NCBI RefSeq assembly: GCF_029962835.1
Contig: NC_080589.1
Coordinates: 20,605,586-20,669,585 of the forward strand
DNA: 64,000 nucleotides
Direction: 5' to 3'
DNA from: Magnolia sinica
Taxonomy: Eukaryota > Streptophyta > Magnoliopsida > Magnoliales > Magnoliaceae
This document shows, in pieces, positions 1 to 64,000 of the stretch. The position numbers and the translations under genes were made by a program. Each line of letters begins with the position of its first letter. Positions within the stretch are counted from its first letter, which is position 1. The notes beneath the pieces are model-generated. The model did no database searches, had not been told where the DNA came from, and worked only from the letters and a program-made list of their open reading frames with translations.

Positions 1-1099
1 TGGGAGCATTCTAACCCCTTAATACGTGTCAAACAAATGTACACTAAAAGACAAAAGAAAAGCAACCGCTCCCATTAAGTGAAGATAGGCCCGCTTATTG
101 GATGTTTAAAATAGTCAAAGTTGACAAATGAGATATAATACAATTCTCGAGTAGAGTCAGAGAATTTCTACACTAAGGTTAGGTCGTCGTCCCTTTACAC
201 AAGCAGGGCCATGGTTCACTGATCCAAACCGTTGATATGATTGATGGCCCTGACATGACGGTCGATGCATGAACATTTCCCTAGATTATAGGATCATCCG
301 TATAGAATAGTCTCTTATTGTTGAATATCAACCATTGCTGTTTTTTTTTTTTTTTTTGGTTTTCTCAGCTTTCTATTTGATGACCACTTATTTGAAGGGT
401 CATGATTTTTCCATCTGTCCTTTGGTTCACAACCCACTTCCATGTTGGCCCCACTTGTACAGAATGAAAACAGTACCTACCTCACCGTCCGTCCGTGTCT
501 CCCTCGCAGCATATCTCCCTGTGTTACCATAGGGATGATGTTAGTGTTGAGAAAAATGGGATCCAGTGTGATGTATATCAGAAATCCAACCCATCCATCA
601 GTTTCTAAACCCGATGTTAGGTCGAGATCCAGATTATCATCCCGATTCAAAAGATAGGCAGGCCACACCACAGGGAACAGTGCAGAGGGGATGCCCACCG
701 TACGTTTGTATATATACCATTCAATCCATCATCATATGTTCCCTAACTGGATGAAGGGACAGATTAAAAAAATTAAGAAATTCCAAAACTTATGTGGGCC
801 ATACCACGTGATTTTAGCGGTCTTACTCACCATAATGGATTGTGCCCTGTGCTGTGGCTCATATGAGTTTTGGATCAGGACAAATTTTGGGGGTGTCCAT
901 TTTCGTAAAAGGCCACATCTAATGCATGGTTCGGATGCCAAACACCCATCACAGTGGGCCAGCCACACAGTCATGTACATGGCATAGTGGACACCATTGC
1001 ATCCTCTCTCTCTCTCTCACGCACACAGACACACGTTCCTCTCTCTCTCTCTCTCTCTCTCTCTGCAGTGCCGGTCCATATGATACGGTGCTTTTGCTC
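1..1099. other. intergenic DNA without a recognisable gene
   Basis: No reading frame here resembles a known protein. The stretch holds a poly-T run (342-357), short pieces resembling the 'gggccataccac' repeat family seen throughout the window (about 690-990), and two CT microsatellites (1002-1018 and 1038-1064). Confidence 0.6.
1038..1064. repeat. CT dinucleotide microsatellite
   Basis: About 13 uninterrupted CT units, with a shorter CT run just upstream at 1002-1018. It lies immediately outside the first MITE. Confidence 0.95.
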
Positions 1100-1638
1100 G
1101 GGAACGGATTGGCTACTCCCCCAGACACCAGCCATTGGCTGGTGGTCGGTGCTCTGTGGGGCCCACCATGATGTATGTGTGTCATCCATGCTGTCCATCT
1201 ATTTTTATATATCATTTTATGGTATGATAAAAAAAATGAAGTATATCTCAATCTCAAGTGGATCACATTTCATGAAACAGTGTTGAATGAATTTTGACCA
1301 TTAAAAACGTTTTGGGGGCCATAAAAGTTTTGGATCAAGCTGATATTTATTTTTTCCCTTCATCAGGGTCTTTATGACCAAATCAACATATTGGATTTCA
1401 AATAAACATTACAGTGGGCCTTAGGAGGATTTTAATTGTGAATATCCATTCATTATTTTTGTCCTGTTGTGTGGCCCACCTAAGATTTATATCCCTATAA
1501 TTTTCCATATAAAGCCATAAAATGATCCGTAAAAATGGATTAACGGAATGGATGAAACACGTACATCATGGTGGGGACCACAGAGCACTGACCACCAGCC
1601 ACGGGGCTGGTGTTAGGGGGAGTAGCCAATCCGTTCCC
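1100..1638. mobile_element. MITE with long terminal inverted repeats (copy 1)
   Basis: The left end begins GGGAACGGATTGGCTAC and the right end is its inverted match, ending in the complement of the same sequence. The inverted similarity extends about 80 bp inward, through the 'ccagccattggctggtggtcggtgctctg' segment and into 'cccaccatgatgtatgtg'. There is no coding capacity. Related full or partial copies lie at 2131-2404 (continued at 30927), 49000-49250, 51800-52140 and 62291-62843. The target-site duplication is not clear, so the superfamily is left open. Confidence 0.8.
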
Positions 1639-2130
1639 TTTTTAAAAGCTCTTTTAGGGCATGAACTTAAAAATGACCGTGCGACTCAGACAGACTCGTT
1701 TAGCCCTGAGTCGAGTCATGAATTGCCCGAGTTGGGGCTAAATGGATATTGAATCAGGAAGTGACTTGTGGTGCCCAACTGAATTAGGTCCCACCGAATC
1801 GAGTCAGGTTGTTCAAGTTGCACCCAACTCGCACGACTCTTAAAACCATGCTTTCTCTGCCCACATACATAAATATATAGGATAGTTCGTACACACGTGT
1901 ATCCAATGGGGATGGTTTGAGTGATGCTGTTTTTTTTTAAAGGGAATTTGACCGTACTAACCTCGAAGTTTGGTCAAATTACCTTGGGAGTACTACCTTC
2001 CGGATATTCCAAGAGTGGCATTTTAACAACTTTTGAATATTGTTTCGGACGAAAATGCCCTTGTCTTGGTTCAAAAGTCATATGGTCCTGGACTGAATAA
2101 GAAGTTACTTCTCATTGCAACCCCGAGAAA
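1639..2130. other. intergenic DNA, nothing recognised
   Basis: This stretch contains several degenerate 'gagtcgagtc / cgactc' words (about 1680-1850) but no gene, RNA or clear element ends. Confidence 0.5.
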
Positions 2131-2404
2131 GTGACAGATTGGCTACTTCCCCCGCCACCAGCTAATGGCTGGTGCTCTATGCTCTATAGGCCCCACCATA
2201 ATGTATGTGTTTCATCCATGCCGTCCATATATTTTTTCCAGATCATTTCATGGTATAAGAGCAAAAATGAGGTATATCCCAATATCAAGTTAACCACATT
2301 ACGGGAAACAGTGTTGAATGAGCGAAGACCATTAAAAACTTTTTGGGGGCCATAAAAGTTTTGAATCAAGCTGATCTTTGTTTTATCCCTTCATCTGTGT
2401 GTTG
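2131..2404. mobile_element. MITE copy 2, left half (split by CACTA element C1)
   Basis: The sequence matches MITE copy 1 from its 'gattggctac' end through the internal 'aaagttttgaatcaagctgat' and 'cccttcatc' segments, then stops at 2404. The next part of the MITE consensus ('gtatgacctaatcaacagattgg') resumes at 30927. The two halves therefore bracket a 28.5 kb insertion. Confidence 0.75.
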
Positions 2405-2419
2405 ACCTATAAGAAAGAG

Positions 2420-2968
2420 GGTTTTTAGCGACAAAACTTTTAGCGACGAAATTGTAAATTCGTAGCTAAAAGTCACCTTTACTGCTAAAAATTTTCGTCG
2501 CTAAAGGTTGCTTTCAGTTTTTCAAACAAATTCGAAAATTTGCTTTTAGCTATGAAAATTTTCTTAGCTATAAAATGTGGATGAGACTTTTAGCGACGAA
2601 AATTTTCGTCACTAAAGGCTATAAACAATTTTTTACTTCTAAAAAATGTGGATGAGACTTTTAGTGATGAAAATTTTCGTCGCTAAAGGTTGCAAATAAT
2701 TTTTCAAAAAATCGATAAGTTTGCTTTTAGCTACAAAAATTTTCGTAGCTAAAGAACATGGATGAGACTTCGCTAAAGGCTTTAAACAATTTTTCAAAAG
2801 AATCAAAAGGTTTACTTTTCGCTACGAAAATTTTCGTAGCTAAAAAACGTAGATAAGACTTTTAGCAATGTAAATTTTCGTCGGTAAAGGCTGTAAACAA
2901 TTTTTCAAAAAATTGATAGGTTTACTTTTAGCTATGAAAATTTTCGTAGCTAACAAACATGGATGAGA
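2420..2968. repeat. CACTA C1 left subterminal palindrome array (outer)
   Basis: About ten tandem, alternating copies of 'tttagc(g/t)acgaaaattttcgt(c/a)gctaaa'-like palindromes, separated by 'caatttttcaaaaaatc' spacers. The pattern repeats every 60-120 bp. Confidence 0.9.
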
Positions 2969-2971
2969 CTT

Positions 2972-3321
2972 GTTGATGATCTGCTATTCACTGGAAACAG
3001 CCAGGCGATGTTTAAAGAATTCAAGCAGGCTATGTTCAAAGAGTTCGAGATGACTGATGATAGATTGATGTCCTTCTTCTTAGGCATCGAAGTGAAACAA
3101 CAAGTCGGCGACATCTATATCTCATAGAAGAAGTATGCAAAAAAACTTCTTAAGAAGTTTCAGATGACCGACTGTAAAGCCGTGAATACACCTGCTGCAA
3201 TAAGGCTAAAGCTCATAAAAGATGGTGAATGAGGAAATGTCGACTCAACTTTATTCAAGAGTCTAATCAGAAGCCTAAGGTACCTCACAATCACTAGACC
3301 AGATATAGTTTATAGTGTTGG
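2972..3321 (+). pseudogene. Ty1/copia reverse transcriptase fragment, dead
   Basis: The frame starting at 2972 reads VDDLLFTGN, then FFLGIEVKQ, KKYAKKLLKKF and YLTITRPDIVYSVG. These are the copia RT 'YVDDLL' region through the start of the RT-RNase H connection. RT is the enzyme that copies element RNA into DNA. Two in-frame stops interrupt it: TAG at 3125, where the family has Gln or similar, and TGA at 3230. Both fit C-to-T changes in CAG and CGA. Only about 117 codons remain, with no LTR, gag or integrase beside it. The fragment sits exactly between two CACTA subterminal arrays, so it was probably trapped rather than inserted intact. Confidence 0.9.
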
Positions 3322-3333
3322 CACTACAAGAAA
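3322..3333 (+). repeat. internal CACTA terminal repeat (CACTACAAGAAA)
   Basis: A perfect CACTA terminus is followed directly by another subterminal palindrome array (3340-3890). It marks either the real left end of C1 or the end of a second CACTA copy joined in tandem to the outer array. Confidence 0.8.
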
Positions 3334-3339
3334 GGGATT

Positions 3340-3890
3340 TTTAGCGACGAAACTTTTAGCGACGAAACATATTTTCATCGCTAAAAGTCACTTTTAGCGA
3401 CGAAATTGTATATTCGTAGCTAAAAGTCACCTTTACTGATGCAACTTTTCGTCGCTAAAGGCTGTCGACAAAAATTGAAAGGTTTACTTTTAGCTACGAA
3501 TATTTTCATAGCTAAAAAACATGAATGAGACTTTTAGCAATGAAAATTTTCATCGTTAAAGGCTACAACCAAATTTTCAAAAAAATCGATAGGTTTACTT
3601 TTAGCTACGAAAATTTTCATAGCTAAAAAATGTATATGAGACTTTTAACGATGAAAATTTTCGTCGCTAAAGGCTGTAAACAATTTTTCCAAAAATTCCA
3701 TAGGTTTACTTTTAGCTCTGAAAACTTTCATAGCTAAAAAACATGGATGAGACTTTTAGCGACGAAAATGTTCGTCGCTAAAGGCTGCGATAGTTTTACT
3801 TTTAGCTACGAAAATTTTTGTAGCTAATGGATGAAAATTGTCGCTAATGTTTTTTAATGACGAACAAAACTCGTCGGTAGAGTTAGTATG
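3340..3890. repeat. CACTA C1 left subterminal palindrome array (inner)
   Basis: These are the same motifs as in the outer array: 'ttttagcgacgaaa', 'ttcgtcgctaaagg' and the 'tagctacgaaaattttc' variant. Spacing and spacer words are also the same. Confidence 0.9.
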
Positions 3891-4979
3891 TTTGTATATA
3901 TATGTATTTAGTTTTTATATCATATGAGTGTAATTTTTTTATATTCAATTAAAAATTAATATTTAAATGATTTTTAATATCACATGAAAATGAATATTGA
4001 GAAGTTTAAAATTTTTAACAATGTTTGAGAAAAATTTTGAGAACAAAATGATGCTTTTGAAGAAAAAAATCGACATTTTGAAATTTTTGAGGGAAAAATT
4101 AAAATATGAGAAAATTTTTAAAAATTCAGAATTTGTATTTTAAATATTTTTTGAATATTTTTTTAATAAAAATGATATTTTTTTAAAAGAGAAAAAATAT
4201 ACATTTTGTAAAAAAAAATGTTATTTTTAAAAGGAAATTAAAATTTATCTGTGAAAAATAAAATTACTAAATTATTATGTACATCCACTAATTGAACCTT
4301 TAACTGTTTTTGGACAATCTGATCAGTCTAGATTGAAGAGTAAATAACTTCAGATGTTTAAATCAAAATTCATTCAAATTGTTGATCAATTTTGTTTGCC
4401 CAATACCTTTTCTCATATGTAGCCTGATTGAGGCGAGTAACTAGTCAAATTGAGGGTATTGATCAGTAAAATAGAGTGAATGGACCAGATTCAAAAAACA
4501 TAATTATTACCCATGGCAGGGATTGTCCCTGTTGCCATGGGATAAGATTAATGCCATGCTTTGTTGGTAATATGGTGGTACATTGAATGGATATACCCAC
4601 CATCATTTGAAATTACTGAGAATAACACACGTGTTATATCTCAACTGTTCATTTGTTTTGTAACCTCATTTTATGGCATGGGCTTAAAAATGAGGTAGAT
4701 CCAAAACTTATGTGGCCTCAAAAAAGTTTTCAACAGTAAGTATTCAATCCCTGCTGCTTTCTATCGTGGGGTCCACTTGAGCATTAGATTTATCTGATTA
4801 GTTGGCCCCATCCCACCTAATCCCTTCTAATCCCATTGCCCAAACGCGCCCTGAGGGTATTGATCAGTAAAATAGAGTGAATGGACCAGACATGTAAAAT
4901 GGGCAAAATATTCTGGTCAAAATTGTGACCCAACTTACTGACCTCGTGAGAACCTAAGAATTGATGTTAGTAAGTTTTG
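3891..4979. other. AT-rich non-coding DNA with a 39 bp direct duplication
   Basis: The stretch 3891-4280 is extremely AT-rich, with poly-A and poly-T runs. A 39 bp segment containing 'gatcagtaaaatagagtgaa' occurs at 4451-4489 and identically at 4852-4890. No coding region was recognised. Confidence 0.7.
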
Positions 4980-5290
4980 TGGGCCTCATCATGATGTGTG
5001 TCGAACATCAACACCGTGAATTTGATGTGTCCCCTTTAGGTTATGAGATATTTCAAAAATCATCTGTATACGAAACTCAAGTGGGCCATACCATCTAAAA
5101 CTATGTGAAGACATCCTAAAAAATTTAAAAGCACTTGGTGGGACCCACATGAGTTTTGGATGTGGCTGAAAATTGGTCTGACCCCTCATCCAAGTGGGAC
5201 AAACATAATGAGTGGGTTGGATATGTGAATCACATTTAGGCAGACCCAATGTATGATTATGAATGTTTTAAGGAAATCCCTCTCCATTAT
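4980..5290. repeat. solo arm of the foldback repeat family
   Basis: This resembles one arm of the large inverted repeat at 6057-6925 ('gtgtgtcgaacatcaacaccg', 'tgagttttggatgtggctg', 'cccctcatccaagtgg'). Another single arm is at 49855-50140. Confidence 0.7.
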
Positions 5291-6056
5291 ATTATGTGGT
5301 GTGACTCACCCAAGTGATGGATTGACTTTATTTTTAAGCTCTTGGCCTACCTAAGTCATGGATGGACTTTCTCCGTACCGTTCAACGCTTTTCTCCGATC
5401 ATTTTTTCAATATTAACCAAAAAATGGGGCGGGTCCAAAGCTTAAGTGGACTACAAAGTAGGGACTAAACATCCACTATTAAAAATAACATTCATAGAAG
5501 TTTTGGATCAAGCTGATGTTTATGTTTTCTCTTCATTTATATCCTTTTGTTTTGGGATTTGATCATTTTTTGTCCATCTAGATTTGGGTGTTTGGGTATC
5601 ACATTCCTTTTCTTTTTTTTTTCCCAGCTTTGATGTTGAAATCTCTTTTATAATTCGGATTTCTCCCTTTGTTTGTGAAATTTTATGGAATCCTGTTCCT
5701 ATAAAAAATAAATAAATAAATAAATAAAAATAGAAAGATTTACTCAGTCTTCATGGTTATGAAGTATCTGCCCTTATTGTAGCAGTAGTTGAACTTACTG
5801 AACATTGTCTCTTGAAGAAGAATTATAGTCTCCATGTAAAAAAAAGAAAAAGAAAAAAAAAGAACAAAACAAAAAGAAAAAATAGTTCAGTTGGCCTTAC
5901 AACGATTTTAATGATGGATAACCAATCACTATTGTTTTCATGTGGTGTGGTCCACCTGATATTTGAATATGATTCATTTTTGGGCTCATATCCTATAATG
6001 AGTTGGCAAAACAAATGGATCATATGGATATACAATATATAAATCAAAGTGGGCCC
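5291..6056. other. degenerate MITE-derived DNA, no gene
   Basis: Fragments of the MITE interior are recognisable: 'aagttttggatcaagctgatgtt' near 5500 and 'ccaatcactattgttttcatgtggtgtgg' near 5930. Poly-A-rich tracts also occur (5704-5730 and 5838-5880). There are no credible genes. Confidence 0.6.
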
Positions 6057-6925
6057 ACATCTACCCCATCAGTCAGATGCATAATTCCATGGTGGGCCTA
6101 GGGCTTAAAAATCAAGTCAATCCGTGTCTTTTTTAGGCCACACCACATACAAAAGTTGAGAGGGGTTACCCTCCATTAAAATATTCATAATTATTTGTTA
6201 GGCCCACCGAGATGTGGTTCACAAATCTAGCCTATCCATTATGTGTGTCCCACTTGGATGAGGAGTCAGACCAAGTTTCAAATGCATAAAAATTTCAAGT
6301 GGGCCCCACTAAGTGCTTTTATATGTTTTAGGCATTTCTTCACATGAATTTAGATGGTATGGCCCACCTAAGTTCTGTATACGGCTGATTTTTGGGATAT
6401 CCCATAATTTAAAGGGGGCCCATCAAATGCACGGTGTTGATGTTTGACACATGTCATGGTGGGGCCCACACAGCTTGACCTTTGTGTTTAATCCATATTG
6501 TCCCCATGAGGTCAAGCTATGTGGGTCCCACCATGACATGTGTCAAACATCAACACTGTGCATTTGATGGGTCCCCTTTAAATTATGGGATATCCCAAAC
6601 ATCAGCCGTATACGGAACTGGTGGGCCTGACATCTAAAATCATGTGAAGACATGCCAAAAACATATAAAGCACTTGGTGGGACCCACCTGAAATTTAGAT
6701 GCGTCTGAAACTTTGTATGACCCCTCATCCAAGTGGCACACACATAATGGATGGTCTGGATTTGTGGAACACATCTCGGTGGGCCTAAAAAAAAATTATG
6801 AATGTTTTAATGGAGGGTAACCCCTCTCAACTTTTGTATGTGGTGTGGCTCACACAATTCATAGATTGATTTGATTTTTAATCCCTAGGCCCACCATGGG
6901 ATGGTGCATCTGACTGATGGGGTAG
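6057..6925. mobile_element. foldback element, two ~420 bp inverted arms
   Basis: The left arm runs from 'acatctaccccatcagtcagatgcat' to about 6475. The right arm returns the same sequence in reverse from about 6505 to 'atctgactgatggggtagatg'. Landmarks pair across the centre, for example 'gagaggggttaccctccattaaaat' (left) with 'ttttaatggagggtaacccctctc' (right). The central loop is only about 30 bp. There is no coding capacity. Such a transcript would fold into a near-continuous hairpin. Confidence 0.85.
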
Positions 6926-7080
6926 ATGTTTGACACACATCATGGAGGGGCCCACAAAGCCATACCCGACCCCAGCCTAAATTTGGGCGCGCGCTCAAAA
7001 ACAGAGCCTGGCATATTTTGTTTTGAATTTCTGCATGGTTTATGTTAAATTCTTAAATTTTGGGGGTGATTTTGTGATAG

Positions 7081-7223
7081 ATCAACAAGAGTAGTTGGTT
7101 CTCCGTGCAACGATGAAGGCACTCATTCTCGTCGGAGGGTTCGGTACGCGTCTGCGGCCATTGACGCTCAGCGTTCCAAAGCCGCTTGTGGATTTTGCTA
7201 ACAAACCCATGATTCTGCATCAG
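7081..7223 (+). pseudogene. GDP-mannose pyrophosphorylase, first coding exon only
   Basis: The ATG at 7113 opens 37 codons beginning [20 protein letters not shown] and ending in KPMILHQ, followed by a good splice donor (GTAATA at 7224). This is the exact N-terminus of plant GDP-D-mannose pyrophosphorylase (VTC1/CYT1 family), including the nucleotidyl-transferase signature [11 protein letters not shown]. The enzyme makes GDP-mannose from mannose-1-phosphate and GTP in the cytosol, for ascorbate and cell-wall or glycoprotein synthesis. An upstream acceptor (TAG at 7078-7080) fits the family's 5' UTR intron. The rest of the ~360-residue enzyme (the 'EALKAVGV...' region onward) was not found anywhere in the window. 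Because it lies inside C1, I read it as a captured gene fragment. A true gene with a hugely expanded first intron leaving the window is a less likely alternative. Confidence 0.85.
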
Positions 7224-9837
7224 GTAATACCCCATGAGTCCATCCCTTTGAAATTGAAGAGGAGCATTCCTCTTTTTTACTTTTTCTTTTTCTTTTTTTT
7301 CCCCCCTATGGGCTGGATCTGTTTATGCGTTTCTCTTCTGTTGATTTCCAATGAATTGATAATTGTTTGCATAAGTTTATGTTCTATTCTTGTTTTGCTT
7401 GTCTGGATATATATCATATCTGAAATCTAGTTTCCTATGGAAGATGAGAAGAACCCTTTAGGGTGCAGTTCTCTATGTTTGGCATGGTAATCAGAATTGA
7501 TGATAGGCAGGATACTCTGTTCCCACCTTTGCGCTCCAAATCATTTTCAGCATATGTTGCTGATGTTGATTTCGGGTAGACAAGTTGGAATTAACGGCAT
7601 CCGACAATCCGAACCATCTCAAATGCAGGGGAGGAAACTTTCTAAGCCTCTCTCTTCTACATAGGTCAGTTCTCTTCAATTCTAAAATGAAAATTCTAAT
7701 TTGGAATTAGATATGAGATGCTTTCTTGGTTTGAGTGCAGGGTTAACAGCTTAGTGGGTGAGGCCATGATTGTGGGACCCACCTTGATGTATATGTTATA
7801 TATCCACGCTGTTCATCTGTTTTTCAAAAGTGTATTTTCATCTTTATGGAACAACAAACACATGAACTTCAATGTGTCAGTTTCATGAATTTACTTGAGT
7901 GCATTCTCATACTACAACTGAAATCTTCAGGACCAATTTCTATAATTTTTATTTGAAGGTTTTGAGCTTTTTTATGCAACCCAAGTTGTAAACCAATGGT
8001 TGTTTTCATGTGTTGGTATCAAGAATAATAATAATAAAAATGTTAATTCAGAACCAGTGGATGTCTATAAAACAGGGCATAACTGTTTTTTTTTTTTTAA
8101 ATTTTAAATTAACCCTTTTGAGTCAACTACAATGTCATGGAGTGTGTCATATATTCAGTTGTACATGACAGACACATTATTATAATATTTATCAATTGTA
8201 TATGTTAGTGTAGACTCTTTCTTAACAAAATTTCTGAGCCAGTTATGACAACGAGGTAATATGGATGAGAAATTAATTAGTTGCCCTCAAAGTTGTTAAC
8301 AAGTACTTTTTATGGTATGTATTTTAGAACCAACATTCTTGCAATTGAAGTAATAGGGATGGGAATTGCACATGCTTCAAGGTGTTTGGATAGGGGTGCG
8401 GTTGGGAATTCATGATATTTTATAGGGCTATGTATGATTTAGTGGTGTGACTGAGGATGAGATAACACATGATTCAGTTAATATTAGTATTTTTAATTAC
8501 ATGCCATGATATAGATGAGTTTAAAAAAGTCAGGGTCTGTTTGGTTTCCAGTAATGAATGAGTTGATTTCGCTTCAAATCTTTCATATATTTCCATTTTT
8601 TTTCTCATTTTGGCTATTATTCGCTTCAAATTGTTATAAGTGAGTTAAGCCTTCTTGTTGGTTCATCCACACTTATATGTTTTCCCTAGTATTTCTTATT
8701 ATTTTCTAATAATAAGTTTCATTCATGTTGTATAATGTTAGGTAAGGGAGGGAATGCCAATAGATTGCCTAGAAGCATGGCGGATTGGATATTCATGATA
8801 TTTTAAACACTCCTTTATGGAGCTAGAAACATACAAGATCCCATGCCACAACAACTCATGCACAAATATCTCATGTTCTTGACTTGGCTGCTTTTTGTGT
8901 TGGCAGGCTCAGTACAACTGCACCAATGATACAGGACAGAATCTTGATTAAGGTAATATGTGAGAATCTTGAGAATGTCTTATGATTGGTGGACCACATT
9001 ATGAATCATTTTTCCAGTAGCTGTATGATTGAGGATATATACTGACTTCTAAGAATGAACGAAATTCCCTTTTATGGTTTACTAACAAGTAGAGATAATA
9101 ATTCCTTGTTGAGGCTATTAGTTTCATAGCGGCATTTATTCTCAAAAGATCATTGGGAAGTTCTTTGGAATTCCTTATCCCCTGCTCTTTTGCTTTTCAA
9201 TTGTTGAGATATGTTATTACTATCAGAACTACAAAGGAAGATACATGAGCTTGTTGACATTTAATGGTCTGAGGTTAGCTATAGTTATTTTGGCATCTGT
9301 GTATGTAGAGTGCAGATTTTCATTTGTTGGAAAGGTACTTAAGAGATGCTAGATTTGGTTCAAAAATCCTGTTTTGCCAAATATTCCTGTACTACGCTCC
9401 ATCTTTAAAGATACCAAATTAATAAGGTAAAATTGTCATCCATTGAGTACTCTTATTCCATGAATTGGATTTACATATTTTTAGAAGGATGGAAGACTAA
9501 GGGCCTTTTGTTAAATCTGAAATTCGAAGTCTGAATCTGAAGTCTAAATCTGAAATCTAAATTTGAAGTCGGAAAACTAATCACATATGGATTTCAAGAG
9601 TCAGCTTTTGCCCTGATTTTGAACAATTCTGGCTGGACCTATTCAAAGTTTTGATTTTACTTTGCCTCATGCAGCCCTTCGACAGTCCTACTTCTACATA
9701 ATATGATCTAGACTTCCAAAATCACAACCAACCATTTTAGCTCTCCTACCTGATATGGTTTCTAATTTTGAAGGTGATTCTTTTGTCCTTCTATATCATA
9801 TGTATGCAACTGATGCTTGATATAGAAATCTGGCCGT
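7224..9837. other. intron-like, AT-rich DNA after the GMPP exon; no further exon found
   Basis: I looked for the second and later exons of GDP-mannose pyrophosphorylase and did not find them. Poly-T runs and repeat shards ('gtgggacccaccttgatgtatatg' near 7775) occur. A 45 bp stretch (8908-8951) has splice-like borders ('ttggcag' and 'gtaatatg') but no recognisable peptide. Confidence 0.55.
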
Positions 9838-10260
9838 TTTGAACCTTCCCTAATAGCATAAGTGGCTGAACCAGCTCTGTATGTCACACATAATTTGTCA
9901 TTCACTAGTGTCTATAAATGAAGATAAGAGGATTATCTTAATAATATGGTCGTCATGCACATAGACAGAAAATGCTTGCAATGAATTTTTATGAGTACTA
10001 GGTAGCCTATTAATGAAAATAATGTCTCCATCCATAATACGTCTGTTTATGATTTGACCAACTTTCAAATATGTATGTCCTTTTGAACCTTCCCTAATTG
10101 CACAAGTGGCTGAACCATCTCTGTATGTTACACATAATTTGTCATCCACTAGTTTCTGTAAATGAAAATAAGAGGATTGATCTTAACAGTATGGTCGTCA
10201 TGCACATAGACAGAAAATGCTTGCAATGAATGTTTATGAGTACTTGGTAATTTTGGAGTC
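9838..10260 (-). pseudogene. RNA polymerase IV/V largest-subunit (NRPE1/NRPD1-like) fragment, tandemly duplicated
   Basis: On the minus strand, 10155 down to about 9926 reads LVDDKLCVTYRDGSAT, REGSKGHTYLKVGQI, NRRIMDGDIIFINR and STHKNSLQAFSVYVHDDH. This is the stretch just before the catalytic NADFDGD metal-binding loop of the plant Pol V/Pol IV largest subunit, which transcribes for RNA-directed DNA methylation. The exon start is marked by a good acceptor (TTTACAG ending at 10156). The segment is repeated with a 244 bp period. A partial third copy runs 9838-9911 (LVNDKLCVTYRAGSAT). On the other side, the end of a further copy (PSTHKHSLQAFSVYVHDDHTVKI) lies at about 10174-10247, in a different frame from its upstream partner. 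The DFDGD motif and the rest of the ~1,500-2,000-residue protein are absent. It is a captured, rearranged fragment, not a working subunit. Confidence 0.8.
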
Positions 10261-10330
10261 CTTGGTTAGGGTTTGGGCTGAAAGTACAAGTGCTGGAGCC
10301 GACGCTTTCGGAGTCCGAACTCATTCTTTT
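10248..10330 (-). other. unidentified coding-like segment joined to the Pol IV/V fragment
   Basis: The minus strand reads MSSDSESVGSSTCTFSPNPN and then runs into the Pol IV/V repeat. The Ser-rich start looks like a protein N-terminus, but I do not recognise it. It may come from a different captured gene, which would make the whole minus-strand block chimeric. Confidence 0.25.
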
Positions 10331-10857
10331 GAAAAATAGAAAAATGAGAATATTAATAAATTTGGATTTTCTTGTTAAGAAGAAAATGGAAGGTAAAGAA
10401 GAGACATAATTGAAACTTTGCACTGTGAAAAGTAATATTAACCATCTTACTTTCCCCATTGAATTTGACGTCCAGGAAATGGACCTTTTTCAGAAAATCA
10501 TGGATTTAGAACCATTAAATCCTTCTTAGAAATCTGAGTTTATTAAACTGAATTGAATTATTACAATTCAATTTTTGTTGAATATCCAAATGCAAGGTTT
10601 CCATGAATTAGGCAAATGAATTCATTCTAACCCATTTTGTTGAATATCCAAACGCAAGGATTTATTATTTATTATTTATTATTATTATTTTTGTGATATG
10701 CGATAACTTTTCAGAATTCATATGTAGGTGCATACTTGTGCTCATTCACATGGACTTTGACCATCTTTCTTAAATTTCTTTGATTTTTCTAATTTTTGCA
10801 TCTAATTTTGAATTTCTAGGCCCTAAAACAAGATTCAAGGTGTCATCAACAATGCTA
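10331..10857. other. AT-rich DNA, nothing recognised
   Basis: It holds an ATT-rich tract (10664-10690) and a short direct repeat of 'ttttgttgaatatccaaa(t/c)gcaagg' (about 10571-10660). No gene was seen. Confidence 0.5.
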
Positions 10858-13800
10858 ACATAATCCCCTGAAAATCGGGGGTCGAGCAGGTGCCCAACTC
10901 CCGAGTTCCAACGCATCACTTATGCAACATACATAATGATGATTTGATGTTGTCCATGTTAGTGCATAAAACATGAATGAGATTAAGCTAAATCAGCAGA
11001 TCATACTCCAAGGACAGTTAAATTTACACAAGCAAAAGACTGTAATCAGAATATAAAATATATAAATCATTGTAGGTCAAGTATGAACGCATTTCCATGT
11101 TAAATAGTTACAAGTACTGTTTCAAGATACAGAATGTCCATAAGAAATGATGGTCCACTACAAGTATAAGCCCTGAAGCCCCGTCGATCAGAACGGTTTA
11201 TATGAACCCGCCTGAATACTGCATATATGAGAATGCCTCCTCGTCATCCTCAGAGTCCGGCTCCGCCTCGCAGGCTACGCCATCATTTGATCCTACAACA
11301 GGGTCTGGTTGGTATTTAAAACACCGTCCCGTAACGTGGGAGTGAGTGATCAACTTAGTGAAATAATAAAACAAAGGTTAACATGTTATCAATTCAATCA
11401 AGCAGTAATGATAAAACAATACAATCAAACATCCCTAAGTACTCTGATTAATGCAAGAATGGTATGTATAAATGATGCATGCCCTCGCCTGCACTCCCTC
11501 CGCGATCTTCATCTAACAGTCGCGCATGTCAGTCAGTTCCTCAATGCTCTGCCCGATGCCAAACGGCACATGCAATGCGGTGCATGATCGTGATTACCAA
11601 GTTCTTATTAGTCCTTTTCATACAGCAAGATTGGGAAGCTAAGGTACCTCCCTTATATCAATTCCCAAACAATGATCCATTCTAGGGTTGTCAGTATTAA
11701 CAATTCTCATACGAAGTTGCGGTTTTAGGCCACTGCAAAGGGCTCATCACCTTATCAGTGCAGGCCTAGTTTGTACTCTGGTTGCTACGGAAAGACTCGT
11801 CGCCTCAAAGCAGTCTCAGAGTACACTCGAGGTCACTACCACCCACACCCTACCAATTGGCAGTCTATTTTCGAAGGCTCGTCACCAACCCGACTGGGGA
11901 CCACAGCCAGGCTGCGCAAGGGTAGGCCGAAAGCTCGAATACAGTGTCGCATACCACTGTATTCGGCTTACGAGTTTGGGTTGCTCACTGGTCACTGCAA
12001 GGAGGCTCGTCACCCCAGCATAGGTCGACAACTCGACCACGGTGTCCTATACCACCATGCCCGGCTCATAAGTCTTAGTGGATCAAGGTACCAAGGTTAA
12101 ACAGGTTTTTCACTGGTGAGTTTAGTACCTTAGATTCAAGCAGTAACGTCCATACATGGTGAACATACATCGAGTCAATCGGGTTACTTGACGAGCTCAA
12201 CTGGTACGAGTGTACGTTGGATTAATCGACAAGGTACCATTGTCGATGATCATCGTACACTTGAATTCACCGAACGCATCAATTGTGGCGAGACTAATGC
12301 GGCCACTCAAATAGGAATTGTTACCGATTGCCTGGACTACATAGTAGTCCCAATCATATTCAAATAAAGCATATGGAGACATGTGATAATCATATAAGCA
12401 TTTAGCGAACATTTTCAACATGAATCTCATTCGAGCATTTCATCAAACACATTGCATATTGCCATATATTGCATTTCATCCATAAATTTGCATATTCGGA
12501 ATTTAGGTTACATGAAGGAAACTATACATATAGATAAGGTAGCTGAGAATTCTATCTCAATAAATACAGTTCAATGAACAATACCTCATTCAGACATTTT
12601 ATCAATCACATAGAACATGTTATTATACATGTGCATTTTATACATAAACCACGTAGTTGAAATTAAGACTACATGGAGGAAATTATTTATCTAGGTAAGG
12701 TAGTTGGGAAATCCTATCTCAACGCCCTAAATAAATACAATTCATTGGACCATTTCTCATTCAAACATTTCATCAAACACTTAGTCTACACATTCCATCA
12801 TATATCAAATAAATTAGTTATAACCTATACTATAGCAAATCCTTCCACCAAGGAGTTGCCACCCATACAACAAATAAATTAGTTATAACCTATATTATAG
12901 CAAATCCTTCCACTAAGGAGTTGTCACCCATACAACAAGCATGTATTTGCATTCAAGAATCATGGCAAGCACAAATCATAATTCCATATTCATTCAAACA
13001 TTTCAACAAACACTTGGAATGCATTAAAATCAACATAGTTTACATATATGTGTAATATACGGAAAACATCACATTTATGCATATGTGATAGCAATCAAGT
13101 CAGTCATAAATCATTACCTGACATTGAAAGGCTTGAAAATCATAACCTAAACGTTTATAGTCCGCACCTTTCGCCGGTAAATGCGTAACGAACTCAGTTT
13201 AAACACTAAGTCTTTGTCTATGGCACAACGACAACCTATAGCATGAAATAGGTTAGCTATTGCACCACTTACTCTATTTGAATCCCTAAAACAGATTAGG
13301 GTTAGGTTTTCTTACCTAAGAACGGAATCGGAATCGCCAGTGTAGCAACACGAGTAGGCTGATTAAGCACGTGGAGTGGAAGGAATGAATCCCTGCAACT
13401 CTCTCTCACTCTCTCTCACTTCTCCTCACTTTTTTCTTCTCTTTGCTCTCTTCTCTCTCCTAGGGTTGCAAAATCGTATGGAATGAGAGAGAGAGGGTTT
13501 AAGGCCCTTATATAGGCCCAGGTTTGATGGAAATGGCCCCAGGGCCAAGGTATACTTAGGTTATATCCAAAGGGCGTCTGTTTCAGCCCAACGGAGCACT
13601 TCTGGTGGCCCCTTTTCCACGTGCGGTCGGACTTAAGCTCCCTGACATTGGATCTAGGTCAAGCTAAGTTTTCGTTTCGATCGGATTTACAGATCAGCCA
13701 TGGCGGACCAGTTTCAGTTCAACGGTCACGGGCACTCGATCAGGGCCACAAGTACACCGACATGTGTGGGACATTTCCCCTGATCCGAGGGTGCATTTAG

Positions 13801-14761
13801 GTCTGAATCCTTATATTTGTCCCATAAGTGACACGACTCAGATTACTTAAATTCAGATTTTATTTCTAAAGATATTCACGTTTCTCACACACTTTGCTCC
13901 ATGCTCAAGTTGTACATTTCTAGACACAATTAAGACTTAATTTTCAAAGGGGTTGTCAACTCCAGTAATGCGGTCATAACTGTATAGTTTTACAGTTATC
14001 AGACTTTCGACATGCGGTCCAGGTCCGATACGAAGTTTCCATGTGTCTCACACACTTATTCTACCTGAATCCCTTTACGGAGTTTGGGTCTTGATTGTGT
14101 CAATGATACTGCATGGTTTGGGTCTTTCAAATCATATTTAAAGTGATTAGTGCTAATTGCACAGAGAATCTAGTTTAGCGCTAAATTAATTCTCATTTAG
14201 TTTCTAAATGATTTCGTCCTATTTGATTTCTGCCTGAGGTGGTACTTGGCCCTTTGTAGTTTGTATAGAAAGTGATCTAAGCTATTAATACTTAACTAAA
14301 TTATACCCTAATTACAACAGAATAAGGTCTTAGGGTAGTTCTACGTAAGACCTGTATCCTAGCCCGTACCATTCCTTAGGCTTCCGCGGTCCTCCCGATC
14401 AAATTTCAGTGACCCGCAACCTATTATCGGTGTTTGCGCGTAATCTTGAGTCACGTCCTGTCGATCTGAGTCGGCTCAACCCGAGACCTATACCATTGCG
14501 ACCGTGCCGACGCCGCGATTCCAACGCCGCGTCTCGTGCGTGAATGCGACGCTTAGATCATGAGATGTAGCTCGCGCATTGTAATAGCTGTGGACCACAC
14601 ATTTGCAGGGCCCACATATCACAATGGCACCATTTCCTAGGTTATCATGAGGTGATGTCATCACCCCATGCCAAGTAATAAATGCTTACAAGCAATTATG
14701 GCATATGGCATTTATTTTCCCTATAAGTCAACCCTAGCATTTATGGCCTTACATAAATTAA

Positions 14762-14763
<2 letters not shown>

Positions 14764-14805
<42 letters not shown>

Positions 14806-14818
14806 TCTTCTTCTTCTT
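14764..14818. repeat. CT then CTT microsatellite
   Basis: A run of about 20 CT units passes into CTT units. It is inside B1. Confidence 0.95.
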
Positions 14819-15233
14819 TTCCTCCCCCTAGCAAGAGAGAAGGTGAAAACGTCCATGGCAACTCTCCCATTTCTAGCCACATTCACCTTAGATCCCCTTC
14901 AATCCTGCCATTAGAAGCTCATCTCCACCGTTGAAAAAGATCCTAAAAGGCTTGTGGACCCGAGGAATTGAGGAAGGAGTCGATTTAGAGGTGGGTGCTT
15001 CTCTCTCTCTATCTCTCTTATTTCTTTTGTGTGATGTGTGGCCCACTTGGATGGACCCTACCTTGATGGATGTCTCATCTAAACCGTTAAAATCATGTGG
15101 ACCCTACCTTACAGATGAAGAGAAAACACAAATTTCAGATCCATCGGTGAGCCACGTTCATGTGGGACACACCTTGATGAAACATGGGCCTACATTCATG
15201 TGGGACCCACCATGGGCCGTGTTTATCCATGCC

Positions 15234-15257
15234 GTCCAGCGTCCCTGGACGCTGGAC
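15234..15257. repeat. 11 bp perfect palindrome conserved between B1 and B2
   Basis: GTCCAGCGTCC, a 2 nt loop (CT), then GGACGCTGGAC. The identical structure is at 33785-33808 in B2. Confidence 0.9.
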
Positions 15258-15309
15258 GTGAAGCATGGTGAGTGCGTGTGCAGACATGGGTGTGTACTAA
15301 CAAGCCATC

Positions 15310-15311
<2 letters not shown>

Positions 15312-15347
<36 letters not shown>
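15312..15347. repeat. TAA trinucleotide microsatellite
   Basis: About 12 consecutive 'taa' units in B1. The equivalent position in B2 lacks it. Confidence 0.95.
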
Positions 15348-17189
15348 CAATATATATACATGTAACGTCAGTGCCCTTTTTAGATTTTTGGGTGGGTTAC
15401 TTGTACAGGCTCCACCTTGATGTATTACGTTAATCCACGCCGTCCATTCCTTTCCCGACTTCATTTTAGGCGTTGAATCAAAAAACGGAGTCAATCCAAG
15501 GTTCTGGCGGGCCATACCATGGCAAATGACTGTTTTCACCGTTGAAATCTCCCTTGGCATTCATATATACTGAAAAATAATCAATATTGGGCTCGTTGGA
15601 TCTGTTATTAGTGGTAGAATCCAATGGCTGGAATGGATTTACGTGGAGTGGGCCCCATATATGAAAAACCTTAAATTTTTGATTTTCAACAAAAAAAAAA
15701 AACAACAACAGGCAGCGTTGCTGCCGCTGCTGACAAGAAAGGACGTCAGGCGTCCTGCGCTGTGGGCGCTGCGGGCGGACGGACCAGGGACCCATGGTCC
15801 CAGCCGTGGGCCCCACCATGATGTATGTTTACCATCCACTCCGTTCATTAGGTGGGCCACTTCCTTAAGTGGGTCCCCTCCAAATTTCAGCCACGTCCAG
15901 CACTCAGGTGGCCCACATCACAGGGAACAGTAGGGACTAAATGTTGCCATTGAATTCCTTCTAGGATTTCAGATAAGTTTTGAATCTAAAGCAGGTGGGC
16001 CATGTTACCCACCTTGATGAGATGTATATCTACACCGTCCGATCAGGGTGTGGCTATCAGTGAAGTACGAATTGACGGTGGAGGGAGGGGGGCTGACAGT
16101 GAAGTGTTAGCTGACCGTAGGGTGTACTCACCTAATGCATCAATATATATATTATATTGCTATATATATATAAAGGGGGGGTAGCCCATTATGTGGGACC
16201 CACTTCTGTTGTTTTCTTCAGCTGCGGCGTGCAACCTTTATTACGGTCAGTGGCATAATAGATGGGCCACGCCTGATGCGTGTAGCATACGCACCGTCCA
16301 TATGAGCTAGACGGTGGGACCCACCCCTGGTGTGGGGCTCGCCTGGATGTATGTGTTAGTCCAGGCCATCAGGGTCTGGACAGTGTTAGTATATTAAATA
16401 TATATAATGTGGTGGGCCCTACATGGGACCACCGTGCTATATGTGTTTGTCCTTATTGCTCAGCAGCGTGGGATCCACACACATGTGTGGACTCCACTGT
16501 GATATGTTAAGATGGGAAGAGGGCTCGCCTCTAACGTTTGGGCGGGCCATCCACACCGTCCATTGTTTGTGACGATGGGGACCCAACCAACACGTGGGGC
16601 CTACTCTAACATGGAAGCAGAATGGCTGGTATACCTACACCGTCCAGATGAGCTGGATGGTGGGGTTCACCATGATGAATGGATTTAATCAACGCCACCG
16701 TACTTGGAGGCCCACTTTGGAGTATGTTTTGTATACACCGCTCATCCAACTAACGTGGGACCCCACCTTGAGTTACGTGTTGTCCACACATGTAACACGT
16801 GTGACCGTGAGATGGCCAGGCACGTGGAAATCTACCCTGATATCTGTATTTTTTTCCCAAGCCATCCACTTGTTTTACCAAATTGGACCACTATGATATA
16901 TGTCTTGATCCACACCATTCAGTCCGGTGGACAGTGGTCCCCATCATAATACATGCATTGTATATTCACGCCGTCTGTCCAACTGGGCCCTGGTGTATGT
17001 ATTTAGCCACGCCGTCCATCTGTATGTGGGACCGGCCATGACGTAAGTGTTTCATCCACGCCGTCCCGTCCATGTATTGGGCGTGGACCCTATACACGTG
17101 GTCCACCTTGATGTATGATTTAATCTACACCGTCCATCAGGTTGTGACGGTGAGGACTCCACCATGATATGTGTTATATCCTAACCTCT

Positions 17190-18510
17190 AAGTCAAACAG
17201 GGCCTGCCTCAATGTATGTTTGATCCACACTGTTTGTGGGACGTGTGACCCACCTGATGTATGCATTCTATATCCACACCGACCAGCAGGTGGGGCCCAT
17301 TTGCTGCATGTGTAGGGCCTACCTATTGTGTATTTGAAGCCCATGGGTTGTGGTCCATTGTGATGTATTCGAGGCCCAATACGATGTATATGTGACCCAT
17401 TTAGTGAGGCCCGTGTAATGTATTTAAGGCCCATGTGCAGGGTCCACCTATTGCGTATTTATGGCCCATTTGGCGAGGTCCACCGGTATATATATTTATG
17501 GCCCATTTGGTGAGGCCCACTGGTGCGGCCCATTGATGCGGCCCACTTGGTGTATTCGAGGCCCACCTTGGTATATTTGTAGCCCATCCATGGGGCCCAC
17601 CTCGATGTATTTGTAGCCCATCCATGAGGCCCAACGTGTTGCATATGAGGCCCATGTAGTATAACCCACTTGGTGTATCTGAGGCCCATGGGTCGTATCC
17701 CATTGTGATATATACTCGGTCCATACGTCGTGGCCCATTGAGATGTGTTTCCGACCCATTTAGTGAGGCCATTGTGAAATATTCCTACTCATGTGATGAG
17801 GCCCATCGAGATGTATTTCTGGCTCATTGATGCGGCCCAATGATGCCACCCACCGTGATGTGCATATTAGGCTAATGGTGCGGCCCAATGTATCGACCCA
17901 CGGTGATGCGTAGGCTCACGTGCTGCGCGTGTAAGGCCCACTGTGATGACTATTTGAGGCCACCTGTCGGATATTTGGGCTCACCTTATGTTTGACTCTA
18001 CATGGGCCACTACTCGGGAGCAATGTTGGTTAAATGTCCACTTTGATGGGCGATGATGGTTGAATGTTCATATTGTGACCTTCCCATAGGCCATGTTCGA
18101 CCAATCAACGAGGCTGATTATTGATCGATTCTGATTGACGTGACTGATTTGCCGATTCTGATTATCGACTACCGATTATGATTGTTGTGGTCGATTGGTC
18201 GATTATCGATCAAGGCCAATCATCGTGGCCGATTGTGGATTCCGATTGTGATGTATATTCTGTCCGTGGGTTGAGGCCCACTATGATATATAAAGGCCCA
18301 TGGATGTGGCCCATTGTGATGTATATGTAGCCCATGTGATGCGTATTAGCCCCATGTGATGCGGCCCATTATAATTGTACGAAGCCCATTGTGGTGTGTT
18401 TGAGGGCTAGGCTATGGAGCCATTATGATGTATGTTAGGCCCATGTGAAAGGCCCATCGTGATATGTATTAAGCTCTTGAGTAAGGCCCATGGTGTTCTA
18501 TATTTAGCCC
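17190..18510. repeat. degenerate 'GGCCCA' tandem array
   Basis: Dozens of units of roughly 25-50 bp are built on 'aggcccatnngatgyggcccattgtgatgtat'. They give long repetitive open frames on the minus strand (Trp/Gly/Asn/His/Pro-rich) that are not genes. A shorter version is at 37850-38100 in B2. The stretch 18090-18250 switches to a second word family, 'gattatcgatc / gccgattgtg'. Confidence 0.85.
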
Positions 18511-20463
18511 TTGTGTGAGGTCATGGGTCCACTATATGTTAGGATCCATAAGGGTTATTCCTTGTGGGGCAATGTTGGTTAAATGTCCACATTGTCGGGG
18601 TCGATTGTCGATGCCGGTTGCTGATACCGATTATGAGTATGTGACAAAATATAAGATCATGATACATGCCCATACGCATCATCTAGATGTTTGTTATGAG
18701 ATGTGATTGATCATTGCATATGTCATTGAGAATGTTGTTATGAGACTCCAATATAGGCGGAGGTTATCTCACATGATCTTACGATATGCATAGGATTGAT
18801 GCATGACTGGATTGTATGACTCATGCATCTCACATTATGATTACTTACGCCCTAGCGACATCAGGGCCGTAGCCTCCACAAGCATATCGTGGATGGCCAA
18901 ATGGGACACCGAAATATTTGGTTCTAGCATACAGGCGCCATAAATGTCCCTGGGTGAAAATCCCTAAACCTCCGCTGCCAGGAGACGCCCCAACGTCGAG
19001 ACCGAGTGGATGTATGAGCGCCCGAGTGCCGAATACCAGAAGGCCGCGTCTCCCATTGTGTCGTGGTCGGTTGGGAGGGAGTGTGGCCTTACCCGCCCGA
19101 GGGTAGGGGGCAATACTAGGCTGAGTTTGACCAGCTCGTGAATGGGTCCGCTATCGACATGCCGGATAGGTATTGGCAGACTATTGGCCAGGCGGATAGT
19201 GAGGTTTCTTACGCTCACTTGGACTGTGCGGCTGGGAGAGCGACAGTGCCATTTGGAGTGTACTAAACCCCGGTGATGATCCCAGAGATGAACCATACTG
19301 ATATGTGGATTTAGTGAGCAGGAGTTGCATACTCATTCATGAATTCATTCATTCACTATCTACTCGGGTTGGTGGTATGCAACTAGTTGTTACGTATGCC
19401 TTCGCAATGGCCAGGATTTCGGTTGGGGCGCGCAACTAACCTGAGATCAGGAGTTTACCACATTGAGTCTGACTATCCAAATTTAGGTATGGGACTGGTT
19501 TGGATAGAAGTCCCTTGTGATGGACCCCATAGCCTGCGATACTACGTACTACCATCCCGACTTCACACTCCAGCATGGTCATTCCATTCGCACTGCATAT
19601 TGCATTACATCCGCGACATACGACATCTTGGGTTACTATGCTTCTGCATTTATATGGTCTAGATATGGCTGACGCATTTGTGAACACATAACGAATTATA
19701 TACCCCATTGCATTCTCGGCATTTGATATTTGGCTCTTTATGACTCCTCGTTTGCGTAGCTGTTATATATTGCGTATTCTGATATTGATTGGCTCATGGA
19801 CTTGCTCGTATTTCTGCTTACTCTGTTATCGTATGATCTATGATCTTGTGAGTATTTCTGTTTACTCTGATAATTCCTGCTCTTGTCAGTATTTCTGCTT
19901 GCTCAGATAATTCATGATCTTACTAGTATCTTTGCTTATTTCGATATTGTACGATTTATGGATTACCAGTACTTCCAGTTTGTATGATAATGGCATTGTA
20001 TTGAATACTTGACACTTACCTTGTGCACACACTTACACCACTCCCTAAGCTTTCTATAAGCTTATGCACGATAGATGCGTGCAGGTGTTATTAGGTTGCA
20101 GCAGCGTTGAGCTTGGAGCGTGCAGTTGTATTCTGGAGTTTTGATTTCGATATATGTATTTTCCCTTTCAGCATTGTACTCAAATGATTATATTAGTGGA
20201 TATGTGATGATGATGTTGCCTTTGTCAATTGGGTAATCTTGTGGTTATGCTTATTATGAGTTAAATGTACAAAAAAATCCTCCTTGTAGGATCCCGGATC
20301 GAAATCTGGCGTATGGACGCTAGGAGCTGAGAATGGGGTACTACAGAGGCTGTCGGCACCGGATTCGGTAATTGGGATTCCTGCGAATCCGATTTCAGGT
20401 CCTAGGGCAATTCTACATCCAAGGACGTCCATTGCCAAGTTGAGAAAAATCCGAGATGTTATA

Positions 20464-20476
20464 ATCTACCCCCCTT
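20464..20476 (-). other. polypurine tract of element A
   Basis: The complement reads AAGGGGGGTAGAT and abuts the 3' LTR. Near-identical tracts recur at about 20618 and 21391, each as 'ctaccccccttaaaaa' on the plus strand. Confidence 0.65.
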
Positions 20477-23400
20477 AAAAACCAATTTCGTCCCCAAAAT
20501 TGCCTAAGAGGAAAAATAACGATTTGATTATTTCATTTGCCTAAGTTTTATTTATTTCAATTGTATATGCATGGTAGGGTGTACATTGTCCATGCTAATC
20601 TGGTACATTTTAATCTCTACCCCCCTTAAAAACTTATTTCTTTATCTCGTACTTATACCCTGATGGTTTGCTACAATGGATTTCTTTCCCTATTTGGAGT
20701 CTTGACGATGATTCCCATCTATTTAGAGTAAGATATTTGTTTTCAATGGTCGACCAACATGGAGAGACAGTTGTAATGGGCTTGATCCCGATACATCGAT
20801 CATCTACCTGACCAGGGTAGAAGGCTCATGTATCCCTTCTTAGTCCCAGTGGATCCTGGTCTTCTGCTCGGTCAAAGCAGTGAGTCCATTGGTAGTCGCC
20901 CAGGATTGAGAATTGGGTCAAGCCGCGAATGTTTCGCAGTTTTATATTTCAGTAACTCCGTAGTCCGATCACTCTAAAAGCTTAGGGAATGCCCATCACT
21001 GAAAGGTTCAAATTTCCTATTTCTAAGGTTGCCCTTTAGGTCTTGGTCTAAGAGAGTCCTCGTTTTAATCTATGTCCGAGGAAGGGGTAAATCAATATCG
21101 TAATAGATCATCCTAAGGAGGTTTCTAATAGTATAGAATTGGCTAAGGTTTCTATTAACATTTGCGGATACACTAACTTTGTTTATTGTGACTTAACTCA
21201 TAACTATTGTTAAGCCTATTCTTTAATACGAAGGTTCAGCTCCTATTTAGTGACCTATCCTTTCCTCTAACCTAGATCAATTTCCTTCGATCCTGGGCTA
21301 GTGGGGCAAGGGCCAACCACGCTTCCGCTGCGCCACTTTGATTAAATGGAAGCATTAACTAACCTAACTAGATTGAGCTCATAATGTTCTACCCCCCTTA
21401 AAAATTATTTTCACCCTCAAGGCTCAAGGATCTATATCTTGACCCGTATGTCGGAACAAGGTATAATTTAGGACCTATCCTTGACATGAAATGGGATACG
21501 ATCTCCCAATATATTGGTCTTCCTTTCATCGATGATGTGTGCTATGGTATTGGTACTTATGGTTATAGAAAGAAGCTAAAATGATGTGTGTTGTGGTTGA
21601 TTCCAGGGGCGGGTGTGAGTTTGTGGCAAGATGTCTAATTCTACCCAAGAAGAAACTTTTGCTACGGTCCTGACTTACCCTCTTTAATCATGTCCAATTT
21701 AATACCGTAAGATAATCTATACATTGGTAGTACATAGGGAAGTTGGACAAAACAGGTTAATGGGCAGACTATCCTTCTAAGTTCATATGTAGGCCAGAAT
21801 GGTCTGTGATTCGAGATCTAATTCCTAACTGTCTGTTGCCCATTTAAGAAATTTCTTGTGCTAAAAAGGAAAAATCTTTATTTGCTATATATTCTCAACA
21901 CCTCTCAAAGACGAAGTATGAAACTTGTGGTTGTAAGTGGTTGGGCCAACATGGAAGGAAAGTTGTGTAGTGGGTATGAATCGGACACATGGACCTTCTG
22001 CCTAGCTATGACAGAAAGTTTGTCGTATCAGTTCTTAATCCTAATTGATCCCAACTTTCTACTTGATCAGAGCATTGAGTTCATGGGCAACTACCAAGAT
22101 TGAAAATTCGATTTAAACCGTGAATACTTCGCTCATATATAGTTCCTCTACTCCGTGTTCCTGAGTGTATCGAGTCCTTGAGAAGGCAATTCTAGGGGGT
22201 GTGTTGATTTGACCTAACGTTCAATCTGATAAGTTGTTCTCAGAGTGTGACTAATTTTGAATCAAATAAAGCTTCCTAAGAGTTACTAAAGGAGCCTATA
22301 AGTATTAAAGGGATTCAACGAAAGAATGAGGTCTTACTCCAACCAAGTCAAGCCGACTAACTAAGTCTATTATTCAATTCAATTATCTTAGCATAATCAG
22401 TCTTTAACATTCCTTAGTATAACCAGTAACTTAGTCTTAATTTAGGATTAGCGGTAATCCAACAGTTGTAATCCAACGTCTACGCTTATACACTAGTTGA
22501 TTTCGTACCATTTCTAATACAGGAAATTATTTTATTGCTCAGGGTCAAAAGTTGTCTGATTGAAATTAAGTAGCCTGAACTTAAATTTAACTACGCTCAA
22601 GCACTTCACATATTCCCATACTATCTAAGGAGGTCCTAGGGTTCAGGTTATTATATCAGTAAATTTCCTATACTGTCAGATTTTTTGAAATTTAGGAGTA
22701 TCAACACTTAATGTCGTCCTAGGGTAATTCTATATCCTTTTTCTGATACTTTTAATTTGCATATTATTTTAATTATTTTTTTAGTACTTCTTCATCAAGT
22801 CCACTTCATCCCTAACAAATTTCATTAGATTTTGTGTTGTAGAAAAATTCTAAAAATTCCAGAAGCAGCAGCTGTCCACGCTAATCTGTTTGGGATAGTT
22901 GTCACAACGACCTATATTTATCTATATTAAATTTTTTATTATATTTTAACTTATTTTTATATGAAACTACACTTATCAAGCTTCAATCTGACTTTTGAAT
23001 CACCTAAATCGAAGTTATAACGAGGGAGATATGATTTTTCAAAGTCGAACGTACATTGCAGAATTTTTCTACCGAAAATGGGCTGGCCCTGCCAAGCCCG
23101 CTGTACGGACGAGGCCTTGCCGAACTGACGAGGTCCTCGCCGGTCTCTGGACCTTCCGGCGAGGGGTCACCGGTGGGGCGAGGTCCTCCCCCCCCAGGGG
23201 TGCCGGAAACATGGAGGCCTACCTCGGGTCCCCCCAATTTGTATCGTTTGGCCCCCGTGTCTGTGTGAGGCATTTTTGGGTCCAATTTGTAAACCGGGAT
23301 GATTTTATTTGACATGCAATATATGATTTTGGGATAGGAGATGCTAATCTATCCAACTAACCTATTTATTTGGTTAAATTTCAAAAGATTAAGGGTCAAA

Positions 23401-23857
23401 AACTCATTTTATCCATTTATTTACTATTTATGGTAAGTTTTAGTTTTTGTATTTTCTACATCATTTATACCCTAAGATTAGTGTGTATTATGAATGTGCT
23501 CAGAAAAATTTGAAGGATAGGATGGTGAAAGGTGAGATTTCGAAGGAAAAAGGTTAAAAAGGAACTTTACGCTTTAGGATTGAGTTCTGGAAAGTTAATT
23601 AGCTGTTATGATCGATCCATTGCCTAAGGACATCTATTTTCAGGTTTAGAATTTGTCAACTAACGATTCAAACTCGTCAACTGACGGCCTAGAGGCGACT
23701 TAGGTCGATTTACGTGATCGAAAATATGTTATGGACTAAATTATAGTATTCAGTCTCGCCTGTCGACGAAACTTAAGATTCTAGGGTGTCAAACACACTA
23801 GGAAGATTGCAAATCTAGGGGGTTCTAATCCTGAGGGTTCCGAATCCTGGGGGCTCC
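20477..23857 (-). mobile_element. internal region of LTR retrotransposon A, no intact gag-pol
   Basis: This 3.4 kb stretch lies between the two LTRs. No protease, RT, RNase H or integrase motif was recognised on either strand, so the element is non-autonomous or gutted. Pieces repeat internally: 'tggtcgaccaacatggagagacag' (about 20747) resembles 'ggttgggccaacatggaagg' (about 21940), and both are followed by similar 'tcccaacttt... gcattgagttcatgggcaac' text, suggesting a duplication of about 1.2 kb spacing. A GC-rich island lies at 23080-23270. No convincing tRNA primer site follows the 5' LTR. Confidence 0.6.
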
Positions 23858-26800
23858 TGTAACGCCCTGAAAATCGGGGGTCGAGCAGGTACCCAACTCC
23901 CGAGTTCCAACGCATCACTTATGCAACATACATAATGATGATTTGATGTTGTCCATGTTAGTGCATAAAACATGAATGAGATTAAGCTAAATCAGCAGAT
24001 CATACTCCAGGGACAGTTAAATTTACACAAGCGGAAGACTGTAATCAGAGTATAAAATATATAAATCATTGTAGGTCCCCAAAGTATGAACGCATTTCCA
24101 GGTTAAATAGTTACAAGTACTGTTTCAAGATACAGAATGTCCATAAGAAATGATGGTCCACTACAAGTATAAGCCCTGAAGCCCCGTCGATCAGAACGGT
24201 TTATATGAACTTACTTGAATACTGCATATATGAGAATGCCTCCTCGTCATCCTCAAAGTCCGACTCCGCCTCGCAGGCTACGCCATCATTTGATCCTACA
24301 ACATGGTCTGGTTGGTGTTTAAAACACCATCCCGTAACGTGGGAGTGAGTGATCAACTCAGTGAAACAGTAAAGAAAATGTTAACATGTTATCAATTCAA
24401 TCAAGCAATAATGATAAAGCAATACAATCAAACATCCCTAAGTACTCTGATTAATGCAGGAATGGTATGTATAAATGATGCATGCCCTCGCCTGCACTCC
24501 CTCTGCGATCTTCATCTAACGGTCGCCCATGTCAGTCACTTCCTCAGTGCTCTGCCTAACGCCAAATGGCACATGCAGTGCGGTGCATGAGCGTGATTAC
24601 CAAGTTCTTATTAGTCCTTTTCATACAGCAGGATTGGGAAGCTAAGGTACCTCCTTTATATCAATTCCCAAAAAATGATCTATTTTAGGGTCGTCAGTCC
24701 TAACAATTCTCATACGATGTTGCGGTTCTAGGTCACTGCAAAGGGCTCGTCACCTTATCAGTGCAGGACTATTTTGTACTCTGGTTACTAAGGAAAGACT
24801 TGTCGCCTCAACGCAGTCTTAGAGTACACTCGAGGTCACTACCACCCACACCCTACCAACTGGCAGTCTATTTTTGAAGGCTCGTCACCAACCCGACTGG
24901 GGACCACAGCCAGGCTGCGCAAGGGTAGGCCGACAGCTCGAATACAGTGTCCCATACCACCGTATTCGGCTCACGAGTTTGGGTTGCTCACTGGTCACTA
25001 CGGGGAGGCTCGTCACCCCAGCGTAGGCCGACAGCTCGACCACGGTGTCCCATACCACCATGCCCGGCTCATGAGTCTTAGCGGATCGAGGTACCAAGGT
25101 TAAAAGGATTTTCACTGGTGAGTTTGGTACCTTAGATTCAAGCAGTAGCATCCATACATGGTGAACATACATCGGGTCAATCGGGTTACTTGACGAGCTC
25201 GACTGGTACGAGCGTACGCTGAATTAATCGACAAGGTACCGTTGTCGACGATCATCGTACGACTCGGATTCACCGAACGCATCAATTGTGGCGAGACTAA
25301 TGCGGCCACTCAAATAGGAATTGTTACCGATTGCCTGGACTACATAGTAGTCCCAATCATATTCAAATAAAGCATATGGAGACATGTGATAATCATATAA
25401 GCATTTAGCGAACATTTCCAACATGAATCTCATTCGAGCATTTCATCAAACACATTGCACATATTGCCATATATTGCATTTCATCCATAAATTTGCATAA
25501 TCGGAATTTAGGTTACATGAAGGAAACTATACATATAGATAAGGTAGCTGAGAATTCTATCTCAACACCCTTATTAAATACAGTTCAACGAACAATACCT
25601 CATTCAGACATTTTATCAATCACATAGAACATGTTATTATACATGTGCATTTTATACATAAACCACGTAGTTGAAATTAAGACTACATGGTGGAAATTAT
25701 ATACCTAGGTAAGGTAGTTGGGAAATCCTATCTCAACACCCTAAATAAATACAATTCATTGGACCATTTCTCATTCAAACATTTCATCAAACACTTAGTC
25801 TACACATTCCATCATATATCAAATAAATTAGTTATAACCTATATTATAGCAAATCCTTCCACCAAGGAGTTGCCACCCATACAACAAGCATGTATTCTCA
25901 AACAATAATCATGGCAAGCAGAAATCATAATTTCATATTCATTTAAGCATTTCAACAAACACATGGAAGGCATTAAAATCAACATAGTTTACATATATAT
26001 GTAATATACGGAAAACATCGCATCTAATCACATATGACAGTAATTAAGTCAGTCATAAACCATTACTGACATTAAAGGACTTGAAAACCATAACCTAAAC
26101 GTTTATAGTCCACACCTTTCGCCAGTAAACGTGTAACACACTCGGTTTAAACACTAAGTCTTTGTTTACGGCACAACGACAACTTATAGCATGAAACAGT
26201 CACTATTTCACCATTTACTCTACGAATCCCTAAAATAGATTAGGGTTAGGATTTTTACCTGAAAATGGAATCAGAATCACCAGTATAACGATACAGATAG
26301 GTCGATTCAGCACGTGGAGCGATGGGCTCGGATACAAGGAACTCTCTCCCACTTTCTCTCTCACTTTTTCTCTTTCCTTCTCTCTTTGCTCTCTTCTCTC
26401 TCCTAGGGTTGCAAAATCGTATGGAATGAGAGAGAGGGGGTTTAAGGCCCTTATATAGGCCCAGATTTGATGGAAATGGCCCCAGGGCCAAGGTATACTT
26501 AGGTTATATCGAAAGGGCGTCTGTTTCAGTCAAATGGAGCACTTCTGGTGGCCCCTTTTTCACGTGTGGTCGGACTTAAGCTCCCTGACATTGGATCTAG
26601 GTCAAGCTAAGTTTTCGTTCCAATGGGATTTATAGATCAGTCGTGGCAGACCAGTTTCAGTTCAACAGTCACGGGCACTCGATCAGGGCCACAAGTACAC
26701 CGACATGTGTGGGACATTTTCCCTGATCTGAGGCTGTATTTAGGTCAGATTCTAACAGTCTGAATTCTTATATTTGGCTCGCAAGTGATACGACTCAGAT

Positions 26801-27348
26801 TATTTAAATTCAGATTTTATTTCTAAAGATATCCACGTTTCTCACACACTTTGCTACAGGCTCAAGTTATGCATTTCTAGACACAATTAAGACTTGATTT
26901 TCAAAGGGGTTGTCAAGTCCAGTAATGCGGTCATAAATGTATAGTTTTACGATTATCGGACTTTCGACGTACGGTCCAGGTTTGATACGAAGTTTCAGTG
27001 CGCTCCCGAGAGCAACCGGGTTTAGGGATGGATTCTAAATTTCAGGGTAATGTAGCGTCAATGGTACTGCACGGTTTAGTTTTATAGATCATATTTAAAG
27101 TGATTTGTGCTAATTGTACATAGAATCCAGTTTAGCGCTAAATTAATTCTCATTTAGTTTCTAAAGGATTTGGTCTTATTTGATTTCTGCCTGAGGTGGT
27201 ACTTGGGCCTTTGTAGTTTGTATAGAAAGTGATCCAAGCTATTAATACTTAACTAAATTACGCCCTAATTACAACATAATAAGGTCCTAGGGCAGTTCTA
27301 CATCCAAGGACGTCCATTGCCAAGTTGGGAAAAATCCGGGATGTTACA
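23858..27348 (-). mobile_element. LTR retrotransposon A, 5' LTR
   Basis: This is a 3,491 bp repeat with TG...CA borders: TGTAACGCCC at 23858 and ...GATGTTACA ending at 27348. Read on its own (minus) strand it begins TGTAACATCCCGGATTTTT, a start typical of large gypsy-type plant LTRs. It matches 10858-14344 plus 20397-20463. The short open frames inside (for example 24303-24590 and 25224-25433) occur equivalently in both LTRs and are not recognised as genes. Confidence 0.8.
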
Positions 27349-27422
27349 AGAATCCTCCAGGTCAGATTGTTGATTGGACCTGATTTTATTTAAATGATCT
27401 TGATAATTTATTTTATTTAAAT

Positions 27423-27925
27423 GAGCAGACCTGGATATGCGTCGGAGTTATCCGGATGTTGAGCAGGGGTCCCTGGAATGTGGGAACCGCTTTTATGACT
27501 ATGATGAAGCTGTCCATTTCCTTTGGACAACATTGGAGTGGCTTGACCATTTGGACAGGCTGTGTTTATATCTGTATTTACTCAAAATTAATGGAGCAGA
27601 CCTGGATATGCGTCGGAGCTATTCAGATGTTAAGTGGGGATCCTTGGAAGGTGGGAATTGCTGTTATGACCATAATGAAGCTGTCCATTTCCTATGAACA
27701 GCATTAGAGTGGCCTGACTATTTGGACAGGTCGTGTTTATATCTGTATTTGCTCGAAATTGATGGAGTAGACCCGGATATGCGTCAGAGCTATCTGGATG
27801 TTGAAAGGGGGTCCCTAGAATGTGGGAACCGTTGTTATGATCATGATAAAGTTATTCATTTCCTATGAACAACATTGGAGTGGCCCGACCTTTTGAACAG
27901 GTCGTGTTTATATCTGTACTTGCAG
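27423..27925 (+). repeat. three tandem 171 bp repeats
   Basis: Units start at 27423, 27594 and 27765, each with 'gag(c/t)agacc(t/c)ggatatgcgtc', '...gtgggaac...' and '...gacaggtcgtgtttatatctgt'. The spacing is exactly 171 bp. Open frames run across unit borders but show no known domain. Confidence 0.9.
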
Positions 27926-27934
27926 GGACCACAC

Positions 27935-30195
27935 CCTTAACCTATAACCTAAACCTATTCTCAAATCCCAAAACCTATAACTACAACTTAAACCTTAACC
28001 TAAACTTATAACCTAAACTCAATTCCGTAAACTCTAACCTACAACCTAACCTAAACCTATACTTATAACCTAAACCTATTCTCAAATCCCAAAACCTATA
28101 ACTATAACCTAAACCTTAACCAAAAACCTATAACCTATAACCTAAACTCAATTCCCTAAACCTTAACCTACGCCCTAACCTAAACCTATACTTATAACCT
28201 AAACCTATTCTTAAATCCCAAAACCTATAACTTAAACCTAAACCTTAACCTAAACCTATAACCTATAACCTATAACCTGAACCTATAACCTAAACTCAAT
28301 TCCCTAAACCTTAACCTATAACCTAACCTAAACCTATACTTATAACCTAAACCTATTCTCAAATCCCAAAACCTATAACTATAACCTAAACCTTAACCAA
28401 AAACCTATAACCTATAACCTAAACTCAATTCCCTAAACCTTAACCTACACCCTAACCTAAACCTATACTTATAACCTAAACCTATTCTCAAATCCCAAAA
28501 CCTATAAACCTAAACCTTAACCTAAACCTAAACCTATAATATATTGCTATAACCTATAACCTATAACCTAAACCTAAAACCTAAACTTGAACTTACACTT
28601 ATAACTTATAACTTAAACCTAAACCTAAAACCCAGACGTAAACCCGATCTCGAACCCAAACCCAATTTACTAAACCTAAACCTTAACGTATTCTCAAATC
28701 CCTAAATCTAAACCTATATCCTAAACTCAATTCCCTAAACCTTAACCCATAACCTAACCTAAACCTATAACATACACTTATAACCTAAACCTAAACCTAA
28801 ACCTATACTTATAACCTAAACCTATTCTTATAACCTAAACTTATTCTCAAATCCCAAAACCTATAACCTAAACCTAAACCTTAACCTAAACCTATAACCT
28901 ATAACCTAAACCTAAAACCTAAACCTAAACCTACACTTATAACCTATAGCCTAAACCTAAACCTAAAACCCAAACGTAAACCCGATCTCGAACCCGAACC
29001 CGATTTCCTAAACCTAAACCTTAACGTATTCTCAAATCCCTAAACCTAAACCTACACCTAATCCTAATCTCAACTCCCTAACCTAAACTTAAACCTAAAC
29101 TTGAAAACTCAAACCTAAACCTGATCCCGAACCCGAACCTGATTTCCTAAACCTAAACCTTAACCTATAACCTAACCTAAAGCTATAACCCGAACTTGAT
29201 TTCCTAAACCTAAACCTTAACGTATTCTCAAATCCCTAAACTTAAACCTACACCTAATCCTAATTGCAACTCCCTAACCTAAACCTAAACCTAAACTTGA
29301 AACCCCGAACCTAAACCCGATCCCGAACCTAAACCCGATTTCCTAAACCTAAACTTATAACCTTAACCTAAACCTATTCTTAAATCCCAAAACCTATAAC
29401 CAAAACCTAAACCTAAACCTTAACCAAAACCTAAACCTTAACCTATAACCTAAACTCAATTTCCTAAACCTTAACCTATAACCTAACCTAAACCTAAACC
29501 TATAACCCGAACCCGATTTCCTAAACCTAAACCTTAACGTATTCTCAAATCCCTAAACCTAAACCTACACCTAATCCTAATCTCAACTCCCTAACCTAAA
29601 CCTAAACCTAAACTTGAAAACCCAAACCTAAACCCGATCCCGAACCCGAACCCGTTTTCCTAAACCTAAACTTATAACCTTAACCTAAACCTATTCTCAA
29701 ATCTCAAAACCTATAACCTAAACCTAAACCTATATAACCTTAACCTAAACCTTAAACTTAACCTATAACCTAAACTTAACCTATAACCTTAACTTATAAC
29801 CGAAAACTATAACCTAAACTCAATTTCCTAAACCTTAACCTATAACCCGAACCCGATTTCCTAAACCTAAACCTTAACATATTCTCAAATCCTTAAACCT
29901 AAACCTACACCTAATCCTAATCTCAACTCCCTAACCTAAACCTAAACTTGAAAACCCAAACCTAAACCCGATCCCGAACCCGAACCCGATTTCCTAAACC
30001 TAAACTTATAACCTTAACCTAAACTTATTCTCAAATCTCAAAACCTATAACCTAAACTTAAAAACCCAAACCTAAACCCAATCCCAAACCCGAACCCGAT
30101 TTCCTAAACTTAAACTTGTAGGTTATAGTTTAGGTTTAGGTTTAGGTTTTAGGTTTAGGTTATAGGTTATAGGTTTTAGGTTTAGGTTTAGGGTA
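27935..30195. repeat. degenerate telomere-like satellite array
   Basis: About 2.2 kb is made almost only of AACCTA, CCTAAA and CCTATAA words, variants of the plant telomere repeat CCCTAAA. A higher-order unit of roughly 200-250 bp recurs, with 'attctcaaatccc', 'aaaacctataac' and 'ctcaattccctaaacc' landmarks. At about 30117 the strand flips, and the last 75 bp read TAGGTT/GGTTTA. The array lies inside C1. Confidence 0.9.
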
Positions 30196-30433
30196 TTTTT
30201 GTTTATGATGTTAAGCTTATATGTATTTATGAGTGAATGAATGTGATGTGGATAAGATTATTTGTGTTTAATGTAGTTTATGTTTGGATAGATTTACTAG
30301 TTTGGGTTTAGATTGATGTGAATGTGAATATGATGAAATATATTATATAATAGTTGTATATCAGGATGAATATGATGAAATATATTGTAACAAGTGTATA
30401 TCAGGAATTTTGTGCTGGATTATTTTTTTTTTA
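30196..30433. other. conserved CACTA segment next to the right subterminal array
   Basis: The 'tgtgaatatgatgaaatatatt' and 'tatatcagga' text is shared with C2 at 59935-60035. It appears inverted near the C2 left end (43290-43385). It ties C1 and C2 to one transposon lineage. Confidence 0.75.
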
Positions 30434-30912
30434 AAAAAAGAGACTTTTAGTGACGAACATTTTCGTAGGTAAAAGTTTTCCAAAAGTTTTGCAATTATTT
30501 TTAGTGACGAAAATTTTCGTAGCTAAAAGTTTTACAAATATTTTTTAGCAACGAAAGTTTTCGTCGCTAAAAGTTTTGTAAATATTTTTTAGCGACGAAA
30601 ATTTTCGTCGCTAAAATTTTTGTAATTATTTTTAGTGACGAAAATTTTTGTAGCTAAAAGTTTTGTAAATATTTTTTAGCGACGAAAATTAGTTTTGTAA
30701 TCTTTTAGTGACGAAAATTTTCGTAACTAAAAGTTTTGCAAATATTTTTTAGCGACGAAAATTTTCATCGCTAAAAAGCTTGCCTTTGCCGATGATTTAA
30801 ATTTTTCGTCGATAAAAACCTCTTGCGTCAGCCTTTTAACAAAGAATTTAGCGACGGAAATTTTCGTCGCTAAATAGCTTTTGGCGACGAAAATTTTCAT
30901 TGCTAAAGGTGG
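30434..30912. repeat. CACTA C1 right subterminal palindrome array
   Basis: At least nine copies of the 'agcgacgaaaattttcgtc' motif alternate with 'taaaagttttgcaaatattttt' spacers. The array runs to 30912 and is followed by the TIR TTTCTTGTAGTG. Confidence 0.92.
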
Positions 30913-30926
30913 GATTTCTTGTAGTG

Positions 30927-31000
30927 GTATGACCTAATCAACAGATTGGATGTCAAGTAAACAGTATAGTGGGCCTTAGGAGGATTTTAATGGCTAGGTA
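30927..31000. mobile_element. MITE copy 2, continuation after C1
   Basis: 'gtatgacctaatcaacag...gtgggccttaggaggattttaatgg' follows the point where the left half stopped at 2404. It breaks off into the 378 bp tandem array. Confidence 0.75.
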
Positions 31001-32245
31001 GTAAAGAAAGTGAACGCGTTGAAAACCATGATCCATACAACATAACAACCACGACCCATATAACATGGCAACTACGACCCATGCAAACCACGACCCATAT
31101 GGGGCCCCATTGATGTATGTGTATAATCCATGCCGCCCATCCTTTTTACCTTGTCATTTTAGGGGTAAGGCCCAAATACTAGCCTGATCCAGCGCTCGTG
31201 TGGGCTACAAAATAGAAAATAATGGTGACTGTTGAAACTTTCCAAGCTCATTATGATGTTTGTTAGAAGTGGATACTACCTAAGTCACAACTTTTTGGGC
31301 CCACGGCGAACTGACTGACAAGCTGGATGGATCAGATTACCCCATTGTGGGCCTTAAGCTATGGTACTAATGGTTTAGTAGAAAAGGAAGTGAACACGTT
31401 GAAAACCACGATCCATACAACATGACAACCACGACCCATATAACATGGCAACTACGACCCATGCAAACCACGACCCAAATGGGCCCACGTTGATGTATGT
31501 GCATAATCTATGCTGCCCATCCTTTTCGCCGCGTCATTTTAGGGCTAGGGCCCAAATATCAGCTTGATCCAGTGCTCGTGTGACCCACATAATAGAAAAT
31601 AATGGTGACTGTTGAAACTTTTCAAGCTCCCTGTGATATTTGTTAGAAGTGGATAATACCCAAGTTAGGAGTTTTTGAGCCCACGACAAGTTGGCCGACA
31701 AGGTGGATGGATCGGATGATCTCATTGTAGGCCTTAAGCTATGGTACTAATGGTTTGGTAGAAAAAAAAGTGAACACGTTGAAAACCAGAATCCATACAA
31801 CATGACAACCATGACCCATATAACATGGCAATTACGACCCATGCAAACCACGACCCAAATGGCCCACATTGATGTACGTGTATAATCCATTCCGCCCATC
31901 CTTTTTGTCGTGTCATTTTAGGGCTAGGGCGAAAATATCAACCCGATCCAGTGCTTTTGTGGCCCACAAAATAGAAAATAATGGTGACTGTTGAAAGTTT
32001 TCAGGCTCGCTGTGATGTTTGTTAGAAGTGGACATTGCCCAAGTTAGGACTTTTTAGGCCAACGCCGAGCTGGCCGACAAGGTGGATGGATCAGATCACC
32101 TCATTGTGGGCCTTAAGCTATGATACCAATGGTTTGGTAGAAAAGGAATTGAACACGTTGAAAACCACAATCCATACAACATGACAACTATGACCCATAC
32201 AACATGGCAACTACGACCCATGCAAACCACGACCCAAATGCGCCG
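30992..32245 (+). repeat. tandem array of ~378 bp repeats (left, direct)
   Basis: Repeat starts ('gtagaaaaggaagtgaacacgttgaaaacc') fall near 30987, 31371, 31749 and 32128, giving a 378-379 bp period. Each unit includes 'cgacccatataacatggcaac', 'ccgcccatcctttt', 'aaaataatggtgactgttgaaa' and 'gtgggccttaagctatggtac'. There are no credible coding frames. Confidence 0.88.
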
Positions 32246-32490
32246 CAGTTGTATGGATCACAGTTGTCATGTTATATGGGTCTTAGTTGTCCTGTTATAT
32301 GGGTCTCAATTGTATGGGTCGTAGTTGTCATGTTATATGGGTCGCAGTTGTCCTATTATATGGTTCGCAGTTGTATGGATCGCAGTTGTCCTGTTATATG
32401 GGTCGTAGTTATCTTGTTATATGAGTCGTAGTTATATGGATCACAGTTGTCATGTTATATGGGTCGCAATTGTCCTGTTATATTTCTACT
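32246..32490. repeat. short 'gtagttgtcatgttatatgggtc' tandem repeats
   Basis: About ten 25-30 bp units run in the opposite orientation to the related words in the 378 bp units, so they form inverted pairs with them. Related tracts are at 39501-39660 and, in the other orientation, 40915-41350. Confidence 0.88.
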
Positions 32491-33802
32491 CAGGTGTGTG
32501 GCGCACTGTGTTATGCCTCACAATTCATTCATGTAAGCCTCGTATACTAGACTGTACCATTCTATAGGCTCCCGTGGTCTTCCCGGTCGAATTCCGACAA
32601 CTTTCGACCCTTACTCGGTATTTGTGCCCGACCCTGATTCTCATGTCGTCAACTCGAGTTGACTCAACCTAGGACTTGTACCTTAGCGACCGCGTCGTTG
32701 CCACGGTTCCGATGCTGCGACTCGTGCGCCGAAGCGATACCTGGTTGGGAGATGTGGGCCAGCGTTCGGTGCGAGAAAAACGTCGCGCGTTGCAAAACTC
32801 GAGAAAATCTCTACGAGATGTCACATCAATCAATTAACCCATCAATCCCATCATGTCAAGTACACATCACCTTTCACCCTTTCCCAAGCAAGCCGCAAAA
32901 GTCAAAGACAAGCCCATACCTTTCTTACACCATTTGCCACAAAAGTCAAAGAAATCTCTTACACCCATCACTCACCCCATCCATCACTCCACCCATCACT
33001 CTCTTTCTCCCTTTACGACTCTCTCTCTCATTCATTCTCAAACCACTCTCCCAAGCAAGAGAAAATCCACACGTCCGAAGCCTCTCCAACTCTTCTAAGC
33101 AACAAGTGTGGCCCACCTTTCCCACCCTCTCATCTCCCATCTCAACCATCCAAACTCCATCTCCTCCGTTGGAATCGAAGCTAAGGAGCAAAGAAAGCCA
33201 AGGGAGGAAGAAGATCAAGTGGTGGGTGTGTCATAAGCTAGATTTTTATGTGTTTATGATGGGGCAAGTGAGGCCAACCGATCAATGGTTTGGATCTCAC
33301 TTTGGACCCTAAGATGTGGTCGATGGCCCACTTGGATCATCATGATCATTCCATAATGGGGCCATTCTCCATGGACCCCATCATGATGTTTATTTTCCTT
33401 GCACACTTAGGGTCATCTAGACCGTCTATTTTAGTGGAGAAGGGGTCTCCACCATTGGATTTTGATTTAATGGGCCCACATGTAATGGGACCCACTTGAT
33501 TTATGTTGTAGATCATTGAAGGGAGGGCCCATAGTGCCGAGGTCCCTCCATCATGCATGTCCCACTCTCTATCTCTCTCTCTTTCCCTCTCTATTTCATT
33601 TTTTTTCTTTATGTGATCATAACATGGTTATATGGCCCACTTGGATGGACCCCATCCTGAAACATGTATTCTATCCAAACCATCTTCAAGTGGGGCCCAC
33701 CTTATATGTATTGTACCCACACCATCCTCCATGAGGTGGCCCAGTTAAGCAGGGCCACTTCGAATGCATGTGCAAGGCTAAACCGTCCAGCGTCCCTGGA
33801 CG

Positions 33803-33890
33803 CTGGACAAGAAGGGAAAACACAAGTATTAGCTTGTTTCCAAATGGGGTGGTCCATTCATGTAAGCCTCACCTTGAGGTATGTATTCAA
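33803..33890 (+). repeat. 88 bp direct repeat, copy 1
   Basis: Identical base for base to 36788-36875. It begins inside the right arm of the conserved 11 bp palindrome (33785-33808) and ends at 'gaggtatgtattcaa'. Confidence 0.95.
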
Positions 33891-36787
33891 AGGCGTCCAC
33901 GTAGGATTTTTCCGCAGGACCGAACATTTGGAACATTAGTGGTAGGGATGCCATGAGCTAATTAATCTAGAATTAGCCCATTTACCTGTACCGGACAGGC
34001 CATGGCAAGACCAAGTGCGGGCCGCCAGCCGGATGACCATTTACAATGAGCTACAGTCCGTCCGGGCTATATCGCGACGCCGGAAGGTCAGAAAAATCTA
34101 GAAATTTAGGGGATCATAGGGCTCACTGGGCTTGTCGTCCATCGCGGACCGCGGACCCGGCAGACGCTCAGAAGTGGGATCTGGCACTGACTTAATGCAC
34201 TGCAACCATGCCAGGACCGATCTGGCGCTTACAATTGGAACCAAGATTCCAGATTATCTGACCATTGGATCTCTTCCATATTTACCGTGGAGGCCTAATG
34301 GTTTTTCCTACGCCTGTCCACCAACTCTGGGACCCGATCGTGGGTCGGTGACCGTCGATCACGAATCGGACCCGTACGATCAAACCACTGGTCCGATCGT
34401 CCCCAAATTTTGCGTGGCCCTTCATCGGGCCATGAAGCACCCATCCTAGAAATTTTATAGCCAGAGGACCACCAAAATTACTCCAATCACCAGATTGGGC
34501 CCCACAGGGCCGTGTAAAGATCAGGACCTTTGACTCAAACCCCACTTTCGTCTACCCGTTTATTCCCAAATTTTACACGGGCCCTAATCGGGCCATGAGG
34601 CACCTACCCACCAAATTTGGTGGCCAAAGGAGTGTCAGGGCCACGCCAACCCCGAAAGTGTCCCTTGTAGGCTATTTTGGGAATATGAGGGAACTTAAGG
34701 CCAAAGGGCCCAAGTCTAGGGAATAAACCCTATCCCTCATAACTCCCTCTCCCATTTGCTACAACTACCAAGAGAGAAAGAGAGTAAAGGAGAGTAAAGA
34801 GGAAGAGAGAGAGGAGGAGGAGATCCAAGGTGGACCCTAGATCAAGGTAGGCCCCAAGAAAGCCAACCCTTCCAACTCTTTACCACTCTTGCAAGGAGAA
34901 AACTCCTTTCCTTAGCCTCAACAACCATCTGTGGGTTGCCTAGGTGAGTTTTTCACCCATCCTTCTTGAAGTTCATGTAGTAATGTGGAATTGGGTTGAA
35001 AATTCTAACATGCAATAGCTTGAATTAGGGGTTCCGACCGTTCTACCCAAGAGCCCTCATTCCTAGGGCGTTTTCCGAGTCTCCATCAAGCCATAGGTGC
35101 GGACTATTACTCCTAGGTGGCCTAGCACCAATTTCAATATGAATTTAATGATTATTATTGTTGGGATGATGCATTTAGAGAGTGTAGAGAAAACCTAGGG
35201 ATTTATGCCGATTTTAATGGTACCATATTATATGTTTTATTTGATTTCCTCACATGATGCTATTCGTGCTTCTTACATGACTTGTTGAAAGTTGTTGATC
35301 GCTTGTTGTTGACTTGTTGGATTGCTCATATGATTGATGCCCTATAGTATGCACGCCCTATTTACCACATGTGTTATTTGTTTCCATGAGTTGTAGGAAG
35401 TGAGCAACTTCCCCACCGACACACCCAACACACATGTACCACCGTTTATAAATTGTTAGCTTGCTTATTAGGTGAATCTGGATTATATGATTGATGTATG
35501 AGAACATGATGATCTTGCCTGTTGATACCCCTGTCCGTTGACGTGTTGTGGACCACCATGCAAACCCTGCGGTTGGCCAAGGAAACAAGGAAAGCTAAGG
35601 TGGTCTTGTCGGTAGGACCGCCCTGGGGCTAAACCCACGGATTGGGGGGAATGTGTGTGGGCGACTATAGTTAGGCTACGTGGGTTGCTTGCACCCGAGG
35701 TCGTTCCGCCATTCGCTTGCCTGGACTCGTGCGGTTTAGTCTACTTTCTGGCCAACCACGATTGTTAACCCTATTTGCTCACATTTGTATGGAACCTGAG
35801 ACTCCCCACAACCATTGCAGCCCAACGACAACCAGCTTGAAACCGGTCCACAGCCTCGTGAGCCAGGCATGGTGGAATGGGACACCATGTCCGAGCTGTC
35901 GGCCTACGCTGGGGTACCGCGCCTCCCCGTAGTGACCGCGAGCGATCCCTTCCTCTTAGCACTCCTCATGTGCTTGAAGTTGGGGATGAGGAACCCGACG
36001 GGATCACGGACCACGGAGCCTCGGCCTCACGCATTGGGGGGTCTTGGCCTCGCAACCAGTTAGGGCATTAATTAGATGGGGTGTACCAGATTCCTAAATC
36101 TGCTGGATGAATGAACCTAACTAATAACTCGGCTAACACGACCGCATCGCATCGCATTAGTTAGGTTGGCGACTCGGCAGTCGAGGTCGCACTGAGGGAG
36201 TGTTGGCATTGGCGATCGTTAGATGGCGTCGCATGAGGGAGTGTTGGGCGAGGGCATACATCATATCATCCTGCATGCATGCGCATTAACAAGACTAGAC
36301 AGATGCTGATGATTGATCGCTTTTCATTAAATTCTTATTACAATTGATGCTTGTTATAACTTATGGCTAATAGCACCCACTGAGTTGATCACTCACTCCC
36401 ACTCTGGGACGGTGTTTTAAAACACCAACCAGACCCTTTCATAGATGCAGGTGACTCGGGACTGGAGGAGCCTAGCGAGGTGAGCCTGGACAAGGAGCTG
36501 GAGCTGTCATACTTCCAGCTGATGGAGGGTTCGCCACCTGCATGAGAGGCAGGATAGGGCGGCTGAGCGTTGGGCTCAGTCTCATTCTTTTGGGTTATTA
36601 CATTCTTTTGCTGTTTTGTTTGGGCAACGCCTTGCGCGACCCATTTATTTTTTTGACTTGTATACATATATATATCGCCCTCGTTCATTTCAGCAGACTG
36701 GTGCATTCATGTCCCATGTTCAGAGAATTTCAGGCTGCGCAACTTAACATATTAAATGCATATAAATAAAGATCTGTAATAATGACA
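33891..36787 (-). mobile_element. 2.9 kb insertion N within B2, LTR-like, inverted relative to element A LTRs
   Basis: 'gttgatcactcactcccac...gggacggtgttttaaaacaccaaccaga' (about 36370-36435) is the reverse complement of text in the A LTRs (11308-11360 and 24303-24360). The same holds for the 'ggcatggtggaatgggacaccatgtccgagctgtcggcc' stretch near 35870. N is therefore a diverged relative of the A LTR in opposite orientation. Frames inside match no known protein. It has no clear TG...CA ends and is bounded by the 88 bp direct repeat. Confidence 0.65.
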
Positions 36788-36875
36788 CTGGACAAGAAGG
36801 GAAAACACAAGTATTAGCTTGTTTCCAAATGGGGTGGTCCATTCATGTAAGCCTCACCTTGAGGTATGTATTCAA
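36788..36875 (+). repeat. 88 bp direct repeat, copy 2
   Basis: The second identical copy. From here B2 continues in alignment with B1 ('tccacactgtctattcctttccc'). Confidence 0.95.
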
Positions 36876-37122
36876 TCCACACTGTCTATTCCTTTCCCAA
36901 GCTCATTTTAGGTGTTGAGTCGAAAGATGGGCCCAATTCAACTTTCAGGCGGGCCATGACATAGTAAAAAGTGTATTTATCATTGAAACACCCTTTAATG
37001 TTCTATACACCGAAATATGCTCAATATTGGGCTTGTTTTGCTTATCTTGAGCCATGGGGTGCCATTGGATGGGGTGGATTCACCTAACGTGGGCCCCACA
37101 TGTGAAATATTGTGGAAAAAAT

Positions 37123-37147
37123 AAATATATATATATATATATATATA
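37123..37147. repeat. AT microsatellite
   Basis: An 'atatat' run of about 24 bp inside B2. A GT run follows at 37684-37700. Confidence 0.9.
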
Positions 37148-39500
37148 ATAAAGATGCAGCAGCTACTGCTGTTGTCAGAAGGCAGCAGGCGCTGCCTGCG
37201 GACGGGCAGACGGATTGCAACCCACGGCCCCTGCCGTGGGCCCCACCATGATGTATATTTTGCATCCACGCCGTTTACAAGGTGGGCCACTTCCAGTAGT
37301 GGGCCCCCTCCAAATTTCAGCTCCATCCACAGATCAGGTGGCCTACAGTGCAGGAAACAGTGGGATTGAACCTCTGCCATTGAAACCCTTTTTTTTTGGG
37401 CCACAGAAGTCTTGGATCAAGATGAAATTTGTTTTTCCTCTTCATCCAAGTCCGTACGACCTTATCAATGGCTTGGATGGGAAAATAAGTGTTATGGTGG
37501 GCCCCACGTGGGACCCACAGTGATGTATGTGATTATTCCCCTGCTGTCCACGGCTGTGGACGGTAAAACCCACCTACAGTATGTGTTTCATCCACGCCTG
37601 GCCCAGCGGTTAGGCCCCATCGTGATGTGTTCTATCCACGCTGTTCACACTGGACGGTGGGACCCATCCCTCACGTGTGGAACGGTGTGTGTGTGTGTAT
37701 AATATGTGATGGTTGGCCTTCATGTGGACCCCCACTATGAGGCAGGTGCTGCATCCAATCTGTCCATCCATTTTAAAAAGCTTATTTTATGGCATGGGCA
37801 TAAAGAATGAGCCAGATCCATAGTTCAAGTGGACCCCACCTTGGCATGTTGTAAGGCCCATTAGATGTATTGGGGCCTATGGGTTGAGGCCCATTTGATG
37901 TACATATGGGGCCCAATTGGTGTGGCCCATTTGATACACATAAGGCCCATATTAGGAGGCCTATTGTGATGTATTTTAAGGCCCATGGGCTATGGCCCAT
38001 TGCAATGTACGTAAGGCCCGTTGGTGAGGCCCATTAATGCGGCCCATTTGACGAATGTAAGGCCCACGTGATATGGCCCATTTGATATATTGAATTGCAA
38101 TGTGTGATCCCAACATGGTTTATGTAATGATGTTTACGATGGGCTATGCCTTGGGAGTAATGTTGGTTTGACGTCCACATTGCAAGTATAGTGTTGGTTA
38201 AATGTCCACATTATGACTCTCCCTAGGGCTCATTGATAGGCCCGTACATGTAATGTGTAGGCCGTCTAAGCCCATCTTCGTTATGAACTACATCCATTAC
38301 CATATAACATGCTTAGTATAGTTCCATGATTCACGATCATACGCATCATATGTATGCTTGATATGAGAGGTGGCTGATCATAGCATATGCCTTCGGGCAA
38401 ATTATTTATGGGCTCCCGGATAGGCGGTGCTACCCTACATGAGCGCACGATATGCGCAGGGTTGCTGCATGACTGGATAGTGTGATTCATGTATTCGCAT
38501 TGTGTGGTATGGTTACTGTACGCCCTAGCGACGTTAGGGCCGTAGCCTCCACAGACGTATCGTGGTTGGCAGGATTGGATACCGAAATATTGTTCTACAT
38601 GAGATGCTATAGAGATCCTTGAGTGAAAGTCCCTAAACCCTTATGGTACCAAGAGGTTGTTCCAACATCTAGACCGAGTGGGTGCATGAGCGCCGAGTGC
38701 CGATTACCAGATGATTGCGCTTTCCATTGTGTCGTGGTCGGTTTAAAGGGGGTGCGGCCTTACCCACCCGAGAGGAGGAGACAAAGCTAGGTTGAGTTTG
38801 ACCAACTCGAGGAATGGGTCCGCTATCGACGAGCTGAGCCCGATATTGGTAGGCGGATAATGAGGTCTCTTCGACTTACCTTATTGCGCGCGATGGGGCG
38901 ACGATCTAGTTTAGAGTGTACTAGACCTCGGTGATATTCCAGAGTTAAGTTGTATTGATATGTGGACTTAGATGAAGATTTGCATGCTTGAGTTGCATTC
39001 CACACCGTATGGCCTTGGTATGGCAGACATCATCCATGCCTCGCATTGCATAGCCTTGGTACGGCTCATGGCATTCATGGATTCATCAGCATATTCTGCA
39101 TTACTCTGATACTGCATAACTACTACCTTACGCACATACTTACACCACCCTCTAAGCTTTCCATAAGCTTATGCACGACCGTAACGTGCAGGTGACGTTG
39201 GACCGTCGCAGCACTGAGGCAGGAGCGCATAGCAGATCGTCTTGGAGCTTTTTGTCCATTATCATTGTATTTTCCTTTATGCTCATTGTACTTATAAAGT
39301 TTTTGATCATAGTGAAAATGTAATGGAGTTTTTGGTTGTTGTTTGTGGGTTATGCCTTTGGTTATGCTTATTATGAATTAAACTGATGTTGAAAATTCTC
39401 CTCGTAGCATCCCAGGATCGGAACTTGGCGAATGGATGCTGGGAGCCGAGAATGGAGTTCTACGGAGGCTATCGGTGCCGGATTCGGCAATCGAGAATTT

Positions 39501-42165
39501 ATTGATCGTAGTTGTCCTATTATATGGGTCGCAGTTATCCTGTTATATAGGTTGTGGTACTTGTTATGGTTCGTGGTTATCATGTTATATTGGTCGTGGT
39601 TATCAAGTTATATGGGTCGTAGTTGTAATGTGACGTGTGCAGTTCATAAGGGTCGAGGTTGCCATGTGACGTGGACCCCACCTTGATGAATATGTCTAAT
39701 CCACGCCGTCCACCACCTTCTTCAAATTATTTCAGGCTAAGAGCAAAAAATGAGACAAATCCGAGTCCCGAGTGGACCACACCGAGGGAAACAAAGTCCC
39801 ATTGTTGGAACTTTTTAAGGCCTACTGTTGTGTTTGTATGGGTCGTAGTTGCCATGTTATATATGTCGTGGTTGTCATATTATATGTGTCGTGGTTGTCA
39901 TGTTATATGGATCGTGGTTTACATGTGTTCACTTCCTTTACTACCTAACCATTGGTACCATAGTCTAAGGCTTACAATGGGGTGATCCGATCCATCCACC
40001 TTGTCGGCCAGCTCACTATGGGCCTAAAAAGTCTTGACTTGGGCAGTGTCCACTTCTAACAAACATCACAGTGAGCTTGTAAAGTTTCAATAATCACCAT
40101 TATTTTCTATTTTGTGGCCCACACAAGCGCTGGATCAGGCTGATACTTGGGCCTTATCCCTAAAATGACACGACAAAAAGGATGGGTGGCATTAATTATA
40201 CACATACATCAATGTGGACCCATTTGGGTCGTGGTTCACACGGGTCGTAATTGCTATGTTATATGGGTCATGGTTGTCATGTTGAATGGATTGTGGTTTT
40301 TAACGTGTTCACTTTCTTTTTTACCAACTATTAGTACCTTAGCTTAAGGCCCACAATGAGTTGATCCGATCCATCTACCTTGTTGGCCAGTTTACCGTGG
40401 GCCTAAAAAGTCCTAACTTAGGTAGTGTCCACTTCTAACAAACATCATAGTGAACTTAAAAGGTTTCAATAGTCACCATTTTTTTCTATTATGTGGGCCA
40501 CACGAGCGCTCGATCAGGATGATATTTGGGACATATCCCTAAAATGACACGACAAAAAGGATGGGCGGCATGGATTATACACATACATTAATGTGGGCCC
40601 ATTTGGGTCGTAGTTGGCATGTTATATAGGTCGTGGTTGTCATGTTACATGGATCGTGGTTTTCATTGTATTCACTTCCTTTTCTAACAACTATTAGTAC
40701 CATAGCTTACACATGTTCACAGTGAACCTTAGAAAGTTCCAACAGTGGGACTTTGTTTCCCTCGGTGTGATCCACTCGGGACTCGAATCTGTCTTATTTT
40801 TGGATCATAGCCTGAAATAATATGGAGAAAGTGGTGGACGGTGTGGATTAAACATATACATTAAGGTGGGGTCCACATCACATGTCAACCTCGACCCTTA
40901 TGAACTGCACACGTCACATTACAACCACGACCCATATAACATGATAACCACGACCAATATAACATGATAACCACGACCCATATAATAGGATAACTACAAC
41001 ACATATAACAGGACAACTGCGGTCCATACAACTACGACCCATATAACAGGGCAACTGTGACCCATATAACATGACAACTGCATGCGATCCATACAACTAT
41101 GACCCATATAACAGGAAAATTGTGACCCATATAACATGACAATTACAACCCATATAACAGGACAACTGCGACCCATATAACAGGATAACTACGACCCGTA
41201 TAACAGGACAACTACGATCCATACAACTGCGAACCATATAACAGGACTACTGTAATCTATATAACATGACAACTACGACCCATACAACTGAGACCCATAT
41301 AACAGGACAACTAAGACCCATATAACATGACAACTGCGATCCATACAACTGCGGGCCATTTGGGTCGTGGTTTGCATGGGTCATAGTTGCCATGTTATAT
41401 GGGTCGTAGTTGTTATGTTGTATGCATTGTGGTTTTGAAAGTGTTCAATTCATTTTCTACCAAATCATTGATACCATAGCTTAAGGCCCACAATGGGGTG
41501 ATCTGATCCATCCACCTTGTCGGCTAGCTCGGTGTAGGCCCAAAAAGTCCTAACTTGGGCAATGTTCACTTCTAACAAACATCACAGTGAGCTTGAAAAG
41601 TTTCAACAGTCATCATTATTTTCTATTATGTGGGCCACACGCGCACTGGATTGGGCTGATATTTGGGCCTTAGCCCTAACATGACACAACGAAAAGGATG
41701 GGCAACATGGATTATACACATACATCAATGTGGGCCCATTTGGGTCGTGGTTTGTATGGGTCGTAGTTACCATGTTATATGAGTCGTGGTTGTCATGTTG
41801 TATGGGTCGTGGTTGTCATGTTGTATGGATCGTGGTTTTCAACATGTTCACTTCTTTTTCTACCAAACCATTAGTATCATAGCTTAGGGCTCACAATGGG
41901 GTGATCCGATCCATCCACCTTGTCGGCCAGCTTGCCGTGGGCTCAAAAAGTCCTAACTTGGGTAGTGTCCACTTATAACAAACATCACAGTGAGCCTATA
42001 AAGTTTCAACAGTCACCATTATTTTCTATTATGTGGGCCATATGAGCATTGGATCAAGCTGATATTTTGGCCCTAGCCCTAAAATGACATGGCAAGAAGG
42101 ATGGGTGGCATGGATTATACACATACATCAGTGTGGGCCCCACGAGTTGGGCCTTGCCCATGCCC
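39501..42165 (-). repeat. ~378 bp repeat array (right, inverted) with short tandem repeats
   Basis: Units appear in reverse orientation relative to 30992-32245: 'gtgttcacttcctttactaccta', 'ccatccaccttgtcggccagc', 'tttcaacagtcaccattattttctatt' and 'aaaggatgggcggcatgg'. They start near 39925, 40310, 40670 (truncated), 41450 and 41850. The interval 40915-41350 holds the short 'cgacccatataacaggacaactg' words. The whole forms the inverted partner of the left array around B2. Confidence 0.85.
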
Positions 42166-42417
42166 AAAAAAGGGTTCCGTACATGTCATTAAATATGACG
42201 TAACTTCTTTTTCGCTGAAAAACCTTACAATTACTGAACCAAGGACAAAGGGTATTTTGGTTCAAGTAATTTTCAGAGGCTTGTCTGAAGGCCACCCTTG
42301 GACTATTTGAAAGGTTGAATCTTTTTAGGGAATTTGTCGGATTGGACAAGCCGAACTTCATTAGAACACTTCGGAAAGCTTGGTTCAAACTCACAAAGCT
42401 TTCGTGAGTGACAACAA
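42166..42417 (+). promoter_or_regulatory. low-copy DNA left of C2, possibly the displaced upstream promoter of the peroxidase
   Basis: This stretch is free of the repeats that surround it. It ends directly at the C2 left terminus. If C2 is removed, it joins the peroxidase core promoter at 61160. That link is inference from the insertion, not from any motif. Confidence 0.35.
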
Positions 42418-42429
42418 CACTACAAGAAA

Positions 42430-43265
42430 TTTCACTTTTACCTACGAAAAATTTCGTAGGTAAATGATATTATTTCGTAGGCAAAGAATTTTACCTACGA
42501 AATATTTCGTCGATAAATTCGTTGGTAAAAAGCCGTGGCTAAAGACTTTTACCGACGAAAAAATGTCATCGTCGGCAATGGTAAGACTTTTACCAACGAA
42601 ATTAAAAACTTTGTTAAGACTTTTACCTACGAAGTGTTAAGACCTTTACCTACGAACGTTTTCGTAGGTAAAAACTTTGTTAAAACTTTTACCTACAAAC
42701 ATTTTCGTAGCTAAAAACTTTGCTAAAACTTTTCCTTATGAACATTTTCGTAGCTAAAAACTTTGTTAAAGCTTTCACCTACGAATTTTTTCATAGGTAC
42801 AAATGGTGTTAGGACTTTTACCTACAAGCATTTTCGTAGCTACAAACTTTATTAAACTTTTACCTACGACATGTTTCGTAGGTACAAACTGTATTAAGAC
42901 CTTTACCTACGAATGTTTTTCGTCGCTAAAAGCCTTTTTATCATAGGCAATAAATTGTTCCGATGTAGTGTTTCGTCGATTATTTCGTTACTAAAAGACC
43001 GAGGGGAAACACTTTTACCAACGAAAAAAAATTCGTTGCCAAAGATAAGACTTTTGCCGACGAATTTCTTCATTGGTAAAACCTTTTACCAACGACTTCT
43101 TTCTTACAAAAATTTTACCAACGAATCTTTTCATTGGTAAAAGGTATTATAAAACTTTTTCCTACAAATATTTTCGTAGCTAAAAAGGTAGAAAGCAAAA
43201 GATGAGACTTTTACCTACGAAAAGTTTCGTGGGTAAAAATGCATTCTTTTACCTACGAAAATTCT
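42430..43265. repeat. CACTA C2 left subterminal palindrome array
   Basis: About fifteen 'ttttacctacgaa(a/c)..ttcgtaggtaaaa' units, some with the 'gtcgg/accgacg' or 'tagctac' variants. Confidence 0.93.
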
Positions 43266-43486
43266 TCTGTTTTTTTTTCCAATATTCCAATGAAAAATTC
43301 CTGATATACGCCTGTTACAATTCTTCCTAATATACACCTGTTATGTAATATATTTTATCATATTCACATTCATTCACGCTAATGGGCTCAACTTGTAGGA
43401 ACTGAGATATTACATAACATCCTCGAGTTGCAGATCATACAATTCATTTGTTCCCGACACTGGCTAACAAGTAATGAGACTTCACG

Positions 43487-43733
43487 AGCTACCTGTACCA
43501 GCTGGGCCCATGCTTACTGTATTTCTACGTCCCCTACCACCGCCAAAACCACTACCGCCTCGGCCGCCTCCAAATCGGCCACCACTATCTCTGCAACCTC
43601 TACCACCGCCGCTCCTGCCACCACCTTCACGGTTGTCACTTCTTGGCTCAAGGCGTAGTCCCCAAGTTCTGAACCGTTAAGTTCCAGGGCCATGAAGAAA
43701 CTAGCACCATCTGTTAAATCTAGGTAAGCTGAC
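43487..43733 (-). pseudogene. nucleolin-like protein, last exon with RGG tail, frameshifted
   Basis: After a clear acceptor (TTTGCAG, ending at 43734) the minus strand reads AYLDLTDGASFFMALELNGS and ELGDY, the end of an RNA-recognition motif as in plant nucleolins (...ALELNGSELG...). The frame is then lost near 43645-43660. In the next frame the expected Arg/Gly-rich tail follows: EPRSDNREGGGRSGGGRG, GGRFGGGRGGSGFGGGRGRR, MGPAGTGSS and stop at 43487. Nucleolin-like proteins act in the nucleolus in rRNA gene expression and pre-rRNA processing, and the GAR tail binds RNA. The second RRM core, the first RRM and the acidic N-terminus were not found. The exon lies just inside the C2 left array, so it is a captured fragment. 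Confidence 0.8.
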
Positions 43734-44130
43734 CTGCAAACAAAGGCGAGGCAAAAGTCACCTAACAAGCAACAACCAAACAGATATGGAAAATCCCCAA
43801 ATTATTTGCTCAAAAAAAAAAGATAAAAAGAATATGAGTAGGTATGTCAGAAGTGGCAATATTGAAAGAAATGGCATCTTCCCATTCAACACGGCAGTAG
43901 TATACATGGGGCCAATCAGCACATTTCTTGGGTTGACTTCCACAGAGCGCACAACTACACTTAGCATACATCTATACACATTGGCAAAACAAACCGCAAG
44001 AGCCTTTTTTTTGAAAGGTGTAATAAAATACAATAGCTTTTCTCAAAAGATGTCAGAACAAAATCGCGAGCATACCTACGCACATTTGACATTTAGCAAA
44101 ACAATTAGCTTTTTCACAAGACCTCTTGTC

Positions 44131-44222
44131 ACAAATAGCTTGGTCTAATTAAAATACCATCATCCTGAATAGCCTGGTCTAATTAAAATACCATCATCCT
44201 GAATAGCTTGGTCTAATTAGAA
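44131..44222. repeat. ~39 bp tandem repeat, 2.3 copies
   Basis: 'atagc(t/c)tggtctaattaaaataccatcatcctga' is repeated head to tail. Confidence 0.9.
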
Positions 44223-47200
44223 TATGATGCAACATGTATGTATCTTGGAGCTGAGCAAACTACAAACATAGACTGTTGAATAGTTTGAAAAAGAAAAGAA
44301 AAGATATGAAAACCATCATCCTAAATAAAACCATAGTGAAGGTAAAGGACATTCTGTTAGCAATATAAAGATGGAAATGGGCATGGAGCTTCAAAACATT
44401 CTGTTGATTCTCCCTTGCTAATGGAAAATCAGTAACCTGCATTGCCAGAAAAACATGAAAGAACACCACCAAGAAATCATTTTTAGAAAGAAGAAGAAAA
44501 CACACGCACGCATGCAACTAGCTCAGGCAAGTAGTTAGTATATGACAGACCATTCCTTCCATCTACAACATAAGTTGGCCACCCCATTGTTGCTTCAGCT
44601 TAGTTAAAAGGCTTTGTTCATGGTTAACATTCATGCTCCTGTCAAACAACAAAAGATAATCCAGAAACCTTCCTTGACTAAGAAAATCATTTACTATAAT
44701 CTAAATCATTGAAAAGTCTTTCAGGAGGGACAACCTTTTGCATTTTGACAGTTAAAAAGTTCAAACGTTCAGATTTCACAATTCTCCGCTTATTCTTTAG
44801 TAATTCACATGCCTGAAACAGATTTAGCAAACCATATTATCTTTGATTTTTTACCTTCGTTACAGTTTCTTCCTTCCACATATCAAATCCCTTGAAGAAA
44901 GACCTTGAAGAAGTACCTAATACATACATTAAAAAATAATAATAATAATTTAAAAATCAATGTACAAATAAGCCCAATTCAAATGAATGAAAGCCAAAAT
45001 AAAAATAAAAAGTCAACGAACTGTCAACCTGAAACATATTCGAACAGCCTTGGGTTAGCTTTGATGGGAATAAGGCCCAACCTATTGGCTAGGACTTCAT
45101 CTTGGACCACGATGTGTTGTCTACACCAACCATTCAATGCAACAAAAAACAACTGAGCCAACCATCTCAAAAGGTGGTTATAAACAAAAAGGAAAAGTCA
45201 TGTGCTATACAACTGCTTTTCTCTGTAAACATCGGCAGGTTCGTTCCCAAGTACGTGCTAGACAACTGCTTTTCTCTGCACATATTGAATACAATTAGTA
45301 AGATTTACACTTTAAAAAAGGACAATGAGAACCTAATTACCTTATCATCCAACTCGACTTGGCAAGATTTTGAGCTGCGTCTCTTCAAAACTCGTTGGAG
45401 ATTGACTCTTTAAAAAAACTTGCTGGAGATCCTGTCTTGATTCGGACTCAACAAGACTAGAAACATGAAAAGAGTTCTCGCAGGAATCCAATTCTAAGTT
45501 AAATCTTCAATTACACTACATCAATTAAGTTTACTAACAAGTAAACAGGCACTTCACCTTTACTATGTGTGCTTTCCAACAAAGCAAAATGGGACGAGAT
45601 GTCAATTGACCTTTCAACCAATCATGAAAAACAATTTCCCTGGATCCTTTCACAACCACACCTTGTCTTGGGAAAAACTTGAATCATGGATGAAAGGTTC
45701 ACATTCTTATATCAATGACATGGATAATTTATATAAACCAAGATCACTGAAACATAAATACTCTTAACTAAAATGAGATGAACTAATTTTAATTTACATT
45801 GCAGGTGGATTGTTAATGACAAAAATTTTAAGAAAGGGGACTGATTATATTAAAGTAGAAAATAGGAACAAAAAGTAGCAACCATAATTATTCGTTGCAT
45901 GTTCGATGTTTCAGTTCAAAATTTCCATTTTAATTTTTGCTGCGTTGAGAGAATTGTTCAGGGCCAAACTAGGAAACTGCCCATGCTCCAATTTCTTACC
46001 CAGCAGATCATTCCTAATAGGCAAATGATCCTTAAATAAAAACTGACAGAAACCATTAGGTATAGAAGTAATTCCTAATAGGCAAATGATCCTTGGAGCC
46101 TATAGAGATTTATGTAACCTAGAATGTTAAATACAAATCCCAAATAATGCTGAAACAAAGGTTTGACTCAATATTTATGGGAGTTTTATGCCAATTTAAA
46201 CATAAGGCACAATACCAAATTGAAGAATAAATCAAGTATTGTACCGCTAAACAGAGCAATACATTTTATTTTCAAAGAACTATCAATGCAAGAAATCTCT
46301 ACTTGAACACAATGCCCAAACCTTTCAAAGTCTTATGCAACTTTCACCATTTTATTAAATCAAAGTCAAAGAAATAAACTACATCATGTTCAATTTGAAG
46401 AAGATGATCCACTCTTGCATGACATCCACTCTGCGTAGTTGCTCCAGCTAATGTTGTGAAATGGGTCGAAAAAATTAAGATTTTCAGTGACCACATCCAA
46501 AAAAAAAAAACAATTGACATACCCCAAAATCATGCCTGAGTAATTCCATGTCCTGCTTGCACCAAAGCAATTAGCTAATTATTCCAAAGGAGTTACAACA
46601 GATTTAGAAGGACCATGAATCAATTTTTCATGAACAGTGACATATAATGCAAAGGAGTTTTGAGGCAGTACCTGTATTGCAATAATGAACTCTGAAACCA
46701 AAAGATAAGTGGGGCTCACATGGACTGCATCAGAATTTAAGTTAAACCAAAATAAAGAATACAAGCAAGAGATTAATGTGTCCAACCATATTCCACATCA
46801 CTTCACCTTGTATAACTGTTAAAATAAAATTAATTTGTCCAACCAAACATCACCATCTAGTGGTCCGTATTCAACACGGAAAAGCTCATCAATTGAAGTG
46901 GGGATTGTTCGATGGCCCCTAGCACGCAACCTTGCTTTCCAAGCCAAGAGTGTCTACATGAGATTTGGACATCTATTAGAGAGTTTAAATGAAAAAAAAA
47001 AAAGAAGATAAATTAAGAAAATCAATGGTTCCAATTTAACAAACAAATACCCATTAATAAGAAATCATGATGTCAAACTAATCTGATTGTGATGTACCAT
47101 ATCTGAAGTCGGGTCCACAGGTTGGGCAATTCAGATTAAGCCTTTCATCTGCAAACAAATAAAAAAAGAAAGAACTGTAAGCCCAAAATTGTTAGAGTAA

Positions 47201-48999
47201 GAACTTATAAGTACAGCCCCAAAATTTACCATTCTCCGTGGGCCTGATAAATTTATTCCAGTAAATCTTTCTTCATCTGCAACTAGTTGTAGAAGATCAA
47301 TGAAATTACAAATTACACAAACATTAGTTATTACTTGGCTACTGTAAATGGTAGAACACTGATACATTACTTGTGATTTGGCTCAGCTCATATTGGGTTG
47401 TATTGAAGGGTATTTAAAATCATGATTTTTTTTTCTATTCTATTTGCAGGAGAACTGTATCAACATTGCTTGCAAGCAGCTTTAGAGAGAGAATGGATGA
47501 ATTAATCTTGTCTTATTTACAAAGACAAGGAAACCAGTCTACAGTTGCCATTTCCATCTCAACTGTTTCACCAGCAACAGAGTTGGCAACACTCATCATG
47601 TGCATATGAACCCTCTCATAACTCACTTGTGAGTTTACTACATTCGAAATCTTTTACATTCCACTTATATTTCATATGTTAGTTACCAAAATCTTCACTT
47701 CTTTGTCATTCCCAAAAGAAAACTAAAATAAAAATTGTTGCAATCTTGCATGGTTATAGGACTTAAACAAGCATCAACCAATCCTACACGACTACCCAGC
47801 TTCGGGACGGAAAGCGGGACATGCAAACTACCTGATTTATCAGCTTGGGAACAAAAGAAGTGTGGAAGAAAACAGAACATTATGATAGAATAATTATGTG
47901 AAATTAACAGCTACAAATCAATAACAATAGAACAAAATTCCAACAAAACTGATTCAAAGCTTGCATGCAATGGCCAATATCTCCAGACCAAATTCATATG
48001 TAATATGCCAATATCTCTGAAACCACTTTTTTTCCACCCAATCAATAACACTGCATAATTCCCCTGCTACAACTTTCCCATTGAAACTGCTACTGAAAAA
48101 ACAAAGTGCTCTTCTGAAAGAGAGTACGTCTGCACCTTACAAGTGCTGAAATCCATTGCAGCCCCAGCTGAAAGTAATCCACGTCCATGGTGATTGCTAA
48201 AATGTTGGAGACAGGTAGCCAGATCGGCACAAGGACATTCAGAACTGATCCACTTCAGTTGGACTAGTACCAGCATAATAGACTTGCAGATGACACTTAC
48301 AATAGAAAGCACTTACCGTAAATTTAGTCAAGTCCATGACTTAGGCCCATGAGGATGAATTTCCTGTGACAACTTGGCGCCCATGAGAATGACCTTCCTG
48401 TGACAACATGGCACCATGTCAAAAGAATGGCAGCACACTAAAACCCTCATCCTATAATTTGAAAACAAAATCCAAATAGGAGGTGAGATAGAAAGGATTA
48501 TTAAAGCACACCTGAATCGACCATATGCATCTGCAAAGTCCAGACCACTAAGAGGATGGGCTAACGATGAACATGTAATTACCGAAAAAATAAATTTCCA
48601 GATTCAACATATGTGTGTCCCATTTTATGATAGGATTGACCTATCTTTGGACAATGGCATGTTCGTCATGGACACTACTACTTAATACTCGACATGTTTA
48701 CCATCTAACCATTTATGTTTAAATTGGGATAGTGACTATTATTCATTTTAATCATCAAGATATGTCCTTTAGACAGCAGATTAGTAGTAGGGCCCACAAT
48801 TTGAGCTGTACAATAAGTTTGGCAGGTGAACCTGAGCTGAAAAAACAGATGAAGGGGTGGATCTTTCACAAACATTACACTGGGAAACACCTAACTTGCT
48901 GTGCATTAGCTTTATTCCACACTTGTGTGGGCTTAGCAAAGCTCTATCTGTAGAGATACATGACATATTATCTTCCTGACAAAAAATACATTATAAGTA

Positions 49000-49250
49000 T
49001 GTATGTGTTTGAATGCAGACCACGCTATAGGAAACAGTGCTGATTGAATGCCCACCATTAAAAACTTCTCCAGGCTACAGGAGTTTTGGATCAAGTTGAT
49101 ATTTGGGTTTTCCCTTCATCCAGGTCTGTGTGACTAATCAACAGGCTGGATGACAAACAAACATTACAGTGGGCCTTAGGAAGTTTTTAATGGTCAGCGT
49201 TCAATCGCTACTGTCTCCTGTGGTGTGGTCTACCTTTGGTGTGGTCTACC
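49000..49250. mobile_element. MITE fragment
   Basis: It matches the interior of MITE copy 1: 'ggaaacagtgctgattgaatg', 'ttttggatcaagttgatattt', 'cattacagtgggccttagga'. The ends are missing. Confidence 0.75.
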
Positions 49251-49265
49251 TCGACATGATGGAGG

Positions 49266-49332
49266 GAGAAAGAGAGAGAGGAAGAGAGAAACGGAGAGAG
49301 AGAGGGAGAGGGTGCGAGAGAGAGAGGAGAGG
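49266..49332. repeat. GA-rich microsatellite
   Basis: Interrupted GA runs next to the 5' UTR-like sequence on the minus strand. Such CT-rich leaders (as read on the minus strand) are common in plant 5' UTRs. Confidence 0.85.
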
Positions 49333-49629
49333 GTGCGAATCGCATACCTTCCGATGCAAAAAATGAGAAACTAAAACCTCTGAAATGAGCACCCAATGGA
49401 AACGGAATCTCGCCCGAATTGGAGATCGAGTTTTGGGGTTTCTTGAATCCGAAAATGAGAGCAAGAGAGGGAGAAAATGAGAGCTAGAATCGGGTTTTAG
49501 GGTTTCGGTAATCCGAAAATGAGAGCGAGAGAGGGGGAAGAAATGAGAGCGAGAGGGGGAAAATCGTTTCGGTAATCTGAAAATCAGAGCGAGACCGGGA
49601 AAACGAATTTTGGGTTTAGTTTGCGCACA

Positions 49630-50145
49630 GTGTGCGTTTTACACCGTTTGGCCAGTGATGCTAGTCGGTGCTCTGTGGGCCCCACTATGATGTACGTGTT
49701 ATATCCACACCGTCCATCCGTTTTGAGATATCATTTTAAGTCATCAGCCAAAGAATGAGGGAGATAAAATCTGTAGTGGACCCCAGCTCTGAAAACAGCG
49801 AGGAGAGTGATTCCCACCATTGAAACTATCCTAATGCCCATCCATTATCTTTTGGGCCCACCGAGATGTGGTTCACAAATCCAGCCCATAAATTATGTGT
49901 GTGCCACTTGGATGAGGGGTCATACCAAGTTTCAGACGCATCCAATTTTCAGGTGAGGCCCACCAAGTTCTTTTATATGTTTTAGGCATGTCTTGACATG
50001 ATTTTAGATGGTATGGCCCACTGGAGTTCCGTATACGGCTGATTTTTGGGATATACCATAATTTAAAGGGGACCCATCAAATTCACGGTGTTGATGTTAT
50101 ACACACATCATGGTGGGGCCCACACAGCTTGACCTCATGGGGAGT
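49630..50145. mobile_element. MITE left half followed by a solo foldback arm
   Basis: The interval 49660-49850 ('ggtgctctgtgggccccactatgatg', 'tccacaccgtccatccg', 'gtggaccccagctctgaaaacag') matches the element at 52130-52600. From 49855 ('gcccaccgagatgtggttcacaaatcc') to 50140 ('cccacacagcttgacctcatgggga') it matches one arm of the 6057-6925 foldback. Confidence 0.75.
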
Positions 50146-51800
50146 TCCCATGACCTAATTGTGCTAAAATTTTGTATATATAGGCCTAATAGTTTGTTGA
50201 TCTAGACCATTGGACTTATTCCCCATCATGGACGGATCATACCCAATTTCGCAATTAGTTGATTTGAGCATTTTGGATGATCCAATATTTAATGTGGACT
50301 TTCCATTCATTCAATACAATAATGGACAATGCTCTTGAAAAAATCACAATGATTAGATCATGCAAAGAAATGCCTAATATATTAGGCAATGATTAACAAA
50401 ATAGCTAGTAGAAATTTACTAGTTAAATTAACTAAGTGGAAAAAATTAATAATTATTGATTTTTGTAGCTATATGTGGATATTTTAAAACCATTTTCATT
50501 TATATGATTGAAATAAGAAAATACCAACATAACTTCTTGTTTTTTTTTTAAAAAAAAAGTTTAAAATAAATAAATAAAACAACATTACCCGCGAAGATTT
50601 CAATCTCCTCATATTGTTTGAGATAAGAGTTTTGGATTGCATGGGTGTGGGGATGCCGTTGATATGGTTGTAAGAGCACATGATGTTATTAATGTCTCCT
50701 TACTTCACACACATCTCGTCTCCGTACTTCACACACATCTCGAATGGACGGAAGAACGTTTCCACCATGTCTTGCTCAGTCACCTTCAAAAAAATTATTT
50801 AAAAGATACATTTGTGGTAAAGATCCAGGACATTAATCAGGGATACCACATCATGAACTTGCCCAGGCCAAGTTTGCTCATCAGTAGGCCACATTGAATT
50901 ATTGTCATACAAACGTGGTTTTGGGACAACACAACCATTAGCTTAATCCAAAACCGTTGTGTGCCCGCCTCAAGAAACAGTGTTGATAGAACATCCACTG
51001 TTGTGTGCCCCAAGAAACAATGTTGATGGAACATCCACCAAGATTTGGGATATCCTTTAACATCCTAAAAGATCCCACTTAAGATCTTTAGAGGATAATA
51101 TCGGATCCCGACGATCTTGAGAACCACTCATCTCACAGACATCCCAAATTACAGCCAACATATCAGGCGAGAGTCCTCCTGAAATTGTATTCTGGTTCTC
51201 TTATAAATATATAGGTACCTCCCACTATCCAAGATACGTTCACTGAGAAACCCTAAATACTTGACTAATATTTCTTTTTTGGAGATCCTACCATACTCTA
51301 TAAAACCTCGATACTGACTTAGGCATCGATGAGTCCCCTGTATTGGCCACGGTCTGCTGAAAAACAGCACCAACACATTTCATGTACTCCCATCCAAACA
51401 CAACTAGTAAGTCATTTATTCCCAATTCATTTACCTCCATTTTCATTTTCCATTTAACTTCATTTATAGGCTATCGTATGTGCCCTATATTTGATTTGCA
51501 ACTAAGTACTTTTATCTTTTTAATTTTTTGATGCAAGTAGACTCCTCGTTCTTCTTCTCTTTGTGGAGCCATCAAGGAGCATATAAGTAGGTATACTGTA
51601 TAACTGAGTTGTTGCAAGGCCATTGCAATGGCATTGTAAAATCCATATCACACATGTTTGCTGGTTAATGTCATGATATGAGACGAAAAATCTCGAGTAG
51701 GATATAACACTAGGAAATGTACAATCACCTGCCATTGCAACCAATTACATACATCTGGACGAGCCCCATGGTAAGGGCCATCACTACCCAATTCGAGTCC
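50146..51800. other. AT-rich DNA inside C2, no gene recognised
   Basis: There is a short repeat of 'cttcacacacatctcg' at about 50704-50735 and a local duplication of 'agaaac(a/c)(g/a)tgttgat(a/g)gaacatccac' at 50975-51045. Short frames match nothing I know. Confidence 0.5.
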
Positions 51801-52600
51801 CAGATCAAGCTGATGTTTGTGTTTAATCCATGCTATCCATTTATTTTTAAAGATCATCTTATGACATGAGACAAAAAATGAGGCATGTACGAATTTGAAA
51901 TGGACCACGTTACAAGAAATAGTGTTAAATGAGCGTCAGCCATTTAAAACATTCTAGGGCCCATAAAAGTTTTGGATCAAGATGATTTTTGTTTTTCCCC
52001 TTCATCTAGGCCCGTATGACCTAATAAACAAATTGGAAGCCAAATAAACAGTACAGTGGGCCTTATGAGGATTTTAATGATGGATATCCAATCACTATTG
52101 TTTTCATGTGGTGTGGTCCACCTGATATTTATATACCTCTCATTTTTGAGCCCCACCTATGTTTTAACTCCACACCTTCCATCCATTTGGAGAGATCATT
52201 TTAGAGCAATATCCATAGTTAAATCCAGAGCTCCAGTGGACCCCAGCACAGAAAACAGTGGAGACAGTGACACCCACCGTTAAAAACTTCTAAAGGCCAC
52301 CAAAGTTTTAGATCAAGCTGATATTTGTATTTTACCTTATTTCATGTCTTTTTTAACTTTTGAACAGGTTGGATTTCAAATAAAAATTATGGTGGGCCTT
52401 AGGATAGTTTCAATGGTGGGAATCACTCTCTCCAGTGTTTTCTATGGTGAGGTCCACTACATGTTTTTATCTGCCTCATTCTTTGGGTCACGCTCTAAAA
52501 TAATATCTCAAAATAGATGGACGGTGTAGATACAACACATACATCATAGTGGGCCCCACAGAAATTGGTGACGTCACTTCAGTAGCCAACTCGCTACTCA
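51800..52600. mobile_element. two adjacent MITE-type elements
   Basis: The first (51800-52140) carries the MITE copy 1 interior ('gttttggatcaagatgattttt', 'cagtacagtgggccttatgagga'). The second (about 52140-52600) begins with a 'ccccacctatg...ccacaccttccatcc' half and ends with an inverted 'ggacggtgtagatacaacacatacatcatagtggg' half, so it is palindromic overall. Confidence 0.7.
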
Positions 52601-52611
52601 AACCTGTATCT

Positions 52612-52815
52612 AATCCGCGTCCGGCGTCCAGCGTCCAGCCCCCCCCCCCCCCCCCTCTCTCTCTCTAACTAATCCGCGGTCCCCTCTCCTCTCTCTCTCG
52701 CCCTAATCCTCTCTCTCTCTCTCTCTCTCTCAACCTGTCAGTAGCTAGACCCTGCCCACGCACGCCCTCGCTCTCTCTCTCTGAAGCTCGGTTGACAGGG
52801 ATTTGTCGAACGTGG

Positions 52816-52852
<37 letters not shown>

Positions 52853-52855
52853 GCC
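52612..52855. repeat. C-run and CT microsatellites, possible CT-rich leader
   Basis: 'gtccggcgtccagcgtccag' is followed by a run of about 16 C (52638-52655) and several CT runs (to 52850). A CT-rich stretch with 'gccctaatcc' upstream of plus-strand exons could be the leader of a captured gene, but there is no proof. Confidence 0.6.
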
Positions 52856-53719
52856 GATTTAGGAATTTGGGGATTTATTAATTTATGGATTTTTGATTTG
52901 ATGAGGACCCTCATTTCGGGATTTGGGGATTTTAGGGCTTACAGATTTGAATGTGGACCCCGAATTGGGGTTTTTCTGATTTTACAAATTAGGGATTTGA
53001 GGATTTTGGGGATCTGAGGATCCAACCAGAATTAGGGATTTCTGATTTTACAAATTATGTGGTGTAGTCTTCTTGAGCATATGTGATTTGAATAGTGGTT
53101 GCAATTTCTTCAATCTTAGATCCATTTCGTGATGTTTCTCTTCAGATTTGCATATGTGATTTGAATAGTGGTTGGAATTTCTTTCATTTTTAGTTTGTTT
53201 TTACTTGAATTTTGTTGAGATGGCTAGCATTGGATTCTCAATTGAATAAACTTCCCTGGATTTGTTGATTTGATTGGGTTTTCACTTTTGATTCGTGGAG
53301 CCCACACCCGGACCTTTGCTTTGAATATGGACTACTCCTTTCATCAATTTCTTACTGAATTTAATCCCTTAAATGTTTTACTGTGTTGTCCGTATTTGAC
53401 CCTTAATTCTTGATATCATCTGGAGTGTTTTTATTACTAGAAAACTATAAGTATGGAATGATTTTTGTATTGAATAAAATTTTCTTACTTGTTAGATACA
53501 TAGATTTTAATTGTTGGTGCATATTTTTGTACTACTCTACCCAACCAATGTTTTTACATTCTTGTTGGAATAATTCCTTGTTGTCTATCATTTATCTTTC
53601 AATGATTCATTCGCCAAATTTGGTGGATTACTCTTATTTTATGGTGCAGATATTGAACTGGATTAATTCTACTGTTAACTATCAGTGCTAGTTTCAAGAT
53701 AATTGGTAGAAAGTGCCCT

Positions 53720-54262
53720 TTGATTTTGAATTTTACATTGTTGTTTATAACTGTCATCATGAGGGCTTTTCAAGGACTCCGACGATGTTTGTATCTATTA
53801 TCTTTATATGCCAAGTTGAATCTCCTGTCATCAGCAAGTAATCATGCAAGAACATTATGTCCTCAATGCATGATGAAATCAATTTCAATCAGCATACCTG
53901 AGACTGGAGGTTTGCTAACCCCTCATGTATCCTCCACTAGTCCACATGCACCTCTATTTGGGGCTCCACATGCCAACCTGGCAAATGTTATCTATGTATC
54001 ACGTGTGAACCAGTGTAGATCATCTAGCCAGAAACTCAAGCTATTCAACTGTCAGGTCAGCTGCACGGGAATAGGCAGATTTGGTGGCCTTGAAAATGAC
54101 TGTCCAATGTTTTTGTTCATTTGTGGCTGGCCTGAGTGGTTTTCTGGACTGGCTTTTGGCTGGATAATCTACACCGTTTTCCACCTGATACGTGGCCTGG
54201 ATGTCATATGCACGTGCCCAGTTAGCATGCATAGCCACATGTGGAGGTGCCTGTGGGGCTAG
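53720..54262 (+). CDS. hypothetical open frame, 180 codons
   Basis: This is the longest uninterrupted plus-strand frame in C2, with an inner ATG at 53759 (MRAFQGLRRCLYLLSLYAKL). The translation is Ser/Cys/His-rich in the middle and hydrophobic near the end (FSGLAFGWIIYTVFHLI). I recognise no family, and codon use gives no strong hint of selection. It lies between the CT-rich leader and the LanC-like exons on the same strand, so it could be part of a captured transcript. A chance frame is at least as likely. Confidence 0.2.
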   Translation: MILNFTLLFITVIMRAFQGLRRCLYLLSLYAKLNLLSSASNHARTLCPQCMMKSISISIPETGGLLTPHVSSTSPHAPLFGAPHANLANVIYVSRVNQCRSSSQKLKLFNCQVSCTGIGRFGGLENDCPMFLFICGWPEWFSGLAFGWIIYTVFHLIRGLDVICTCPVSMHSHMWRCLWG

Positions 54263-56444
54263 AACCTCAAAGTAGTGAGCAAACATCTCTTTATCTACTG
54301 AAACTTAATGTTTTACTGCTATGAATTTGTTCCGCTTCATTTTATGGGTTTTGTATTTGGAATGTGCTGAGATAATGTTACTGGATTAATTATAATCTGG
54401 GTATTTTTCATTTTCTGTTGTTTTTATGGGTCTTTTGTTGTTTTTATGGGTATATATGGTCCATTTAAGCAACGCCACTGGATGATTGTTTCGGATTTCA
54501 TACACATTTACCACATTTAGAAATGGTGACTTTGATACAAAAAAAGAAAAAAAAAAGAAAGAAAAGAGAAGAAAACAAAAGAAAGGTAACTAGTAAACTA
54601 CGTCAAGTGTTCTAGGTTTTATCTTTCTCCAGCAGTTGTTTCATGAGAAACCCTTGTTTGGATTCTCATGTTGATGGCCACAAAAATCGGATATGGATAA
54701 TTTCTGATCTGGGTGTTTCATTTCGAAACTTTTCCATGGGGTACTCTTGAAAGTGTGCATGGGGGTGTAAGAGTGCGTGTGTTCTCACATTTCAAAAAAG
54801 AAAAGAAAAAAGGAACCATTAATCAGTTTAGCTTGTGTTTGGCTTAGCCTCTGAGAACATTAATATGTGATTTTGGATTTCTACTCTTACACTATTAGTA
54901 GAAAATCCAAAAACAGTTAAATAATATTCATGTGGATTTGAAAGAAGTCTTTTGTTTTTTCCTAATACAACACAAAACATCCCCATTTTGTGATTTTTGG
55001 AAATCTACTAAGAGTAGAAATTCCAAAATCACAAATTAGTATAGCCACAAGTGCAGCTTTTCACTCAATTTTAAATGATGAAAATGTGTCCTATTATTAT
55101 AATGAGGACAGAGCCCACAAAATGCAGTTATGTTTCTTTTGACTCCAACTGAGTGTAAGGTGGTTTCAACATGGAGATCATTTGAATGCACAATTCAATT
55201 GAACTGTGTTTGGCTCAGCCCATTAGAAGAATAATTTATTTTGTTCGGATTTAAATACAGGCTTATGGACAAAAAAAAAGCTCTCAATTTAAATACAGGC
55301 TTATGGATCATTTTGATGGCATGAGAATGTTCAGATTTGCTTACATTGCAGTTTTAGAAAGAAAAAACTTACCAACAGAATGTGGCTTAATTGGTATGCC
55401 AGCAATTTATTTTGTTCAAGGAGGAGGTTATTCCAATAGAGTGTTATTGTTCAAGAATGAGGCTCCGCCGTCCTGTCCAGTAGAGGCAAAGGAACTTTAT
55501 TAAACCATTTTGGTTTGTACTTGAAAAGCAAGCTGCTTTTATTCTTGTCATGGATGATTTGTTTGGATGCACATAGTTGATTGCAAGAATATAATGTTAT
55601 TACAAAAATCTCGTCTCTTGATTGAGCTGAATATTTACTTTCATTTCTTGTGTGTGTGGAAAGCATTTGATATATGGGTGTTCAGTTGAACATAATTGCA
55701 ATAATTCAATCTGTTGGGTCACCCATGTAATCGAAAATTACAGTGAGTCTACGACTCTAAATTGCAATAATTGCATTCTTCGGTCATAGCATTCACTTCT
55801 AATTCCATCCTTCGTTGCCTTGCCATTCATCTATCTCAACATCCTTGTTTAGCTACACATTATATAAACATTTTGTTGTCTAACATTCTGTTCTATAAAA
55901 GCATGGCTGATCTGACAGTTGTCCTATAAAATCTCCCCTTCATTTTGATTGGTATGCAGGGATCGCATAAACTTCTGAAGCTCATCTCTCTTTCATCTAC
56001 CTTCTCTAATTCAATGAGCAACATTCTTCTCAATCTCTCTGTCGTCATGAATTATTGACCCGAGATGTCAGAAATGGTCATTTTGGGTTACCTTGTGGCA
56101 ATCAATCTTAATTAATTCCTCACTTTGCACTCATATCATTACTAAAATTGCTAAAATTGCATTCCACAAACTCTATTTTTATCCCATCATTTTTGAAACT
56201 TTAGATTCTGAAACATCCCTCCATATTTCCAACTTTTAGGCATATATAGGACAAATTAGGATGGCACATTAAAATACCCATATTGATGCCTGCAGGCTTA
56301 GTGACCCTCTTATTTAGATGGTCACATTTTCGTTGAATGCAGACATAAAAAGCTTGAGATTGGTTCGTGCTGAAAAATGGATTCACTTTCAAGGCTTGGT
56401 GACTTTTGCCTTTACATCATTCCCATTACCTATTTATTTTTCAG
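54263..56444. other. AT-rich, intron-like DNA; no firm exon
   Basis: One stretch (55303-55503) has an open frame with LPTECGLIGMPAIYFVQGGG that I cannot place. At 55961, after 'ggtatgcag', the frame reads SHKLLKLISLSSTFSNS. This faintly resembles the 'DSLxxLLSLPYxxFS' exon that precedes the LanC-like exon at 56445, but the match is too weak to annotate as such. Confidence 0.4.
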
Positions 56445-57391
56445 ATTGTGAAGGAGACTTGGGTACGGGCTGGACGGTGTGTTAGGGATTTCACTCTCTA
56501 CACTGGCTCCCTTGGGACAGCATTCTTACTTTTCAAAGCATATGAAGTCACCAAGAACAAGAATGATCTCAATCTCTGCATTGAAATTGTGAGGGCTTGT
56601 GATACTGCTTCACGAGAATCAAGGTACTTGTGTGAATCTTTTTCTTAGTTAATTTCGTATATCTTTCACCTATCTTACTCGATTGATGTGAATCTTTGCA
56701 TAGGTACAATATCCAGGCTATCTCTAAAATGATTCTGAAGAATGTTTAGTATGAGAAATCATTGAAAAACTCTGCATTGATCTTTCAAAATAAAATAAAA
56801 AATATGCATTGCCTGGGTGACTATATGGTGTAATAACAAACGATCTTGGGATATGCTGTGGATTGTGCGTGAAAGGAGCCTCTAGAAGGAGCATTTTGTT
56901 TTAAGGTGGACCTTGACGGGTATTGCACTATTATCATCATGCTGCTTACTGTGTGCATCTTTGTATATGCAGACATGTGACATTCATCTGTGGTCAGGCT
57001 GGTGTGTGCGCCCTTAGTGCCGTGGCTGCAAAGAACGCTGGGGATCATGCACTGCTCAACCACTACCTATCCCAGTTCAAAGCGGTAATGCTTTGAAAAT
57101 TTGTTGGCTAGAAAGTTAGTAATGGTTGTCTTCTTGAGCCGAAAAAGATATTTATGCGGTAGTAAACCATTGTTTCTTTGTTTGGAATTCTAAATGCTTA
57201 TTGGTTACCCTTGTAACTCGTGTACTATCCATTTATTGTTCCTCGTCAGGTGTACTACCTCATTTGGCCATCACTTCTCTTGGGGGTTTCTGGACTGTGT
57301 ATGAATTGCCACTTCATAGGGTATGGTCGTGAAGGAAATCATCAAGGATGGAATACGATTAGCCAACAAGGGTAGTTGCCCATTGATGTAC
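56445..57391 (+). pseudogene. LanC-like protein (GCR2/GCL family), three exons with an internal gap
   Basis: Exon a, 56445-56623 (acceptor TTTTTCAG, donor GTACTT), reads IVKETWVRAGRCVRDFTLYT, then GSLGTAFLLFKAYEVT and ACDTASRES. Exon b, 56973-57084 (acceptor TATGCAG), completes the split Arg codon and reads HVTFICGQAGVCALSAVAAK, ending QFKA at donor GTAATG. Exon c, 57320-57391, reads GMVVKEIIKDGIRLANKG and SCPLMY. These match consecutive parts of plant LanC-like proteins (about 400 residues, GCR2/GCL1/GCL2), homologues of bacterial lanthionine cyclases once proposed as abscisic-acid receptors. The segment between b and c in the family ('..LPYELLYGRAGFLWACLFLNKHIG..') is missing, although b and c are only 235 bp apart. 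The zinc-binding His/Cys region and the C-terminus are also absent. Reading frames within exons are clean. It is a captured, internally deleted fragment in C2. Confidence 0.85.
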
Positions 57392-58728
57392 GTAGCATTT
57401 ATTTCTGTCCAATAAAGTCAATTCATCATAATCCTTTGGTTTGTTTTTCTGAATCTTCATCCGTCTCATCAATGCCTCTTCTATTTATATTCCTTTTTTT
57501 AATAAAAAAAAATTAATTTTTCTGTCCTTGGTATTTATTTAATTTCTTTTCTATGGAATTTTTTGATGTTGGTTTTCTTTTCTTCTCTTTTCCATCTTTG
57601 TGTCTATATTTCTCAGTTTATCTTATATGGAGGCTTTCTGAAACATATGTTGAGTTGCTGGAAATCCTTGCACTTTGATCAATGGTCTCCATTTAGGAGA
57701 ATATACAATGGAATTTCAGAAAAAAAAAAAAAAAACAGGGAAAAATATTGGATGGCTAGGGACTTTAAAATTTCAAGAATTTTAGTGTCCCCCATCCATG
57801 GTGTGGCCCATCAGACCAATGGTCTGGAGAACTTGGACCATAAGCCCCCATAGTAAGGAATGGCTGCATCGGAAGACTTTTCATGTCCTGATGCATCCAG
57901 AAACAATTCAGTAAAGGCTGTTTTTAAAAAGTTTGGTTTCTGGACGCATTTCTTATGAACTGGTTCCATTTTAGAATCTCTACCATGTATCATGAGAAGT
58001 AGGGAAAAAAATTTGCATGCAATTAGTTTCTCAAATTGCTTAAGCTATGCATTATTGAAGGACATGGAAGGGTTACAAACCAAAATAAAGAGCACTTGGG
58101 TAATTACGAGGTGGAGCCATTACTTGGAAAGCTACTACTTTTTACGAGCTGGATGCTGTGATAATTCAGAACCATTTAAAAAAAAGAAAAAAGAAACAAA
58201 AAATGGTGGTGACTCTTCAACCATACACATGACAGTTTCAAGGTAATCCAGAGTGTTCAAATCTCTGAACCACATAACCAAAAGTTATACTAAGAATATC
58301 ACTGTAACCATCTTTTTGCCCTTGGAATTTGGACCATTCACCAATTTACTTTTAACCCTCCATTTGGCATCCATCAATTGGATGGTTAAGATTTCTTGAT
58401 CAGGGTGATTTTAGAGAGATGATCCATACACAACATTTCTTACGGGATGGTATGGATAGATGCACATGAATGCCACGTGTGAGGATGAGTCACCACCAAT
58501 TCAAAATGGAGGTCAACCATCACAGTAGTCCACTTCTTATAGCCACTTTTCTGCCCTGTTATCTCACTTCTTCAAACTGCTTCCTCTAAGGCAGAAGCTA
58601 ATGTCCACTGCTACTACATTAAGTGCAAAAGCGCACCATGCCACTGTATTTTCAACCGTTCTGCATTCCTATTAATTTTAACACATGCAACCTTACCGGT
58701 ACTGGAAGAACACATGCTATCATTTTAC
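57392..58728. other. no exon of LanC-like or NUP205 genes found
   Basis: I looked for the 'EWHGKRYWGAAHG' exon of LanC-like genes (plus) and for the 3' exons of NUP205 (minus) and saw neither. The stretch contains poly-A tracts (57720-57735) and intron-like AT-rich DNA. Confidence 0.5.
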
Positions 58729-59632
58729 CTGTAAGCCATGCAGAATCTCAGGCATGGGAAGCTCAGGAAAATGCGCAAGATCAATGAATCCCACCTCCTC
58801 TGCCCTTTTAGCTGCTGCCATAGCTTGCAGACACAAACTTCAAAAGAAGAAAAGCAATTCTGTAGATCTGTATAGCAACAGAATCAGTGAAGTATGTTCT
58901 ATGGATTGAATCAGCTCTTCCATTTGCTCGATCCTTGATTGGGAGAGACAGGGCCATGCTTGAAACTGAAGAGATGGGAGCTTCAGACCCACAACCAAGA
59001 GCAGAAAGAATAAACCAACCATGTTTGCTGTCAATGGATGGTGGTCTTCCATTAGATTCGACCTCCTCTTTTAATATCGGAGGACATAAGAGAGGTGCAG
59101 TCCTACGTGGAGATTCTCCAATGCGATGAGGTCCCTTGCTTATAAAAGCTAAAAGATGAATACTTCTCTCTCTTAGTTGTGAATCCATTTCTTTCATGGC
59201 TTTACTCCATGAGTGCTGATGTTTCACGAGCATGCAGATAAGCATGAGGGTGTTCTCTGTTTCTCTCAGTGCTGTTAGAGAGGTTAGTACCCTCTGAGTT
59301 CGGGCTCTCTTCTTGCTATGATCGTCAGTCGGGACGTCTGGTGCGGAAAGATAGAATAATATCAAATACGATTTCTCGAAAAAGTAAGGAATCATGCTCT
59401 CCACAATATCGATACAAGATGGATCATCCCCCAAAGAGCAAATCATAGCGCTGACAATAGCCAGTCCTAGTCCCCAAATGTTATGAGGGTTTTCTTCTTT
59501 GTCACTTTCTTCTTGACCATTTGGAAAAGGCTTGTCATCCAATAAGAGAGCAAACAACACCTTTAGAGATGAAAACAGATTGATGGTTTGAAGCATCTCA
59601 ACACCTCCTCTGATGCATGCATGGATGCTGGT
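58729..59632 (-). pseudogene. nucleoporin NUP205, single internal exon with frameshift
   Basis: The minus strand from about 59632 reads RGGVEMLQTINLFSSLKVLF, ALLLDDKPFPNGQEESDKEE, NPHNIWGLGLAIVSAMI, then SWSKAMKEMDSQLRERSIHL, LLCPPILKEE and IQIYRIAFLLLKF. This is a C-terminal-half exon of plant NUP205 (about 1,850 residues), a scaffold subunit of the inner ring of the nuclear pore. After LLKF the frame is lost near 58837. In another frame the expected LCLQAMAAAKRAEEVGF, IDLAHFPELPMPEILHGLQ follows and reaches a proper donor (CAG|GTAAAA at 58729). The observed frame instead adds VSASYGSS and stops at 58808. The exon is about 900 bp, well conserved apart from this lesion of one inserted or two deleted bases. 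No neighbouring NUP205 exon was found. It is a captured exon within C2, antisense to the LanC-like cargo. Confidence 0.9.
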
Positions 59633-60060
59633 CTATGCACATCCACCTGTCTTGGCTTTGATACACATACTCATGGGCAGTATAGGTGCATGCTGGATGA
59701 CTTGGATTAGTTGGACTTGGATGGTTAGTCATATTTACTTGTGTTTGTGCTTGTTGCTTGATTCAATTTGTTTTGTTTTCCAAGTTAGTGAACTTTATTT
59801 TCTCAATAGAAGTTATAAGTTGTTGAGTATCTTTGGTTTTATGATTTTACTTGTATATTCTTGTATTGATTGCTCAAGCATAACGATAAGTTGTTGAGAA
59901 ATTTGTTTAAAAATTTTTTATAGTATATATCTGTGGGTTTAGATGGATGTGAATGTGAATGTGAATATGATGAAATATATTAGATAACAGGTGCATATCA
60001 GGAAGAATATGAAGAGCTATATTGTAATAGGTGAAGAAAAAGAGCAAGAGTTTAATATTA
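59633..60060. other. C2 right interior: AT-rich plus conserved CACTA segment
   Basis: The interval 59935-60035 ('gatggatgtgaatgtgaatg...gatgaaatatatta', 'catatcagga') matches C1 at 30310-30420. The remainder has no features. Confidence 0.7.
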
Positions 60061-60064
60061 TCCA

Positions 60065-61147
60065 CGTTTTTTACCTACGAAACATCTCGTAGGCAGGCAA
60101 AGGATTGATATTTTTACCTACGCAACATTTCGTAGGTGAAAGTGTCCTATACATTTTTTAGCTACGAAAATAGTCGTAGGTAAAAAGCTTAGCTCAGTTA
60201 AAAATTATACTTATACCTACGAAACATTTCGCAAGTAAAAGCCTCATGTACGTTTTTAACCTACGAAAGGTTCCTACAAAAATGGCCGTAGGTAAACGCT
60301 TCAAGTTAAAAATAATATTTTCAGCTACACACCAATTCGTAGGTAAAAGTGTCTTACATGTTTTTTAGCTACGAAAATAGTCGTAGGTAAAAATCTCATA
60401 TGAGTTAAAAATTAGTATAGAAAATTTATATTTTTACCTACGAAAACTTTCGTAGTTAAAGGTCTTAGGTAACTCTAAATTAAATATTCTATTTTTACCT
60501 ACGAAACATTTCGTAGGTAACGGTCCCAAACAGTTTTTTACCTACGAAAATAGTTGTAGGTAAAACTTGAAATGAAAAATTATATTTATACCTACGGAAA
60601 GTTTCGTAGGTAAAAGTCAAGTAATCTCTTCAATTTTAGGTTTTTCAAAAAATCAAAATACTACTTACCTATGAAAATTGTCATCGGTAAAGATGACTTT
60701 CTACGAACTTCTATGTCGTAGGTAAAAGAAAACTTTTCGATTTTTTATTTTTTCAAAAATGCAAAACACCCCTTACCTATAATATGGTTGGTTGGTGAAA
60801 ATGACTTTTACCTACGAAACTATATTTTGTAGGTAAAAGTAAACTTTTCGATTTTTTATTTTTTCAAAAATTTCAAACACCCATTACCTACGAAAGTGTT
60901 TGTAAGTAAAGATGACTTTTACCTACGTAATCTAATGTCGTAGGTAAAAGTAAATTTTCAAGTCAAAACACCCTTTACAGCCTTCACCTACGAAAATTTT
61001 CGTAGGTAAAGATGACTTTTGCCTACGAAATTATATTTTGTCGGTAAAAGTTTACTTTTACTTACGAAAAAGATTTTCGTCGGTAAAAGTCATCTTTACC
61101 TACGAAAATTATTTTCGTAGGTAAAAGTTTCGTCGGTAAAAACCATA
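60065..61147. repeat. CACTA C2 right subterminal palindrome array
   Basis: Around twenty 'ttacctacgaaa..tttcgtaggtaaa' units with 'tttttcaaaaat' spacers, some of the 'cgtcggtaaaa' type near the end. It is longer than the left array. Confidence 0.93.
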
Positions 61148-61185
61148 TTTCTTGTAGTGAAAGAAGAATACATCAGTTGAATGCT

Positions 61186-61193
61186 TATAAAAG
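61186..61193 (+). promoter_or_regulatory. TATA box of the peroxidase gene
   Basis: TATAAAAG lies 80 bp upstream of the peroxidase ATG and only 27 bp downstream of the C2 terminus. All sequence further upstream that could hold enhancers has been replaced by transposon DNA. Confidence 0.7.
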
Positions 61194-61476
61194 AGGCAGC
61201 ATCTCTGCAGCTGTATGGCAATGGCGTTTTGACACTCCAAAATTACAAAACCCTTGTTTCTGTGGGAAGAAGATGAAAGCCAGCTTCCTTATCTTTCTGG
61301 TCTGTTTTGGAGCTCTTGTTGTTTGTAATGAAGGTGATCTGCAGAAGAACTTCTACAAGAAGTGCTGTCCTCTTGCTGAGACTATCGTGAGTAACATCAC
61401 GCAGCAGCACGTCGCTGCCAACTCGGCGTTGCCGGCGAAGCTCTTGAGGCTGCATTTCCATGATTGCTTTGTTAGG

Positions 61477-61979
61477 GTAATGAAAATCTTTCCCATCGGT
61501 TGAAATCGCTGCCGTCCATTGTCCGGTTGGATCCTTCGCGTGTAACAGCCGTTGGATTGGGATTTGGACGGTTGTGATATGGAGTGACAGTGAGGTTGTT
61601 TTATTTAGTTCTTACTAACTAGTGTTTGCATGTTTTTTCCTACATATGCACACCCATGCAATCTGGGTCGTTCATCACGTGGGTCCGCCGTGTTTGTGCC
61701 ATTTCCTGGCCTCCCACACGCACGCCATTGACCGGCGGTCTATACTTCATATACGCACGTGACCCACATGATGACCAGGACATAGACTGATTTCTGGGCC
61801 ATGGCACATACACGGTTGGTCTTACTCGACGAACGTTAACAGCACAAACGCAAAAATACACACATGCTGCATTGGCACGTGTTGGTGATCATAGCAGAGC
61901 TCTACGTGCACTATTCCATGCACGCGCATAAAAGTTACGTGTATTAGCTACTTTTACCATGCGGCCATATGTTTTGTAG
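61477..61979 (+). other. peroxidase intron 1
   Basis: Donor GTAATG and acceptor TTTTGTAG fit. It contains repeat-family text ('gtgggtccgccgtg', 'acgtgacccacatgatg') but no element ends. Confidence 0.8.
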
Positions 61980-62290
61980 GGTTGAGATGCTTCGGCGTTA
62001 CTGAATTCTACGGCGAATAACACAGCTGGGAGGGACGCAATTCCCAACCTTTCATTGGCGGGTTTTGATGTGATTGATGAAATAAAGACCCAATTAGAGA
62101 GGACATCCCCTGGAGTCGTTTCATGCGCAGCTTTGAGTGCTTGGGATTCCGTTTCCTTTCAAGTGAGTTTTCATCGTAGCCTGTCTTATTACCATTGGAC
62201 GGTGGTGATGAGTGGGCTCACCAACTTCTTGGGATGTGTTGGGCCCACCCATCATCACTGATTTCGTCTGCCAACGTATCGTGGTTAGAT

Positions 62291-62843
62291 GGGAAACGGA
62301 TTGGCTACTCCCCTGCCACTAGCCAATCGCTAGTGGACGGTGCTCTGTGGGCCCCTCCTTGAAGTCTGCGTTTCATCCATGCCGTCCATCTATTTTTCTA
62401 GATCATTTTATAATAGAATACAAAAATTAGATATATCACAATCTCAAGTGGACCACATTACAGGAAAATATATCACTATCTCAAGTGGACCACATTACAG
62501 GAAACAGTGTTGATTGAACGTCGACCATTAAAAGCTTTTGGAGGCCATAAAAGTTTTGGATTAAGCTGATATTTCTTTTTTACCCTTCATATAGGTCTGT
62601 ATGATCTAATCAACAGATTGGATGTCAAATAAACGGTACAGTGGGCATTAGGAGGATTTTAATGGTAGATATCCAATCACTATTGTTTTCCTGTAGTGTG
62701 GTCCACCTAAGATTTATATGCTTATCATTTTTGGGAGCAGACCCTAAAATGATCTGTAAAAATAGATGAATGGCATGGATAAAAGACATACTTCGTAGTG
62801 GGGCCCGCATACCACCGACCTCTAGCCACCGGGCTATTGGCAG
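62291..62843. mobile_element. MITE in peroxidase intron 2
   Basis: The left end GGGAAACGGATTGGCTACTC matches MITE copy 1. The right half ends in inverted 'accgacctctagccaccgggct' but the outermost bases are lost. Inside it, about 38 bp ('atatatcac(a/t)atctcaagtgg...') is repeated in tandem at 62430-62505. Its insertion does not touch the exons. Confidence 0.82.
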
Positions 62844-63310
62844 GCCCACATGGTCGTCGCTTCTGCATGGATGTCTAGCTGTACATTCTTTGGACACTAG
62901 TACCTATGGCACGATCACGATTGGATTGTGGTGATGGGTGGGGCCCAGTACTTGTTGTCTAGGTGGATTTTATGGTAGTTACTACTGTACAATCTGATGA
63001 ACGGTCTGGATGGGTGGGCCTGTATGATTTGATGGTCTAAATGATCTTAGAACCTTCTCAATATGCCACCATTATGGGAACAATCCCAACCATCTGATCA
63101 ATGTAACTTAAACGTGGCACGATTTTCAAATGTTCATTGGATGGTCACCAATCAGATGGTCCAGATTGCCCTAACAACCTTTTGAATTGTGGTCCACCCG
63201 TGGTGTAATCCACCATCTGGACCACTCAATGGTGCCAACCATACGTATTGGTGGAATGACATCCGCTCCCCCGCGAGCACATGTGCGGTTATCACGTGCC
63301 AAACTTGCAG
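62844..63310 (+). other. remainder of peroxidase intron 2
   Basis: This runs up to the acceptor ACTTGCAG (ends 63310). The sequence contains 'ggtggggcccagtact' and 'ccatctgatcaatg' repeat words but no gene. Confidence 0.7.
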
Positions 63311-63480
63311 TTCAACAGATCCACGTGGGATGTGCTGACTGGTAGAAGAGATGGAAACGTGTCAGTTGCGTCGGAGGCCCTTGCCAACATACCTGCCCCT
63401 ACCTCTAACTTCACCACACTCAAGCAAAACTTCGCCAACAAAGGCCTCAGCGTCGATGATCTCGTACATGGTCCTATCAG

Positions 63481-64000
63481 GTATATGGAAGGAGAAGATC
63501 TGAACCGTTCGTTGCTATCAGTCGCAACGAATTTTTTCTGCAAGTACACTTAAGCAATGGTCTGTCAATGGGCCAGGTATGGGCTCGAATATTAGGCCCG
63601 AGATCACCCCAGACCAAAAATTTAAGCCCTTTTGTTCATCCAGTCCAATGATTCATAAATGATGGGCCCCACCTAATGAACAGCCCCGATCTTTGACAAA
63701 TGTGAGTGGCTGTGCCTAACCTACATAACTACCAACAGACTCACAATAACTTGAGCCACATTGGAGATCTAGGTCCACAATGAACAAATTTGGGCAAATA
63801 CGTTATCATCTTCTTGGCCCACTTTATTAGCCCAAACAAGCAGACCCATAAAGAAAACAATGAGAAATGAAACTAGGCCCCGTAACAAACTTGGGCCTCA
63901 ATAACAGACTTTGGGTCCACAGAGAAAACTGATATAAAGAATTACGGCCCACAGAAAAGGTGCAACAACGATGAACGTCTATGATCATAAACTAGCTAGC
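63481..64000. other. putative start of peroxidase intron 3; nothing recognised
   Basis: A donor GTATAT follows exon 3. The rest is 'ggcccaca'-rich repeat-like DNA. The final peroxidase exon would lie beyond the window, if it survives. Confidence 0.5.

Follow-up and report, generated by a model that had tools for sequence, protein, structure and literature searches.

A non-autonomous CACTA element carrying host gene fragments, amplified as one unit in Magnolia sinica

Introduction

How transposons with terminal inverted repeats (TIRs) acquire genes is debated, with hybrid-element formation, gap filling and template switching as the competing models. En/Spm-related elements of the Tpn1 family in Japanese morning glory are said to capture host genes, as Kawasaki and Nitasaka reportedly described in 2004. 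The soybean CACTA element Tgm-Express1 is described as carrying fragments of five host genes (PMC1947982), and maize Pack-TYPE elements are reported to contain several loci often, Pack-CACTA most of all, with wider Pack-CACTA elements containing more loci (PMC8903248).

Here we describe a CACTA element found on chromosome 17 of Magnolia sinica, within a window (the whole stretch of DNA analysed) of 64,000 nucleotides. Like Tgm-Express1, it combines fragments of several unrelated host genes, but the soybean element is reported at 5.7 kb (PMC1947982), whereas the Magnolia element spans 18.7 kb, has three identified parents in addition to cargo that was apparently TE-borne before, and is present in at least 8 full copies. 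So many unrelated fragments, which the sequence-only reading had considered notable, are not unusual alone, as Tgm-Express1 and the maize Pack-TYPE elements are described (PMC1947982, PMC8903248). CACTA ends, the lack of a transposase and coding DNA from several loci are shared with the reported Pack-CACTA of maize, rice and Arabidopsis (PMC8903248), from which our case differs in the magnoliid host and in having parents and junctions resolved by hand. Gene capture, with signs of captured DNA exchanged between CACTA families, is also reported from wheat chromosome 3B; there, some of the 140 events are described as expressed and under purifying selection, whereas the Magnolia cargo gives no sign of selection (PMC4290129). 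Gene-fragment transposons are already known, then, as Pack-CACTA, and here the parent genes and the joining points are readable base by base. No published record of this Magnolia family was found in our literature search. Because its junctions are resolved to the base, its parents are known, some relatives seem to predate the capture and one assembly contains several recent copies, the family allows a direct comparison of capture models.

Results

The stretch at positions 42418-61159 of the window is a non-autonomous CACTA element carrying host gene fragments, confirming the bounded 18.7 kb element of the sequence-only reading; its perfect termini, nearly matching triplets and matching subterminal arrays were all seen in the window. 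The left TIR, CACTACAAGAAA (42418-42429, plus strand), has its exact inverse in the right one, TTTCTTGTAGTG (61148-61159, minus strand), giving the 12-bp perfect inverted ends starting CACTA/CACTG that characterize CACTA (DTC) elements. With at most one mismatch, CACTACAAGAAA has 5 matches in the window against 0.45 expected, a number reached by none of 100 shuffles. As is also characteristic of the class, both ends bear subterminal arrays of short direct and inverted repeats: the left array (42430-43381) consists of 43-bp tandem units with ACCTACGAAA/TTTCGTAGGT, the right block with its arrays covers 59645-61147, and direct and inverted repeats (D2, I3, I4) are common to both. From 23 occurrences of ACCTACGAAA and its inverse in the window, 22 fall within the two ends of the element and one at 30461. 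The triplets beside this copy are non-identical (CAA on the left, AAA on the right), and the 3-bp target site duplication (TSD) of the class is exact in 4 of the 8 full copies. Host gene fragments enclosed by CACTA ends, with parental genes elsewhere and the same cargo in 8 full copies, place the element among Pack-CACTA.

The element's own transposase (tnp2/Transposase_21), expected of autonomous members, was not found: the 121 ORFs scanned, which cover those below 55 codons in part, so that decayed remnants may persist among the short ones, contain no transposase domain. This bars a claim of autonomy and leaves membership as a non-autonomous CACTA unaffected. Weak Pfam matches to DUF7660 (0.0083) and DUF3915 (0.0095) were set aside, and so was PRC2_EED_ins (0.0021), below its cut-off and in an ORF outside the element. 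The genome is rich in Transposase_21, with at least 150 matches (the best 150 of 1669 candidates) against none in 14 control genomes. Comparing 33 listed right ends with 147 of these best 150 matches (3 on unplaced contigs omitted), the nearest listed pair is 120 kb apart, and none of the matches listed is a Transposase_21 gene tied to these termini.

Three host genes, with about 90-97% identity to the element by piece, were recognized as parents. Next to the left array, a minus-strand fragment (43382-44137) surrounds the last exon of a nucleolin-like gene, with the end of an RRM and a Gly/Arg-rich tail. Its parent locus (L040, C12:1049500-1057000) aligns in four pieces at 92.6, 96.5, 89.6 and 94.9%, and comprises two exons matching Pfam RRM_1 and a final one rich in Gly/Arg, a make-up from which we take it to be nucleolin-like. 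A LanC-like (GCR2 family) fragment on the plus strand (55789-57390) forms three colinear pieces with 95.0-96.4% identity to a gene at C17:73349000-73356500, whose exons cover profile positions 2-68, 126-241 and 238-350. The Pfam LANC_like domain was found in 2 of 69 ORFs, and the coding match at 56403-56645 (plus strand) is with 3t33_A (E 4e-23), presumably GCR2. The third fragment, on the minus strand (57664-59621), is one piece with 96.7% identity to C4:99781500-99788500 and comprises part of a 537-aa open exon and the following intron. Its coding match (58811-59632, minus strand) is with residues 1568-1835 of 9sob_B (E 2.8e-70), a chain titled 'Nucleoporin (DUF3414)', which we assume to be NUP205. 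In this parent, colinear exons flank the captured stretch on both sides (9sob_B 1227-1355, 1376-1869 and 1868-1939).

All three gene pieces named from the letters alone were matched to a domain, a structure or a parent locus, and the proposed search for donors recovered parent genes at C4:99.78, C17:73.35 and C12:1.05 Mb. As for the multi-exon block left unnamed in that reading, 46704-47357 and 47880-48505 were traced at 92-94% to a fourth candidate donor at C1:47.06 Mb, where 6 ORFs gave no Pfam match and one ORF gave no PDB match.

Including the window element, 8 full copies are distributed across six chromosomes, assembled from three abutting searches of this one genome, from which all copies, parents and junctions come; the C18 copy is split into two alignments in its middle, and a ninth copy (C11) is devoid of the left part. 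Seven copies measure 18.65-18.99 kb end to end. The left end is intact in all 8 full copies, the right end in 6 of them and also in the left-truncated one. Identical TSDs (TGT, TGC, ATT and AAT) surround 4 of the 8, the other four being without identical ones; under a uniform-base model, at least 4 out of 8 would occur by chance with a probability of 4e-6. Homology between copies ends at the termini, within a few bases. Since the left end is kept in every full copy and half of them have identical TSDs, both ends belong to one element that was amplified with its cargo. Over the stretches compared, divergence between full copies is 0.12-1.73%, and the element differs from its parents by about 3-10% by piece, which indicates that amplification of the unit followed capture. 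The further copies with CACTA ends and the same cargo that the sequence-only reading had suggested looking for thus exist.

Parts of the cargo are also found outside this family of copies. Thirteen other loci have the stretch at 44138-45826 in common with the element at 94-98%, along with the nucleolin piece; the two checked (L017 and L018) both have a left CACTA end, and the nucleolin piece is also present in L042, a CACTA whose arrays differ. Sister loci have in common the backbone at 46392-54400, mostly at 93-98% by piece. The LanC-bearing block (54400-57667, plus strand) has the same extent at two loci, C9:29.93 and C9:22.55 Mb, where a short additional stretch lies around 55495-55501; both match the whole block, while the LanC gene matches 55789-57390 alone.

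At the left junction of the NUP205 piece, ATCC microhomology is found at 57664-57667; at least 4 bp are shared by 2.1% of random junctions. On its right side lies a 23-bp filler (59622-59644), present in all 9 composite loci and in the relative L028, with no source outside the family in the sequences compared. Position 59645, which follows, is abutted by the right terminus of another CACTA in all 6 relatives fetched from the 9 loci starting there.

Two pairs of copies have short stretches of flank in common. Copy C10 carries 282 bp (99.3%) of the right flank of C3a, and C1a carries 81 bp (95%) of that of C3b, the latter patch with 4 differing positions, more than between the copies. A cryptic downstream terminus as the cause of the 282-bp flank in C10 was considered, and none was seen by eye.

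Discussion

Could each terminus stem from a separate element, with an interior patched together from nested or neighboring insertions and no history of movement as a whole? The CAA/AAA mismatch and two other CACTA termini inside the window, at 3322 and 30926, would agree with this, but the same termini and interior recur at 7 other places, with exact TSDs in 4 of the 8 copies. We regard the idea as highly improbable, and 8 dispersed copies with shared ends and matching TSDs rule it out. It is just as improbable that the copies are segmental duplications or assembly artefacts: the flank stretches common to C10/C3a and C1a/C3b point that way, but they stop after 282 and 81 bp, no further pair of flanks matched between copies (E 1e-4, plus strand), and unrelated flanks with TSDs contradict it. 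The cargo-bearing unit was amplified as one element.

From sequence comparison, the cargo seems to have accreted stepwise, LanC and nucleolin pieces occurring in other CACTA-type loci too. The gene capture by this element that had been proposed would hold for the NUP205 piece, which seems to derive directly from the parental gene, but not in the same manner for the LanC and nucleolin pieces, given their presence in those other loci. Older CACTA elements would have picked up the nucleolin tail, the LanC 5' piece and other DNA, and recombination between elements may then have joined these pieces. NUP205 would be a late addition, copied in during the repair of a broken end; the break would have coincided precisely with the right terminus of a second CACTA that lay within the element or next to it. 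Once complete, the 18.7 kb unit was presumably recognized by its ends and mobilized in trans, which would have produced the 8 or more full copies. Taken jointly, a non-autonomous composite Pack-CACTA with stepwise cargo, a late break-repair capture of NUP205 and amplification in trans is very probably the correct description.

The NUP205 junctions would fit a scenario in which an end cut by a transposon was repaired with ectopic DNA, and the 282- and 81-bp flank patches would fit gap repair. Our reading, a tentative one that may well be right but that we would not call probable, is that NUP205 is the fossil of a capture at a transposase cut: the right end of a nested second CACTA was cleaved and the break healed by copying about 2 kb from a gene on another chromosome, leaving the 4-bp microhomology and the 23-bp filler. 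Excision of nested CACTAs followed by ectopic gap repair could then be the running capture engine of the family, of which the flank patches may be further products. Foreign filler inserted upon excision of DNA transposons is likewise reported in rice, but those fillers measure 1-123 bp (PMC4423477), whereas the one proposed here has about 2 kb and stayed within a mobile element. A hybrid element, as proposed for Arabidopsis Pack-CACTA (PMC13317346, PMC8903248), would arise when neighboring CACTAs lose their facing ends and the outer ends mobilize everything between, NUP205 being enclosed chromosomal DNA acquired by local hopping. Closely spaced ends do occur, since in L046 a right CACTA terminus is followed by a second one after 1.5 kb, and in C11 another CACTA terminus abuts 46373. 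However, the NUP205 gene lies on C4, a different chromosome, and the captured stretch is the sole match to the window in the 7 kb fetched around it (E 1e-8), which means that no sequence of the element lies beside the parental gene; the microhomology and filler also look repair-like. We consider this origin possible but rather unlikely. Whatever the route, it is quite improbable that the cargo was kept for a useful chimeric protein or RNA. The NUP205 exon is without stops at the codon positions of the parent in all 9 copies, and captured exons of Tgm-Express1 are reported to be spliced into transcripts in some cases (PMC1947982). On the other hand, 8 of the 9 copies have a pN/pS of 0.64 relative to the parent and C18 one of 0.81, as calculated from 11 non-synonymous and 4-5 synonymous changes, and this comparison of 9 copies gave no sign of selection on the cargo. 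Two of the 9 have a 2-bp deletion, a frame shift ignored by the stop count, and the nucleolin piece shifts frame within its tail, judging by eye. The cargo looks like non-coding passenger DNA.

An empty site was sought with the joined flanks of the window copy. Of 665 candidates, 40 were scored, and none of the 43 matches listed spans the join; they include each half on its own, repeats similar to the left half, and five peroxidase paralogs in tandem that match from 61160 onwards. The left flank has no clear homology to the upstream regions of the four paralogs aligned, out of five. On the right, the flanking peroxidase gene (61186-61500, plus strand) has a TATA-like TATAAAAG at 61186, separated from the element by 26 bp, and its ATG at 61273. 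A large element bearing gene fragments is placed beside the TATA-like motif of a peroxidase gene.

Ends and copies of the element

The element at 42418-61159 of the window (C17:20605586-20669585) is a real, mobile, composite Pack-CACTA. Its terminal inverted repeats are perfect over 12 bp, repeats are seen within each end and between both, and ACCTACGAAA with its inverse forms arrays at the two ends, having one further occurrence in the window. In the assembly searched (1,838,573,281 bases, 127 contigs), CACTA-type ends are abundant, since CACTACAAGAAAA was counted 1303 times in forward and 1297 times in reverse orientation, far exceeding its reversed control (73 and 78). A scan of 121 ORFs (69 + 52) revealed no transposase domain; the set comprised all stop-to-stop ORFs of at least 55 codons inside the element, some shorter ones, and 13 outside it or across its edges. 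Elements of this kind are already known, such as Tgm-Express1 and maize Pack-CACTA; the worth of the Magnolia element is in its resolved parents, relatives and junctions.

Three abutting interior queries (43300-48000, 48000-55000 and 55000-60000; best 35-40 candidates scored for each) recovered the whole element in at least eight places: the window copy on C17, C10:8.39, C1:39.25 (C1a), C1:138.38 (C1b), C3:18.54 (C3a), C3:28.62 (C3b), C4:23.47 and C18:28.43 Mb, the last with its middle aligning in two pieces. With their CACTA ends, these are the further copies of the same cargo that the sequence-only reading had named as support for gene capture. A ninth copy, at C11:19.39 Mb, lacks everything left of 46373 and is bordered there by a different CACTA terminus, and a relative at C10:5.27 Mb contains 46022-55348 plus, small gaps aside, 57727-61159. 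Divergence was compared on both sides of the middle, gaps left out: full copies differ by 0.25-1.73% substitutions over 43300-49400 and by 0.12-1.16% over 53600-60000, the C11 copy differing from them by up to 1.46% over the latter stretch. The left terminus is intact in all eight full copies and the right one in six; C10 has a damaged right terminus, and C4 no longer has one. Identical TSDs flank four of the eight (C1b, C3a, C3b and C18); the triplets on either side of C17 and of C1a differ, and those of C10 and C4 are not readable.

Parent genes

Donor loci, also anticipated from the sequence, were located at C4:99.78, C17:73.35 and C12:1.05 Mb. The first matches 57664-59621 in a single piece at 96.7%, and its 537-aa open exon matches residues 1376-1869 of 9sob_B, a chain named "Nucleoporin (DUF3414)" (5e-133). 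ORFs flanking the captured stretch match 9sob_B 1227-1355 (8.6e-28) and 1868-1939 (1e-20), in order, and this locus is therefore the NUP205 gene. The nucleolin-like parent (C12:1.05 Mb) contains two RRM_1 exons, and its last exon is rich in Gly/Arg; four pieces of this locus align to 43382-44137. A candidate fourth donor, judged by sequence similarity, lies at C1:47.06 Mb, matching 46704-47357 (94.5%) and 47880-48505 (92.3%).

The LanC-like parent (C17:73.35 Mb), whose pieces cover Pfam LANC_like 2-68, 126-241 and 238-350, matches 55789-57390 in three colinear pieces that lie 485 bp and 1.9 kb apart in the gene, with alignment overlaps of 4-5 bp. These gaps look like insertions into the parent gene; alternatively, they may be deletions in the element. 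The stretches 1562-2045 and 3060-4979 of the fetched parent locus, with edge overlaps of 4-5 bp, are missing from both the window copy and a C9 locus. They may be insertions that postdate the capture.

Probable stepwise origin of the cargo

LANC_like matches were found in 25 places, 5 in two gene loci and 20 as N-terminal pieces only (9 in element copies, 11 elsewhere). Two of these 11, C9:29.93 and C9:22.55 Mb, hold the block 54400-57667, wider than the LanC gene match, and at C9:22.55 Mb one of the listed right ends of the element's family is about 3 kb away. The nucleolin piece is also present in at least 13 other loci having the element's left part, and in a CACTA with different arrays (C12:65.66 Mb). 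Among the best 40 of 4497 candidates, NUP205 is found only in the nine composites (the eight full copies and C11), the relative at C10:5.27 Mb and the NUP205 gene. The recurrence of LanC and nucleolin pieces in other CACTA-type loci resembles wheat CACTA families, between which captured DNA was apparently exchanged (PMC4290129). Transposase_21 genes at C18:38408674 and C9:29948519 are possible autonomous relatives; among the matches listed, sister-locus or LanC-block sequences occur at distances of about 13 and 16 kb from them.

Junctions and proposed repair

At the left NUP205 junction, ATCC is present in both partners; random junctions of the same two loci share at least 4 bp in 2.1%. On the right, homology stops at 59621, followed by a 23-bp filler, and 59645 starts ACCTGTCTTGGC. 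Among the best 40 of 4497 candidates, at least nine other loci have matches that begin precisely at 59645, and in all six of them that were fetched a different CACTA right terminus, with GCCGGCGG-type subterminal sequence and the end CTTGTAGTG, stands directly before this base. The nine loci are 4-5% from the composite and vary among themselves further left, four having 55000-55927 listed upstream at one of two spacings. The composites, by contrast, show little variation, and the arrangement carrying the second terminus is therefore taken as the older. Since the NUP205 joint falls on a transposase cut site, we suggest this cut as the start of the capture. In rice, filler is found at repaired transposon excision sites (PMC4423477). 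Microhomology is seen at the breakpoints of animal Pack-TIRs, although the authors of that study preferred breaks within elements to excision as the explanation of most single-copy cases (PMC8277862).

The outer ends also carry patches. The C10 right flank has 282 bp from the C3a right flank at 99.3%, divergent beyond, and that of C1a has 81 bp from the C3b right flank at 95%, followed by Copia-like sequence (by eye) also present on its left. Both patches fit a template copy being copied past its end, with subsequent end joining, which would explain the missing TSDs of C10 and C1a. Near 61108 the C4 copy (C4:23.46-23.48 Mb) is cut, and the next 29 bp repeat exactly a stretch of the copy's left flank.

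Cargo, peroxidase neighbour and flanking sequence

The NUP205 exon has no stops at parental codon positions in any of the nine copies, a pN/pS of 0.64 (0.81 for C18) and a 2-bp deletion in two copies, a pattern that would be expected of young neutral copies. Downstream of the element end, a TATA-like motif lies at 26 bp and the ATG of a peroxidase gene at 113 bp. Among the matches listed, five tandem paralogs on C17 match solely from the element's edge onward (four of the five were aligned). An effect of the element on the adjoining gene would be plausible. This neighbour (61160-61500) is one gene of a tandem cluster at C17 20.58-21.00 Mb.

On the left flank, 42198-42336 matches at least 33 other loci among the matches listed, and a repeat of about 340 bp, 86-89% alike, occupies 41398-42140, 31100-32200 and 39883-40600. 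The window has a second perfect CACTA end pair, at 3322 and 30926 (27.6 kb between them), whose flanking triplets do not match (TGG/GTA). Near its right end, at 27935-30192, degenerate telomere-like CCTAAA units run along one strand for about 2.2 kb and give way to a short opposite-sense TTTAGGT stretch (GC skew of -0.86 over 28001-30000); comparable sequence also lies near a CACTA end at the C12:65.66 Mb locus.
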